A DNA stretch of 52,548 nucleotides from Actinocrinis puniceicyclus (GCF_018283645.1 NZ_JAGSXH010000035.1:1-52548); one strand, 5' to 3'; numbered from the stretch's first letter, positions 1 through 52,548 are shown. Notes: a model not told the origin generated them from the sequence alone. Numbers and translations: made by a program.

Positions 1-76
1 CCTGGTTCCCACCCGGCTACACCCCGGCCTGACCCACCACCACACCACCAGCCGAAACCAACCCGGACAACGGCAG

Positions 77-937
77 CTACCACGCGCCCCGAACCATCAC
101 GCCCCGTGACACCGGTGAACGTTTACCGCCGTTCGTCTCCGATTCGCCCGAGTGGCCGGTGAGAACGAGCTGATGGGCTGCCCTGAGCAGCGGGCCAGGA
201 TCGAGCCCGAGTTCGTCTGCGAGCAGGCGACGCCCCGTTTCGAATGCCTCTATCGCCTCCGCCTGGCGACCGGCGTGGTGGAGTGCGCGCATCAGTGTGG
301 CTCGGAGAGTTTCCCGTAGCGGGTGTTGTTCCACAAGTTCGAGTAGCGGCGTGACGGCCGTGGCGGCCTGCCCGCGTCGAATCTGGAGCTCAGCCCACCT
401 TTCAAGCACGTCAGCGCGTTCGGTATCGAGAAGCAATGCCCTGTTCTCGAGCGGCCGGCTGTCCAGATTGCCGAGCGCCGGGCCGCGCCAGTTGCCGAGT
501 GCCGACTGGAACAGTTCCGCTGCATCGTCGAGCCGCCCTATCCGCAGCGCTTGATCGGCGCGGTGGACGGCCGTGCGGAAGAGAGAGAGGTCTGTTGAAC
601 CCTCCAGGGCGCTGAGCTGGTAATAGCCTGCGCCAGTGGTGAGGGTGAATACGCCATTGGCCGGAGCCAGTGCCCGGCGGAGCGTTGCCACGACATTGTG
701 CACTTGCTGGCGCGCGGATGCAGGAGGGGACACCCAGAGTGCATCGACTATCTGGTCGACGGACACCGGAGCGTTGGCGCTCAGCGTGAGTAACGCCAGA
801 ACCTTGCGCTCGCGCGAACTTCGGGGAACATGTGACAGTCCGCCGATCACCAGATCCAGTTCCCCGAGTATCCAGATCTTGGCGTGGCCACTCAGTACAT
901 CGACTTCTGAAGCGTCCTCGCGGTCCGGCGAAGTCAA
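77..937 (-). CDS. SARP-family transcriptional regulator (short form)
   Basis: This 286-residue protein has the small AfsR/SARP layout: an OmpR-type winged-helix DNA-binding domain at about residues 25-105 (with VDQIVDALW and VHNVVATLRRAL) followed by a bacterial transcriptional activation domain at about 115-262 (with HPLRETLRATLMRALHHAGR and LDPGPLLRAAHQ). No ATPase or TPR extension follows, so it is the minimal SARP size. The chosen start is TTG at 937 because a purine-rich GAGGGGAGG lies about 10 bases upstream; no ATG or GTG fits better. It is divergent from the peptide/SdpA/SdpB/GNAT genes that begin at 1142, across about 200 bases. By family knowledge SARPs activate adjacent biosynthetic or peptide genes, so control of that operon is a reasonable inference but is not shown. 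The N-terminal dozen residues are acidic and unlike other SARPs, so the start could be slightly downstream. Confidence 0.85.
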   Translation of the reverse strand: MTSPDREDASEVDVLSGHAKIWILGELDLVIGGLSHVPRSSRERKVLALLTLSANAPVSVDQIVDALWVSPPASARQQVHNVVATLRRALAPANGVFTLTTGAGYYQLSALEGSTDLSLFRTAVHRADQALRIGRLDDAAELFQSALGNWRGPALGNLDSRPLENRALLLDTERADVLERWAELQIRRGQAATAVTPLLELVEQHPLRETLRATLMRALHHAGRQAEAIEAFETGRRLLADELGLDPGPLLRAAHQLVLTGHSGESETNGGKRSPVSRGVMVRGAW

Positions 938-1141
938 GTCGAACGTGCCTCCCCTCGCACGTCACTCAACGGGCGTCTCAGCCGCTGGTGCGCTCAGCAC
1001 AGTTGGTAGCCGACTGTGCAGATGGCGGGCACTCACGGTTGCGGAGTAGCCAAACGTTAGCACAGCGGTAGGCGCGCCTGAGATCATGTGTTCGGCCTCA
1101 ACGCACTGGGGCACGTTGGTACACGGGAGGAGATCGACTTA

Positions 1142-1276
1142 ATGGGTATAAAGCGGGCGCTCATTTCCGCCGTGGCGATCGCCCTGGCAGCTGTCGCTCT
1201 GGTCACGGTGGGTAACGCGAACCACTCGCAGTCGCAGACCGTGGTCCCGAACGGCGGTAAGGCCTTTGACGCCTGA
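1142..1276 (+). CDS. 44-residue secreted or membrane peptide, candidate Sdp-type peptide precursor
   Basis: A short gene with a strong ribosome site (GGGAGGAG at 1125-1132, about 10 bases before ATG). The product begins MGIKR, has an uninterrupted hydrophobic stretch at residues 6-23, and ends in a polar tail with NANHSQSQ and PNGGKAFDA. This is the shape of a signal peptide or single membrane helix plus a short exported tail. It lacks cysteines, unlike the disulfide-containing SDP toxin of Bacillus. It is the first gene before the SdpA-like and SdpB-like genes and is divergent from the SARP gene. No homologue is recognised. By position it could be the peptide substrate processed by the downstream membrane proteins, a pheromone, or simply a small membrane protein. 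In-frame codons continue for about 36 residues after the stop, so a longer ancestral form is possible. Confidence 0.55.
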   Translation: MGIKRALISAVAIALAAVALVTVGNANHSQSQTVVPNGGKAFDA

Positions 1277-1451
1277 AATCGGCGGTCTATCCGAGTATCG
1301 GTCGCTTCTTGGCGACGTCGGCGAGCCAGTGGGGCAGCGGGTATCGACGACGGCGAGTTCTGCTCTGCTGCCGTCAGGACCCGCTGATGACTCGCGGCGA
1401 TGGCGGATGAGGTCGCTCGAAGCCCGACCGAACAGCTAAGGCAGGCCCATC

Positions 1452-2009
1452 GTGTCCGAGACACACTCCGAGGCGCTGGCAGCTCTTCGAGGGTTTGTGT
1501 TCACCATGGCACTCCTCGCGGTGCTGCTCGGCGGCTCGCTGATCGCACAGTTGCCCGCTCGATTCACTCAGGGCTGGTTCACGCCGGAGCGCGACGCCTA
1601 TCAGCAGGTGTGGCCACAGTCATGGGCGTTCTTCGCACCGCTCGGGGGTGCCGCGTCGTACACCGCTTACCAGCTCGGCCCGAAGGACATGCTCTCTCGG
1701 CCATTGATCATGAAGACCATGTCGGCCGCGAACCGCTGGGGTATCGGACACGGAAGCGACGTCGGATTCTACGAGGTGGACTACCTCGCGCAGTACATCC
1801 CCCCGGTCGATTGGGTTGAATGTCCCGACGCCCGCTGGGCTCAGTGCGCCCAGCGAGCGCCGATCGTCTCGTTTCGAGACAATTTCACCCCGGCAGCTGT
1901 CTGCGGAGACGTGCTGTTCGTACGGACGGACCCGGATGCGGATTCGAGCAAGAGCAGCGACTCTGTTCCGGCTGGATCGGTGAGCGTGGCTGAGGTGTCG
2001 TGTCGATGA
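1452..2009 (+). CDS. SdpA-like antimicrobial peptide maturation protein
   Basis: The 185-residue product has one N-terminal membrane segment at about residues 12-32, then an extracytoplasmic domain with WPQSWAFFAPLGG and a C-terminal CGDVLFVR. Length, the single anchor and the W-x-FF motif fit the SdpA family. SdpA acts with SdpB to convert the SdpC precursor into the secreted toxin in Bacillus subtilis. The start is GTG at 1452. The gene lies 175 bases after the small peptide gene and overlaps the next gene through an ATGA junction at 2006-2009. The stretch 1277-1451 holds no clear gene. Assignment rests on motif recognition plus the SdpB-like partner. The biochemical role of SdpA is itself poorly known. 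Confidence 0.65.
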   Translation: MSETHSEALAALRGFVFTMALLAVLLGGSLIAQLPARFTQGWFTPERDAYQQVWPQSWAFFAPLGGAASYTAYQLGPKDMLSRPLIMKTMSAANRWGIGHGSDVGFYEVDYLAQYIPPVDWVECPDARWAQCAQRAPIVSFRDNFTPAAVCGDVLFVRTDPDADSSKSSDSVPAGSVSVAEVSCR

Positions 2010-2920
2010 CCTGGCGGCTGAGCGGGATCGAGTCCTTCGAGATGCGCGATGCGATGCTCTCTTTGGCAAGGTCAATCCTTGCTCTCGCGCAACTGCTGAC
2101 CATCCTCGCGACGCCCGACTGGCAGATGTTCATGAGCGTTCCCAGCACTTCGCTCGCGGCCCAGTGCACCGGGATCAAAGCCGCCTCATTGTGGTGTGTG
2201 ACCGGCGGCGAACAATTGCCGGATCCCGCCGGACGCACGATCGCCACAGTCGTCTTGCTGCTTGTCCTGTCTGGCTACCGGCCCCGCTGGTCGTGCATCC
2301 CGCACTGGTACGTCGCGTTCAGCATCGCCGAAGACGTGACCACGATCGACGGCGGTGACCATGTCGCCGAGATCTTTACGATGCTGCTCATCCCCATATG
2401 CCTCGGGGATGAGCGTGTGTGGATCTGGCGGAAACCGGTCTATCCGGTCGCGCCGACTTGGCGCGGCGCCGCGTTCGCCGGGTATTATCTGATCCGGTTC
2501 CAAGCCGCATTCATTTACTTGAGCGCAGCGCTTTCGAAGCTGGCACATCCGGCATGGCGCCACGCGACCGCCCTACGCAGCCTCTTGGACAACCCGAGCT
2601 ACGGAGCGCCCGCGCTATTACGGCCGCTAGCCGAGAAAGTACTCTCCGCGCCGATCCTCGCGGCCCCGCTGACCTGGGGCGTCATTGCCATCGAACTCTC
2701 GATCGCCGCATCGACGGCGTTGCCGCGAAGACAGCGGCGGGTAGGCCTTCTCTTGGTTATCCTGCTCCACGGGGCAATCATCCTGCTCATGGGGCTGTTC
2801 AGCTTCGGCCTGATCATGATCGCGCTCATGATGGCGGTCAATGCCGGTACATCGGCAGTCGCCATGGCTCCGACGTATTCGCCGACACACGAGAGAGCAG
2901 AGGGTATTGCCAGCCGATGA
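2006..2920 (+). CDS. SdpB-like HTTM-domain integral membrane protein
   Basis: About 304 residues with five or more hydrophobic segments and the HTTM-domain signature in YLIRFQAAFIYLSAALSKL, then a W-R-x-A-x-A-L pattern. HTTM domains are shared by SdpB and the vitamin-K-dependent gamma-carboxylase fold. The start is taken as ATG at 2006, which overlaps the SdpA-like stop as ATGA; an in-frame GTG lies six bases earlier at 2000. It ends with another ATGA overlap into the acetyltransferase gene, so SdpA-like, SdpB-like and GNAT are translationally coupled. In Bacillus SdpB is needed with SdpA for toxin production. Here it probably modifies or exports the peptide encoded upstream, which is an inference from gene order. 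Confidence 0.65.
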   Translation: MTWRLSGIESFEMRDAMLSLARSILALAQLLTILATPDWQMFMSVPSTSLAAQCTGIKAASLWCVTGGEQLPDPAGRTIATVVLLLVLSGYRPRWSCIPHWYVAFSIAEDVTTIDGGDHVAEIFTMLLIPICLGDERVWIWRKPVYPVAPTWRGAAFAGYYLIRFQAAFIYLSAALSKLAHPAWRHATALRSLLDNPSYGAPALLRPLAEKVLSAPILAAPLTWGVIAIELSIAASTALPRRQRRVGLLLVILLHGAIILLMGLFSFGLIMIALMMAVNAGTSAVAMAPTYSPTHERAEGIASR

Positions 2921-3936
2921 CAATTGAGATTTCGCGATTCGATCCGATCCGCGAGTCGGACGTCGCCGTGCGCGACTGGTTCGATCTCGCCGCCGCTATC
3001 GCTGTCGAGCAGAGACCTGAGTTTCCGGCTCCCGAGTTCGATTCCTACGTCGAACAGTTGCGCCTGCCAGTCACCGCCTTCGGCCCGCAGAGTTTTTGGG
3101 CGGCCCGGGATTCGGGCGAGCTCGTCGGGGCTATGCGGGCGATCTATCTCGGGCAGGAGAACAGCAACAGCGCCTTTGTGACGGTGAACGTGCGCAGCGA
3201 CAGGCGCCGGGAGGGGATCGGCACACAGCTGCTCGCGGGATCGCTGACCGACCTGCGGGAGCAGAGACGTAGTCTGGTCGTCGGCCAGAACATCGTCCTG
3301 GACGGGCCGGCCGACCGGTGGGCGACGAAGTTGGGCTTCGCGAAGGTGCAGCAGCGGGCAGAACAGCATCTGCGTGTCAAGGAGGTCGATCCCGAGCTTT
3401 GGCAGACGCCCGCGCCGAGCGGCTTCCGCATGCGCCGCTGGATCGACTCCGCACCCGAGGAACTGCTCGAAGGCTTCGCGACGTTGCGCAACAGTATCGC
3501 GGACGCCCCGAAGGGGGACTCGAGCTACCAGCCACCCGAGTGGACGCCGGCGCGTGTCCGCCAGGAGGAGGCGGAGGTGCGCGCAGCCGGCCGAGTCCAC
3601 CGTTTCGTCGCCGCAGTGCACGAGCACACCGGCACCCTCGCGGGGTTCACCGAGCTTGCATATACCCTGGGGTATCCATCAGTTTGCTTTCAGCAGGACA
3701 CTGCGGTTCTCCGCGATTTCCGTGGGCTCGGCCTAGGCAGGGCGATCAAGGCGGAGATGATGCGGTGGCTCATAGCAGAGCAGGCGAGTGTAGAGACCGT
3801 AATGACGAACACGGGGGCTGACAACGTCCATATGATCCGGGTGAACCACCAACTCGGGTACGTCACGGTTCGCATCACCGCCTTCGTCGAGGCCGAGACG
3901 GAGTTGCTCAGCGCACGGACGCAGCTGCGAGGTTGA
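2917..3936 (+). CDS. Tandem-GNAT N-acetyltransferase
   Basis: A 339-residue protein with two GNAT folds. The first half holds VNVRSDRRREGIGTQLL (acetyl-CoA pyrophosphate loop) near residues 87-104, and the second holds DTAVLRDFRGLGLGRAIK near residues 262-280. Closing strands resemble NVHMIRVNHQLGY. The start at ATG 2917 overlaps the SdpB-like stop. Double-GNAT proteins of this length are common in actinomycetes (mycothiol-synthase-like architecture), but the sequence does not look like MshD itself. Because it is translationally coupled to Sdp-type genes it may acetylate the peptide or give self-immunity, as acetyltransferases do in some other peptide-toxin clusters. That role is inferred only. 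A long in-frame extension upstream to 2419 is antisense-free overlap with the SdpB-like gene and is not used. Confidence 0.8.
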   Translation: MTIEISRFDPIRESDVAVRDWFDLAAAIAVEQRPEFPAPEFDSYVEQLRLPVTAFGPQSFWAARDSGELVGAMRAIYLGQENSNSAFVTVNVRSDRRREGIGTQLLAGSLTDLREQRRSLVVGQNIVLDGPADRWATKLGFAKVQQRAEQHLRVKEVDPELWQTPAPSGFRMRRWIDSAPEELLEGFATLRNSIADAPKGDSSYQPPEWTPARVRQEEAEVRAAGRVHRFVAAVHEHTGTLAGFTELAYTLGYPSVCFQQDTAVLRDFRGLGLGRAIKAEMMRWLIAEQASVETVMTNTGADNVHMIRVNHQLGYVTVRITAFVEAETELLSARTQLRG

Positions 3937-4134
3937 GCAGCGGCGGGCCCCTTGGTCGGCGTGCCCGCCGCGACTGCCGTGACGGCTATGGCCTCGTTTG
4001 CCTGCCATAGTTGAATAGCCCTGTCTTGCGTCTGCTGCATGCGGTTGGACTCTGGCTGAGGCAGGGGTGAGCTCACCCGGATCAAGCGGTCAGCCGTGAA
4101 CGAATTCCGGGGACTCACTGAGCCTTTTCCAACC

Positions 4135-4478
4135 TCAGTGCGCTGTCTGCCGGTGCAGCGCGAGGACGGCTTGCACGAGAGCTGTGGTTCGGCTGGGTGA
4201 GCAGCGCAGTTTGCGTAGCAGGCGCCAGGTCTTGAGTGCGGCGTTTGCCTGTTCGCCCACGGCGCGGATCTTCGCGTGGGAGCGGTTGACGGCCTGCTTG
4301 CCCGGGCCGAGGTTGTGCCGCGGCCACGGTACGGGACGCTCACGGTGCCGTCGGCGCCCTGGTAGCCCTTGTCCGCCCACACCCTCACCCCGGCGCCGGT
4401 CAGTGCGGCGATGACGCCGTGCGTGCGGGCCGCGGTCAGGTCGTGCGCGGCGCCGGGCAGTACCACGCGGCAGGCCTG
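4135..4478 (-). pseudogene. IS5-type DDE transposase, C-terminal remnant, frameshifted
   Basis: Reading from 4478 downward, one frame gives PGAAHDLTAARTHGVIAALT followed by VWADKGYQGA, the hallmark second-aspartate region of IS5-group transposases. After a frame change near 4330 the next frame gives KQAVNRSHAKIRAVGEQANA and then a helix ending in HRQTAH before a TGA at 4135-4137. The N-terminal half is missing. The 5' edge abuts a remnant of a different transposase at about 4480, so one element was cut by the other. It is not functional. Confidence 0.7.
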
Positions 4479-4479
4479 C

Positions 4480-4598
4480 GACGACTGTTCAACAAACTCC
4501 TTGGCAGCCTCTACCACTGCCTCAAAACCCGCACCCTTTACGACGAAACCACCGCGTTCCCCAAGACCGCCCTGAAAGAACTCCAGCTCACCGCTTGA
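4480..4598 (+). pseudogene. IS110-type transposase, C-terminal remnant
   Basis: The frame ending at TGA 4596-4598 reads RLFNKLLGSLYHCLKTRTLY then DETTAF, which is the typical closing segment of IS110-family transposases (pattern LxxxLHxCLKxRTxYDExxAW). Only about 38 codons remain, without a start. The neighbouring reverse-strand fragment belongs to an IS5-type element, so the two remnants mark an old junction. Confidence 0.6.
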
Positions 4599-4690
4599 CC
4601 CCTAATCCCACCGGATGTCTTGGAGCCGTCCAATCAAGCGTGATAAATCATCGATGTTGGCGACGCTGAGTTTGTCACCGTGGCCAACGC

Positions 4691-4942
4691 TTGATCACAT
4701 CGCTGTTACGGAAAGTGGCGGTAGCGCGTGGTCGACGGGTGAAGAATCGGCTCGTGCGAGAACGGCTGCGTGAGGCGCTGCGGACGGGTCGTCCGTTGGA
4801 CCTGCGTCCGAATCGGCGGAATCCTGTCAACGCCCGCAACGGACGGCGCTGGGGTGCAGGACGGCAGGTCCAGGCCGCGTGTGTGGTTGAGCTGCTTGGC
4901 GACCGGGATCTGTTGGGCCAGGGGGTGGTGTCGTTGCATTGA
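4691..4942 (+). pseudogene. N-terminal part of the repeat-rich membrane protein, out of frame with its body
   Basis: This stretch encodes 83 residues including LREALRTGRPLDLR and WGAGRQVQAACVVELL. In actinomycete proteins often labelled membrane-associated oxidoreductase, that is the expected N-terminal segment, lying directly before an IGARITGSLDM-like first repeat. Here the frame stops at TGA 4940-4942, while the continuation starts one frame away at TTG 4939. The simplest reading is a single-base frameshift. Its own start (TTG 4691) is uncertain; GTG codons at 4715 or later are alternatives. Confidence 0.5.
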
Positions 4943-6417
4943 TCGGTGCGCGGATCACCGGTTCGCTCGACATGAGCCATGCGCGGTTCGACCGGCCCTT
5001 GATCGTCGAGTCCTGTTACTTCGACGAGCCGATCAAGTTGGTTGGCGCGCGGCTGGCCTGGCTCTCGTTGCACGACTGCGTCATGCCCGAGGTCAGTGGC
5101 TACTATCTGCGCGTTGAGGGTGATCTCGATCTGGGCGGCTCGAGCATGGTGGGCCTCGACTTGTTCGGTGCGCAGGTTGCCGGTCGGTTGGTGCTCGACG
5201 GCGCGCGTCTAGGTTCGGCGGGCGATCGGTTCGCGCTCAACGCCCCTGAGGCTGTGGTTGGCGGTGGGATGTACTGTAATGGCGGGTTCGTCGCGGAGGG
5301 GGGAGTCAACCTGTACGGGGCGAGTATTGGCGCGACGTTGGAGTTCTCCGGTGCGAGGCTGGAAAGCCCAGGACGGCACGCGCTGCGCGCCCCCGGATTG
5401 AAGGTCGGCGCGGATCTGATTCTCGATCAGGGCTTTGCCGGCGTGGGGTCGATCGACCTGTTCGCTGCGGAGATCGAGGGACAGGTGTGGCTCAGCGGTG
5501 CGCGCTTGAGCAGCGGCAGCGCGCGGTGGGGGTTGAGCGCTCCGCTGCTTAAGGTCCGTGGCGGGGTGTACTGCCGCGGCGGATTCGGCTGCGATGGGGG
5601 CGTGAACCTGTTTGGTGCGCAGATCGGATCGACGCTGGAGCTGGAGGGCGCGACGCTGACCAATCCCGGCGGGCTCGCGCTGCGTGCCCCCAGGCTCTCG
5701 GTCGCCTCCGATGTCACCTTGAGTAGAGGCTTCGCCGCTACCGGCGGGATCGATCTGACCGATGCGGTGATCCGCGGCGCGCTGGACCTCGAACAGGCGC
5801 ATCTGTCCGACGCCACTATCGCGCTGGTTGGCGCCCAGGTCGGCACGCTGCGCGGTGAGCCATCCGACGCGCCCCCAGCATGGGCCCTGGATGGGCTGAC
5901 GTATGAGTCCCTGGACCCGCATCCATCAGTGACACGGGCACTGAGATGGCTGCGCTCCGGGGCCGGTGCTTACCACCCGCAGCCGTACGAGCAGCTGGCC
6001 CGGTACTACCGCGGCCTTGGCCATGACGAGCAGGCGCGCACGGTGCATCTGGCCAAACAGCGCCACCGTCGCCAAGGGCTGCGTCTGGCGGCGCGGTGGT
6101 GGGGTCATATTCAGGACGCAGGTTTGGGTTACGGGTACCGGCCTGGGCGCGCGCTGTTGTGGCTCATCGCGCTGGTCGCCGCGTTGTCCGGGTACTTTGC
6201 GGCGTTCCCGCCCCACGTGGTCGCAGTCTCGGCGCCGCGCTTTCAGCCGGTGATCTACGCGCTCGACCTGCTGGTGCCTGTGCTTGGTCTCGGGCAGAAG
6301 AGCGCTTACGTGCCGATCGGCGCGGGCGAATGGGTCGCTTGGGCGGGCACGCTCGCCGGATGGGTCCTAGGCACCACGATCCTCGCGGCGGCCACCCGCG
6401 CGATCGCGAGGAACTGA
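4939..6417 (+). CDS. Repeat-rich (pentapeptide-like) membrane protein, body
   Basis: A 492-residue frame made of about twelve short beta-helix-like units such as GARITGSLDMSHARF, GAQVAGRLVLDGARL and GASIGATLEFSGARL, with a G-A-x-(I/L)-x-G-x-L-x-L rhythm over residues 1-300. Then follow a basic, helical linker (YHPQPYEQLARYYRGLGHDE) and two C-terminal membrane segments at about 408-430 and 465-487. Similar proteins in Streptomyces are annotated as membrane-associated oxidoreductases, although no redox motif is visible here. It probably is a cell-surface or membrane scaffold. The start shown is TTG 4939, overlapping the preceding frame. If the frameshift is real the native protein began near 4691. 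No partner gene is evident; transposase debris lies upstream and an attachment site downstream. Confidence 0.7.
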   Translation: MIGARITGSLDMSHARFDRPLIVESCYFDEPIKLVGARLAWLSLHDCVMPEVSGYYLRVEGDLDLGGSSMVGLDLFGAQVAGRLVLDGARLGSAGDRFALNAPEAVVGGGMYCNGGFVAEGGVNLYGASIGATLEFSGARLESPGRHALRAPGLKVGADLILDQGFAGVGSIDLFAAEIEGQVWLSGARLSSGSARWGLSAPLLKVRGGVYCRGGFGCDGGVNLFGAQIGSTLELEGATLTNPGGLALRAPRLSVASDVTLSRGFAATGGIDLTDAVIRGALDLEQAHLSDATIALVGAQVGTLRGEPSDAPPAWALDGLTYESLDPHPSVTRALRWLRSGAGAYHPQPYEQLARYYRGLGHDEQARTVHLAKQRHRRQGLRLAARWWGHIQDAGLGYGYRPGRALLWLIALVAALSGYFAAFPPHVVAVSAPRFQPVIYALDLLVPVLGLGQKSAYVPIGAGEWVAWAGTLAGWVLGTTILAAATRAIARN

Positions 6418-6484
6418 CAGACAAGCGAGGGATATTCCACTTTTCAGGTGGTCTGCAGTCGGTCTCCGCTAGGGAGATGCTCGG

Positions 6485-8023
6485 TCACGATGACGTGCGT
6501 GTCGGCGGCCTGATGAGAGCGGCGTGCGAGCGGGCCGCCCGTGATGGGTTGGTGCGACGTGGCATGCGGCGGTAGAGTCGGGGTGAGGAGTCCGGATGAA
6601 ATGGGATGAGATGGACGCGGCAGCCCACTGAGATCTGTACCGGAATATCAGAGATCGGACTTTTAATCCGTAGGTTGTGGGTTCGAGTCCCACGCGCCCC
6701 ACCATCGGTAAGGCTCTGACCTGCAGCGGAGCTGTCGGAAACGCCATCAGACTCGGCCTTGGCAACATCTTTGGTCACCGATTGGTCACGCCGCTTTCGC
6801 GGCACCAAAGCAGCGGCCTTCTCTGCGGCCTCGCGGCCGACGCCGGACAGAAGGTGCGCATACGTGTCGACGGTGATCGCCTGCGAGCTGTGCCCGATCC
6901 GCTTGGAAACCAGCGACATGTCCACGCCGGCAGCGAGCATCAGCGAGGCGTGGCCGTGGCGAAGGTCGTGCAACCGGATGCGGCGCAGCCCGGCCGCGTC
7001 GACGAGTTCCCGGAACGCCTCGCTGACGTCCGTGGGGTTGAGCGGATCGCCGCCGGGCTGCGCGAACACCAGGTCGTGGTCCCGGTAGGCGTCGCCCCAC
7101 TCGGCCCGCTCGGAGTCCTGTACGAGCTTATGCGCGAGCAGTGCACCCATCACCACGTCGTCGAGTTCGATTGGGTTCTCGGCGCGGCCGGTCGACTTCG
7201 GGGTGTCGAACCGCACGCCCGGATGCCGCTCGCCACACACCGGGCACACTGGCTGCTGGCCGGTGCGGACCTTGTGACACTCCTTGATCTGCTGGCGCAC
7301 GATCAGGAACCGGCCCGTCAGATCCACGTCCGACCAGCGCAGGCCAAGCGCTTCGCCGCGGCGCAGGCCTGCACCGGCGATCGTCTCGAACAGTGCCGCG
7401 AGAGGATGCGCGGCGACCGAGTCGAGGAACGTTCCGAGGTCCGCTGCTTCCCACGGGCGCACCTTCGGCCGCGTGGATTGCGGCAGTTCGACCAGGGTTG
7501 CAGGGTTCTGAGCGATCAGGCCCTTCTTGACCGCGGTGGTCAGCGCGCTGCGCAGTGTCGCGTGCACGCGCAGCACCGTCGCGGCTTTGCGCCCGTCCGT
7601 CAGGTCGGTGAGCAACTTTTGCACGTGCCCGGGTCGTAGGTCTCGCAGCTTGATATGGCCGAGCGCGGGCACCAGGTGCAGCCGCATGTGGTCCCGGTAA
7701 CCCTCAGCGGTCGACGCCTTGATCTTCTTGACCGTCTCGCGCTCGGTCACCCACTGCGTGAGCCATTCGCCCACCGTGATTGAGGCGTCCGGGACGAACG
7801 TGCCCTGCTGGACCTTAGCCAGCAGTTCGTTCAGCGCGTCCTGCGCGGCTGTCTGTGTCCTGAAGCCGCCGCGCTTGAACTGCTTGCGCTTGCCGGTAGC
7901 CGGGTCGATGCCGATATCAAGAACATATGACCACGAACCGTGCTTCTTCTGACAATTTTGTCGTCGGCCCTTGGCATCTTTTACAACAGGGCACGTGCAT
8001 CGCTTGAACGTCGAGCCCTTCAT
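6485..8023 (-). CDS. int: Tyrosine-recombinase integrase of a tRNA-Lys-targeting element
   Basis: A 512-residue frame. Residues 1-80 form the arm-binding domain with a CxC cluster near residue 9, 84-170 the SAM-like core-binding domain, and 190-395 the catalytic domain with R221 (AGAGLRRGEAL), H352 and R355 (LHDLRHGHA), H378 (RIGHSS) and nucleophile Y388 (TVDTYAHL). An insertion at about 248-268 carries CPVC and HP and may bind zinc. Residues from about 440 onward are translated from the tRNA-Lys core and beyond, so the true end was probably set by the previous attP context. The start at 8023 overlaps the end of the XRE gene by four bases, suggesting co-expression. It should catalyse integration and excision at the core at 6657-6704. 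Confidence 0.92.
   Translation of the reverse strand: MKGSTFKRCTCPVVKDAKGRRQNCQKKHGSWSYVLDIGIDPATGKRKQFKRGGFRTQTAAQDALNELLAKVQQGTFVPDASITVGEWLTQWVTERETVKKIKASTAEGYRDHMRLHLVPALGHIKLRDLRPGHVQKLLTDLTDGRKAATVLRVHATLRSALTTAVKKGLIAQNPATLVELPQSTRPKVRPWEAADLGTFLDSVAAHPLAALFETIAGAGLRRGEALGLRWSDVDLTGRFLIVRQQIKECHKVRTGQQPVCPVCGERHPGVRFDTPKSTGRAENPIELDDVVMGALLAHKLVQDSERAEWGDAYRDHDLVFAQPGGDPLNPTDVSEAFRELVDAAGLRRIRLHDLRHGHASLMLAAGVDMSLVSKRIGHSSQAITVDTYAHLLSGVGREAAEKAAALVPRKRRDQSVTKDVAKAESDGVSDSSAAGQSLTDGGARGTRTHNLRIKSPISDIPVQISVGCRVHLIPFHPDSSPRLYRRMPRRTNPSRAARSHAALIRPPTRTSS
6657..6704 (+). repeat. Attachment core: 3' half of tRNA-Lys(TTT)
   Basis: The bases run from the anticodon stem (GGACTTTTAATCC, anticodon TTT) through a perfect T arm (GTGGG, TTCGAGT, CCCAC) to the acceptor 3' strand GCGCCCC, discriminator A and CCA. 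No D arm or 5' acceptor strand is present upstream: the sequence changes character at about 6655. It is therefore not a working tRNA gene but the identity segment used by the adjacent integrase. The integrase gene reads through it on the other strand, giving GARGTRTHNLRIKSP, a familiar tail of tRNA-targeting integrases. Confidence 0.85.
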
Positions 8024-8649
8024 TTGTCACCCTCCTCCTTCGTCTCAGCGACCGCTACACGTTTCAGATGCGCAAATTGCGTTTCGAGTTCTTCGCCGAT
8101 GGTCGGCGCGAGCACGCCGGCACGCGCCATTTCTTCCTGCACCTCTAGCGCAACTTGGATGGCGTGGAGCGCACCGGCGTACCTAGCGAACTGGTCGTCG
8201 GTCGGCATGCGCCGCACGTCGTCGATGCCTTTATAGAACTTCTGGTAGAGGCGGATGGCCTCGTGTGCCTTTGACCAGTTGTTCTTCGCCTCCGCAGTAG
8301 CGAACTCATCCCCCCGCGGATCGGCGATTTCCCCTAAGAACCACCGGTAGACGTCCCATGGTGTCGCCCGGACGTTCGGCGCCACTTGTTGCACGTCTTT
8401 GGTGCCGAGCGGTGTCACCAGGAGTATCGGCGGCACGTTCAGGACGAGGGCGAGAATCAGCAGTTCATCGAGCGTTACCGAGGTGCGCCGTCCGCTCTCG
8501 AGGTTCGCGACGACGTCGCGTTCCCACTTCAAGCCGGCCTCCTGGCACTTCTCCGCGAGAACGCGGGCGCTCCAGCCCCGATCGGTCCGGTACTGGCGCA
8601 CGCGCGCGGCGAAGGTCTGGGTCGGAGTCTCGTTGGCGGGTTGCGTCAC
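8020..8649 (-). CDS. XRE-family repressor-like regulator of the integrated element
   Basis: The 209-residue product has an N-terminal helix-turn-helix at about residues 12-75 (VRQYRTDRGWSARVLAEKCQ and VVANLESGRRTSVTLDELL), the usual actinomycete XRE form. A longer C-terminal part rich in Trp and Tyr (YRWFLGEIADPRGDEF, LYQKFYKGIDDVRRM) resembles regulators of integrative elements. The start is taken as GTG 8649 because it directly follows the divergent operator region; a longer frame upstream would run through that region and into the opposite-strand gene. A possible promoter (TTGTCG near 8680-8685 and TATTGT at 8656-8661, reverse strand) would give a nearly leaderless transcript. The overlap with int suggests joint expression. 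Confidence 0.8.
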   Translation of the reverse strand: MTQPANETPTQTFAARVRQYRTDRGWSARVLAEKCQEAGLKWERDVVANLESGRRTSVTLDELLILALVLNVPPILLVTPLGTKDVQQVAPNVRATPWDVYRWFLGEIADPRGDEFATAEAKNNWSKAHEAIRLYQKFYKGIDDVRRMPTDDQFARYAGALHAIQVALEVQEEMARAGVLAPTIGEELETQFAHLKRVAVAETKEEGDK

Positions 8650-8744
8650 AGAGACACAATAGCTGCTCCCTTGACACAACGACAAGTGTTGCGCGACGCT
8701 TGGATTGTGTCTATGGATCACAGTTACGCGGGGGAGGCGCAATA
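8650..8744. promoter_or_regulatory. Divergent operator/promoter region between XRE and excisionase genes
   Basis: GACACAA occurs at 8653-8659 and 8673-8679, exactly 20 bases apart (two helical turns), and its inverted copy TTGTGTC lies at 8705-8711. A further partial copy, GACAAGTGTTG, starts at 8681. A reverse-strand promoter-like pair (TTGTCG and TATTGT) sits among them. The arrangement suits autoregulation by the XRE protein and a lysogeny-type switch between integration and excision genes. Confidence 0.55.
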
Positions 8745-8939
8745 GTGACTGAAGGGATGCAACTCCCGGAGCGGTCGCGGACGCACCTGGAGACCGCCGA
8801 GCTCCTGCGTAAGAAGACCGGGCCGAAGTCGTTCCGGGTCGGGCGTCACCGGCGCTACAACCGCTCCGACGTGCTCGAATGGCGAGAAAGCCCGGCTCCG
8901 ATTGCCAACGCGTGCCGCGCTGGGGGTGGGGCACCGTGA
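8745..8939 (+). CDS. Small helix-turn-helix protein, excisionase-like
   Basis: 64 residues starting at GTG 8745 with a strong GGGGGAGG ribosome site at 8731-8738. The core LETAELLRKKTGPKSFRVGRHRRYNRSDVLEW is the MerR/AlpA-like winged helix used by excisionases and by small regulators of actinomycete integrative elements. It is divergent from the XRE gene and overlaps the next gene as GTGA. By position it is the candidate Xis partner of the integrase or a regulator of transfer functions. The protein is slightly longer than the domain itself. Confidence 0.65.
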   Translation: MTEGMQLPERSRTHLETAELLRKKTGPKSFRVGRHRRYNRSDVLEWRESPAPIANACRAGGGAP

Positions 8940-9181
8940 TCAGCCGCACCGCACCGACGCGCGAGGAGATCATCGCCCGGGGCGTACGTATTGACGGGCT
9001 GACCGCGGTCCGGTGGATCTACGGCGTTGGTCGGACTAAGGGCTACGAGCTGCTGCGTTCCGGCTCGCTCGACTTCAAGGTGATCCGCGTGCCCGGGCGG
9101 AGGGAGAGCTACGTCGTGCCCACCTCCGAAGTGTTGCGGGTGCTCGGCCTCCAGGACGCGCCGGCCGAGACGGCGCGGTGA
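8936..9181 (+). CDS. Small helix-turn-helix DNA-binding protein
   Basis: 81 residues starting at GTG 8936, overlapping the previous stop (GTGA). The segment LTAVRWIYGVGRTKGYELLR and the closing VPTSEVLRVLGL look like an excisionase-type winged helix that binds DNA through the KGYELL helix. Together with the preceding gene it forms a pair of small HTH proteins, a common arrangement in integrated elements where one serves excision and the other replication control. Which does which cannot be read from sequence. Confidence 0.6.
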   Translation: MISRTAPTREEIIARGVRIDGLTAVRWIYGVGRTKGYELLRSGSLDFKVIRVPGRRESYVVPTSEVLRVLGLQDAPAETAR

Positions 9182-9184
9182 CAC

Positions 9185-10165
9185 GTGGCAATCTCGCTCG
9201 TCGTCGAAGTGCTCGACCATGCACCGCGAGAACTGACGCAGGCGGAACTGGTGGTGCTTGTCGTGCTCGCCGAGCAGGCACGCGAGGCCACCCGCGAGTG
9301 CTGGCCTGGCATGGAACTGATCTGCCACCGGAGCAGACTCCAGGAAGACAGCGTGCGCAAGGTCTTTCAGCGGCTCGCCGCGCGAGGGCTTGAGGTTCGT
9401 GTGCCAGTAGGCAAGAGCAGGAGCGGTCAGCCGATCTACGCGCACCACGGAGCGCGGACGCTCTACCGCATTCCCCGCTTTGCTCCGCCGACCCAGAACA
9501 CTCAGCCGGTGGGTGGCGTCGAAGCCGGGACGCCGGTCCCCCCTTCGACAGTCGAAGCCGGGATGGCCATCCCGCCTTTGCCGGTCGAAACGAACGACGA
9601 CGGTCCCGTGAAGGCGGGACGAGGATCCCGGAAGGGGGGAACATCATCCAGCGAAGGCAGGACGAGCGTCCCGCCCTTTCCTTCACTCCCTCAGATCCCC
9701 TCACCTACCTCCTCCCGGGTGTCCGGCTCTGCGGCTGCGGCCGCCCCGCATCCGAACAGCGAGGAAGACAGGCAGGAGGGCGCTCCGCAGGAGGACGAAC
9801 ATCAGACGGCCGCCGTCGTGCTGCTCGCCCATCTCGACCTCGGCCGGCCTCTGCGTTCTGACGAGGCGGGTCGACTGCTGGAGATGATCGTGCCGAGACT
9901 CCGGGCGGGCTGGCCCGTCGCGCAGTTGCGCGACACCGTGTCCGGCGACTGGGGCGGAGTGAACAACCGCGTCGCAGTGCTGCACGCGCGGCTTGAGAAG
10001 ATGTCGATGCAGCCGCCGACACGCACGCGGTCTGAACGCCCGGACCTTGACCACCTCATGCCGATCGGACATCTGCCAGACCACGTGCCGGCAACGACTG
10101 GTGTGGGCGCTCACGTAACTGGACCAGGGTCGGCTCACGTTATGGGGCCGGCCCTGGTCTGTTGA
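9185..10165 (+). pseudogene. Winged-helix replication-initiator-like protein, C-terminus displaced by IS21-type insertion
   Basis: The first 304 codons are native. An N-terminal winged helix (about residues 5-90, with LVVLVVLAEQAREATRECWP and SVRKVFQRLAARGLEVRV) is followed by a Pro/Gly-rich low-complexity linker (about 95-195) and a helical C-terminal part (LLEMIVPRLRAGWPVAQLRD, then WGGVNNRVAVLHARLEKM). This layout is common in proteins following excisionase genes in actinomycete integrative elements and is thought to serve replication. At codon ACT 10097 the gene meets the target duplication of the IS21-type element. The last 21 codons plus stop shown here belong to the element. The original 3' end lies at 21998-22102 and rejoins in frame. 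Confidence 0.7.
10097..10101. repeat. Left target-site duplication ACTGG of the IS21-type element
   Basis: ACTGG immediately before the left terminus; the identical pentamer follows the right terminus at 21995-21999. Five bases is within the normal IS21 range. Confidence 0.85.
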
Positions 10166-10171
10166 TCGGGT

Positions 10172-10432
10172 CTACTTCGTGGCGCTGGTCGCCGCCTTCG
10201 GCCGTTTGTTGGGTCTGTAGGAGGGGCCGTTCATGAAGACTTGGTGGCTCGTGTTGATCAGCCGGTCTAGAAGGGACTCTGCGACGACCGGGTTCGGGAA
10301 GAGCGGATACCAGTCCTGGGGTGCGCGGTTGGCGGTGATCACGACCGAGCGAGCCTCGGCGACCCGCTGAGAGATCAGCTCGTAGAGGTCGTCGGCCTGG
10401 GTGGGGGTGAACTCCCGCATCGCGAAGTCGTC
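10172..10432 (-). pseudogene. istB: IstB C-terminal part, separated by the RIT-type insertion
   Basis: The frame beginning next to the insertion reads DDFAMREFTPTQADDLYEL, then VVITANRAPQDWYPLFPNPV and a basic end NKRPKAATSATK. This is the sensor-1/arginine-finger half of an IstB AAA+ helper ATPase. It joins directly to the N-terminal part at 19409-19912, whose last residues are VDLLILD. Together they rebuild a normal IstB (about 250 residues). Walker B is split exactly at ILD/DF, so neither half can work. Confidence 0.85.
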
Positions 10433-10435
10433 CAG

Positions 10436-10455
10436 TTACTCCGATGTCGGAGTAA
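10436..10455. repeat. 20-bp palindrome just outside the left RIT inverted repeat
   Basis: TTACTCCGA and TCGGAGTAA flank a 2-base centre. It lies between the istB sequence and the left 34-bp repeat and has no counterpart at the right end, so the two element ends are asymmetric. It could be a recombinase core site or a remnant of excision. Confidence 0.6.
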
Positions 10456-10489
10456 CTCGACTTATACCGAAGCCGTGATTATGCCGATT
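10456..10489. repeat. Left 34-bp inverted repeat of the RIT-type element
   Basis: Begins CTCGACTTATACCGAAGC and ends GCCGATT; the exact reverse complement occupies 19378-19411. Confidence 0.85.
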
Positions 10490-10553
10490 GGTGCGCGAGC
10501 GATGGGCGTGACCTGCTCGATGTCGGCTGGTTGGGTGCTGGAGGTCGGGATAA

Positions 10554-10768
10554 TCACAGGCCTTCGAGGAACGCGAGGAGCTCGTCGTTCGGGCGGTAGC
10601 GGCCGGGCTTGACGTGGGGTGGTGTTGTCCGGGCGAGTGCGCGTTCTTTGATCGTCATGTCGGCGTGGAGGTAGGGCTGAGTCGAGCGGGTGTCGGCGTG
10701 CCCGAGCCACAGGGCGATCACGGTGGTGTCGACGCCGGCGCGCAGCAGGCTCATGGCGTTGGTGTGCC
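10554..10768 (-). pseudogene. RIT recombinase C-terminal fragment (third-recombinase type)
   Basis: Downstream of the TGTGCC junction the frame reads HTNAMSLLRAGVDTTVIALW, LGHADTRSTQPYLHADM, then GRYRPNDELLAFLEGL and stop. It contains the HxLGH box and the catalytic tyrosine region (QPYLHA) of the third recombinase of RIT elements (pattern VIALWLGH..TTxxYLHAD). The part encoding residues before the LRH motif is absent here. Through the inserted Tn554-like element it would fuse in frame to a second-recombinase N-terminus at 17343-18084. Confidence 0.8.
10763..10768. repeat. Left TGTGCC core of the Tn554-like element
   Basis: The hexamer TGTGCC at 10763-10768 recurs at 17343-17348. Host codons on the reverse strand read LRH up to the right copy and HTNA from the left copy, so the hexamer is the shared crossover core, comparable to the 6-bp cores known for Tn554. 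Confidence 0.75.
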
Positions 10769-10948
10769 TTCTCTCCGCAGTGCTCGTGTGCGACGGGCCT
10801 CGTGTGGCGATTCGCGTGGTGGTTCGGTGAACGACTTCTCTGCGAGTGAGATGCTGCGGCGTGATGCGATTCCCGGTTTTGGGTGTGACGCACGTCATGT
10901 CGTTCGAGTACTGATGAGGTCGTTTGTGGGCATCGGCGTGCGGGGGGT

Positions 10949-11365
10949 TTGTCGGTGGCCGCTGCCATCATCTCGGTCGTGTCTGTGTTGAGCTTCGCTG
11001 ACGTTGAACGTGCTGTGCGTGCGAGTTGGAGTGTCGAGACCTGTGATCCGGCTGCTGTGGATGAGTGGCGTCCGGACAATCCCAGTCTGGGCCAGTGCGG
11101 TGTGACGGCGTTCGTCGTCCAGGATCTTTTCGGCGGCGACCTGGTGCTCGGCGAGGTCCATGTCGATGGTCGCAAGGTCGGAAACCACTATTGGAACCGG
11201 TTCGGCCGCGGCCTTGACGTGGACTTGACGCGTGAACAGTTCCGGCCGGGGCAACTCGTGGTCGGCGGAGCGGTGGTCGTGCGGCCCCCGGATGCACCCC
11301 GGCGTTGCCGTGAAGAATACGAACTCTTGCGGGATCGAGTGCTGGCGCGGCTTTCTTTGGAGTGA
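10949..11365 (+). CDS. YunG-family protein (cargo of the Tn554-like element)
   Basis: 138 residues with SWSVETCDPAAVDEW, NPSLGQCGVTAFVVQD, NHYWNRFGRGLDVDLT and REQFRPG, the conserved blocks of the YunG family. Members have a conserved Cys, His and Asp that suggest a papain-like or transglutaminase-like fold, but the function is unknown. The start is uncertain: TTG 10949 is the longest, and TTG 10988 (MSFADVERAVRASW) matches usual family starts better. It is the only plus-strand gene inside this element and points toward the 3' end of the recombinase operon. It is not part of the transposition machinery as far as known. Confidence 0.7.
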   Translation: MSVAAAIISVVSVLSFADVERAVRASWSVETCDPAAVDEWRPDNPSLGQCGVTAFVVQDLFGGDLVLGEVHVDGRKVGNHYWNRFGRGLDVDLTREQFRPGQLVVGGAVVVRPPDAPRRCREEYELLRDRVLARLSLE

Positions 11366-11397
11366 CCGCGGGCCTGGCGTTGTGTGCTCGGGGGCCG

Positions 11398-11850
11398 TCA
11401 ATGTGATGCCCCTGCGGGCCGGCTCCGCAGCGAGATGACGTTGTCGGGGCTGTTCAGTGCACTGCGGAGCCTGATGATCTCCTCGTGTTGGGCAGCCAGG
11501 CGGGAGAGTGCTTGGCCGCGGAGGTCAGTGAGTTCCTCGATCGTGCGGTCGGCGCGGGCCAGCCGCGCCTTGAGCTGTGCGACGTCGTTCTTCAGGCGGT
11601 GGATTTGGGCGGTGCGCGGGTCAGGGGTCTCGCCGGTCTGACGGAGGCGTTCGAGCCGCTGCTCGAATTCTTCGCGCAGGTGGGCGTAGGGGCGCCTACC
11701 GTAGAAGGCGGTGCGGTCGACTCCGGCTTCGCGGGCGAGGGTCTTGATGTCGCAGTTCCCGCCGGGCGGGATCTCGCCGCGCAGCAGTCGGTCCATGGCG
11801 GCGCGGATGCGGTTCTCGGTCTCGGTGCGCTGGGCTGCGGTGATCCTCAT
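11398..11850 (-). CDS. TnpC-like / DUF6262-family transposition accessory protein
   Basis: 150 residues: an N-terminal helix-turn-helix-like part (IRAAMDRLLRG, CDIKTLAREAGVDRTAFYGR) followed by a long coiled coil (residues about 75-135, with IHRLKNDVAQLKARLARADR). Small coiled-coil proteins of this kind follow the recombinase genes in Tn554-like elements, where TnpC affects the orientation and frequency of transposition. ATG at 11850 overlaps the preceding recombinase stop as ATGA, so it is the last gene of the coupled operon. Confidence 0.75.
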   Translation of the reverse strand: MRITAAQRTETENRIRAAMDRLLRGEIPPGGNCDIKTLAREAGVDRTAFYGRRPYAHLREEFEQRLERLRQTGETPDPRTAQIHRLKNDVAQLKARLARADRTIEELTDLRGQALSRLAAQHEEIIRLRSALNSPDNVISLRSRPAGASH

Positions 11851-14054
11851 GCGGTGTCCTGATCCGAAGCGGTGGTCGTGGCGGCGTCGATCTCTGCGAT
11901 CACGCGCAGGGCCCGCTCGCGGTCGGCCTTAAGGCGGGAGCGTTCGGTGGCGCGGGTTTTGCCGAGCGCTCCGAGGAACGTCTTGGTCTGCTCGGCGTGC
12001 TCGGCCCATACCGGCCGGTGGCAGGAGTGGTGGGTGGCCTGTGGGCAGCGGGCGGAGTCGCACATGCCGACCAGCGGGCGGTCTGCGGTCGGGGTGCCGG
12101 CGAGTTTGAGGCACAGGGCCCGGGAGGGGTCGGTGAACCAGCAGTAGTTCGCCGTCCCGAGGTGGAGGGTCTTGGCCCGCTTGGTCAGCAGGTTCAGGAT
12201 GTCGCGGTCGCTTCGCTGGGTTCTGGGCGCGGCGGCGTCCGGCGTGGCTGGGCCGGGGTCGATGCTGGCGAAGAACTCGGTCAGGCTGCGGGCTCCGGGG
12301 CCGGCGGGCAGGATACCCTCCTGGTAGTTGCGGAACTCGGCGAGCACGAGTTCGAGGTTGCGGTCCGCTTCGTGCTTGTTGACCTCGGCCAGCAGCTCGG
12401 CCTGGGCGCCGCCGGGGCGCGAGGCGTAGCCCTCTGTCGCCGCGACAGCGATATGTTTCAGATGGATCTTGGTGGCGAGCACCCCGCCGGGACGGTAGGC
12501 CATCTCCAGCGCGAGTGTCCTTCTCAGCGCCCTGAGCGTGATGCGTCCCTCGGGGATCGGGGCCAGGCCGAGGCGCGCTCCGGCCGGGGAGTTGACCCAG
12601 GCGCGCAGCCAGGTGTAGCGGGTGTAGAAGTCGAAGCGGCCGAACAGCGGGCCGCCTTCGTTCTGGGTGTCGTGGAGTTGTTCGGCCAGTTCGACGGCCC
12701 GGTAGGCCGGTTCGATGACCACCCATTCGTCGGCGGTGCCGCCCAGCGGCTGGCCTTTGATGACTTTGCTGGCGATTCGGTATCGGCGCAGGCCGGGGAC
12801 CGGCTCCTCGACCGGGCGACGGCAGCCGATGCGCAGTTCCATCAGTTCGCTGGCCCTCATCCCCGCAGCCGCCGCCAGCAGGAGGATCGCCGCTGTGCGT
12901 ACGATCCCGACCAGGGCGACGGCCTGGCTGCGGTGCAGCGGCAGGGTCCAGGGCAGCATCCCGCAGCCGTCGGCGGCAGGGGTCTCGGCGGCGTCGCGGC
13001 CGAACTGCTTCTGCACTCCCACCTGCGCCACCGCGTCGAGGAACGGGCCGCGCAGTAACGGCATCCACCTGGCCCACAGCTGGGTGTAGCCGGCCTGTCT
13101 GGCCGGGATGCCGGTGGCCACCATCAGCAGCGGGTCGTCGGGAGCCCAGTCGGCGGCCAGCCTCGGTTCCACGTCGTGCTCTTCGATCATCGGCAGGGCG
13201 ATGCCGGCGGCGACGTAGTGGTGCTCGAGTACGGCCTTGATATCCGCGATGGCGGTCGGTGAACCGTGGCGCAGGCCTGCGGCCTGGAGCGAGGAGATCT
13301 GTCGTGTTTCGCACACGTGCCGGTGGAGTGCGGCGGTGTGCGGCCCGAGCACCGTGACCAGGTGCAGCGCCGCGGCGAGCACGGGTTGCAGGAGCGTGTT
13401 GGGCACCGGCTCGGTGGTGTTGCCCTGGCGGCCCGAACGCATCTCGGCGATCGCGCTTGCCGAGGCCCCGCCCCAGGGCCGCAGCTCGGGCCGGACACGG
13501 TCGGCGGTGAACAGCTCCCGGTAGTCGATCAGGTCGATGATGGCCTGCGCGGCGGAGCGTCTGATTCCGGGGCTTTGCTCCCCGACGACGCAGCCGTGAT
13601 CGTCCAGGACGAAGCGCCGGTGCGCCAGGTAGGCCTCGCACTCTGCGGAGCCGAGCTGTGCCAGGCTGCTGATGCGCCGCTCGTGGAGCCAGGTGAAGAA
13701 CCGAACGAGCTCGTCGAGCCGCGCCGCGCAGCTGCGCAGGTGCAGGGGCGTGCGATAAGCCCGCGGGAGCAAGGCGACTGCCGGGTGGTGCGGGGCGAGC
13801 ATCGCGAGGATCAGCTCTTTCGCGACCAGGCGCCAGCCAGGATCGACGACCTGGGTGAACTCGAAGCGCCGTGCGCGCGGAGCCATCTGGACCGGCAGCC
13901 CGATCACACCGGTGAAGTCCCACAGGTCGTGGTCGAAGACCGGGCGGGCGGCGTCGCCGGGCAGCGAGAGCCCCGCCTGGTCGCAGAGATCGGCCCCGGC
14001 AAACGGTGAGGACGAGGCGTCGGCAGGCCGGTGGGCGGCGGTCAGTGCCCTCAT
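11847..14054 (-). CDS. Third tyrosine recombinase of the Tn554-like element (TnpB-like)
   Basis: 735 residues from ATG 14054, which overlaps the previous stop as ATGA; a longer in-frame stretch upstream overlaps that gene and is ignored. The catalytic part holds the first arginine in AAAAGMRASELMELR, a lysine strand, the second arginine in LRALRRTLALEM and the box LKHIAVAATEGYA with the likely tyrosine nucleophile. The histidine expected three residues before the second arginine is replaced by arginine. The C-terminus carries a Cys/His cluster (CDSARCPQATHHSCHRP, about residues 660-680) that may bind zinc. Large TnpB-like recombinases of this family assist the smaller TnpA-like enzyme. Confidence 0.8.
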   Translation of the reverse strand: MRALTAAHRPADASSSPFAGADLCDQAGLSLPGDAARPVFDHDLWDFTGVIGLPVQMAPRARRFEFTQVVDPGWRLVAKELILAMLAPHHPAVALLPRAYRTPLHLRSCAARLDELVRFFTWLHERRISSLAQLGSAECEAYLAHRRFVLDDHGCVVGEQSPGIRRSAAQAIIDLIDYRELFTADRVRPELRPWGGASASAIAEMRSGRQGNTTEPVPNTLLQPVLAAALHLVTVLGPHTAALHRHVCETRQISSLQAAGLRHGSPTAIADIKAVLEHHYVAAGIALPMIEEHDVEPRLAADWAPDDPLLMVATGIPARQAGYTQLWARWMPLLRGPFLDAVAQVGVQKQFGRDAAETPAADGCGMLPWTLPLHRSQAVALVGIVRTAAILLLAAAAGMRASELMELRIGCRRPVEEPVPGLRRYRIASKVIKGQPLGGTADEWVVIEPAYRAVELAEQLHDTQNEGGPLFGRFDFYTRYTWLRAWVNSPAGARLGLAPIPEGRITLRALRRTLALEMAYRPGGVLATKIHLKHIAVAATEGYASRPGGAQAELLAEVNKHEADRNLELVLAEFRNYQEGILPAGPGARSLTEFFASIDPGPATPDAAAPRTQRSDRDILNLLTKRAKTLHLGTANYCWFTDPSRALCLKLAGTPTADRPLVGMCDSARCPQATHHSCHRPVWAEHAEQTKTFLGALGKTRATERSRLKADRERALRVIAEIDAATTTASDQDTA

Positions 14055-15775
14055 GCCGTGTGCTCCTCGGGGCGCAGCGGGATCTGCTCGTCGGTGTGGG
14101 AGACCTCGGCCGCCGCCGCGGTCAGTCCGGCGGGGTCGAATCGTTCGAGTACCTGGTCGATCCGCGCGGCGTACGGGCCGAACACGGCCATGAAGTGGGC
14201 GGCGGGCATCTGCTGCCACTGCCGGGAGAAGAACGCCTTCAGGCGCAGCAGGTTCGCCGCGTGGCGTGGGGCGAACACCGCCAGCGGACACAGCAGGCAG
14301 ACCCAGGGCCGGGCCGGACACGGCTTTCCGGCCGGGCCGTGCAGCCCGGAGAGTTGGTCGCCGCAGGCAGCGGTGAACACGTCGCGCTCTCCGCCGACCA
14401 GCTCGGCGATCGCCGCGTCGTCCAGGCCAAGCCGGGCCACCAGCTGCGGATAGTCCTCGGCCAGCGCGGCCGCGTCCTCCTCGGTGATCACCGTGGGCGG
14501 GTGGGCGCGGCGCAGGATGTCGTGCTGGGCGTCCTCCATGATCGTCTCGACGGCGTGGCGTTGAGCCGGTGTCGTGGCGGTCAGGTAGTGGTCGCCCTCC
14601 ACGGCCGGGGTGTGGTTCGGGTCGATCGTGGCCCGGGCGCTGCCGCTCCAGCCGCTCCTCTCGCGCATGGCGTGGTGGGTGGTGCGGATCCGCGCCCGGT
14701 GGACCTTCATCGGCTGCCCGTCCTCACCCGCGACCCCGAAGCGGCGGACCCATCGTTGAACAGCGACACGATCGACCTCGCGCACCAGACGGGCGTTGCC
14801 GACCTGGCTCAGCCCCAGCCAGAGCTTGTCGCGCTCCGGCGCGGTAACCAGGCTGCGCAGCAGCGCCGAATGCGCGAGCCACCGCTCCAGCAGCCGCACC
14901 GCCGGGCGTGGCAGGTTCAGGCTCTCTGCTGCGGTTCGGCCTTTGACATAAGAGAGCAGGACCGTGCAGTCCCCGGCCCACTCGACGTCACCGACACCCA
15001 GGTCCGCGATGCCGTCCGGAACGATCCCGGAGTAGATCCCGAACAACAGCCGGTAGGCGATCAGCGTGTCCAGATGCGGGAACACCGACGTCATCGCCTG
15101 GTAGAGGCGCACGGCGCCGCCGCGATTGCGAAACACGGCGGCTGTCACACCGAGGGCGCGGGCGAAATCCGGTGTGCCGATCGGCCCGGTGCGGGCCAGC
15201 AGCCAACAGAAGTTCTCCACCGTCCATCCGCCCTCGGCCGGGTGCCGGGCACCCGCGACCGAGGTCAGCGTCTTGCGGTGGGCGGCGTAGGACTCCTCGA
15301 CCAGGGCGCGGCACACCGCGCCCAGACGCTCCCACTCAGCCTCCGGATACGGCGGCAACGGCTGCCGGTTGGGCTGGATGTTGAAGTGCCGGCCCGCGGC
15401 CAACTCCAGCACTCCCGTGCCCAGGACGCCTCCGGCACGCGCGAAGCCCTCCACCAGGCTGCGGGTCATCGCCTCCAGATGAGTAGGCCCGGCCATCCAG
15501 AACTGCGCCAACTGGCCCCGGCGCAGATCACCGGCGCCGCCGGAAAAGCCCTGCTGCGCCAGGACATGGACCATGCGGCTCAGGGAGCGGGCGTAGTGGC
15601 CGACCGAGCCCGCAGCATCCACCGAGCCGTGCGGATGGATCAGCTCCACCAGGCCGAGCGCCAGGTCACGAGCTAGGCGCGGGTTGGGCAGGGCGTCGAG
15701 CGCGAACTCGGCCCTGCTTCCGTCGCTGAACACGCACACCACGCCCAGCGGCTCCTCCACGACCATCGTGGGCAT
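14051..15775 (-). CDS. Second tyrosine recombinase of the Tn554-like element, catalytically degenerate
   Basis: 574 residues from ATG 15775 (the stop of the previous gene overlaps by one base, TGATG). The catalytic domain shows the H-xx-R pair in VHRARIRTTHHAM and a C-terminal H...Y stretch in NHTPAVEGDHYL. Where the first arginine should stand, the sequence is SGIVPDGIADL, lacking it. A cysteine cluster (CPARPWVCLLCPLAVF, about residues 500-515) follows and resembles the zinc-like tail of the next gene. The coupling of three such genes suggests a multi-subunit recombinase in which this member has a structural role. Confidence 0.75.
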   Translation of the reverse strand: MPTMVVEEPLGVVCVFSDGSRAEFALDALPNPRLARDLALGLVELIHPHGSVDAAGSVGHYARSLSRMVHVLAQQGFSGGAGDLRRGQLAQFWMAGPTHLEAMTRSLVEGFARAGGVLGTGVLELAAGRHFNIQPNRQPLPPYPEAEWERLGAVCRALVEESYAAHRKTLTSVAGARHPAEGGWTVENFCWLLARTGPIGTPDFARALGVTAAVFRNRGGAVRLYQAMTSVFPHLDTLIAYRLLFGIYSGIVPDGIADLGVGDVEWAGDCTVLLSYVKGRTAAESLNLPRPAVRLLERWLAHSALLRSLVTAPERDKLWLGLSQVGNARLVREVDRVAVQRWVRRFGVAGEDGQPMKVHRARIRTTHHAMRERSGWSGSARATIDPNHTPAVEGDHYLTATTPAQRHAVETIMEDAQHDILRRAHPPTVITEEDAAALAEDYPQLVARLGLDDAAIAELVGGERDVFTAACGDQLSGLHGPAGKPCPARPWVCLLCPLAVFAPRHAANLLRLKAFFSRQWQQMPAAHFMAVFGPYAARIDQVLERFDPAGLTAAAAEVSHTDEQIPLRPEEHTA

Positions 15776-17238
15776 CAGGCCTCGTTCTCCCCGTCGAACT
15801 CCGCATCGGCCTCGCGCTCGGCCGCGGCGGTATCGAGCAGCCCGGCCGTCGCCCCGGCGCCCTCGTACGCCTCCCGATAGATCCTGGTGGTATCAAGGCG
15901 TTTCAAGTACTTCTCAGTTGTCAGGACAGTCGAGTGACCCAAAAGGTCGCGCAGCACCAGCAGCGGGTCCGTCTTGGACAGATAGAAGGCGAGCGCGGCG
16001 TCGGCATCGGTGTCGCGCACCAGCCTCGCCGCCTGCCGGTAGTGCCCCGTGACCAGGTACTCCAAGGTTCGCATCGAGAAGGTGTGGCGGCATCGGTGGG
16101 GGTTCACGTGGGGGAACCGGGGCTCGAACCGGGCGCGGATGCGGTCCGAGGTGCGTTCGAACACGCTGGCCCACGCGGTGAACGGGCCGCCGCCGGCCTT
16201 GACCGCCAGCAGGCACGAGCCGCCCGAGGGCGCGACCAGGCGGCGCCGCTCACCCGGGGTCAGCGCTGCCCAGGGGCGCCGGATCCCGTTGATCAGCCCG
16301 CCGCGCTCGTCGGGCTCGGTGACCATCAGCGGATCACCCCACCGCCGGGGCGGGAGCCACGTCGTGCCGTCCGCCGTGGCCGCCCGCTCCAAGTGGATGT
16401 AGTCGCGCACCGCGGCCAAGGCCTCGAAGGAGATCCAGGTGGTGCGGTGCTTGCGGCCCTTGGTGATCCCGGCCGGCATCGGGAACGCGATCGGCACCGC
16501 GCTGCGCACCGGTGGCAGGGCGGGTATCTCCCAGGGCAGCAGATACGTGAACTCCGCGAGCCGCAGCCCGGTGGCCAGCGCGAGATCGCCGACCGCGCCG
16601 TTGCGGGCCAGTTCCCGGCCGTGGAAGCCAGTGTCCTGTGAGCCGTCCGGCGCCAGCCCGCGCAATCCCCGGCGCAGCAGCTCGGTGAAGTCAGGCTCCA
16701 GATACTTGATCGTCACGTGCGGCTTCGGGGTGCGGCGCACCGCCAGGTTCACCCGCACCTCCCGGCCCGTACCCGCGAACAGGGCCCGCGCCGCCCGATA
16801 GGTGAACGGCTCGGCCGCCGCATAGCCCTCGGCCATCGCCCACCGGTAGAACAGCGACAGGATGCTCATATGCTGGCCCCAGGTCGTCGCCGCGAACCTC
16901 GAGGCCAGTGGCCCGGCCGCCCGATGCTCGGCATACCGGCTCAACCCCGCCTTCAGCCGCTCCCGCGTATCGAACAACCCGACCCCGTGCACGGCCAGGA
17001 ACTCCGCCCAGCCCTTCACCGCCCGCGCGTAGCTCTCCCACGAACTCGGCGACGGCGCCCCGCTGGCCGGCAACTCCCGCAGCCACCGGTTGACCACCGC
17101 GGCCGGACGGGGCGCGGCCGGGCCGTCCTCGAAGCGAAGGTCCTCATCGACGAGCACAGGCATGCCCTCGGGGATCAACGGCCGGTACTCCAGGTCCCAC
17201 GAGCGCCAGCCGGTGGAGGAGAAGAAACTCAGGATCAT
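15775..17238 (-). CDS. First tyrosine recombinase of the Tn554-like element (TnpA-like)
   Basis: 487 residues if started at ATG 17238; an in-frame GTG-type extension to 17292 is possible. The SAM-like domain (about residues 50-170) includes WESYARAVKGWAEFLAVHGV. The catalytic residues are all present: ATGLRLAEFTYL, NPHRCRHTFSMRTL, and RDLLGHSTVLTTEKYLKRL with the tyrosine nucleophile. It is the only one of the three with a full RHRHY set, so it is the probable active strand-exchange enzyme. The gene lies right inside the right end of the element and starts the minus-strand operon. Confidence 0.85.
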   Translation of the reverse strand: MILSFFSSTGWRSWDLEYRPLIPEGMPVLVDEDLRFEDGPAAPRPAAVVNRWLRELPASGAPSPSSWESYARAVKGWAEFLAVHGVGLFDTRERLKAGLSRYAEHRAAGPLASRFAATTWGQHMSILSLFYRWAMAEGYAAAEPFTYRAARALFAGTGREVRVNLAVRRTPKPHVTIKYLEPDFTELLRRGLRGLAPDGSQDTGFHGRELARNGAVGDLALATGLRLAEFTYLLPWEIPALPPVRSAVPIAFPMPAGITKGRKHRTTWISFEALAAVRDYIHLERAATADGTTWLPPRRWGDPLMVTEPDERGGLINGIRRPWAALTPGERRRLVAPSGGSCLLAVKAGGGPFTAWASVFERTSDRIRARFEPRFPHVNPHRCRHTFSMRTLEYLVTGHYRQAARLVRDTDADAALAFYLSKTDPLLVLRDLLGHSTVLTTEKYLKRLDTTRIYREAYEGAGATAGLLDTAAAEREADAEFDGENEA

Positions 17239-17342
17239 GAGAGCCGACCATAGAAACACGACACGGGCCGGGGCAAGCCCCAAACCCGCCACCCACCTGC
17301 GCCCTACTCGGCTATCGCCACACGGGAACTAAGCAGAGACAA

Positions 17343-17348
17343 TGTGCC
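17343..17348. repeat. Right TGTGCC core of the Tn554-like element
   Basis: TGTGCC, identical to 10763-10768. On the reverse strand these bases encode the H of LRH and the first bases of the next codon of the interrupted recombinase. Confidence 0.75.
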
Positions 17349-18084
17349 GCAGATCGTGGGTGCGCGGTCGGGTGGAGGAGTCCCGCCCGACGCCGCTGTC
17401 GCGGACTAGGGTGCGGAACGTCGCTCCGAAGTCGGCGTAGATGACGGGTGTTCCGGTGGTGGACATGAAGAACGTGCGTGTTTGTACACGGGGCAGGAGT
17501 TGGTCGCGTTCCCCGGCGTAGGCGGCCAGGGCTTCTATTACCGAGCAGGAAACGGGCAGTTCGCGGGACTTGGCGAACTTCGACGCCCGGATGGTGATGA
17601 CGCGATCGTCCCAGTCGACGTCGGAGCGTTCCAGGCGGAGGGCTTCGCCGATTCTCATGCCGGTAGCCGCAAGCAGTCCGATCACGGTCCGGTAGGTGGC
17701 GGCCCGCGCCGCAGTGGGGATGGTCCGCGCTGTTTGCTGCATCAGAGCTTGAATATCTGAATCCGTGTATATGAACGGAGGGCGCCACCTCTGGCGGTAG
17801 GGGACCAGGCCCGTCGGCGGTATCTGAGTGTCCGGGTCGATGCCGGCCATGTGGCGGGCGAAGCCACGGACCACGGTCATCCGTCGCGCACGTACCTTGC
17901 TGTCCGCACCGACCTCGGGCTGCACCGCCCAGGCCAGCGCCGCCTCGATCGTGATGCTCGTGGCGCCGCAGGCGTCGAGGTAGGCGACGAATCGCGGCAG
18001 CAGCCGGTTCGCTTCGGCCAGTTCGTGCCCCAAAGCTCGGCGCAGCCACAGGTACTCCTCGGCACGATCGCCCCACGGGCTCAT
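17343..18084 (-). pseudogene. RIT second recombinase, N-terminal part cut at the LRH motif
   Basis: Starts ATG 18084 with an ATGA overlap of the first recombinase stop. It begins MSPWGDRAEEYLWLRRALGH, the usual start of RIT second recombinases, and contains LAATGMRIGEALRLERSDVD (first catalytic arginine) and ASKFAKSRELPV (lysine strand). The frame reaches PRTHDLRH and then runs out inside the inserted Tn554-like element. The catalytic GH and Tyr box of its own type (usually LPxLSTYLGH) is not found anywhere in the window; the sequence on the far side of the insertion is of third-recombinase type. Confidence 0.8.
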
Positions 18085-19277
18085 CGCTGCGCTCCAGGCC
18101 AGGGACGAGACACGGTCTGCAGCGCCGCCCGGTCCAGCTTGGCGTAGACCGAGGTGGTGGCCAAATCTCGGTGCCGCAGCACCTGGCCGATCTCGAGCAG
18201 GTCGCCGCCTTGGCGCAGCATCTCGGTAGCCAGCGCGTGGCGCAGCCGGTGGCCACCGACCGGAGCCAGCCCGACCCGCTCACAAGCGGCATAGACAACC
18301 CGGGTGATGGAGCTGGGGTGGATCGGTCGGAACGGCGCGTACTTGGTGAGGATGACACTCGTCGATGACGACGGCACCCGTCCGCCACGCAGGTAGCAGG
18401 CGATCGCCTCGCCGACCTCTGCGGTCAACGGGAGCCGGTCGTCGCGCCTGGCCTTGCCCCGCACCCGGATCTCTCCGGCCCGCCAGTCGATGTCGGCCAG
18501 TTGCAGCGCGGCGACCTCGCCAGAGCGCAACCCCAGACGGGCGAGCAGGCTCAGGATCGCGTGGTCGCGAAGCCCTCCCGGTCGAGACCGGTCGCAGCCC
18601 TCGAGTACAGCGGCGACCTGCGCGGCCGTCAACGTGGCAGGCAGTCGTGCATCGCGCCACCCGGCCACCGGCGGGATCGCGGCCGCCAGATCAGTGCTCG
18701 TCAGGCCCCGGATATAGATGAAGTGGAGCAGCGAGCGCAGATCGGCTGCTTCGCGCTTGGCCGACTCGACCACCAGCCGCGAACGGCACTCCAAGAGATA
18801 CCCGTGGACTTCGGCGGCGCCCAGGCCGTCGATCCCGGTCTCACCGCCGCCCGAAGACGCCCGATACGCCAGGAAACGCTTGGCCATCCGCCGATACCGA
18901 ACGACAGTCAAGACCGCCAGGCCTCGATCACGCTCCAGGTACCGGCCATAGCAGTCCAGCAGATCCTCCAGCCGCGACGGCTGCGCCCGCTCCAGCAACA
19001 GCACCCGTTCGCCGCGCAAGAACTCGAACAACTCGGCCAATGCCCGCAGGGTCGGCACCCTCTCGCGCACGGCGGTCCGGCGCGCGTCCAGGAACTGCTG
19101 CGCCCGCGCCGGTGTCGACTCCGTGACCGGAAACCTGTGCTCCTGCAACCACCCGCTGAATCCGCCGAGCAACTCCAAACGCTCCCCGATCGCCCTGGGC
19201 GAATAGCCACGCTGCTCCAAGCAGTGCCGATAGCCGTCCGTGTGCCGCGCCAGCGGACCTTCGACCGGTACATCCAT
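18081..19277 (-). CDS. RIT first tyrosine recombinase, intact
   Basis: 398 residues. A SAM-like domain spans about 105-190 and the catalytic domain 215-390, with LLARLGLRSGEVAALQL, VGGHRLRHALATEML and IGQVLRHRDLATTSVYAKLD, so all RHRHY residues are present. The gene is the first of a coupled series (its stop overlaps the next start by four bases), the normal order in recombinase-in-trio elements. It lies about 100 bases inside the right inverted repeat. Because its partners are disrupted the element is probably immobile unless supplied in trans. Confidence 0.88.
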   Translation of the reverse strand: MDVPVEGPLARHTDGYRHCLEQRGYSPRAIGERLELLGGFSGWLQEHRFPVTESTPARAQQFLDARRTAVRERVPTLRALAELFEFLRGERVLLLERAQPSRLEDLLDCYGRYLERDRGLAVLTVVRYRRMAKRFLAYRASSGGGETGIDGLGAAEVHGYLLECRSRLVVESAKREAADLRSLLHFIYIRGLTSTDLAAAIPPVAGWRDARLPATLTAAQVAAVLEGCDRSRPGGLRDHAILSLLARLGLRSGEVAALQLADIDWRAGEIRVRGKARRDDRLPLTAEVGEAIACYLRGGRVPSSSTSVILTKYAPFRPIHPSSITRVVYAACERVGLAPVGGHRLRHALATEMLRQGGDLLEIGQVLRHRDLATTSVYAKLDRAALQTVSRPWPGAQR

Positions 19278-19377
19278 AACGCCTCCCTCATCGGTGATCG
19301 ACCGGTAAGAGAAGCATCAGTGGATTATTCCGACTTGTCAGCGGACATCAGACGGACGACCTGCGGCCTTCCACCGG

Positions 19378-19411
19378 AATCGGCATAATCACGGCTTCGG
19401 TATAAGTCGAG
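19378..19411. repeat. Right 34-bp inverted repeat of the RIT-type element
   Basis: Exact reverse complement of 10456-10489. Its last three or more bases coincide with istB codons, so the precise end is ambiguous by a few bases. Confidence 0.85.
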
Positions 19412-19912
19412 GATGAGCAGGTCGACCTTGACGTGTCCGGCCAGCCGCTTGTCGAAGGTGCGGTCGGCATGTCCGCCGGCGAGGTCCGCCAGGATCCGGC
19501 TGGTCTTGTGGAAGCGGACCTCGGCTCCGGCCCGGATCGCCTGGTGGCCCATGGCCTGGGCGACGTGAGTCTTGCCCACTCCGACGGCCCCGTAGAGGAT
19601 GATCGACTCGCCCGCGTGTAGCCAGCGCAGCGCGGCCAGATCGCGGATCTGGGCGGCCGGGAGCTTGGGCGAGGCGGTGAAGTCGAAGCCTTCCAGGGTG
19701 GTCTCGAGATCGAAGCGGGCGCGGCGCAGGCGGCGGGCCATGCCCTGCTGTTCCCGCCGGGTGATCTCGTCGTCGCACAGGATCTGGAGGAACTCGAGGT
19801 AGCCCAGGTCGCCGCCTTGAGCCTGGTCAAGACGGGCGTCGAGGGTTTCGAGCATGCCGGAGAGTTTCAGGGCCCGCAGGCTGTCGGCCAGTGCGGGGCG
19901 CAGGATCGTCAT
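19409..19912 (-). pseudogene. istB: IstB N-terminal part (AAA+ transposition helper), interrupted
   Basis: Begins at ATG 19912 (ATGA overlap with the small preceding gene). It has the IstB N-terminal domain, the linker FDFTASPKLPAAQIRDLAAL, Walker A in LYGAVGVGKTHVAQAMGH and the start of Walker B in VDLLILD. After that codon the frame enters the RIT element and ends within it. IstB normally stimulates IstA and selects targets; the remainder of the gene is at 10172-10432. Confidence 0.88.
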
Positions 19913-20154
19913 CGTGTCGTCTCAGTCTTCTGGGAGAGTTCAGCGGGTGCGGTGAGCAGGGCTTGGAGGGCATCGGCATGCAGGCCGGCGGCGGTGAGCA
20001 GGATGTCGACGGCGCCGTCGAAGCCGAAGTGGTCGTCCAGGGCGTCGGCGGCGGAGGCGTCGTCCATGTCCAGGACCGTCTCGAGCGTGCGCAGCAGCTC
20101 GGCGAGGGCGAGCGCGTCGCTGCGGGCGAGGTGGATCGTGTCGGTGTGGTTCAC
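19909..20154 (-). CDS. Small protein coupled between istA and istB
   Basis: 81 residues starting at GTG 20154 overlapping the istA stop (GTGA) and ending in an ATGA overlap with istB. The sequence is acidic and helical (LARSDALALAELLRTLETVL, DMDDASAADALDDHFGFDGA, LLTAAGLHADALQALL). No known family is recognised. Overlap at both sides makes accidental occurrence unlikely. It may be an accessory factor that couples or balances IstA and IstB. Confidence 0.65.
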   Translation of the reverse strand: MNHTDTIHLARSDALALAELLRTLETVLDMDDASAADALDDHFGFDGAVDILLTAAGLHADALQALLTAPAELSQKTETTR

Positions 20155-21800
20155 GAGGCGGGCTCTTGCTGCTCGTGGTCGCCGGGTTCGCGACGCTGGT
20201 CGGCGTTCGCGGCGTGCGTCGTCTCGACGGTGGGGGCGGGGAACGCGATGACGTCGGCGAACAGCTGGGTGGGGCCGTGCAGGAACGCCGGGGCTCCGCC
20301 GTCGCCGGTCGGCCGTTCGGGCTCGATGTCCTCCAGGCCGTGGACCAGGATGTTGCGGATGGTGCGGTATGACGGGTCGCCGGCCGCCGCGGCCTTGCGG
20401 CAGGCCGCCTCCAGGCGGGCGTCGGTGTGTTTGCCGGCCAGCGCGAGGATCGCCTGAGCCGAGCGCAGCCGGTGTAGCGCTTCGCCCTCGAGCAGTTCGG
20501 CGATGATCGCGGCGGTGGCGGGTCCGGTCCGCTCGGCGCGTTCCCGGCACCAGGCCGGGGTGCGCATCGAGAACGCGATCTTCTCCGGCGGGTAGTCCGC
20601 GACGTCGGTCCGCCGTCCGCTCTCGGCGCGCACGTGCGTCTTGACCAGCTCGCCGTGGTGGAAGACCTGCACCATCGTCGCGGTGGCGCGGACATCGACG
20701 TGCTGCCCGACCAGCTTCCACGGAACGCTGTAGAGCACCTTCCCGCACTTCACGTGCACGTCAGGGCCGACCTTGGCCCGCGACCACTCCGCCAGCGTGA
20801 ACGCCCGGTCCGGCAACGGGATAAGCGTGCCGGCCTCGACCTCGTCGAACACCTTCGCGGGCATTCGGCCGTCCAACGAGCGGTGCCTGCGCACCCCGGC
20901 GACCTCGCGGCACCAGTGCAGCGCGGAGGCCTGCATCTCGGCGACACTGGCGAACTCCCTGCCCTTCCACCACGAGTCACGGATGTAAGGCATTTGTCTT
21001 TCGACTCTGGGCTTGTCCTTCGGCTTGCGTGCACGAGCGGGATCGACCAGGACGCCGTAGTGCACCGCCAGCTCGGCATACGCCCGGTTCAGCTTCGGGT
21101 CGTAGAGATCGGGCTTGTCCACCCCGGTCTTCAGGTTGTCCGGCACCAGCCGGGCCGGGGCCCCGCCGAAGAACGCGAACGCCTCCACGTGGCTGGCCGT
21201 CCAGGAAGCCTGGTCCATCGAGACCACCGGCCGGACGAACATGTGCCGGGAATGCGAGAGCACCATGACGAACGCCCACATCCGGTGCGAAGCCCCGGTG
21301 CGCGGATCGGTCCAGGAGCCCAGCATCCCGTAGTCGATCTGCGCCTCGAACCCCGGATCCGGGTCAGGGCGCAGCACCGTCACCTTCTCCCGCACCGCGT
21401 CCTCGGCCAGGTTCGCCGCGACATACCGCTTGAACGACGCCACCGACGCCGTCACCCCGCGCTCGTCACGCAGCCGCTGATGAATCGTCGCCTTGGACAC
21501 CCCGGCCCGCAGCATCTCGACGATGTACTCCCGGTGCTTGTCGAAGTCCGGCCAGGTCACCTGCCGCAACCGGGTGTCCGTCAGGTACGGGAACCAATCC
21601 TTGACCAGCGCCGCCCACTGCGCCTCGCTCACCGGCGGGCCACCGGGAACGAACCCCGCGGCGATCGCTGGCTCGACATAACGGCTGATCGTCTTGCGGT
21701 TCACCCCCAAAGAACCGGCGACATCGTGCTGAGACCGACCGGCATACCAGTGCACCAGGATCTCGGTTATATCGATCACGTAGAAAGTCCTCCTCGCCAT
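20151..21800 (-). CDS. istA: IstA, IS21-family DDE transposase
   Basis: 549 residues from ATG 21800, chosen because GGGGAG precedes it; an in-frame GTG at 21815 would add five residues. Order: helix-turn-helix (residues about 15-50, HDVAGSLGVNRKTISRY), DDE catalytic core with the aspartate in EAQIDYGMLG, the second in VPDNLKTGVDK, and the glutamate in PKDKPRVERQM, then a C-terminal domain (FHHGELVKTHVR, then YPPEKIAF). The C-terminus is Gln/Glu-rich. The gene seems intact, but its helper IstB is split, so the element probably cannot move by itself. Confidence 0.93.
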   Translation of the reverse strand: MARRTFYVIDITEILVHWYAGRSQHDVAGSLGVNRKTISRYVEPAIAAGFVPGGPPVSEAQWAALVKDWFPYLTDTRLRQVTWPDFDKHREYIVEMLRAGVSKATIHQRLRDERGVTASVASFKRYVAANLAEDAVREKVTVLRPDPDPGFEAQIDYGMLGSWTDPRTGASHRMWAFVMVLSHSRHMFVRPVVSMDQASWTASHVEAFAFFGGAPARLVPDNLKTGVDKPDLYDPKLNRAYAELAVHYGVLVDPARARKPKDKPRVERQMPYIRDSWWKGREFASVAEMQASALHWCREVAGVRRHRSLDGRMPAKVFDEVEAGTLIPLPDRAFTLAEWSRAKVGPDVHVKCGKVLYSVPWKLVGQHVDVRATATMVQVFHHGELVKTHVRAESGRRTDVADYPPEKIAFSMRTPAWCRERAERTGPATAAIIAELLEGEALHRLRSAQAILALAGKHTDARLEAACRKAAAAGDPSYRTIRNILVHGLEDIEPERPTGDGGAPAFLHGPTQLFADVIAFPAPTVETTHAANADQRREPGDHEQQEPAS

Positions 21801-21994
21801 CTGCTCCCCAGCCACCAGGGCCGACAGCAGGCGATCATGGACGAGAAGAGGACATGGTCTTGATAACTACGTCCGAACGTTCGTCGCCCCCACGACGAAC
21901 ATCACGAGCGACCACACGGTCCACGACGAGCGACCGCCGGTCCCATTACGTGAGCGATTTCGAGCTTCGCGGTCCAATTACGTGAGCGCTGACA

Positions 21995-21999
21995 ACTGG
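21995..21999. repeat. Right target-site duplication ACTGG of the IS21-type element
   Basis: Same pentamer as 10097-10101, immediately after the right terminus. Confidence 0.85.
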
Positions 22000-22102
22000 C
22001 CAGGTGGAGAGCCACGCGGCGAAGGCTCGCGCTGCTCTGCGTTCAAGCCGATCCGGTCCGCGGCCGATCGCCGAAGTCCTCGCCGAACAGGCTGCTTACT
22101 GA
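21998..22102 (+). pseudogene. Displaced 3' end of the replication-initiator-like gene
   Basis: If the IS21-type element and one ACTGG are removed, the codon GGT/GGC is restored and the frame of the gene at 9185 continues for about 34 codons as QVESHAAKARAALRSSRSG and EVLAEQAAY, ending at TGA 22100-22102. This yields a protein of about 338 residues. The uninterrupted frame and sensible helical content support the reconstruction. Confidence 0.75.
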
Positions 22103-22221
22103 GTGTCGTCCCGAACTAAGCCTGCCAACGGTCTCTGGCTCGTCGCGGTGAGAAATGGTGTGCTCGGGGAGCAGTTGGCGGCGCATAGTTGGTCGATGCG
22201 AACAGGCACTGGGGTAGGGGA

Positions 22222-22707
22222 ATGAAGCTGGCGGAGGCATTGGCTTTGCGTGCGGACGCCACGCGCAGAGTCGAGCAGTTGCGGGTGCGGATTGTCGGCA
22301 ACGCGCGGTATCAGGAGGGCGAGGAGCCAGCCGAGGACGCGCAGGCGCTGCTGACTGAGGTCAATACAGTGCTCGACGAGCTTGAGGCGTTGATCCGTCA
22401 GATCAACCGTACGAACGCTGCTGCGCACATCGCCGAGGACGGCACGATCACCGACGCGTTGGCCCACCGCGACGTTCTACGCGTGCGGCACGCGGTGGTC
22501 ACAGCTGCCGCGGACGCGGCCGCAGGCCGCAGTCAGCGCGGGCCCGGCGTACCTGTGCCCGGTCGGCAGTTGCGCTCGGAACTGAAGATGCTCGCCGCGC
22601 TGCCGGTCGCGCAACTGCGTGCGCAGGCCGACGCGCTGGCGCGGGAGATCCGCGAGTTGGACGTGCGCATCCAGCGGGCGAACTGGGAGGTCGACCTGCT
22701 GGACTGA
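22222..22707 (+). CDS. DIP1984-family protein (septicolysin-like)
   Basis: 161 residues starting ATG 22222 after GGGGTAGGGGA. The sequence MKLAEALALRADATRRVEQL, the conserved EGEEPAEDAQALL and LIRQINRTNAA, and a final RELDVRIQRANWEVDLL are the hallmarks of this family, an all-helical coiled-coil protein. Family members have no firmly known function. It is the last plus-strand gene before the convergent Dpd island and follows the broken integrative-element gene by 120 bases. An extension to 22189 exists but lacks a ribosome site. Confidence 0.88.
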   Translation: MKLAEALALRADATRRVEQLRVRIVGNARYQEGEEPAEDAQALLTEVNTVLDELEALIRQINRTNAAAHIAEDGTITDALAHRDVLRVRHAVVTAAADAAAGRSQRGPGVPVPGRQLRSELKMLAALPVAQLRAQADALAREIRELDVRIQRANWEVDLLD

Positions 22708-23020
22708 CCGGGAGCGTGGTGGAGCAGGTAGTGGTCGCGGAGGCGTGCACGACCCGCGGGCCGACGGGTATTCGGCTCCCTTCCTGGCAGCGCGGCGGGC
22801 AGCGTTGAGGGTTCGAATCCCTCCTCGCACAGAGCAGCCCCGCACGGTGCACAGGTGACAGGGCACAGTACACGGCACATCACCAAGTGCAGATCCGTGG
22901 CCACGAGGGCGGGAATGGGGAACTCCACCGCGCCTGCGCGTACCGTGCCATTGGGCGTCGAACTATCGGGGCTTCAGACGTACGCGCACGCGGATCTGCG
23001 TAGACGCTCGGCTGGCATGC
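22708..23020. other. Intergenic stretch with a tRNA T-arm-like sequence
   Basis: This 313-base gap between two convergent genes has no supported gene. At 22808-22825 there is GAGGGTTCGAATCCCTC, a perfect T-arm, followed by CTCGCACA like an acceptor 3' strand. No matching 5' acceptor strand or D arm is visible. The reverse strand translates to CARRDSNPQ, a phrase typical of integrase tails that read through a tRNA core. It is best read as a possible old attachment site. Confidence 0.35.
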
Positions 23021-25219
23021 TTACTGTTCGCTTAGCCACTGCTCGGCCGCCTCAATAAGTGAAGTCGATCCCTTGCCGCTCGCATACCTGATGGTGCGCG
23101 CATCACGGTTAGCTCGAAGTGTGTCCACAGCAGAGTGGGTTGCCGCCTTGTCCATGATCACCAGCAAGTCTGCGCTGTGAGCGGCGTTTCGCAGGGCAGA
23201 TGTCGCCACCGTATCGGTCAACACAACGACCCCGAGGCCGGGATGGCGACTGCGCAGGAGGTTCGCTGCTCTGTCTGCGGCTGACTCAATGAGAGAGTAC
23301 AGGGCGATCTTCAGGCTGGTTGTGCGCCGAGTTCCCGCTGTCGCAAGCTCCTGGGAGACACGTTCGGTGAGTTGGATTGCGGTTCCGAACACCGGTGCGA
23401 TGTCGATCGCCACGGCGAGCACTGCTGCTGGCAGGCGGCGTGCATTGTGGTCTCCGATGCGTGTCAACAGCGGACGGGCAAAAGCGTCAAGCTTGGAGGC
23501 GCCCGAGGGCATGTAGGCGAGTAATAGTTCGAGCACCTCGACGTTCATCGGCATGTCCACATCGGTATGGAACGAGTCCCAGCCCGCGCGCAAGTATTCG
23601 ACAACCTCGTCGAAGGCGTCCCTACCCAGGCCGTTCTCCAGGAGGTCACTCGTGAGCTGGACGATTCGTCCGGCACGGTGCCTGTCACCGCTGTTGTCGC
23701 AGTAAGCCCAGAGTTCCAGGACGCATAGGGACAACTCGCGAACCTGCGTGGACATGCCACCGCTCGCATTGAGATCCCGGACCAGGTCGATGCAGGTATC
23801 CAGGCCGGGCTCCAAAGCTAGAGCGGCTGTCCGGGTCTCTGCCAGATTCCGGATTGACGTGACCGCGGCATCGACTCCGCCCTCCGCCCTGATCGCAGCT
23901 ACTCCGCGCTCCCTGACGTCAGCGGCGAGCTGATCGCGCTCACCTGGCTCAAGGCGCCCGTCGAACAGGCCGGTGAGGGTCTGTGCGATGTCGCTGCTGG
24001 CGATGTCGAAGCGTGGCAGAGCGGTTGAGCCCATCGCACTACGGAGCGCCTGCTCACCGTGCACGTCGCGGTGCCGCTCTAGCAGGGCGAGCGCCTTAAC
24101 AGTAAAGGTCTTGCCGATGCTTTCAATGACTGCTGGAAGATCCTCGGTAGAGGCGGGCATAGTGCTTAGCACGTCTACGGCGGCGTCATATCTGCCGGAG
24201 TCGATAGCGCGGCGAACCTGCTCCCGCTTCTCTTCCGGGGATGCGATGGTTGCTGGGCACGCGTCGACCGTCTGGCGGTCTGCTGTGAGGTGCTCTATCA
24301 CTGGATCAGGTGTCCAGCCAGCGTCAGCGAGCCGTCGACGCAGCGCAGCAACGGACTCGCCACCGTCCAGCGCCCAGAGGGTGTAGTAGCGGGCCCCCGA
24401 GGCTGATCGGATCGCAGCGACTGACGGGATCAACGAGCCGAACTGGACGGCTATCGGCTTGAACTCTTCTTGCGTGGGGAGGTCGGGCAGCTTTGACATT
24501 GCTAGGCGGGCTAAGGCGTCAGAGACATAGGACGGCTGGTCCAGGCGGAGCAGATTGCCGTATTCGGGCAGATCTTCCAACTCCTGCCAGTGCTGGAAGG
24601 ATGCGAGTAGCTGCGTTTGCAGGAAGAGCCGGTTTCTGGCGGTGATCCTATGGTCGGCTGCGAGCAGCGCGTAGGCCGATCGGGCTGCAGATTCGGGGCC
24701 GTACACGCAGGCATCCTGGAACTGACCGACGAGCCGCCCTACGGGCTGTGCGATGCGTGCCTCGCGCGGTGGGTTGTTCTCCAAGCTCGACGTCAAGGCA
24801 CGAAGGACATGAGCGACCTGGGTTGTGGTTTCCTCGGCGACGTTGAATCGATATATCAGGTGATTGTCTCCGGCCAGGACGCTCGCCGCCGACTCGAGCG
24901 GGTCGGTTGTCGTGGCAGGCAGACTTCGCCCATCGAAGTCGGTCCATGTTGTGCCGATATGTGATCGCAGCAGGTCACGGAGTGTCCGGGACTGGTTAGT
25001 GTCGAATGCGATCCCAAAGTAGGACGTGGCCCCTGCAACCCTTGCCGGTAGCAGGATCGGCCGGGGCGGGTCGCTGCTGATCGACCGCTGGGCGGCGTCG
25101 ATGAACTGGTTAAGCCGGGGCGTTTCGGAGTTCGGACTCAGCTCATTCGGGTATTGGTAAAATCTGGATAGGAACGTCTGCCAGCGTGCGGCCGGTCCGG
25201 CGGTGATGGTGTCAGTCAT
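23021..25219 (-). CDS. dpdD: DpdD, restriction-side protein of the Dpd system
   Basis: 732 residues, no transmembrane segments and no known catalytic motif. The name is by position and length; the gene is the last of the dpdE-to-dpdD operon, and ATG 25219 overlaps the dpdK stop by one base (TGATG). A mostly helical body is followed by a C-terminal stretch of about 100 residues (GLGVVVLTDTVATSALRNAA, SADLLVIMDKAATHSAVDTL, then SGKGSTSLIEAA). This recalls the DUF2325-like fold of putative nucleotide-binding or receiver-type domains. Genetic work on other dpd clusters places dpdD with the restriction genes, but its chemistry is unknown. It is convergent with the DIP1984-family gene. Confidence 0.7.
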   Translation of the reverse strand: MTDTITAGPAARWQTFLSRFYQYPNELSPNSETPRLNQFIDAAQRSISSDPPRPILLPARVAGATSYFGIAFDTNQSRTLRDLLRSHIGTTWTDFDGRSLPATTTDPLESAASVLAGDNHLIYRFNVAEETTTQVAHVLRALTSSLENNPPREARIAQPVGRLVGQFQDACVYGPESAARSAYALLAADHRITARNRLFLQTQLLASFQHWQELEDLPEYGNLLRLDQPSYVSDALARLAMSKLPDLPTQEEFKPIAVQFGSLIPSVAAIRSASGARYYTLWALDGGESVAALRRRLADAGWTPDPVIEHLTADRQTVDACPATIASPEEKREQVRRAIDSGRYDAAVDVLSTMPASTEDLPAVIESIGKTFTVKALALLERHRDVHGEQALRSAMGSTALPRFDIASSDIAQTLTGLFDGRLEPGERDQLAADVRERGVAAIRAEGGVDAAVTSIRNLAETRTAALALEPGLDTCIDLVRDLNASGGMSTQVRELSLCVLELWAYCDNSGDRHRAGRIVQLTSDLLENGLGRDAFDEVVEYLRAGWDSFHTDVDMPMNVEVLELLLAYMPSGASKLDAFARPLLTRIGDHNARRLPAAVLAVAIDIAPVFGTAIQLTERVSQELATAGTRRTTSLKIALYSLIESAADRAANLLRSRHPGLGVVVLTDTVATSALRNAAHSADLLVIMDKAATHSAVDTLRANRDARTIRYASGKGSTSLIEAAEQWLSEQ

Positions 25220-25752
25220 CAGAACAGGCTTATCAATTCAGTCGTCACAGCTGCGACGTGGGGCAGGTCGTTAGAGATGGTGACGAGTTCGCCGTTGAGT
25301 TCGATTCCTCGGTAGGTGAGGTTCATTGAGCCGTGGACAATCCAGTCGTCGCCAACGATTGCCTTCTGATGATCCAGGGCGTTTGGGTTGGGCAGCGCGT
25401 TGTGCGCGGTAAGCAGGTTGTCGGTGCCATCGCGACGAGCGCTATCCTTGAGTTGGCGGACGAAGGTGACCGCAGAGCGGTCCGGGCCGGTGGCGATATA
25501 TACCTTCGTCTGGTTGTGGAGCATGGTGCGAAGTACGGCGGACAGCCTGATGATGGTCGATCCCCATGTGGAGTTCAGGGCGCTGAAGTTGCCTCCGCGG
25601 TTATCGATAAGCGGTACATCGGAAATCCACGGGGACACGATGATTAGGCGCTGGCCCGGAGCTAACAGGTCGCCCACGATCAAGCTTTGGAGTGCCTCCG
25701 CGATGAGCCGGTGGGGTCGGGCGTAGGTGCGATGAATAATGCGTTGACTCAT
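25219..25752 (-). CDS. dpdK: DpdK, phospholipase-D-like protein
   Basis: 177 residues from ATG 25752, which overlaps the dpdJ stop as ATGA. The PLD signature is HQKAIVGDDWIVHGSMNLT, with H128, K130 and the GSMN loop at 141-144, and ELNGELVTIS following. Only one HKD motif is present, so an active site would need a homodimer, as in PLD-type nucleases such as Nuc or BfiI. PLD-fold proteins in restriction systems can cut DNA. Here it is the most likely nuclease of the restriction arm. An N-terminal extension read through dpdJ is rejected. Confidence 0.85.
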   Translation of the reverse strand: MSQRIIHRTYARPHRLIAEALQSLIVGDLLAPGQRLIIVSPWISDVPLIDNRGGNFSALNSTWGSTIIRLSAVLRTMLHNQTKVYIATGPDRSAVTFVRQLKDSARRDGTDNLLTAHNALPNPNALDHQKAIVGDDWIVHGSMNLTYRGIELNGELVTISNDLPHVAAVTTELISLF

Positions 25753-28700
25753 TGTGGCGCCTCCTCCAGGGAGACATCGAGCCCGAGTTGTCCATCGGTA
25801 CGCGTCGTCGCCTCGATCCGCGGGTGGACGTGCAGCCAGCCCATTTCGACCGGGGTTGTTGCCAGGTAGTGCAGCGCTGCCTTGAGGCTGCGCGGGTTGT
25901 TGCTGGCCGAGACGAGGCGGCACCGGCCGGTCTGCGTGATGTGCTGTTCGAGCACACGTACCCAACCGTCTGCATCCACGTCGATTTCGCGGGCCGGATC
26001 AGGCAGGCTTTCCAGCACTAGGGTCCGTTCAGTGAGAGGCGCTTCATCGACGAAGCGGTTCGATGCTACGAGGGAGGCGGCTCTTCGTGCCTCGGCGCGC
26101 GGCCATAGAAGCCCCAGCAGGACGGAATTGGCCCAATTGCTATCGTTTTGACTTCCCCCTGGGACGGCCATGGCCAAGGCAGAGCGCACGGTCGGGTCTG
26201 CGGCGAGAGCGTTGCAGATACCGCGATGGTCAATCGCGAACCCGGTGCGCTCCTCGATCGCGTCCCAGTGACTGAGGCATTGCCGGAGCAGGTCGTCGGT
26301 TTCTGCGGATGAGCCAGGGCGGAAGATCCGGCTGGCGAGTGCGGCGACGCTGGCGTGAGCCAGGCTCACGCCGAAGGATGCCAGCTTCGCAAGAAGCTGC
26401 TGCCAATTGGCGAGGCGGCTGCCGTGGGCTATTCGGAAGTTTGACGCCGCCGCGGCGACTTGCTGGTCTGTGAGGAGCAGGTCGAGTGTGCGGCGCAGCG
26501 AGCGGTCGACGTCCTCCAGGTCGGAGGGCTGTAGGGCAGCAACGACGAGGTGGTCGAAACGGCGCGGATCTTCACTGAGTCTCGAGGTGAGCGCCTCGAG
26601 GAGTCCTCCGCCACCGATTGATGCGTCACTGAGGATGAACCGGGACGTCGTCCCGACCGTGAGGATGTCGACGATGCTGTCGTCATCGACATCGAACTCC
26701 GGGCACAGGGCCTGCGCAGCCAACTGCCAGGCCGCGGCGGCGGTTTGCACGTATCGCTCTTGTAGCCACGGCAGCCATGAGTCATCCGGCTCGCTGATTA
26801 GCAACGGCAATGTCTCGGCAATCGCCGCCGAGACGTGCGGAGAGTCCAAGAGATCGAGCAACCCCTGGTGCTGCGAGTTGGTTTCGCGGGCGCTGTCGTC
26901 GCCATCGTCGAGATCTACCGCGCCTGAATCCAACACAGTGCTGACGTGCCCACGCCACGCGGAGATGTCGCTTGGCGTAGCGGCATTCGTTTCAGGCCGG
27001 GACAACTCCAGTGCTGCGGCGGCGATCACGGTGTTGGCGATCTGGCGCGAAAGGAATGGATCGACGCGTAGGGCGTGCAGGCGGCGGCGGAGTAGATCCG
27101 TGAAGAAGTCTCGCCGAAGTTGGCGCAGTCGGGGCCGGTCGGAGGCCAAATCAAATGCGGCTACCGACGAGGGCGTCGCCAGTGAGACTATCTGGGCATC
27201 GACTGCCGCCTCATAGCCGATCGCCGCTGGTTGCCCATGCCATGAGAAGCTGTTGGTGACCTCCTCTTTTAGGCCGGAGCGGTGCACAACGCGGGCGGTC
27301 GACTGCAGCGCATACCGCCAGGTTCGCAGGGCGCCGCGGCCGGCGTGTAGGTAGGCGGTCACATTCGGAACGGCGTCGGCTATCGGACCGGTGTGTGGCC
27401 GGTGAAGCGTGATGCCGGTATGGGCTGGCTCCTGCAGCAACTGCCACGTCAGTCGGCCGTTCGAGGTGGGCTGAATGTCACCTCGCGGCACCTTCGGCGC
27501 CGTGATCAATGGCCTGACGAGCAGGGCTTCGCCGCCCTCCTGGGGAACCGATCGAAGGACCTCACCGTGGTGGGCCAGGCCGTCTTCCAACGCCAGTGTG
27601 CCTCCATCGGCCGCGGGTTGCACCCATAGGCCTCTGGTGCTATGAACCGCCCACCGCAGGGTGACTTTTCCGGGCGCCAATTCGTTCAACGCCATGCCGA
27701 CCGGGATCGACGTGTTAGCTGACTTGTCGTATTCCTCCTGGGGTTTTATGGCCACCTCGGGAAGGCACAGGTCGCTGAAGAGGGCCTTGGGGATGAACTC
27801 CGGCAGCGGCGAATCCCTGATCCACTGCTCGCCGCTGGGGACGATGCTCCCCTCCTTGTAAGCGGACCAGCCGCTGGACAGTCGGCGCAGCGCCGTGGGG
27901 ACCACGTCCAGCAACAGCGAGCGGGGCTGCTCCCAGCAAACCGCAGCGACTTCGTCCTCGGAGAGGTGCATCGATGCGGCGATGAACCGCATCAGAGCCT
28001 GTCGTTTCTCGCCACCCTCCATCACGTCACGTAACAAGGCAACAACCTCATTGCGCAACTCCGCGTAGGGTCCGCTGGTGGGCGGCTGGACGAATAGCCT
28101 GCGCATCTCGGTGGCACGATTGCCGGGGCGGTCACGCGCGGAGACGTCCAAGCGGTCCGCCGCCCAGTCGATCAGGCACATAGCGGCCTGCATCTTGCGA
28201 ACGGACTGATTGCCCAGAGGTAGTCGTTTTTCCGGAAGTGCCGGGTCTAGAAGCGCCTCGTAGTCTTGGTAGGCGATGCGGTCGCGTCCGTAGTCGGAGA
28301 GAACCGCTACCGTCCAGGGACGCTGGATCCGGGTCCGGCCAGCGCGCCCGCGGCGCTGCAGGAACTGCGCGATGTCACGCGGAGCCTTGTGCTGTACGAC
28401 GGCGCCCACCTTCGGGTCGTCGAATCCGATCTCGAGTGAGGCAGTGGTGACTACGACATCCGCGTCACTGCTGACCCCTGAGTCCTGGGAAGATGTGCGA
28501 TCTACCTTCAACAGTTCGCCCGTGAACCCGAGTTCCTCGGGCATCCACCATTGCTGACCATCATCGTCGCGTGCTTCCCAGTCTGTAACCGGGCCGAGGC
28601 GCAGCGAGGCGTGCCTCATGCGTAGCCCTGCCAGCGGGAAATCGCTTCGGCTAGGCGCACCAAACGGGCTGAGTCCTTCTGCGCTGAGATACATCCGATA

Positions 28701-30191
28701 GAGGCGGTTCACCGTGTCGAGGTTGTCGCAGAAGGCGAACACTCTGCTGCCGTAGGCGCCGATGCCCTGATCCTTCGGGTCAAGGACGCGACGCAGCAGC
28801 ATCAGCGTCTGGATTGTTGTGGACAGTAGGGTGGTCCGGGCCGCCGGGTCGCCACGCAGCACTACCTGGTACTCACGACCCTTGTCCTCCATATCGTCGA
28901 TGTCGGGGCGTACGTCCCGCACGGCGCCTTCGGCCAGTCCACATAGGTCGGTGAAGAACCGGTCGGCGTTGGCTAGGGTCGCGCTGAGCCCGACCCACGT
29001 GATGGGTTTGCCCAGAAGTCGACGCCAGCGGCGCAGCAAGAACGCAGCCTGGGCTCCGTTTGTCCCTTCGTAGGTGTGAACTTCGTCCAGGAGGATCAAC
29101 CCGGGCGTGCATGCGGCCTTGGGACCCACGCCGAAAACGTGCATATTTTCGCCGCTACTCAGCGAGCGGTTGAGCATCTCGGTCGTAGTGAACAACAGGT
29201 CCGGCGGTCGTCTCCGAATAGCCGGACGCGTCAAGACGATTTCGTCTTGGCTCACCACGTCCTGACACTTCACACAGTGCAGACACTCAATCCTGCTAGC
29301 GTAGTCGTCGAAGCGCCATACCAGTTGGCCCCCGCATCGCACTTCGCCTTCACCAACGCGGCAGGTGAGGAACGGGCAGATCCAACCTCCGGGCGCCTTG
29401 TTCCAGCCCGGTCCGTCCTTGTCTCCTGCTTCCTTGTAAGGGGTGGGTGAGAAGAACGTTCCCAAGCGCAGGCCGCGACCACCGGCCTTTCTTAGCCTGC
29501 GGGTCTCATCGAGGGCGGCCGCCAACTGGTCCTTCAGCAGTTCGTTGCGCGGATAGATAGCGAGCACGCCGACACCATCGGTGCGGCGACGTGTTGCGAG
29601 ATAGGCCAGGGCCGGGAGATAAAACGCAAGAGTCTTACCACTACCGGTGCCAGCGCTGACGATCACGCCGCTATCCCGGCCCTCCATCGCCTCGAAGACT
29701 CTGACAGTTGCGTCCACTTGGAACTGCGACAGGGTGCGCCCCTCGCCGACGATCTTTGTCGCCGCATCGATTACCGCGTCCGATACGCCTTGCTTGGCCA
29801 GGTGCGTGACAAGATCGGCGATGGTCCGATCTCGCTTAGGAAAACGTCGGGGCTCATGCCGGAAGCGGAAGTCGGCAACCAGGGCCGGAGCGGTCTGCCA
29901 CTGCCTGAACCTGTAGTCGAACAGTTGCCGTAGATGTGCCAGCAGGCGCATCGACTCCGACATCCGGGTTCGGTACTCCTGCGGCCACGTCCGGTCCAAA
30001 GCGAATACGAGCTTGTGGTTGAGCAGCTGGTTCAATACGTCCACGGGATCGGAGCCAGGGGCTGACTCGGCGATGCGGCGCTCGATCTGCTCCTGGGTCC
30101 ATGACTCGTCGGTCAAACCCCACACGAGGGCGCGCGCCTCGGTGTCCTCCAACGCGTCCAAGACCTCAAGCAGCGTCTTGGCATCAACCAT
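25749..30191 (-). CDS. dpdJ: DpdJ, very large DEAD/DEAH-box helicase
   Basis: 1480 residues. Walker A AGTGSGKT at 180-187, DEVH at 369-372, a motif III-like LSATLAN at about 399-405 and motif VI in RRGRAGRTRIQRP at about 615-627. Between motifs I and II lies a zinc-finger-like cluster with C272, C277, C286, C303, C306 and C309. The last 700 residues are unrecognised and poor in motifs. Large helicases of this kind with a zinc insert also occur in DISARM-type defence, so it probably translocates on DNA. The start at ATG 30191 overlaps the dpdI stop by eight bases, and its end overlaps dpdK. The protein is close to the usual DpdJ size. Confidence 0.88.
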   Translation of the reverse strand: MVDAKTLLEVLDALEDTEARALVWGLTDESWTQEQIERRIAESAPGSDPVDVLNQLLNHKLVFALDRTWPQEYRTRMSESMRLLAHLRQLFDYRFRQWQTAPALVADFRFRHEPRRFPKRDRTIADLVTHLAKQGVSDAVIDAATKIVGEGRTLSQFQVDATVRVFEAMEGRDSGVIVSAGTGSGKTLAFYLPALAYLATRRRTDGVGVLAIYPRNELLKDQLAAALDETRRLRKAGGRGLRLGTFFSPTPYKEAGDKDGPGWNKAPGGWICPFLTCRVGEGEVRCGGQLVWRFDDYASRIECLHCVKCQDVVSQDEIVLTRPAIRRRPPDLLFTTTEMLNRSLSSGENMHVFGVGPKAACTPGLILLDEVHTYEGTNGAQAAFLLRRWRRLLGKPITWVGLSATLANADRFFTDLCGLAEGAVRDVRPDIDDMEDKGREYQVVLRGDPAARTTLLSTTIQTLMLLRRVLDPKDQGIGAYGSRVFAFCDNLDTVNRLYRMYLSAEGLSPFGAPSRSDFPLAGLRMRHASLRLGPVTDWEARDDDGQQWWMPEELGFTGELLKVDRTSSQDSGVSSDADVVVTTASLEIGFDDPKVGAVVQHKAPRDIAQFLQRRGRAGRTRIQRPWTVAVLSDYGRDRIAYQDYEALLDPALPEKRLPLGNQSVRKMQAAMCLIDWAADRLDVSARDRPGNRATEMRRLFVQPPTSGPYAELRNEVVALLRDVMEGGEKRQALMRFIAASMHLSEDEVAAVCWEQPRSLLLDVVPTALRRLSSGWSAYKEGSIVPSGEQWIRDSPLPEFIPKALFSDLCLPEVAIKPQEEYDKSANTSIPVGMALNELAPGKVTLRWAVHSTRGLWVQPAADGGTLALEDGLAHHGEVLRSVPQEGGEALLVRPLITAPKVPRGDIQPTSNGRLTWQLLQEPAHTGITLHRPHTGPIADAVPNVTAYLHAGRGALRTWRYALQSTARVVHRSGLKEEVTNSFSWHGQPAAIGYEAAVDAQIVSLATPSSVAAFDLASDRPRLRQLRRDFFTDLLRRRLHALRVDPFLSRQIANTVIAAAALELSRPETNAATPSDISAWRGHVSTVLDSGAVDLDDGDDSARETNSQHQGLLDLLDSPHVSAAIAETLPLLISEPDDSWLPWLQERYVQTAAAAWQLAAQALCPEFDVDDDSIVDILTVGTTSRFILSDASIGGGGLLEALTSRLSEDPRRFDHLVVAALQPSDLEDVDRSLRRTLDLLLTDQQVAAAASNFRIAHGSRLANWQQLLAKLASFGVSLAHASVAALASRIFRPGSSAETDDLLRQCLSHWDAIEERTGFAIDHRGICNALAADPTVRSALAMAVPGGSQNDSNWANSVLLGLLWPRAEARRAASLVASNRFVDEAPLTERTLVLESLPDPAREIDVDADGWVRVLEQHITQTGRCRLVSASNNPRSLKAALHYLATTPVEMGWLHVHPRIEATTRTDGQLGLDVSLEEAPQ

Positions 30192-30963
30192 GGGTGCGCC
30201 TCATCACGTATCCATCGCTATTTTCGTACTGGTCGAGCCACTCACGTACCGCCTGGGTGACGAGCGGCCAGGGAGCCCCCTGTACAGACGCGGCTGCGTC
30301 GAGGAAGGTCTGTACCTCGGGGTGCAGGCTGGACATCGTCTCTGCTGCAGCGTTACGGATGTCCTCCCACTCCCGAGCGCCCGCGCGCCACCGCTGCACG
30401 GCGGTCGGCAACTGTCCGACGGCGATGTCTTTCGCCGGCTGGTCGAGGGTCCGGCGGAGCCGATTGACCGCCATCGCGGTAGAACCTGTCACGGGCGCGA
30501 CCAGTTCCCCGAGGTCGTCAGGGCGAAGGAGTTGGCGCTCTCCGTCCGCGGCCTCGTACAGTGCGCGTTCGGCGGCTTTGGCCGTCCTGCGGGCCACCTC
30601 CCATACCTCGTCGAGGCTCTTGCTGGTCAGACGATCGGTCAACTCAAGGCTGGGGTCTGTGACTCGCGTCGCGAGCGAGCGCAGATGCCTGCGCGCTTTC
30701 GCTGCATCCGGCCTGCGCGGCTCGCCGACGGTCACCCCGAGGTTTAGAAGGTCGCGGCGAACCTCGTCAGCGACTAGGAGTTGCTTCGTGCACTGCTCCG
30801 CAATCTTGCAGGCTGCGGTGATGGCTCGCGCTTCTTCCTCGCCGCGCTGCCGATCTCTGGCTTTCGCCAGGTCGAGCAATGCCTGTTGAGCTCGGGTCGC
30901 CAGGGTGCTGCCGCGCGGCGTGGGGGCTGAGTCGGATGGCATGACGTCTTCGGTCGGCGGCAT
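30184..30963 (-). CDS. dpdI: DpdI, restriction-side protein of unknown function
   Basis: 259 residues, highly charged and predicted mostly helical (EEEARAITAACKIAEQCTKQ, VWEVARRTAKAAERALYEAA). No catalytic motif or membrane segment is visible. It lies between dpdH (3-base gap) and dpdJ (8-base overlap), and the name is assigned only by this position. It could act as a structural adaptor between the ATPase DpdH and the helicase DpdJ, an inference. Confidence 0.6.
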   Translation of the reverse strand: MPPTEDVMPSDSAPTPRGSTLATRAQQALLDLAKARDRQRGEEEARAITAACKIAEQCTKQLLVADEVRRDLLNLGVTVGEPRRPDAAKARRHLRSLATRVTDPSLELTDRLTSKSLDEVWEVARRTAKAAERALYEAADGERQLLRPDDLGELVAPVTGSTAMAVNRLRRTLDQPAKDIAVGQLPTAVQRWRAGAREWEDIRNAAAETMSSLHPEVQTFLDAAASVQGAPWPLVTQAVREWLDQYENSDGYVMRRTHG

Positions 30964-30966
30964 GGA

Positions 30967-33873
30967 CTATCCCTCTAGGCTGTCGGCGAGTGCTTTGAGC
31001 GCAGTCTGGAGCCGCTCGCGGTCGTAGACCTCCTCGCCGGATGGCTGGTTGCCGGTGTCCGGCTGGTAGGCAGTGAGAAGTTGATCGCACTGTTGCCAGT
31101 AATCGAGCAGGGCGTTGAGGTCTGCGCTGGGATCCCGTTTTAGCTCCCACAGCCGTGCCGGCGCCGGTCCGGCTGCGGCAAGCTTCAGAAGCCTGCGGTG
31201 CGTCTTGAACGCATCGGGAGTGGCTTTGCGCCGAAGATCGTCGTAACGGGCCCTGCTGTCGCGTTGCGGCAGAGCCCCGGCCGTGTGGGCGTGACTGACG
31301 AATTTGTCGAGCTCATCGGCCGTGGCGGCGAAGTCTTCGTCATCGGCGATGTAGCGGCGCAGCCGGTCCAGCAGACGCTGAACCGCGTCCCACGCTTGAC
31401 CGGCCAGGGCTCGGTGGCGGTCGCGGAACGCCCGCATGCCCGGTTCGAGCGGGGTCGGGTCGCCAACCGTGGCGCTGAGTTCGTTGAGGCGGACTGCAGG
31501 CAGGAGCGCATTGAGCACGGCCGCGGCGTCAAAGACCGACGGTGCGCCGTTGCCCTTCCGCTGCGTAAGCCGATCGCGCAGCTCAGTGAGTGCCTGGACC
31601 CGCAGAGCGTCACTGCCCTGGAGGAGTTGGGTGATAACGGGGTTGAGGTCAGCCGGCCGCTTCGGCTGTACCAGCACGGCGAGCGCTTCGGCGGCGGTGG
31701 TGGCCTCCGTGCCGTCGACGGTGCTCATCACGCCCAGGATGTTGAGTGCCTCGATGAGGCCTTCGTCGGCGTGGGCTTGGGCAGCGGTGATGAGTTCGGC
31801 CTCGAATTCGGCAAGGCGCTTTTGCATGTGCAGGAACCATGCGCCGCCGTCCGGCCCGGCCAGGTTGCCGCTGGCTGCGGACAGGATGCCCTTGAACAGG
31901 GTGGCGTCGGCGTCGTTTTGCTCGAACCGTAGCGTCGGTCCGGCCGGGGTCGCAGCCCCGCCGCCGCCGGCCTTGGGGATGACGATGTTGCTGAAGGTGA
32001 CACTGATCATCCCGACCTTGACTTCGCTGCTGAGTGCGCGGACGTTCAGACCACAGGGGCTGGCCTGCATCCGCGCGCCGAGCGCCCGGAGGATCCACGT
32101 GCGGATCGTGCGAGCAAGACCACCTGCCAGGAATTCACCAGCGGCCCATTGGTCGATCTCATTCGGCCGTGCGCGTGGGGTGCGGGCCGTAGCGGTCGCC
32201 GGTTCGGGGGCCGCGTCGTTGGCTCCCAGATCGGTGAGTGGGACGCCGAGGGTCTCGGCGATTGCGCGCAGAGAATCATCAAGGCGGGGCGGAGTGCGGG
32301 CGTAGAAGGCACGCAGCGAGATTTCCTGGTCGGCGCTTGCCGATCGGGACGCGATGGCGTTGCGCAACTCCACCGGGACGACCAAGCGGGTCGGGGCGAG
32401 CGTTGCAGCGAACCGGGCTGAGGGGAAGGCACCGCGTCGTCGGAGTTCGTCTTCGGCGACCTCTAACGGTGAGCGGATCACCTGGCGCAGGATGTTACGC
32501 GGATCGAACCCTTGTGGACTGGCGAGTTCGACGAGGTTGTCAACTGCCTCAGCGTTGAATGGGAACAAGCCATGCCCCTCAGAGGTCACGCCGAAGGTGG
32601 CATGGCACCGATCGACGTGCACACACTTTGGGCAGCGGTTCGGAATAGGTTCTCCTGATTTCGCGGCGGCGGCGAGGTCTTTGCGGCCGACCCGTCCTGC
32701 GTTGAGGTATCGGCCGACGAACGCGCGCAGATCGTCGATCTCGAGCGAGGCTCGGTCGACGTCCATGGTGTATTGCACGCCGCGCTCGGCAAACGTGGTG
32801 TATCGCTCCAGATGGCCGGAGGTCACCGCAATGACGGCGCGGATCGGGCACAAGTCGGCGCGAGCTGGCAGCGTGAGTGCTTGGGCGAGTTGGGTGTCGA
32901 TCCCGTGCAGCAGCACAAGGTCTTCGATAAATAGGAACAGCTCCTTGCCCTGCAGGGCCAACTCTCGGCGGACTTCCTCAAAAACGCTGAGCAGGTCCGC
33001 CGATCGACCGGTGAAGATCTCGGCTTTTGCGCGTGTCAGGTGGTAGTTGATGATCGCCGCAGTGGCGCGGCGCATGCTGAGGGTGGAGACGAGGCTGGAA
33101 ACGAGCCGTTGGAGTTCCTTGCTGGAGTCTTCGAACGATCCGAGGCCGACTTCTAGATCGCTGGCGCTGATCTGCAGGTCGTCTTCGGAGATGTCGAAGT
33201 CCGGATCAATGCCGGACATCGCGAGCTTGGTGATGCGCTCGATCGGGCCCCCGGGAATGGAAAGGCGTTGCTTAAACGGCAGTTCACCGATCAGGCGAGC
33301 GACTTGTCGGCGCATGAATTGAAGGTCGGCGCCGCTCAGGTCGTCGATGACCGGGGTCTCGTCGTATTCGATGATCTGGTGCAACTGATTGAGTAAGGCA
33401 AGCATCGCCTCACGGACGGTCGGCAGTCGTGAGGCGGTCTGGGCCAGGCTGTGGCGCAGTTCGTTTGCCGCCTGGGTATCGATACCGGCAAGGATCTGCT
33501 CGATGACACGCCGCAGCGGGGTGTTGCGCTTTTCGATATAGACCACGTGCCAGGCCGGGTTGTCCGGGATGTGCGTGCGCAGCCACCTCACCAGGTGGCT
33601 CTTGCCGCTGCCGGCTTTGCCGGTGATGAACCGCAGGTGTGGTTCGTTCGACGCGATCGGCTGGCACAGATCCCGCAGCACCTCGGTCTGGTCCACGCGC
33701 TCGGGGTCGTCGCGCCTCGTCTTGTCCAGCCGGCCCAGCGGGACAGACTGGTGAACGGCGTCGAACACGGCGTCTGCGGCGGCGTCGCCGAACTCCAGGC
33801 CACCGACGTCGACCTGAGTCGCGACTTGGATCTCCACTCGTGACCAGCACGCGGGGATAGGCGTGTTGTTCAC
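30967..33873 (-). CDS. dpdH: DpdH, AAA-type ATPase
   Basis: 968 residues. Walker A GKAGSGKS at 85-92, Walker B-like ELFLFIED at 311-318, and a possible zinc knuckle CPKCVHVDRCH at 414-424. The C-terminal half contains an acidic helical region and a stretch of glycine-proline linker (KAGGGGAATPAGP at about 648-660). The start at ATG 33873 overlaps the dpdG stop as ATGA; an internal alternative is not supported. Proteins of this family are needed for restriction in dpd clusters and are thought to provide ATP-driven sensing or translocation. Confidence 0.85.
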   Translation of the reverse strand: MNNTPIPACWSRVEIQVATQVDVGGLEFGDAAADAVFDAVHQSVPLGRLDKTRRDDPERVDQTEVLRDLCQPIASNEPHLRFITGKAGSGKSHLVRWLRTHIPDNPAWHVVYIEKRNTPLRRVIEQILAGIDTQAANELRHSLAQTASRLPTVREAMLALLNQLHQIIEYDETPVIDDLSGADLQFMRRQVARLIGELPFKQRLSIPGGPIERITKLAMSGIDPDFDISEDDLQISASDLEVGLGSFEDSSKELQRLVSSLVSTLSMRRATAAIINYHLTRAKAEIFTGRSADLLSVFEEVRRELALQGKELFLFIEDLVLLHGIDTQLAQALTLPARADLCPIRAVIAVTSGHLERYTTFAERGVQYTMDVDRASLEIDDLRAFVGRYLNAGRVGRKDLAAAAKSGEPIPNRCPKCVHVDRCHATFGVTSEGHGLFPFNAEAVDNLVELASPQGFDPRNILRQVIRSPLEVAEDELRRRGAFPSARFAATLAPTRLVVPVELRNAIASRSASADQEISLRAFYARTPPRLDDSLRAIAETLGVPLTDLGANDAAPEPATATARTPRARPNEIDQWAAGEFLAGGLARTIRTWILRALGARMQASPCGLNVRALSSEVKVGMISVTFSNIVIPKAGGGGAATPAGPTLRFEQNDADATLFKGILSAASGNLAGPDGGAWFLHMQKRLAEFEAELITAAQAHADEGLIEALNILGVMSTVDGTEATTAAEALAVLVQPKRPADLNPVITQLLQGSDALRVQALTELRDRLTQRKGNGAPSVFDAAAVLNALLPAVRLNELSATVGDPTPLEPGMRAFRDRHRALAGQAWDAVQRLLDRLRRYIADDEDFAATADELDKFVSHAHTAGALPQRDSRARYDDLRRKATPDAFKTHRRLLKLAAAGPAPARLWELKRDPSADLNALLDYWQQCDQLLTAYQPDTGNQPSGEEVYDRERLQTALKALADSLEG

Positions 33874-34829
33874 TTCTGCGATCCCCTCGACGTCCTAATC
33901 GGGTGCCACTGCACGTGCGAGGCGCGTGATTGCATTTCCCGTTCCTGACCGAGGGCCACTACGCGGAAGTCGGTGTCACTCTCTGAGCGCAACGTAAGAT
34001 GCTTAGCTTCTTGGAGTTGGCGCAGCGACAGGGACAAGCCAGGAGTGAGATCCACACCGTTCGTTCCGGTCACCAAGGACAACGCTCCGCCGTCGCAGAT
34101 GGGAAGAACGGTCGCGCAGTGCGCGAGGAATTCGGCGATCGTGTACTGCTGTGCTGGCAGGTCGCCGAGGTCTTCCAGAAGCGCCCGACTGCCGTCAGGT
34201 ACGACCCATTTCGGGGAGACTGGCTGGGCTAGGCCCAGATAAATGGCCCAGCGGCGCAGCGGCGGCCAGCGCACTGAGTTGGTGAGAGGCCAGGAGCTGC
34301 GTTCGGTCCCAAAGTGGTCACGTTGGTAGCTGACGAACGTTCGGTTGCCGGATTCGAAGTCCACGGGATCTAGAGGGTCGGGGATCGCCCACAGTAACGC
34401 CACGCCTTGGGCGAAGTTGTCCTGTTCACCGCGCGTGGCGCCTGCTTCAGCGTTCGACCTCTGCCAAATCTGAGGTCTCAGTGCTCGGCTGAACGAGGGC
34501 GCGGTCAGCAGGTCCGCCGAAGGCCACTGCCGCAGCGTCTGCTCGGCGGCTGAGACCGTGCCAGCGCTCTCGTCAACGAAACCGAGCATGCGCAGGGCGC
34601 TGAGCGATTGTTTGGCGATCGTTTGACCGCCAGTCGCGGTTTCCTCGCGGTCACTGTCGGTGTCGGTGTCGCGCCCGTCGAGCGGTCGCAGCACCTCTGC
34701 TAGTCCGGCCGGTGCCACCAGGGCTAGCAGTTCCTCTCTATCGCAAGTCGCGTCTTTGTGTGCCAGTACGGCGCGCAGCAGGAAACGCATCGCTTCCGGC
34801 ATGATGTCCGGCGGGTTGAGCAACTTCAC
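33870..34829 (-). CDS. dpdG: DpdG, restriction-side protein of unknown function
   Basis: 319 residues with no recognised catalytic motif. Secondary structure appears mixed: a helical N-terminus (IMPEAMRFLLRAVLAHKDAT), a middle with WPPLRRWAIYLGLAQPVSPK, and a winged-helix-like C-terminus with YTIAEFLAHCATVLPICDGG. It follows dpdF directly and overlaps dpdH by four bases. The name is by position. A DNA-binding or DNA-recognition role is plausible because of the winged-helix-like pattern, but this is only a suggestion. Confidence 0.65.
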   Translation of the reverse strand: MKLLNPPDIMPEAMRFLLRAVLAHKDATCDREELLALVAPAGLAEVLRPLDGRDTDTDSDREETATGGQTIAKQSLSALRMLGFVDESAGTVSAAEQTLRQWPSADLLTAPSFSRALRPQIWQRSNAEAGATRGEQDNFAQGVALLWAIPDPLDPVDFESGNRTFVSYQRDHFGTERSSWPLTNSVRWPPLRRWAIYLGLAQPVSPKWVVPDGSRALLEDLGDLPAQQYTIAEFLAHCATVLPICDGGALSLVTGTNGVDLTPGLSLSLRQLQEAKHLTLRSESDTDFRVVALGQEREMQSRASHVQWHPIRTSRGSQK

Positions 34830-37271
34830 CTACAGCCTCCGCAGCAGGTCGTCGATCGAGTACGTCGGTGTCCACGCTTCGTGGAGGTACTGCTTGGTGT
34901 TGGCTGGGTCGATGCGGTCAGGCGGAACTATCAGAACGCCGAACGTTTGCTTGGCGAGGCGGGAGAGCGCGAGTTCGAGCACGTCATCGTCCACCGTCGC
35001 ATCGACCCATAAGGCGGTCGGGACCCGCCACGGCTCGTCCGAGTTGACAGACCAGTCACGCACGTTCTCCATCCACCACGGGCCGTTCGCGCCACTAGTG
35101 GCGACCATGTCCGGGCGTGGGGCAATGAGCGTGATGACGCCATGACGTGCCAACCGGGCCAGCAGGGTGCGTTCTGCCCGTGGGTCCAACCCGTCGGTGC
35201 GCACGCTCAGGCGGCCCTCCGGCGCCAGTGATCGCAGGCGGTCGTCAGCGGTCCGCATCACCTGGCCGGAGGCCATCGTGGTCAATGCTGGCGCATCAAA
35301 GGGCCTTGTCCCTTCTCGGCGGCAGACAGGGCACCCTCCACATGCGACAGTCATGGGGAACACGTTGCCGTCTGAGTCACCGAGTTCGTATCTGCTAGCG
35401 AGGTAACGGCTAGTGCATTGCGGCCGGCTCTGAAGGACGTGGACGGCAGCGTCTAGCGCTGCGGTCGTGGCGGCATGCGAGGCTTGTCGACCGTGTTGGA
35501 AACGTCTGCGGAAGACGCTCTCGTCGCTGATGTCGCTATCGAGGATCTCGAGCATGGCGGCGGTGCGCTGACCGTCGAAGAAGCGCGCCAGTTCGTCGTC
35601 GTCGGCGTCTTGGGGCGTTTGGGCCGGTTCAGGCCAGTAGCGCCGGATCATGCCGGCCCGCTCCATTGCTGCGAGAGTTTGGGTGTTCCAATACAGGTTC
35701 GCATCGCTCCAGGGGTACCGCACTCCGGCATGGGCGGCCGTCAGGTTAACCGTCAGACGATCACTCTCCCAAGCGCCACGGCCGCGCATACTGCTCCACC
35801 GCTGCCAGGCCTTGTCCGCCCCGATGAGACGCGCTCGAGCGAGGTCATCGGCGACCAATTGGTCGGCGTCCGTCCACAGCACCAGAGACGCTGTGGCATG
35901 TCCGTCCCGACCTGAACGGCCAACCTCCTGGTAGAGACGGTCCACCGACTCCGGCACGCAAAGGTGGATCACTGTGCGGATGTCGTCGATATCGATGCCC
36001 AAACCAAAAGACGACGTGGCGACGACGACGTCAAGGTCGTCGCGCGACTCCCCAGCAAGACGCAGGCCCCGCACCGCGTCATGACGCTGGCGCGCCTTCG
36101 ACCGACTGTCGATTGCCGCGGCTGCGGCGAACCCGGCCTGCTTGAGCCAGGCAAGGACGGTAGCTGTATTCGATGACCGCGACGATGTGTGAAGCGAGAC
36201 GTAGATCAGCGCGGGGCGTGGCAGGCGGCACATGGCCTCGATGAGCCGGTCGCGTTTCTGCTGCTCGTCGTCGCATTTCGCGGACCACCACGCCGGTTCA
36301 GGCCGGGTACTCTGGGCGCAGACCAGCACCGTGCTGCGGCCGGCGAACAGCCGCTTGAGTGAGGCCAACCCGTAGCTGTCGAGGGTGCCCGACAGCAGCG
36401 CGGTGACCGGGGCCAGGTGGGCCGGCGAAACCTCGATAAGGGTACGGCGAAGAGCAGCGAACGTGTGGAACGCGGGACGGAAGTCATCACCCCACTCCGC
36501 GACGATGTGGGCCTCGTCCACGGCAATCAGGTCTAGGCGGCCGTGCTCCGCCGCAGCCTTGAGTGGACGGGCTAACGAGGAGCAGGCTGCCTCGGGCGAG
36601 GTGATGGTCAACCACTGCGACCCGTCCTCGATCCCGGTACAGATTCGCTCCTTCTCAACTGACTCGAGGTCTCCGTGATAGGCATATCGATCGTCGCTGC
36701 CGAGACGGTCCTGGACTCGTTGTTCGAGGTCGACGGCCAAGGCGACTGTCGGCACGATGATGACGGTCTGCCGCGGTCGCTGGCGCAGGGCCCGGGTAAG
36801 AATCACGTCACTCTTACCTGATGCGGTCGGCAGCGCGCAGATGACGGTGTCGCCAGCGTCAGCTACCGCGACGGCACGCAGGGCATCTCGCTGCCCAACT
36901 GTCCTATACCGCGGGAATCCGCAGAGTTGCTCGTAGAACGGGTCAGCGGGCACGGACGCGTCAGTGCGCCTCTGAGTTCTTCGGGACGGGGCTTCGTCCG
37001 GCGGGATCGAACCGTGGTGGTCGAGCCATTCCGGGTACCACCGCTCAGCAGTCACGGTCGATCCGGTCAGGTTCAAACCGTGCAGCCTCCAATTGTCCGC
37101 ACCGTACTTCTGCGCAAGCTCATCCGGCAGCCGAAGCGGGCGGTAGCCAGCGGCGACGGCGTTGCTCCGGAGCATCACGGCAACGTCGGCAGGGCTGTAG
37201 TCGTCGGTCTTCAGCCGCCGGTCTAGCCGGGGATCGCCGTGACGTGCCTCTTCGAGGCTCAGTTCGACCAC
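34830..37271 (-). CDS. dpdF: DpdF, RecQ-like helicase
   Basis: 813 residues. PTASGKS at 148-154 (motif I), DEAH at 252-255 followed by IVAEWGDDFRPAF, characteristic of RecQ helicases, and YQEVGRSGRDGHATASL in motif VI. A zinc site resembling RecQ-Ct (CGGCPVCRREG) lies near residues 643-653. The start is ATG 37271, one base after dpdE ends. By family it is a 3'-5' DNA unwinding motor on the restriction side of the cluster. Confidence 0.88.
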   Translation of the reverse strand: MVELSLEEARHGDPRLDRRLKTDDYSPADVAVMLRSNAVAAGYRPLRLPDELAQKYGADNWRLHGLNLTGSTVTAERWYPEWLDHHGSIPPDEAPSRRTQRRTDASVPADPFYEQLCGFPRYRTVGQRDALRAVAVADAGDTVICALPTASGKSDVILTRALRQRPRQTVIIVPTVALAVDLEQRVQDRLGSDDRYAYHGDLESVEKERICTGIEDGSQWLTITSPEAACSSLARPLKAAAEHGRLDLIAVDEAHIVAEWGDDFRPAFHTFAALRRTLIEVSPAHLAPVTALLSGTLDSYGLASLKRLFAGRSTVLVCAQSTRPEPAWWSAKCDDEQQKRDRLIEAMCRLPRPALIYVSLHTSSRSSNTATVLAWLKQAGFAAAAAIDSRSKARQRHDAVRGLRLAGESRDDLDVVVATSSFGLGIDIDDIRTVIHLCVPESVDRLYQEVGRSGRDGHATASLVLWTDADQLVADDLARARLIGADKAWQRWSSMRGRGAWESDRLTVNLTAAHAGVRYPWSDANLYWNTQTLAAMERAGMIRRYWPEPAQTPQDADDDELARFFDGQRTAAMLEILDSDISDESVFRRRFQHGRQASHAATTAALDAAVHVLQSRPQCTSRYLASRYELGDSDGNVFPMTVACGGCPVCRREGTRPFDAPALTTMASGQVMRTADDRLRSLAPEGRLSVRTDGLDPRAERTLLARLARHGVITLIAPRPDMVATSGANGPWWMENVRDWSVNSDEPWRVPTALWVDATVDDDVLELALSRLAKQTFGVLIVPPDRIDPANTKQYLHEAWTPTYSIDDLLRRL

Positions 37272-37272
37272 G

Positions 37273-40200
37273 CTAAGCCTCCGGGGCGGTGATGATGACC
37301 ACGCCGCAGGCGTCGAGCGTCAACTGCGGGTCAGAGATGGCGGCGTTGACGACCTCGAAGATGCCCTCGTCGTCGGTCTCATCGTAGAATCCTGCGTTCC
37401 GGCGGCCGAGCCGGATCGCCCGTTCGCGCTCCTGAACCAGAGCGGCCTCGTGGCGCGCTGCGGCAATGTGTTCGCCGACCGAGGACCGCTGGGCTACCAG
37501 CTTCAACGATTCACGGGCGGCACGCTCGCACAAGACTTGCCAGGACAGGCTGGAGGTCAACTGCGCGAACCGCTCGGGCTGACTGCCCAGGTTACGCCCC
37601 CGACCGTGCACCTCAGGGCCTTCCAGGACGCGGCGCGTGGGCTCCGAGGGCTCGCCCTGGTCTGAGTTCCACCACACGCGCTCCAGTCGCGGCGGGCACA
37701 GACGGAGCAGGTGAATCCGCGCGGCCGAAGCCGATGCCGGGCTGTCGGCCTCCAGCGCATCGACCGGTTCGGGGTCGGGCGCCACCAGAATGTCGAAGCA
37801 AAAGAACGGCATAGGCTCGGAGTTCGGTTCACGCTTGCCTTGACGGACCTCAACGGCGAACGCCCGACCGCGGTCATCGCATTCGGCCAGTGATGCCATC
37901 TTATCTACGAGGGGTTCGCCCCATCGCAACAGGCCGACTCCATCGCGCGCCTCCTCGCGCCGGTGGCTGTACCGACGACGCAGCGCGGTCGGACCGAGCC
38001 GGACCACCTCCGAGGCCGGCAGCAGCGGAGGGTGCGTGCTGCTAACTCCGTAGCGGACACCGGGGCCATCCGTATTCTCGGTGAACTGCAGTGCCTCAAC
38101 AGCGTAGCCGCGAAATGCTCGAAGAATCGCCGACGCGTCATCGCCGCGATGTATCGCATCGGTGAACTGGTCGTCGTCGGTGTGCTCCTCGATCGCGTCG
38201 AGCAGGTCGTGGCTCTCGATGCGCCGACGCTGGGCGTTCAGGCCAGCGCGTACGGCGGCCGTGTCGGCGGCGGCCTGGCTCAGGCCTCGGTCGAGGGCCT
38301 GAGTAAGAAACGCCAGTTCAGTCTCGGGCAGGATGTACTGCAGTACAGCGCAGGAATGTTCGAACAGGCCGACTCCCTCATCGAGCAACCGGCGCCAAGC
38401 GCCCAGATGCGCGTCCAGGACCTCGTCTGATTCGCGGAAGGTGGTTGACCGCACGGCGTGAACCGGCGCAGCGTCGCCAGCCGACCAACGGTCGAAGCGT
38501 CCGAGACGTTGTTCAAGCCGGGCAATGTTCACAGGCAGATCAAGGTGCAGGACGTCCTCGACCATCTGGAGGTTGATTCCCTCCTCTCCGCAACGGTCGA
38601 GCACGATTACAGAGCGGAAGGGATCCTTAGCGAAACGCCGCGCCGCCTGGGCGCGGTCATCAGCGGGCATGGTCGACAGCAGCCGCACCACACGCGCGAT
38701 CCCGAACCGCTCCTCCAATTGCTCAGCGGCGATCGCTGCGGTCGAGGCAAAGGAGCAGACAACCGCCACTTTATGGGCGCTCACGCGAGGCCAGGCCCAA
38801 TCGATCATCGCGGTGAACCGATCGTATTCAGTGTCGCTAGCAATAATGTCGTCGAGCCGGTCGGCGAAGCCGAATGCAGCGTCGGTGCCAGCGAATCCCG
38901 CGAGGGAGCCCGTTTCGTCCTCGTCGAGATCATGACCTTCTTCTTTTCGCAGCGCGACCGCAAGGTCGGCCAGTGCTACAACCGGCGCGCAGGCGCGGCC
39001 GATTGCCGTCCGCAGAATTGCGGCGGCGCTGAACCCGTCCGCCCCAGCCAACTCGGCGCGAAGGTCATCGAGCCAACGCAGCACATTTCCTCGGCGCCGG
39101 TCTTCGTCGACCAGAAGCCAGTTCGCGGGGCAGCTCCGACCGCGGACCGGGAAGTCCTTCGCCACCGATGATCCTCGACGGGTTCGGATCATGCGCCGGT
39201 GGATACGATGGGTCTCCGTGACGTAGGCCCTGACCCGACGGCTGATTTCTCGCGACTGGCCGACATCACGACGATCCGCGGCCTGCGAGAGCGCGTCCAG
39301 ATCTTCCCGCAAGAGGTGCTCGTCCGGCAGCAGCCTCTTCAAGGTCTCGACGGGCTCAGCCAGGAACATCACTGGCGTCTCCTCGCCGAGCGCCGCGACG
39401 GCCGCGGCGAGTTCGTCCCGTAAAACCACACGGCGACGGAACTGGTCAACAGCCTCCAGCGGATAGTTCACGGGGTCCATCAGATGCAGCATGCGCAGGT
39501 AGCCGTCCTCGTTGGACCGAACAGGCGTGGCCGACAGCAAAAGCAGCCCGGACGCGGCATGGGAGATGGCCCGCAGCCGCTGGTACGCAAGATCGACGGT
39601 GTCGCCCGGCCCTGCGAGACGGTGCGCTTCGTCGACCACGACCAGGGCGCGCCGGGCGTCCTCGGCCGCGGCGAGCTCCTCGTGGGCGATCAACTGCACT
39701 CGCTCATCGAACTCGTCGACCCGGAACTTCGAGGTCAACTCGTGGCGCCACTGGTCGAGCAGACCCGCGGGCACGATCACAGCGACGTTGCCAGAGGACT
39801 CGAGGAGGAACTGCCTAATGACCATCCCGGCTTCCACAGTCTTGCCGAGGCCGACTTCGTCGGCGAGCAGGTAGCGGCGGACCGGATCGGTGAGGACCCG
39901 CCGTGCTGCCCCGGCCTGGTGGGGATAAATGGTGACACCGGCAGACCAGATACCTGCCAGTCCCTGGCAGGCGATCCGCTGCTCTGCCACGCTGCGCAGG
40001 AACTGCAGCCGGCGCTCATGCAGGAAGCGGGTTTCGACCGCGCCCGTCTGCAGCAGGCCGACGGGGTCCGCTAGCGGCTGTGACCATCGGACATACAAGT
40101 CGCGCGCCGGAACGTGTTCGCTGCGCCCGTTCGGGAATTTCACCAGGTACGCCTGGCCTTTGCCGTCATCAGGCGAGTCGACGTAGCCGGCGAGCCACCA

Positions 40201-40401
40201 GCTGCCGTCGTGCCACCAAACCCGCTGTTGCCGATCCAACAGCAGCGGCTCGGACACATCCCCGGCAATAAGCGGCAGTACCACCTCGTCCCGGAACGGC
40301 GCGTCGAAAAACCGGATCATCCGACTGTCGACAAGCCGCCCCAGTCCCAGATGCGCATGCCGGACAAAGGAGATTGCGCCCGTCACCGACCCCCTCGACA
40401 T
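37273..40401 (-). CDS. dpdE: DpdE, SNF2/RapA-like helicase
   Basis: 1042 residues from ATG 40401 (MSRGSVTGAISFVRHAHLGL), the natural start for the family; a longer frame upstream to 40473 has no matching start. An N-terminal SH3-like piece (LGLGRLVDSRMIRFFDAP) precedes motif I DEVGLGKT at 181-188 and DEAH at 257-260, with LLLSATPVRSNEDG after it and a C-terminal helicase half ending in EQRLGRFDRW. This is the first gene of the eight-gene restriction operon. A 16-bp palindrome and a TAGGCT hexamer lie upstream. SNF2-like enzymes usually remodel protein-DNA contacts or translocate on duplex DNA. Confidence 0.88.
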   Translation of the reverse strand: MSRGSVTGAISFVRHAHLGLGRLVDSRMIRFFDAPFRDEVVLPLIAGDVSEPLLLDRQQRVWWHDGSWWLAGYVDSPDDGKGQAYLVKFPNGRSEHVPARDLYVRWSQPLADPVGLLQTGAVETRFLHERRLQFLRSVAEQRIACQGLAGIWSAGVTIYPHQAGAARRVLTDPVRRYLLADEVGLGKTVEAGMVIRQFLLESSGNVAVIVPAGLLDQWRHELTSKFRVDEFDERVQLIAHEELAAAEDARRALVVVDEAHRLAGPGDTVDLAYQRLRAISHAASGLLLLSATPVRSNEDGYLRMLHLMDPVNYPLEAVDQFRRRVVLRDELAAAVAALGEETPVMFLAEPVETLKRLLPDEHLLREDLDALSQAADRRDVGQSREISRRVRAYVTETHRIHRRMIRTRRGSSVAKDFPVRGRSCPANWLLVDEDRRRGNVLRWLDDLRAELAGADGFSAAAILRTAIGRACAPVVALADLAVALRKEEGHDLDEDETGSLAGFAGTDAAFGFADRLDDIIASDTEYDRFTAMIDWAWPRVSAHKVAVVCSFASTAAIAAEQLEERFGIARVVRLLSTMPADDRAQAARRFAKDPFRSVIVLDRCGEEGINLQMVEDVLHLDLPVNIARLEQRLGRFDRWSAGDAAPVHAVRSTTFRESDEVLDAHLGAWRRLLDEGVGLFEHSCAVLQYILPETELAFLTQALDRGLSQAAADTAAVRAGLNAQRRRIESHDLLDAIEEHTDDDQFTDAIHRGDDASAILRAFRGYAVEALQFTENTDGPGVRYGVSSTHPPLLPASEVVRLGPTALRRRYSHRREEARDGVGLLRWGEPLVDKMASLAECDDRGRAFAVEVRQGKREPNSEPMPFFCFDILVAPDPEPVDALEADSPASASAARIHLLRLCPPRLERVWWNSDQGEPSEPTRRVLEGPEVHGRGRNLGSQPERFAQLTSSLSWQVLCERAARESLKLVAQRSSVGEHIAAARHEAALVQERERAIRLGRRNAGFYDETDDEGIFEVVNAAISDPQLTLDACGVVIITAPEA

Positions 40402-40718
40402 CGCATCCGCCGGTGTGCAACGACGTCCGTTGCCTGCAGCGCAAACGGCAATGCGGCCACCTCCCAGGCGCATCTAATGACCCAACTGAATGCGCGCGCG
40501 TGCGAACCCACGATTCCGTGCCGTGATGCCTCGATCACTGTCATGAGAAGTGACGGAGAGCATCCCCCTCGACACTCGCGGACTATGGAGCCTAGCAGGG
40601 TTCGGACTGGCATAGGCCAGTATGCTGCTAGCTTCCTCCCGCCACCTGTTCCTTGCCGCAACATTCAGCACCGGCGAGGCCGACTCTGGTGGGAGCCGTG
40701 CGGCTGATCATCGGACGT
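40402..40718. other. Upstream region of the dpdE operon
   Basis: No gene is supported in this stretch. On the reverse strand it holds TAGGCT at 40589-40594 within GCTAGGCTCCAT, plus a 16-bp palindrome at 40606-40621 placed where a -35 element would be. The remaining bases up to about 40720 appear to be the edge of an IS3-family element. Confidence 0.5.
40606..40621. promoter_or_regulatory. Palindromic operator candidate upstream of dpdE
   Basis: ACTGGCATAGGCCAGT: perfect 6-base arms around a 4-base centre. It lies 12 bases upstream of the reverse-strand TAGGCT hexamer and thus overlaps the presumed -35 region of the dpdE promoter. It could bind a repressor or form a hairpin. Confidence 0.45.
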
Positions 40719-41862
40719 GTGTCAGTGCCGAGACCGTACCCCACGCAGTTTCGCCGTCAGGCCTTGGCGTTGGTCGCCTCTGGTCGCACGGTCGTGGACG
40801 TCGCCGCGTCGCTGGGCGTCACCCAGTCCTGCCTGTACCGCTGGAAGCAGTAGCACCTGGTCGACCGCGGCTTGAAACGAGGCCAGATCACCACCGAGCC
40901 CGCGCAACTGGCCGCAGCCCGGCAGCGCATCCGCGACCTTGAAGAGGAAGTCAAGATCCTGCGTAAGGCTGCGGCCGCGGTGGTGCCCCCAAAAGTCCGG
41001 TTTCGTCTCGTGGCCGAGCTGCACGATGACGGCGTGCGCATCACCCGGGCCTGCCACGCCTGGGGAGTCTCGAAATCAGGCTATTACGAATGGCGGCACT
41101 GGGCGCCGTCCACACGCGCGATCCGCCACGCCTGGCTCACCGATCTGATCGGGCAGATCCACCAGGCCTCCCGCAGCACCTACGGCCAACCGCGGGTGCA
41201 CGCGGAGCTAGTGCTGGGCCACGGCGTCACCGTCGGGCACAACATGGTCGCGCTGCTGATGCGCCGCGCTCGCCGGGCTTCCGACGCGCCCGCGGGCCAA
41301 GCCTGTGCCCGCCGCCGTGACCGTCACCGACCTGGTCAAGCGTAAGTTCACTCGGGACGCGCCTAACCAGCTGCGGGTCACCGACATCACCGAGCCCGCG
41401 AGGGCAAGCTGTACTGCTGCGTGGTCCTGGATGCCTTCAGCCGCCGCGTGGTGCGCTGGGCCATCGACTCCCGTCAGCGGGCAGACCTGGCCACCAACGC
41501 CCTCGGCGTGGTCATAGACTCCCACGGGTCGGTTGATGGAGCGATCATCCACGGGGACCACGGAACGCAGTTCACCTCGTGGAGCTTCACCCAGCGGGCT
41601 AGGTCAGCCGGCCTGCCGCCCTCGCTGGGCACCGTCGGCGACCCATTCGACAACGCCGTGGTCGAGTCGTTCCGGGCCCGCATGCAGGCCGAACTACCTC
41701 AACCGGAAACGCTGGGACACCCGCATCGAACTGGCCAACGCCGTCTTCGAATACATCGAGGGCTTCCATAACCGCCGACGGCGACACTCCGTAATCGTCT
41801 GGCAGGCACCCTCAGACTTCGAACGCAACCACTCCCGGCAGCCCGCATCGCCTCACTACTGA
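40719..41862 (+). pseudogene. IS3-family transposase, decayed (orfA and orfB)
   Basis: orfA starts at GTG 40719 and reads PRPYPTQFRRQALALVASGR and SLGVTQSCLYRWKQ, then meets TAG at about 40851. The same frame goes on as VDRGLKRGQITTEPAQLAAA and EEEVKILRKAAAAV, a leucine zipper. orfB parts follow in shifting frames: ACHAWGVSKSGYYEW and STYGQPRVHAELVLGHGVTV, VLDAFSRRVVRWAIDS and IIHGDHGTQFTS (DDE core), GDPFDNAVVESFRARMQAEL, and GFHNRRRRHS at the end. At least one nonsense and three frameshift mutations make it inactive. It separates the dpdE operon from the que genes. Confidence 0.85.
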
Positions 41863-41895
41863 CTCCGGGGAACCAGGTCAGGACCAGCGACGGAT

Positions 41896-42663
41896 CTACG
41901 CGCGCACGTATGCAATCGCATCGTGGCTGTGGATGCTTTCGAGGTTTTGAATGCGAATCTGATGCTGCAATCCGCGTGCGCGGCACACGGCGCTCACAGC
42001 GCGTGCCATGTCTTCGACAAATACTGGATGGTCGTACGCCTGCATCGTCATCTGCCGCTCGTCGGGCCGCTTGACCAGGGGGATCACAGGTGCCGATCCC
42101 GATTCGCGGATGATAGCGACGCAGGCGGCTACTGGCAGCGGGTAGACAGAGTCATCGTGCCCTGTGACGGTCAACGTGACTCGGCTTCGCTGGTTGTGCG
42201 CCCCGTAATCGGAGATCGCCTTCGAGCACGGACATAGGCTCGTGACCTCACTGGTGACCGCGGTGCTGACGATAGCAGCTTCCGGCTCCCACGTTCCGAC
42301 TATGGCGACCTGATGCACCTGATATGACTCTAGCGCGCTGGCGGGGGCAGTGACAGGCAGCGCTAGCGGCATTTCGAAACGGATCGTCAGACGCGGCGCG
42401 TCTAGAAGTGACGCGCCGGACTTGAGGATTGTTGGCAGGGCGCGCGGATCGAAATCACGCAGCTGGTCGTGAACGAGCGCGACCATGCGGCTCATGTGAG
42501 TGCCGCGCCGGTCTTGCTGCAGGCGCACCGTGACTTCCAGATCAGCGATACCGGAATGGTGCGTCGTGCCGTCGTCGAAGGTGATCGGATAGCGCAGTCC
42601 GGTGATGCCGACCTCATCGATTTCGATGCCGCGGTCGTCGAGTTCGTTTTGGATGTCATGCAT
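41896..42663 (-). CDS. folE2: GTP cyclohydrolase FolE2 (GCYH-IB)
   Basis: 255 residues; converts GTP to 7,8-dihydroneopterin triphosphate, the first step to preQ0. The family motif TSEVTSLCPCSKAISDYGAH carries C144 and C146; the catalytic cysteine is expected here, and E139 lies beside it. It is the fourth gene of the queC-queE-queD-folE2 operon; the ATG at 42663 directly abuts the queD stop. FolE2 does not need zinc strictly, unlike FolE, so the module can work under metal limitation. Having its own copy suggests the island supplies its substrate independently of folate synthesis. Confidence 0.93.
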   Translation of the reverse strand: MHDIQNELDDRGIEIDEVGITGLRYPITFDDGTTHHSGIADLEVTVRLQQDRRGTHMSRMVALVHDQLRDFDPRALPTILKSGASLLDAPRLTIRFEMPLALPVTAPASALESYQVHQVAIVGTWEPEAAIVSTAVTSEVTSLCPCSKAISDYGAHNQRSRVTLTVTGHDDSVYPLPVAACVAIIRESGSAPVIPLVKRPDERQMTMQAYDHPVFVEDMARAVSAVCRARGLQHQIRIQNLESIHSHDAIAYVRA

Positions 42664-43020
42664 CTATCTACCCCGGTAGGTGCAGCCTGAAGTGCAGGTC
42701 TCGCGGACGGTCACCGCGCTGAGTCCCGGAAGCCCAGGGGCTAGCCGTTCCCAGATCCACGCAGCCAGGATCTCGCTGGTCGGATTGGCAAGACCATCGA
42801 TCTCATTGAGGTAGTAATGGTCCAACTGCTTGCGTACCGGTTCGAAGGCCGTCTTGAGGTCGCCGAAGTCCATGACCCAACCTGTGTCTGGTTCAATCGG
42901 ACCATCGACGTGGACGATTACTCGATACGAGTGGCCGTGCAGGCGTGCGCACTTGTGTCCCTGGGGTACGTGGGGCAGTCGGTGTGCGGCTTCGAAGGTG
43001 AACTCACGGAAGATCTCCAT
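42664..43020 (-). CDS. queD: 6-carboxytetrahydropterin synthase QueD
   Basis: 118 residues; converts dihydroneopterin triphosphate to 6-carboxy-5,6,7,8-tetrahydropterin. Zinc ligands H13 (FEAAHRLPH), H28 and H30 (RLHGHSY) and the catalytic cysteine C24 ([10 protein letters not shown]) are present, and the C-terminal [13 protein letters not shown] fits the family. It overlaps queE by one base as TAATG and ends right at the folE2 start. Length is standard for the compact form. Confidence 0.93.
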
Positions 43021-43655
43021 TAACGGATTCCCAGGTACTTGTGCGTTTGGAGCGAAAGTTGCCAGCGCGGGTTCTTAAGGCAATATTCAATCGCCGCCTG
43101 AGTGTTGCGCTGAAGGTTCGGGCCATCCATGGGCTGCAGGCGGAATGACGCGAAGTCGAGGTGCTCGAACTGGGCGGGGTCGCCCCCGTCCTGCGGATAG
43201 ACGAGTTTGAGTTCGTCGCCACGCCCGATGGCTAAGGGCGCGCCAATCTTCGGGGAGACACATAGCCAATCGATGCCGTGGGGCGCCGGCTTGGTGCCGT
43301 TGGTCTCAACCGCGATCTTGAAACCACGCATGTGCAGAGCCTCGACCGCAGGTTCGTCCAGTTGTAGGAGCGGCTCGCCGCCGGTACACACGACAAACCG
43401 GTCATCGCGTGAGTCGCGGGGCCAACGCGCTTCGACCGCCGCCGCGAGGTCGTCTGCGACGGCGAACTTGCCTCCACCGTCGCCATCGGTGCCGACGAAG
43501 TCGGTGTCGCAGAACTGACAGATCGCGCGGTCGCGATCCTTTTCCAAGCCGGTCCACAGGTTGCAGCGAGAGAATCGGCAGAAAACTGCGGGGCGCCCAG
43601 CGTGGCGTCCCTCGCCTTGCAGCGTGTAGAAGATCTCCTTGATGTGGTACGTCAT
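43020..43655 (-). CDS. queE: 7-carboxy-7-deazaguanine synthase QueE
   Basis: 211 residues, a radical-SAM enzyme that contracts carboxytetrahydropterin to 7-carboxy-7-deazaguanine. The cluster has the unusual spacing C31-x14-C46-x2-C49 (RCNLW ... ICQFCDTDF), which defines one QueE class; the glycine-rich GGEPLLQL follows. The start at 43655 overlaps queC by four bases (ATGA). No truncation is seen. Confidence 0.94.
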
Positions 43656-44353
43656 GCTTCGACGTTTTGGTAGGCGACTGGATCGCTGGCACCGATCTCG
43701 GCGAAGCCCTTGAGTCGTAGCAGGCAGGTGTCACACCGGCCGCAGGCCCGGCCCTGGCTGTCGGGGTCATAGCAGCTCGATGTCTGCCCGTAGTCCACCC
43801 CGAGTCGGAGCCCGGTCCGGATAATGTCGGCCTTCGACATGGTGATCAGCGGAGTGTGAATCTTCAGGCGCTGGGTGCCTTCAACGCCAGCGCGGGTGGC
43901 GAGGTTCGCCATCGCGGCGTAGGCCTCGATGTATTCGGGGCGGCAGTCCGGGTAGCCGCTGTAGTCCACAGCAGTTACGCCCATGAAGATGTCAGTCGCG
44001 CCAATCACCTCTGCGTAGGCCAGGGCGAAAGATAGGAAGATCGTGTTGCGGGCGGGCACATAGGTGACCGGGATAGAGTCTGCGTCGATCTCGTCCACGA
44101 CAGCGTGCTTGGGCACCTCGATCTCGGACGTAAGCGCCGAGCCGCCAAAGACCCGCAGGTCGATATCGGTGATCACATGTCGCGCGGCGCCGAGGGTAAC
44201 GGCCACGCGCTTGGCCGCTTCCAGTTCGATGCTGTGCCGCTGGCCGTAGCTGAAGCTCAGGGCGTAGGGGGTGAAGCCCTGATCCTTCGCGATGGCGAGG
44301 ACGGTGGTGGAGTCGAGTCCTCCACTGAGTAGTACGACTGCGGGGTGCGCCAC
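43652..44353 (-). CDS. queC: 7-cyano-7-deazaguanine (preQ0) synthase QueC
   Basis: 233 residues; the ATP-dependent nitrile synthase that makes preQ0. PP-loop SGGLDST at 10-16, and zinc site C194, C204, C207, C210 in the C-terminal [17 protein letters not shown]. The start is GTG 44353 with GGAGG eight bases before it. First gene of the preQ0 operon, divergent from the modification genes. preQ0 is also a queuosine precursor, but no queF, queA or tgt is present here, and DpdA is the only transglycosylase, so DNA is the likely destination. Confidence 0.95.
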
Positions 44354-44467
44354 GACCTGCCTCCATACAGTTGAGCCATCATGAGTCTGATGTAGCCTAG
44401 CGGCCTATCTCGACGCTACAGTAACCACATACGCCGTGTAGTTAGACTAGAACCGGGGTCCGACAAC
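44354..44467. promoter_or_regulatory. Divergent promoter region of the preQ0 and modification operons
   Basis: On the reverse strand a TAGGCT hexamer (44394-44399) in GCTAGGCTACAT precedes queC. On the forward strand TAGACT at 44443-44448 precedes the dpdC-like gene, giving a short leader to GTG 44468. CTACA and TGTAG arms sit either side of 16 bases in the middle. The GCTAGGCTNCAT context also occurs upstream of dpdE. Confidence 0.5.
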
Positions 44468-45355
44468 GTGAGGAAACTATCACTGGTAGTGACTTGCGCC
44501 GATCGGAAGTTAACAGCGGCAGACCCTCGCCTGATGGTGCGTGAGCTGCCGGAGGCCCCGGTGCGCAACAGAGTTGCCGAATGGTGCGGGCGTCTTATGC
44601 AGGCGGCCGGCTGCGTGCCGCTGCGCCAGCTCTACCGCGGTGACCACTGGACGCACGCACTTAGCTTGCCGGGAATCGCGGCAGCCAGCGGTTTCGACGC
44701 CGATCTGTGGGTGGCCTCAGCAGGGCTGGGTCTCCAACCAGTCGGCAAGTCCGCGCCGTCCTACGCCGCCACGTTCTCACCGCGCCACCCCGATTGTGTC
44801 GGCCAGAACAGCGAGGAACGGGCACTGTGGTGGGCGGCGTTGCAGGCATCGGCTGGCGCCGCGACCCTCGCTGACCTGGCCCGGCGCGGTCCTGTGTTGC
44901 TCGCCATGTCTGAGGCATACGCTGCACCGCTCGGCGATGAGCTCGCCGAAATGGCGCGCCAGGGCGGCGACACAGTGGTCATCGGCGGCTCAGCCGGTCT
45001 CTCGGCGACCGTTAGGCTGCCAGCGGACGCGGGCCTGCGCTCTACGCTCGGCGGGACGAGGACCAGTTTAAACGTGCGCATGGCGGCAGCATGGCTGCAC
45101 AACTGCCGGGACGGACAACTTGCCTCCGCAAGCAACCTAGATGCCTGGCAGTCGTGGGTGAGCAACGCAAGCCGGGTAGAGCGCTACGACCGTGCCCCGA
45201 TAAGCGACGACGAGGTGCGTGAGTTTATCGCCAAGGAACTCGCTGCCGCTCCCAGCACCTCACGCACCCGCCTGCTACGTACCTTGCGAGACAGTGGGCG
45301 GGCTTGCGAGCAAACCCGGTTCTCCCGCCTGTTTAGTCAGGTGGCTGCCCTGTGA
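44468..45355 (+). CDS. Putative DpdC (YaaA/DUF6884-like), 7-deazaguanine-modified DNA processing
   Basis: 295 residues starting GTG 44468. It begins RKLSLVVTCADRK and goes on with LYRGDHWTHALSL, DLWVASAGLGLQPVGKSAPS and YAATFSPRHPDCVGQ. This pattern (a Cys-containing strand, LYxG, and an xxSAxxGL motif) is that of YaaA/DUF6884-type folds. It is the first gene before dpdB, with a GTGA overlap, in the place where dpdC is found in other clusters. DpdC turns preQ0-modified DNA into the amide form (dADG) in the known system. Identity is inferred from position and fold pattern, so it may instead be an unrelated associated protein. Confidence 0.5.
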   Translation: MRKLSLVVTCADRKLTAADPRLMVRELPEAPVRNRVAEWCGRLMQAAGCVPLRQLYRGDHWTHALSLPGIAAASGFDADLWVASAGLGLQPVGKSAPSYAATFSPRHPDCVGQNSEERALWWAALQASAGAATLADLARRGPVLLAMSEAYAAPLGDELAEMARQGGDTVVIGGSAGLSATVRLPADAGLRSTLGGTRTSLNVRMAAAWLHNCRDGQLASASNLDAWQSWVSNASRVERYDRAPISDDEVREFIAKELAAAPSTSRTRLLRTLRDSGRACEQTRFSRLFSQVAAL

Positions 45356-46485
45356 CCGGCGGGCCGAGCATCAAGCGCAGAGCGCTGCGCATCGAACAGC
45401 ACCCCGAGATCCCGCTGTACGTGTTCACACTCGCGGCTGATGAGGTCTATGTGGTCGCCGACGTCGCACGGATCGCGCGAGACGAGGCGAACCGACTGCT
45501 CGGCTACCAGCGCCCGGAGAAGAAGCAGCATGTCCAGCAGATCCTCGAGTACCTCGACGGCGAGAGCGTGCTGTTCCCCAACGGATTGATCATGGCGCTT
45601 CCGTCCAGCGTCAAGTTCAAGGCCAGCCCCGGGCCCAGGTCGAACGACAGCCTGGCCACAAGCGGCACCCTCGAGATCCCGATGCCCGCCTCTCCCGACG
45701 AGCCGCGTCCGGCCCTGATCGTCGATGGACAGCAGCGCAGCAGTGCCCTGGCTCAAACCCGCCGCAAGCGGCTTCCTGTGATCGTCGCCGGCTTCGTTAC
45801 CGAGGACCTGACAGTACAGCGCGAGCAGTTCCTACGCGTCAACACCGTCTCCCCGCTGCCGACCAACCTCGTGTCCGAATTGCTGCCCGAAGTCGGGGTC
45901 GCATTGCCGTCGAAGTACTCGGCCAAGCAACTGCCCGCCCGACTGGTGGAGATGCTCAACACCGATCGCGACTCCCCGTTCCTCGGCATGATCCGCCGGG
46001 CATCGACTCCCGCGGACCAGAAGCAGGCAGTCGTCGCCGACAACAGTCTGGTCACCGCCCTTGGCGAGTCGCTGAACTCTCCCTCGGGCATCCTCTTTCT
46101 CTATCGCAACCTGTCGACGAACACCATCGACTCCGCGACGATCCGCACCCTTGTGATCACCTACTGGACCGCAGTGCGCGACACGTTCCCTGAGGCCTGG
46201 GGACTCCCACCTACCAAGAGCCGGTTGATGCACGGCGTGGGCATCAAGTCCATGGGTCGTCTCATGGACCGGGTCATGGCGAACGTGAACCTCAAAGGCG
46301 ACGACCCGCATGGACAGGCCATGCGCGAACTGAGCCTGATCAAGACGCAGTGCCGGTGGACGCGGGGCCGCTGGGCGGAGTTGAACCTGGATTGGAAGGA
46401 CCTGCAGAACACCCCTCGTCACATCAGTACTCTGGCCAACTATCTGATGCGCGAGTATGCGCGGGCACGATCGGATGCATCGTGA
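45352..46485 (+). CDS. dpdB: DpdB, DGQHR-domain ATPase (copy 1)
   Basis: 377 residues from GTG 45352. The ParB-like DGQHR motif is DGQQRSSAL at 125-133, following a GYQRPEKKQHVQQILEYLDG block. In the Salmonella system DpdB has ATPase activity needed for DpdA to put preQ0 into DNA. Overlaps with the preceding gene (GTGA) and with dpdA (GTGA) show that the three are translated as one unit. A related copy lies downstream of dpdA. Confidence 0.9.
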   Translation: MTGGPSIKRRALRIEQHPEIPLYVFTLAADEVYVVADVARIARDEANRLLGYQRPEKKQHVQQILEYLDGESVLFPNGLIMALPSSVKFKASPGPRSNDSLATSGTLEIPMPASPDEPRPALIVDGQQRSSALAQTRRKRLPVIVAGFVTEDLTVQREQFLRVNTVSPLPTNLVSELLPEVGVALPSKYSAKQLPARLVEMLNTDRDSPFLGMIRRASTPADQKQAVVADNSLVTALGESLNSPSGILFLYRNLSTNTIDSATIRTLVITYWTAVRDTFPEAWGLPPTKSRLMHGVGIKSMGRLMDRVMANVNLKGDDPHGQAMRELSLIKTQCRWTRGRWAELNLDWKDLQNTPRHISTLANYLMREYARARSDAS

Positions 46486-47741
46486 AGTTCTACTTCCCGG
46501 ACAGCCAGGACATGATCAGCCCGGCGTACGACTTCATCAACGATGAATACCCGGCCTGGCGGGTCAGGCAGCGCGACGATCGTTACGCGCACGAGGTCGT
46601 GCCCGTCCCGTATGACGGGATCCTGGTGAGCAAGGCGATCGTGGACGGATCGCTCAAGGGCGCTGGGAAGTACTCAACGCCCCAGCGTGAGCGGCTCTAC
46701 CGGCTTGGCCTGCGACAGTTCTTCCGCATCCCGGAAAATGTCATGACGCTGGGCGACTGCGGCGCGTTCAACTACATCAACGAGAAAGAGCCTCCGTATA
46801 GCGTGGAGGAAGTCCTCGATTTCTACGAGGGCTGTGGCTTCGATGCCGGAATCAGCATCGACCACGTGATCTTCGGATACGTGCCTGACCCCGAGGACGC
46901 GGATGCCCCGACCGCCACGGATGTGGAGAAAGACGCCAACCCCGAATGGGTCGAGCGGCGTCGAATCTCGCTGGACCGGGCCGAAAAGTTCATCGCGGCC
47001 GCCGGGGTGCGGTCTGTAAAGTTCGAGCCCGTCGGCGCTGCCCAGGGTTGGGGCCCAGCAAGTTACGCCGACAGCGTCAGGCGACTTCAAGAGATGGGGT
47101 ACCGCCGCATCGCGCTCGGGGGCATGGTCCCGCTCAAGACGCACGAGATCCTCGCCTGCCTGCGCAAGATCGATGAAGTCCGTGCCGAGTCAACCGAACT
47201 GCACCTGCTCGGCATCACCCGCGTTGACTCCATGGCCCAGTTCGCTGGGCACGGGGTTACAAGCTTCGACAGCACCTCGGCCTTTCGCCAGTCGTTCATG
47301 GACGACCGCGACAACTACCACACGCGGGAAGGCACCTACACGGCCCTGCGAGTGCCTCAGGTCGATGGCAATCCGACGCTCAAGCGCCAGATCCTGGCTG
47401 GCGCCATCGCCCAGCGGGACGCGGTTGCCGCCGAACGCGCCTGCCTAGCGGCGCTGCGCGGCTACGACTCGGGCATTGTGCCGCTCGACGAGACGCTTGC
47501 CGCTCTTGGCCACTATGAGGCCCTGGTGAACTCAGGAGATCCGAAAAAGGCCAAGAAGAGTTACCTGCCTGCATACGAGCGCGCTCTGCGCGACATGCCG
47601 TGGAAGCGGTGCCCTTGCCCCTTGTGCGTGGAACACGGGATCGAGATAGCGATCTTCCGCGGCACGGAACGCAACAAGCGCAGGGGCTTTCACAACCTCA
47701 CCGTGCTGGCGGCCAAGATGCACGCCCTACCCACAGCGTGA
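46482..47741 (+). CDS. dpdA: DpdA, DNA-guanine transglycosylase (TGT-like)
   Basis: 419 residues from GTG 46482 (KFYFPDSQDMISPAYDF), coupled to dpdB by a GTGA overlap. It is a TGT homologue: D92 in LGDCGAFNY corresponds to the DSGGF loop, LGGMVPL to the base-recognition loop, and D263 in TSFDSTSAFR to the nucleophilic aspartate region. The zinc site is C377, C379, C382 and H404. Family knowledge says DpdA exchanges guanine for preQ0 in DNA, unlike tRNA TGT. The central insertion with acidic residues (PDPEDADAPTATDVEKDANP at about 135-154) is typical of DpdA rather than of tRNA enzymes. Confidence 0.94.
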   Translation: MKFYFPDSQDMISPAYDFINDEYPAWRVRQRDDRYAHEVVPVPYDGILVSKAIVDGSLKGAGKYSTPQRERLYRLGLRQFFRIPENVMTLGDCGAFNYINEKEPPYSVEEVLDFYEGCGFDAGISIDHVIFGYVPDPEDADAPTATDVEKDANPEWVERRRISLDRAEKFIAAAGVRSVKFEPVGAAQGWGPASYADSVRRLQEMGYRRIALGGMVPLKTHEILACLRKIDEVRAESTELHLLGITRVDSMAQFAGHGVTSFDSTSAFRQSFMDDRDNYHTREGTYTALRVPQVDGNPTLKRQILAGAIAQRDAVAAERACLAALRGYDSGIVPLDETLAALGHYEALVNSGDPKKAKKSYLPAYERALRDMPWKRCPCPLCVEHGIEIAIFRGTERNKRRGFHNLTVLAAKMHALPTA

Positions 47742-47750
47742 CGCGACACA

Positions 47751-48878
47751 ATGAAGCGTCGAGACACCCCAGGAGATGATGTGGCCGACCAGTACACACT
47801 GAGGCTTCCCGCGCTCGAAGTACGCCAGGGCGATCGGCGCATCTACTGCTTCGCGGTAGATGGCAAGAAACTCTCCAGTTTCACCGCCGTCTCGCGGATC
47901 CGCCGCGACGAGCACGAGTTGCAGGGATACCAACGTCCCGAGGTCCTTAGCCACATCCGCTCGATCCGCCGCTATCTCGAATCCGACGGCGCCATGCTCC
48001 CCAACGCGATCGTGCTCGCATTCGACCAGCGCACCACCTTCGTCCCGACACAGCGCACTACCTCCGTGGACTACTCCGTGCCCGGCGAACTGCTCATTCC
48101 AGTGGACGAGGCGCAAGCCGACCACGAGAAGCCCGCCTGGCTCGTGGACGGCCAGCAGCGCAGCGCCGCGATCCGCGACGCGGCGATCGACGAGTTCCCA
48201 GTTGCTGCGGTGGGGTTCATCGCTGACGGTGACGCAGATCAACGCTCGCAGTTCATCATGGTTAACTCGACCAAACCCCTGCCGAAGGGACTGATCCACG
48301 AACTGCTGCCTGGCACCGTGGGGCAACTCCCGCCTGCCTACGAACGCCGCCGTCTGCCCGCCACCCTGATGACCCGCCTCAACGGCGATGGCGACAGCCC
48401 GTTCTACACGCTGATCGCCTGTCCCACCGGACCTGACGGGTACATCAAGGACACGAGCATCCTGAAAATGATCGAGCACAGCCTGTTCGAAGGTGCGCTC
48501 TACCAATACCGCAACCCCGAGGATGGTTCGGGCGACGTGGACCGGATGCTCCTACACCTCAAGACCTTCTGGCGGATCGTGCGAGGTGTGTTCCCCGGTG
48601 AATTCAAACTTGCGCCGCGAGAGTGTCGGCTTACGCATGGCGTCGGCATCCAGTCTCTTGGCTTCGTCATGGATGCGCTCACCGAGGCAACGCCTGCGGA
48701 AGAGGTCGACTCCCACGAGGTGCGCGCGGCCATAGAGCGCCTCCAACTCGGTGTGTCCTGGACATCGGGGACGTGGAAGCTCGGCGACGGCGAAGAGCGA
48801 CGCTGGAACAGCCTGCAGAACACCCCGAATGACATCCGTCTGCTCACCACCTACCTCCTGCGCCTGGTCTCTGGGTAG
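47751..48878 (+). CDS. dpdB: DpdB paralogue, DGQHR-domain protein (copy 2)
   Basis: 375 residues from ATG 47751, nine bases after dpdA; an in-frame GTG at 47781 preceded by GGAGA is an equally likely start (365 residues). It has DGQQRSAAI at 133-141, plus GYQRPEVLSHIRSIRRYLES and MLPNAIVLAF blocks that match copy 1, with the same order of helices at the C-terminus (WTSGTWKLGDGEERRWNSLQ against the other copy's WTRGRWAEL). The two copies are clearly diverged paralogues, not a recent duplication. The partner specificity or dimer composition is unknown. Confidence 0.88.
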   Translation: MKRRDTPGDDVADQYTLRLPALEVRQGDRRIYCFAVDGKKLSSFTAVSRIRRDEHELQGYQRPEVLSHIRSIRRYLESDGAMLPNAIVLAFDQRTTFVPTQRTTSVDYSVPGELLIPVDEAQADHEKPAWLVDGQQRSAAIRDAAIDEFPVAAVGFIADGDADQRSQFIMVNSTKPLPKGLIHELLPGTVGQLPPAYERRRLPATLMTRLNGDGDSPFYTLIACPTGPDGYIKDTSILKMIEHSLFEGALYQYRNPEDGSGDVDRMLLHLKTFWRIVRGVFPGEFKLAPRECRLTHGVGIQSLGFVMDALTEATPAEEVDSHEVRAAIERLQLGVSWTSGTWKLGDGEERRWNSLQNTPNDIRLLTTYLLRLVSG

Positions 48879-49426
48879 TGGCAGTAGAGAGGCTTGGGCA
48901 CGGAACTGCTAGCGCGCAGCGCCGCATCGTCCGGCGCCGACCGGGTTGCTCTCCTTAGTTGCAGTACCAGCAGAGCATGCCGAGGTCTATCTGCCCGGCG
49001 AATAGCCGATTAAGATCCTGATACGCGCCATACCCCTCCACGTTGCAGCGCGGCCCAGTGCCCGCTCGCGCTGCATCGGGCGCATTCGCACCGTGATCTC
49101 CCATGAGGTGACCGCGTCGAACCGGTGGCCGCCTCGGCGCGCAGCCTGACGGCGAGCACTGCCCGCGTTCCGTCCGCTCTGATCCCCTCTTCCAGTCCAG
49201 GGAACCGCGCAGCGATTTCGGGTTTACATCGGCGGTAGCGGCTTTCCCTTGGTGAATGGACTGTGGTGGGTTCCGCCCCGCCTGGATGTGCGGGAGAACA
49301 CGGCGGGCGGGCCGGCGCTGGCCCTCGGCCGGGCGCACAGGGGGAACGCTTCGGTGGGGCCCTTTCGTCCGGTATGGCGCGCTCGCTGGGGTGGCTAGCC
49401 ACGCTGTACGTTGCCCGGACCGAAGA
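48879..49426. other. Gap after the Dpd island
   Basis: About 550 bases without a supported gene. On the reverse strand a frame ending at 48958 encodes YQDLNRLFAGQIDLGMLCWYCN, which looks like the tail of a protein (two cysteines two residues apart), but no upstream part fits. It may be a relic. No clear terminator or repeat is seen. Confidence 0.35.
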
Positions 49427-50161
49427 TCAGTAAGTTGCTACGGCGCGCGGATACGGACCCTCCGTCCCATGGCAACGCAAGAGCCGTCCGGCGGCGGCAC
49501 CGTGCGGCCGTCGGCCGTCGGCCGTCGGACGAGGATTTGCCGCGGCGCTGCCCGTCCGGCCTTGATCGCGGTCAGCTGCGATCTGGCTCAGGCCCGCGTA
49601 CACGGCGGCGGTCAGCGCCGCGTGCGCGGCGGTACGCGCGGGCTGGGGCGCGAGCGTGACGCCCAGGTGCGTCGCCAGGTCCGGCAGGACCAGCGGACAC
49701 CCGTCTCCGAGCAGGTGATGGGCGAGCGCCGCAGTGTCCACCAGTTCTGTCGACCTCAGGGTCGGGCAACGCCCGCCGTGCCGACCGATCAGCTTCGTCA
49801 ACTCCGCAGCCTGGTGGGTGGCGAGCAGATAAGGCGGGACGGCCAAATGGCGTTCCAGCATGCCGAGCGTTACCGCAGCCGGCGTCTGCTCCAGCACCTG
49901 GTCGAGCGGCAGGCCGCAGCACTCGGCGATTGCCGCGGCGGCCATCCCGGCGTGTAGCGCGCAGCGCAGCCTACCGACAAGCATGTAGCGGTCATCCGTA
50001 GGGCGCAGCGCGACCACAGCCAAGTCGATGCGGTGGTCCAGCCCTCCATCGGGCACCTCGAGTGCGACCGCGAGGACCGTGGACATGGGAATATAAGGGC
50101 GCGGCGACGCCGGTTCCGCCGGCGCCGGCTGCGAGGCGCAGATTGCTGACACAGTGCTCAT
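49427..50161 (-). CDS. DnaQ-like exonuclease-fold protein, catalytic residues apparently lost
   Basis: 244 residues from ATG 50161, which overlaps the ligase stop as ATGA. The pattern of strands and helices follows the 3'-5' exonuclease fold of the DNA polymerase III epsilon type: IDLAVVALRPTDDRYM, IAECCGLPLDQVLEQTPAAV, YLLATHQAAELTKLIGRHGG, STELVDTAALAHHLLGDG and a final ARTAAHAALTAAVYAGL. The first acidic pair is LALEV without the aspartate, and the final HxAxxD has alanine in place of the last aspartate. It may therefore be a binding or regulatory protein rather than a nuclease. Co-transcription with a ligase and permease is unexplained. Confidence 0.45.
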   Translation of the reverse strand: MSTVSAICASQPAPAEPASPRPYIPMSTVLAVALEVPDGGLDHRIDLAVVALRPTDDRYMLVGRLRCALHAGMAAAAIAECCGLPLDQVLEQTPAAVTLGMLERHLAVPPYLLATHQAAELTKLIGRHGGRCPTLRSTELVDTAALAHHLLGDGCPLVLPDLATHLGVTLAPQPARTAAHAALTAAVYAGLSQIAADRDQGRTGSAAANPRPTADGRRPHGAAAGRLLRCHGTEGPYPRAVATY

Positions 50162-51600
50162 GAGCGGCTGAACCCTCGTTCGCGTTCAAGGTCGCTGACC
50201 CGGCGCTGGTGATAGTCGGCCTCGTGCCACGCCGCCTGTGCGTAGTGCGTGAGCACGTCCGCGCCCAGCAGTTCGGCCGCTTCCGCCGAGTCGTGCATCC
50301 GAGCGGCGGCCTCGGACAGCGTGCGCGGCATCCGAGTGGCGTGCGGGTCGTCGTAGGCGTTGGCCGCTACGGGTTGCTCCTCCAGCGGCAACTTCTGCTC
50401 GATCCCGTGCACCACGGCGGTGATCAGCGCGGCGGCGGCGAGGTGCGGTTGCGCGTCGGCACCGGGGATGCGGCACTCGATCCGTCCCGATCCACCGGCG
50501 CCCAGGACTCGCAGGGCGCAGGTGCGGTTATCGTATCCCCAGCTCAGGGTGGTGGGGGCGAACAGCGGCGAGGTGTCGGTGTGCAGGCGCTTGTAGGAGT
50601 TGACGTTCGGCAGCATCAGGACGGCCACCTGGTTGAGCGTGGCCAGGCACCCGGCGACGGCGTGGCGGCCGAGGTCGGTGAGCCGTCCGTGCCCGTCGAC
50701 CAGCGGGTTGCGCCCTTCGTCGTCGAGCAGGGAGAGGTGCAGGTGGCAGGAGTTACCGTCGCGGCCGGTGAACGGTTTGGCCATGAACGTCAGCGCCATC
50801 CCGGTGTGCTCGGCGGCCTGGTGCGCCAGTAGCTTGTAGACGGCGTGCTGGTCTGCGGACATCATCGGCTCGCCGTGGCGGAAGGTGACCTCCAGCTGTC
50901 CCGCGCCGGCCTCGGTCTTGATTCCCTCCAGCGGCAGCCCGGTGGCGTAGCTGGTTTCCCGGATCCGGTCGATCAGGGCGGTGAGTCGGGCCGGGTGGGT
51001 CAAGGCGTAGTCGGTGTTGTGGTCCGCGGCCGGCGGCAGGTCACGCCAACCGCGCCGGGCCGCGCCCTGGTAGTCGATGTCGTAGACCATGGCCTCGGAC
51101 TCGACCCCCAGCGAAGCGGTCAGGCCGAGATCGGCGAGGCGGTGCAGTTGGCGGGCGAGCACTGCGCGCGGCGCCACCGGGATCGGGCGGCCCTGCCGGT
51201 CGCAGGGGTCAGCCAGCACCAGTGCGGTGCGCGCCGCCCAGCCGGCGATGCGCAGCGTCGCCTCGTTCGCCCGTAGCCAAACGTCCCCTGCGCCGTGCTC
51301 CCAGCCGCCGAACGCGAACCCGGGCAGCACTCGCATATCCGGGTCCGTGGTCAGCAGGTACGCGGCAGCATGGGTACCGCTCCCCAGCACGTGCGCGGCG
51401 AAGTACCCGGCGTCGTACGCCTTGCCACGCAGCAGCCCACTGGGGCCGGGAACGGCCACCAGTACGGTGTCGATCTCGCCGCTGTCTGTCTTTTCCAATA
51501 GTTCGTCCGGGCTCAGCACGCCCTGCGGCGTGCCCTCGGCGTGGCGGTCCACCGCAGGGCTCGACTGCCCATCTGCAGCCGCGGTCATCGCAGTGCTCAT
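50158..51600 (-). CDS. Glutamine-synthetase-family ligase (probable gamma-glutamyl-amine ligase)
   Basis: 480 residues from ATG 51600. Active-site segments of the GS fold are present: GVESEAMVYD, KTEAGAGQLEVTF, HLHLSLLD, NSYKRL and RIECRIPGADAQPHLAAAAL. Compared with GlnA it lacks the typical adenylylation-site region and is of the length usual for PuuA-like enzymes that link glutamate to polyamines or ethanolamine. The permease 5 bases upstream supports an amine-uptake and glutamylation role. The exonuclease-fold gene overlaps its end. The substrate cannot be inferred from sequence. Confidence 0.85.
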   Translation of the reverse strand: MSTAMTAAADGQSSPAVDRHAEGTPQGVLSPDELLEKTDSGEIDTVLVAVPGPSGLLRGKAYDAGYFAAHVLGSGTHAAAYLLTTDPDMRVLPGFAFGGWEHGAGDVWLRANEATLRIAGWAARTALVLADPCDRQGRPIPVAPRAVLARQLHRLADLGLTASLGVESEAMVYDIDYQGAARRGWRDLPPAADHNTDYALTHPARLTALIDRIRETSYATGLPLEGIKTEAGAGQLEVTFRHGEPMMSADQHAVYKLLAHQAAEHTGMALTFMAKPFTGRDGNSCHLHLSLLDDEGRNPLVDGHGRLTDLGRHAVAGCLATLNQVAVLMLPNVNSYKRLHTDTSPLFAPTTLSWGYDNRTCALRVLGAGGSGRIECRIPGADAQPHLAAAALITAVVHGIEQKLPLEEQPVAANAYDDPHATRMPRTLSEAAARMHDSAEAAELLGADVLTHYAQAAWHEADYHQRRVSDLERERGFSRS

Positions 51601-51605
51601 CGCGG

Positions 51606-52385
51606 TCAGACCATCTCGTCCTGGATCCAGGCGGCCTGCGCCGCGCTCATGGTTGCCACCGGCGCGTCGTAGGCGCGCCGCCGCCCCCACCACCACAGCT
51701 GCTCGATTACCAGGGTGACCAGCAGCGCGATCCCGGCGTAGGGAAGGTTCTTGTGGGTGATCGGGCTGCCCTGCGGCGCAATCACGACTAGGCAGGCGAC
51801 GGTTATCCAGACCAGCGCGATTCGCGCGTACCAGGGGCCTGCCGTGCCGCGGTTCCACGGTCCAGGGACGAAGCGGTCGTGGCGGTGGCGAAGCCGCAGG
51901 TAGATCGGTACTGCGTAGGCGGGCAGTAGCCCGATCACGTTGATAGACACCACATTGTTGAGCACCGTGCTGCCCCATAGCCCCGGCAGCGTGAGGGCGA
52001 AGCCGAGCGCGACTGAGAGCCACACCGCGTTCACCGGCACCCGTGTGCGCGACGAGACGCGGCTCCACCAGCGGTGCCCCGGGATCGCCTTGTTACGCCC
52101 GGAGAACGCGAACACCTGCCTCGATGCGGCGGTGACGACGGCAACCCCGCAGAACACCTGCGCACCTAGGGCTACACCCAGCGCGACCTGGCCCCAGGCA
52201 GAGCCGAGGGCGTCGAGGAAGATTTGCGCGGCTGCCCCCAGGCTGGAGCCTAGCTCCGCGTCATAGTCGCGGATCGCGAACAGCAGCGCGCCGATCAGCA
52301 TCACGCCGGCCACCGCTGAGACCCAGATCGCGCGCAGAATCGCCCCGGGCACCGTGTCCGCGGCCGAGCGGGTCGGGTCTGTGTC
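51606..52385 (-). pseudogene. Amino acid/amine APC permease, N-terminus removed
   Basis: The frame reads DPTRSAADTVPGAILRAIWV then seven or so membrane helices with VASFSGRN-like and YLRLRHRHDRFVPGPW segments, and a short tail WIQDEMV. It is the C-terminal half of an APC-type permease. Upstream of about 52385 the sequence changes and belongs to an IS end. An internal GTG at 52352 could be used as a start but would yield half a transporter. It ends five bases before the ligase gene, so ligase expression may also be affected. Confidence 0.7.
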
Positions 52386-52438
52386 TCTTTTGGTGGGCTT
52401 TGGTCTATTTGGAGTATCGGCGAATCAGGGGTCGGACT

Positions 52439-52548
52439 TTAGGGCGTGTCGCCGGTTTTCACTCCGGCGGCCGAGTCCCGCTCCGGGTGCAGTCGGCCGT
52501 CGAAGGCCATCTCGAAGGCGTTGAGGACCGGCTTCCACCGGTTCGACC
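52439..52548 (-). pseudogene. IS256-type transposase C-terminus (runs off the window)
   Basis: The reverse frame ending at TAA 52439-52441 reads SNRWKPVLNAFEMAFDGRL followed by HPERDSAAG and KTGDTP. The WKxxLNxFxxxFxxR pattern is typical of mutator-type (IS256) transposase ends. The gene extends beyond the window, so whether it is intact is unknown. It is the likely cause of the truncated permease; the element end would lie between 52385 and 52439. Confidence 0.5.

Follow-up and report, generated by a model that had tools for sequence, protein, structure and literature searches.

Results

Three mobile elements nested in a host gene

We analysed a stretch of 52,548 nucleotides from Actinocrinis puniceicyclus (GCF_018283645.1, NZ_JAGSXH010000035.1), called the window below; positions are counted from its first letter. 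Three mobile elements are nested in it. An IS21-family element carries a RIT element in its istB gene, and the RIT carries an inner tyrosine recombinase (YR) transposon. The outer layer consists of the following features.

9185–10101, plus strand: 5' part of the host gene, with an HTH_36 domain; it resumes at 22000–22102 once the IS21 element is removed
10097–10101: left copy of the ACTGG target duplication
10102–21994, minus strand: IS21-family element with everything nested inside it, recognised by terminal repeats and IstA (NF033546)
10102–10125 and 21971–21994: imperfect 24-bp terminal repeats of the IS21 element
20151–21815, minus strand: istA, intact, 554 aa
21995–21999: right copy of the ACTGG target duplication

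The IS21 ends (TGTGGGCGCTCACGTAACTGGACC and GGTCCAATTACGTGAGCGCTGACA) are 88% complementary, and IstA matches the IS21-type transposase model NF033546 at 221 bits (cutoff 160). IstA, the IstB helper ATPase, terminal repeats and a 5-bp duplication, within the 4–8 bp of the IS21 family, are common to the element and the family, but the istB of the window copy is interrupted. The preliminary description of this DNA had proposed an IS21 insertion with an ACTGG duplication, and these 5 bp are indeed present on both sides of 10102–21994. With the element removed, the host ORF runs to 339 aa, of which the insertion alters only the last 30 or so residues. A homologue of the host gene, which would serve to check the joined end and the empty site, was not found in 246 genomes or in plasmids.

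A small ORF (LVNHTDTIHLARSDALALAELLRTLE..., 19909–20154, minus strand) lies between istA and istB, in the accessory-gene position of IS21. The region 6485–9181, which adjoins the interrupted host gene, contains an integrase of 512 aa and small DNA-binding ORFs and resembles the core of an integrative plasmid or ICE. This integrase keeps an intact HDLRHGH box.

The RIT element occupies the Walker B codons of istB

The second layer comprises the two parts of istB and the RIT between them.

10172–10435, minus strand: istB 3' part, beginning LDDFAMREF
10430–10435: right RIT core CTGGAC, the first 6 bp of the istB 3' part
10436–10455: 20-bp palindrome TTACTCCGATGTCGGAGTAA, outside the ritC-side repeat, in the same position in other RITs
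10456–19411, minus strand (10436–19411 including the 20-bp palindrome): RIT element, with terminal inverted repeats
10456–10489 and 19378–19411: perfect 34-bp terminal inverted repeats of the RIT
10554–10768, minus strand: C-terminal part of ritC, from TNAMSLLRAGVDTTVIALWLGH
17343–18084, minus strand: N-terminal 247 codons of ritB, cut at box II (..RPRTHDLRH)
18081–19277, minus strand: ritA, intact, 398 aa
19406–19411: left RIT core CTCGAC, the last 6 bp of the istB 5' part
19406–19912, minus strand: istB 5' part, as far as the Walker B sequence LLILD (PF01695)

Comparison with other RITs gave the order of the parts: a 6-bp core, inverted repeat, genes, inverted repeat, the reverse complement of the core, the 20-bp palindrome and again the core. 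In the window, both cores encode the Leu-Asp of LLILDD, the Walker B motif of IstB. Removal of the RIT in silico yields a full IstB with LLILDDF, and 13 further genomes from this order encode uninterrupted IstB proteins that are 72–76% identical over nearly the full length. Ten of these native genes were read as DNA: most use CTCGAC at these codons, and one uses CTGGAC. The RIT insertion at ILD/DF had been described before and is borne out. This layer is confirmed as clean; its 6-bp core and 20-bp palindrome had been overlooked.

The window RIT shares with described RIT elements (PMC3414803, PMC2864759) ritA, ritB- and ritC-type sequences, the 34-bp repeats and the palindrome at one end; the repeats lie within the 28–34 bp of RIT terminal inverted repeats and have the overlapping palindrome. 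It differs in that ritA alone is whole. Instead of a ritABC trio, the N-terminal part of ritB and the C-terminal part of ritC are left. The window RIT is a damaged RIT.

Most surveyed RIT elements interrupt transposition-type genes at conserved motifs

We surveyed 19 RITs with recognisable ends. Transposition-type genes are interrupted at conserved motifs in 16 cases, and the other three are L131, which lies in a GDPD gene, L142 and L143. Among the 16 targets are the IstB Walker B motif (three), IstA (two), box II of RitB or RitC (three) and box II of other YRs (two). IS66, Mutator, DDE_Tnp_1, Resolvase, AAA ATPase and group II intron reverse transcriptase (RT) genes account for one each; here "transposon-type" for the ATPase of L148 is our reading of an AAA match, and the calls for L100 (RT) and L101 (YR) are based on short motif stretches at contig ends. 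The RITs of the window, L130 and L042 occupy identical istB Walker B codons, and RIT removal from such istB sites restores IstB (PF01695, E 9e-63 and 4e-56). Elsewhere, removal restores IS66, Mutator, DDE_Tnp_1, IstA and Resolvase genes.

Of the two RITs in istA (L144 and L146), one lies directly before the catalytic Asp motif (PPGD^EAQVDYG) and the other in the N-terminal HTH (DRK^TVRRY). L162 and L163 are possible istB truncations. L131 was considered as an IstB target and rejected, the interrupted gene being the GDPD gene.

Single RITs have been reported in IS66 tnpA, in an ICE radC and in a transposase gene (PMC2864759, PMC3414803). The literature consulted does not describe the 6-bp core or Walker B and catalytic-motif targeting as a RIT rule; it may have been noticed before.

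The inner transposon has four core genes

The innermost layer contains the following features.

10763–10768: TGTGCC core at attR, on the ritC side
10769–17342, minus strand: inner four-gene YR transposon (SE-like or Tn554-like), 6574 bp, ends kept in relatives
10949–11365, plus strand: YunG-family cargo gene (PF24585, 140 bits)
11398–11850, minus strand: 150-aa DUF6262-like protein in the position of SE Srap and Tn554 TnpC (PF19776, E 5e-4, under the cutoff)
11847–14054, minus strand: IntB, large tyrosine recombinase, 735 aa
14051–15775, minus strand: second core gene, 574 aa, in the position of SE Tfp
15775–17292, minus strand: IntA, 505 aa
17343–17348: TGTGCC core at attL, on the ritB side, in the box II codons R-H

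The end repeats (TTGTCTCTGC.. and TTCTCTCCGC..) are imperfect. Across 18 aligned members, R244, H399, R402, H403, H453 and Y462 of IntA are invariant, and the protein has the SE-type RHRY. In IntB, R400, R511, H534 and Y543 are invariant, with an Arg in place of the box II His. The 574-aa protein, in which the box I Arg is absent, matches neither a Pfam nor an NCBIfam family; its predicted structure, of low confidence (mean pLDDT 63), gave only weak XerA matches. Structure comparison of IntB ranked Cre first, not significantly, and a search of solved structures by sequence found no clear relative.

SEs, the strand-biased circularizing integrative elements, have been reported solely in Gammaproteobacteria, and a study of them did not find homologues of their Tfp and Srap elsewhere (PMC10214605). 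The order IntA, Tfp-like, large IntB and small Srap-like protein is matched by position and size only; imperfect end repeats are also common to both, and the inner element would follow the 6-bp fingerprint rule of SEs (PMC10214605). Against SE-6283 of pSEA1, IntB gave E 1.6e-5 in a 320-kb record (hhalign E 1e-4) and IntA gave E 6e-4, and the profiles of both proteins align weakly with SE-6283 across the catalytic parts. The 574-aa protein has no detectable similarity to SE Tfp. The inner element differs from SEs in its actinobacterial host and its YR box II target, and it is SE-like, not an SE.

GInt islands (ginABCD; PMC5385486) are alike in having three recombinase-type genes and a small fourth protein, site specificity and a 6-nt staggered exchange. 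However, it is their third protein that lacks the first catalytic Arg, whereas in the inner element the second lacks it and the third keeps it. GInt islands target ssb, ABC-transporter and other host genes, and their cargo is usually larger (PMC5385486). Assignment to GInt was rejected, as the gene order differs.

Tn554 (TnpA, TnpB, TnpC) resembles the inner element in an ordinary and a large YR, a small protein, a 6-bp footprint and site specificity, but lacks an equivalent of the 574-aa gene. Its target is att554 in radC. With four core genes, not three, and a YR box II target, the inner element is not a plain Tn554, and the former label "Tn554-like" is approximate: four core genes are found in SE and GInt.

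The inner flanks belong to two different genes

The recombinase rejoined without the inner element is 316 aa long, with an open frame and all YR boxes. It turned out that it is RitB up to HDLRH (residues 1–247) and RitC from TNAMSLL on. Residues 1–247 are about 37–59% identical to RitB of intact trios, and the last 69–79 residues are 54–76% identical to RitC of intact trios and only 32–47% to RitB. Where the RIT trio is whole, the rejoined query splits across two neighbouring genes (396 genomes of the phylum), and comparing it directly with plasmid and genomic trios shows the switch of partner at the boundary. The assignment to RitC agrees with a C-terminal helix described as particular to RitC (PMC8138268).

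In intact trios the box II motifs of ritB and ritC are 962–1007 bp apart; therefore, about 1 kb, the 3' end of ritB and the 5' end of ritC, is missing in the window, and the empty site of the inner element reconstructed in silico is not ancestral. The rejoined frame is open because ritB and ritC have identical conserved codons at the junction. The missing piece was not found elsewhere in the assembly, a draft of 430 contigs from which very short ones were possibly dropped. None of the trios examined had a ritB::ritC fusion, and a precursor with two copies of the inner element in one RIT was not found.

A third RIT recombinase hidden in the window or genome was also considered, and none was found. 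The 57% match at 10557–10880 consists of the C-terminal part of ritC and an unsupported extension, and tblastn gave nothing past the boundary.

It had been proposed that each removal restores an uninterrupted frame. This is true of istB, and the host ORF does lengthen, to an end for which no homologue was found; it fails for the innermost layer, where the flanks are two genes and not one. Of the empty sites expected in other genomes, that of the RIT was found, and the search for the host gene in 246 genomes and in plasmids gave no homologue. For dating by synonymous divergence, no relative of the composite was close enough.

Most relatives of the inner transposon lie at YR box II codons

We collected 46 loci of relatives by a genome-wide search and three from plasmids; their ends are well conserved. 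Among 34 distinct attL sites, the window included, 27 end exactly, in frame, at YR box II codons. Box II was scored as [HRYP]x[LFMYWQH]R[HRK], in short form HxxR[H/R/K]. This pattern occurs at 0.26% of random positions, which gives a binomial tail of 5e-64. The left flanks end in, for example, HDLRH, HQLRH, HMLRH, HDFRR, HGLRH or YAYRH, and the right flanks carry on with the box III region (T-x-A-x-x-L...LGH). The target genes span RIT recombinases, phage-type integrases and large recombinases. Of the left flanks, 15 of 32 match PF00589, as do 10 of 20 on the right; some YR-box targets have diverged too far to be detected by Pfam, and these were called by motif and context alone.

Seven sites lie off box II (L047, L048, L072, L079, L083, L093 and the rearranged L049). 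In the IntA tree the box II users form one supported clade with a single exception inside it, L072, and the remaining non-users are the distant relatives. The targets of L079, L072, L047, L048 and L083 include an integrase-core (rve) gene, a nucleoside hydrolase, a gene that we read as PAPS-reductase-like, and others; L072 is the closer relative among these five, and three of the five loci have identical 6-mers on both sides.

TGTGCC had been taken for a target duplication. The two 6-mers of relatives usually differ (16 of the 22 loci with both ends), so TGTGCC is no target duplication and is presumably a 6-bp crossover core.

Several loci are rearranged or repeated. In Streptomyces sp. CBMA156 (L060:9944–20116), two family elements lie in one stretch, with one attL in a YR gene. 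The inner attR is followed by the C-terminal part of a same-family IntA, the IntB of the first copy being lost, and the outer attR by an IntB-type YR. Here one element interrupts an IntA of its family; family elements insert into their own kind. L049 (Streptomyces pseudovenezuelae) has two left ends and one right end, at 6813, 9941 and 16632; its outer left flank is HRLRH and its right flank a YR C-terminus, and the first copy probably encloses a second one or a remnant. Six Mycobacterium loci (L062, L063, L064, L066, L067, L068) have the same YR gene, site, element and 6-mers in several species, which suggests that the element is a passenger of a shared mobile element.

Discussion

Probable layered homing and a proposed deletion

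The nest is best explained by layered site-specific homing into catalytic motifs together with a deletion, or an assembly collapse, between two box II sites, and we consider this explanation highly probable. First, IS21 entered the host gene with the 5-bp duplication observed there. The RIT, whose site at the istB Walker B codons (LLI-LD-D) is seen directly, would then have inserted by a 6-bp-core reaction. The four-gene YR transposon, from a lineage whose specificity for box II HxxR-H emerges from comparison of its relatives, would have entered the RIT recombinase genes last. Presumably IntA and IntB carry out its integration through an overlap of 6 bp. SE and Tn554 take the 6 bp beside the IntA end from the target and the 6 bp of the far end from the previous location (PMC10214605), and the inner element would do the same. 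Since the target is present in both ritB and ritC, about 1 kb apart, double insertion or recombination would leave the structure seen. Most likely, either copies inserted at both sites and recombined, or the attR of one copy recombined with the second site. By either route the intervening 1 kb would be deleted. The mismatched flanks of L060, with one element in an IntA of its family, support such rearrangements.

Assembly collapse is the main technical alternative to the deletion. In that case, two identical inner copies, in ritB and ritC, and the spacer of about 1 kb between them were merged by short-read assembly. The draft state of the genome (430 contigs), the near-identical 6.6-kb repeats that two copies would form and the validity of both sites as targets all speak for it. 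However, no contig carrying the 5' part of ritC turned up in the genome, though very short contigs were perhaps dropped, and we regard collapse as unlikely.

It is also conceivable, with a rather small probability, that the composite moved as a unit, IS21 having carried the RIT, with or without the inner element, into the host gene, so that the nesting order is not the order of arrival. IstA is intact, other copies of IS21 could stand in for the broken istB, and the genome has an IS21 relative of 73% identity; but a second copy of the composite did not turn up there, and the order within the composite would be unaffected. Of the three-step order proposed earlier, the topological sequence IS21, RIT, inner element stands; the nesting does not show that IS21 was empty when it entered the host gene.

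We find it improbable that ritB and ritC had already fused, by homologous recombination at the common box II codons, before one clean insertion. The open rejoined frame with all YR boxes would fit, but ritB and ritC are identical over only a short stretch at the junction, none of the trios examined was a fused RIT, and the mismatched flanks of L060 are tied to the element itself. Three clean reversible insertions with target duplications, as in the preliminary description, are hardly tenable: the frames are open after all three removals and the ACTGG and istB layers are clean, but the innermost flanks are two genes with about 1 kb missing and the 6-mers differ in most relatives.

Catalytic codons as attachment sites

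Both inner elements lie in active-site codons of the element that they invaded, and this is habitual in the relatives compared here. We think it likely that, for an actinobacterial clade of four-gene YR transposons, the att site is the catalytic HxxR box of YR genes, in RITs as well as in the clade's own kind, and that RITs home to the catalytic codons of other transposition genes. The result would be a hierarchy of hyperparasites that disarm mobile elements, in which tandem sites give rise to deletions and to chimeras that mimic clean insertions. Literature searches turned up no transposon described as targeting YR genes.

The active-site codons of transposition enzymes are a conserved, widespread and often mobile target. 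Insertion there is probably harmless to the cell and breaks a competitor. Under such targeting, elements nest in a predictable way and not by accident. Inteins and homing introns occupy the most conserved active-site codons of host genes, and the transposons described here make the same choice; YR-box and Walker B targeting is the transposon counterpart of the intein habit. Inteins and homing introns, however, remove themselves from the protein or RNA, whereas these transposons destroy the gene. When neighbouring paralogues have the same motif, an open frame after removal is no proof of a clean insertion.

Rhodococcus koreensis has five near-identical copies of the inner-element family in one genome (L055, L056, L057, L058 and L080); a repeated YR holds four of them at one PHQLRH site, and a different YR holds the fifth. 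At L055, L056, L080 and L058 the 6-mers GGCATA and GGCACA are swapped between attL and attR, as would be expected if attR inherits the left flank of the donor. This makes R. koreensis a good strain for testing the movement of the family.
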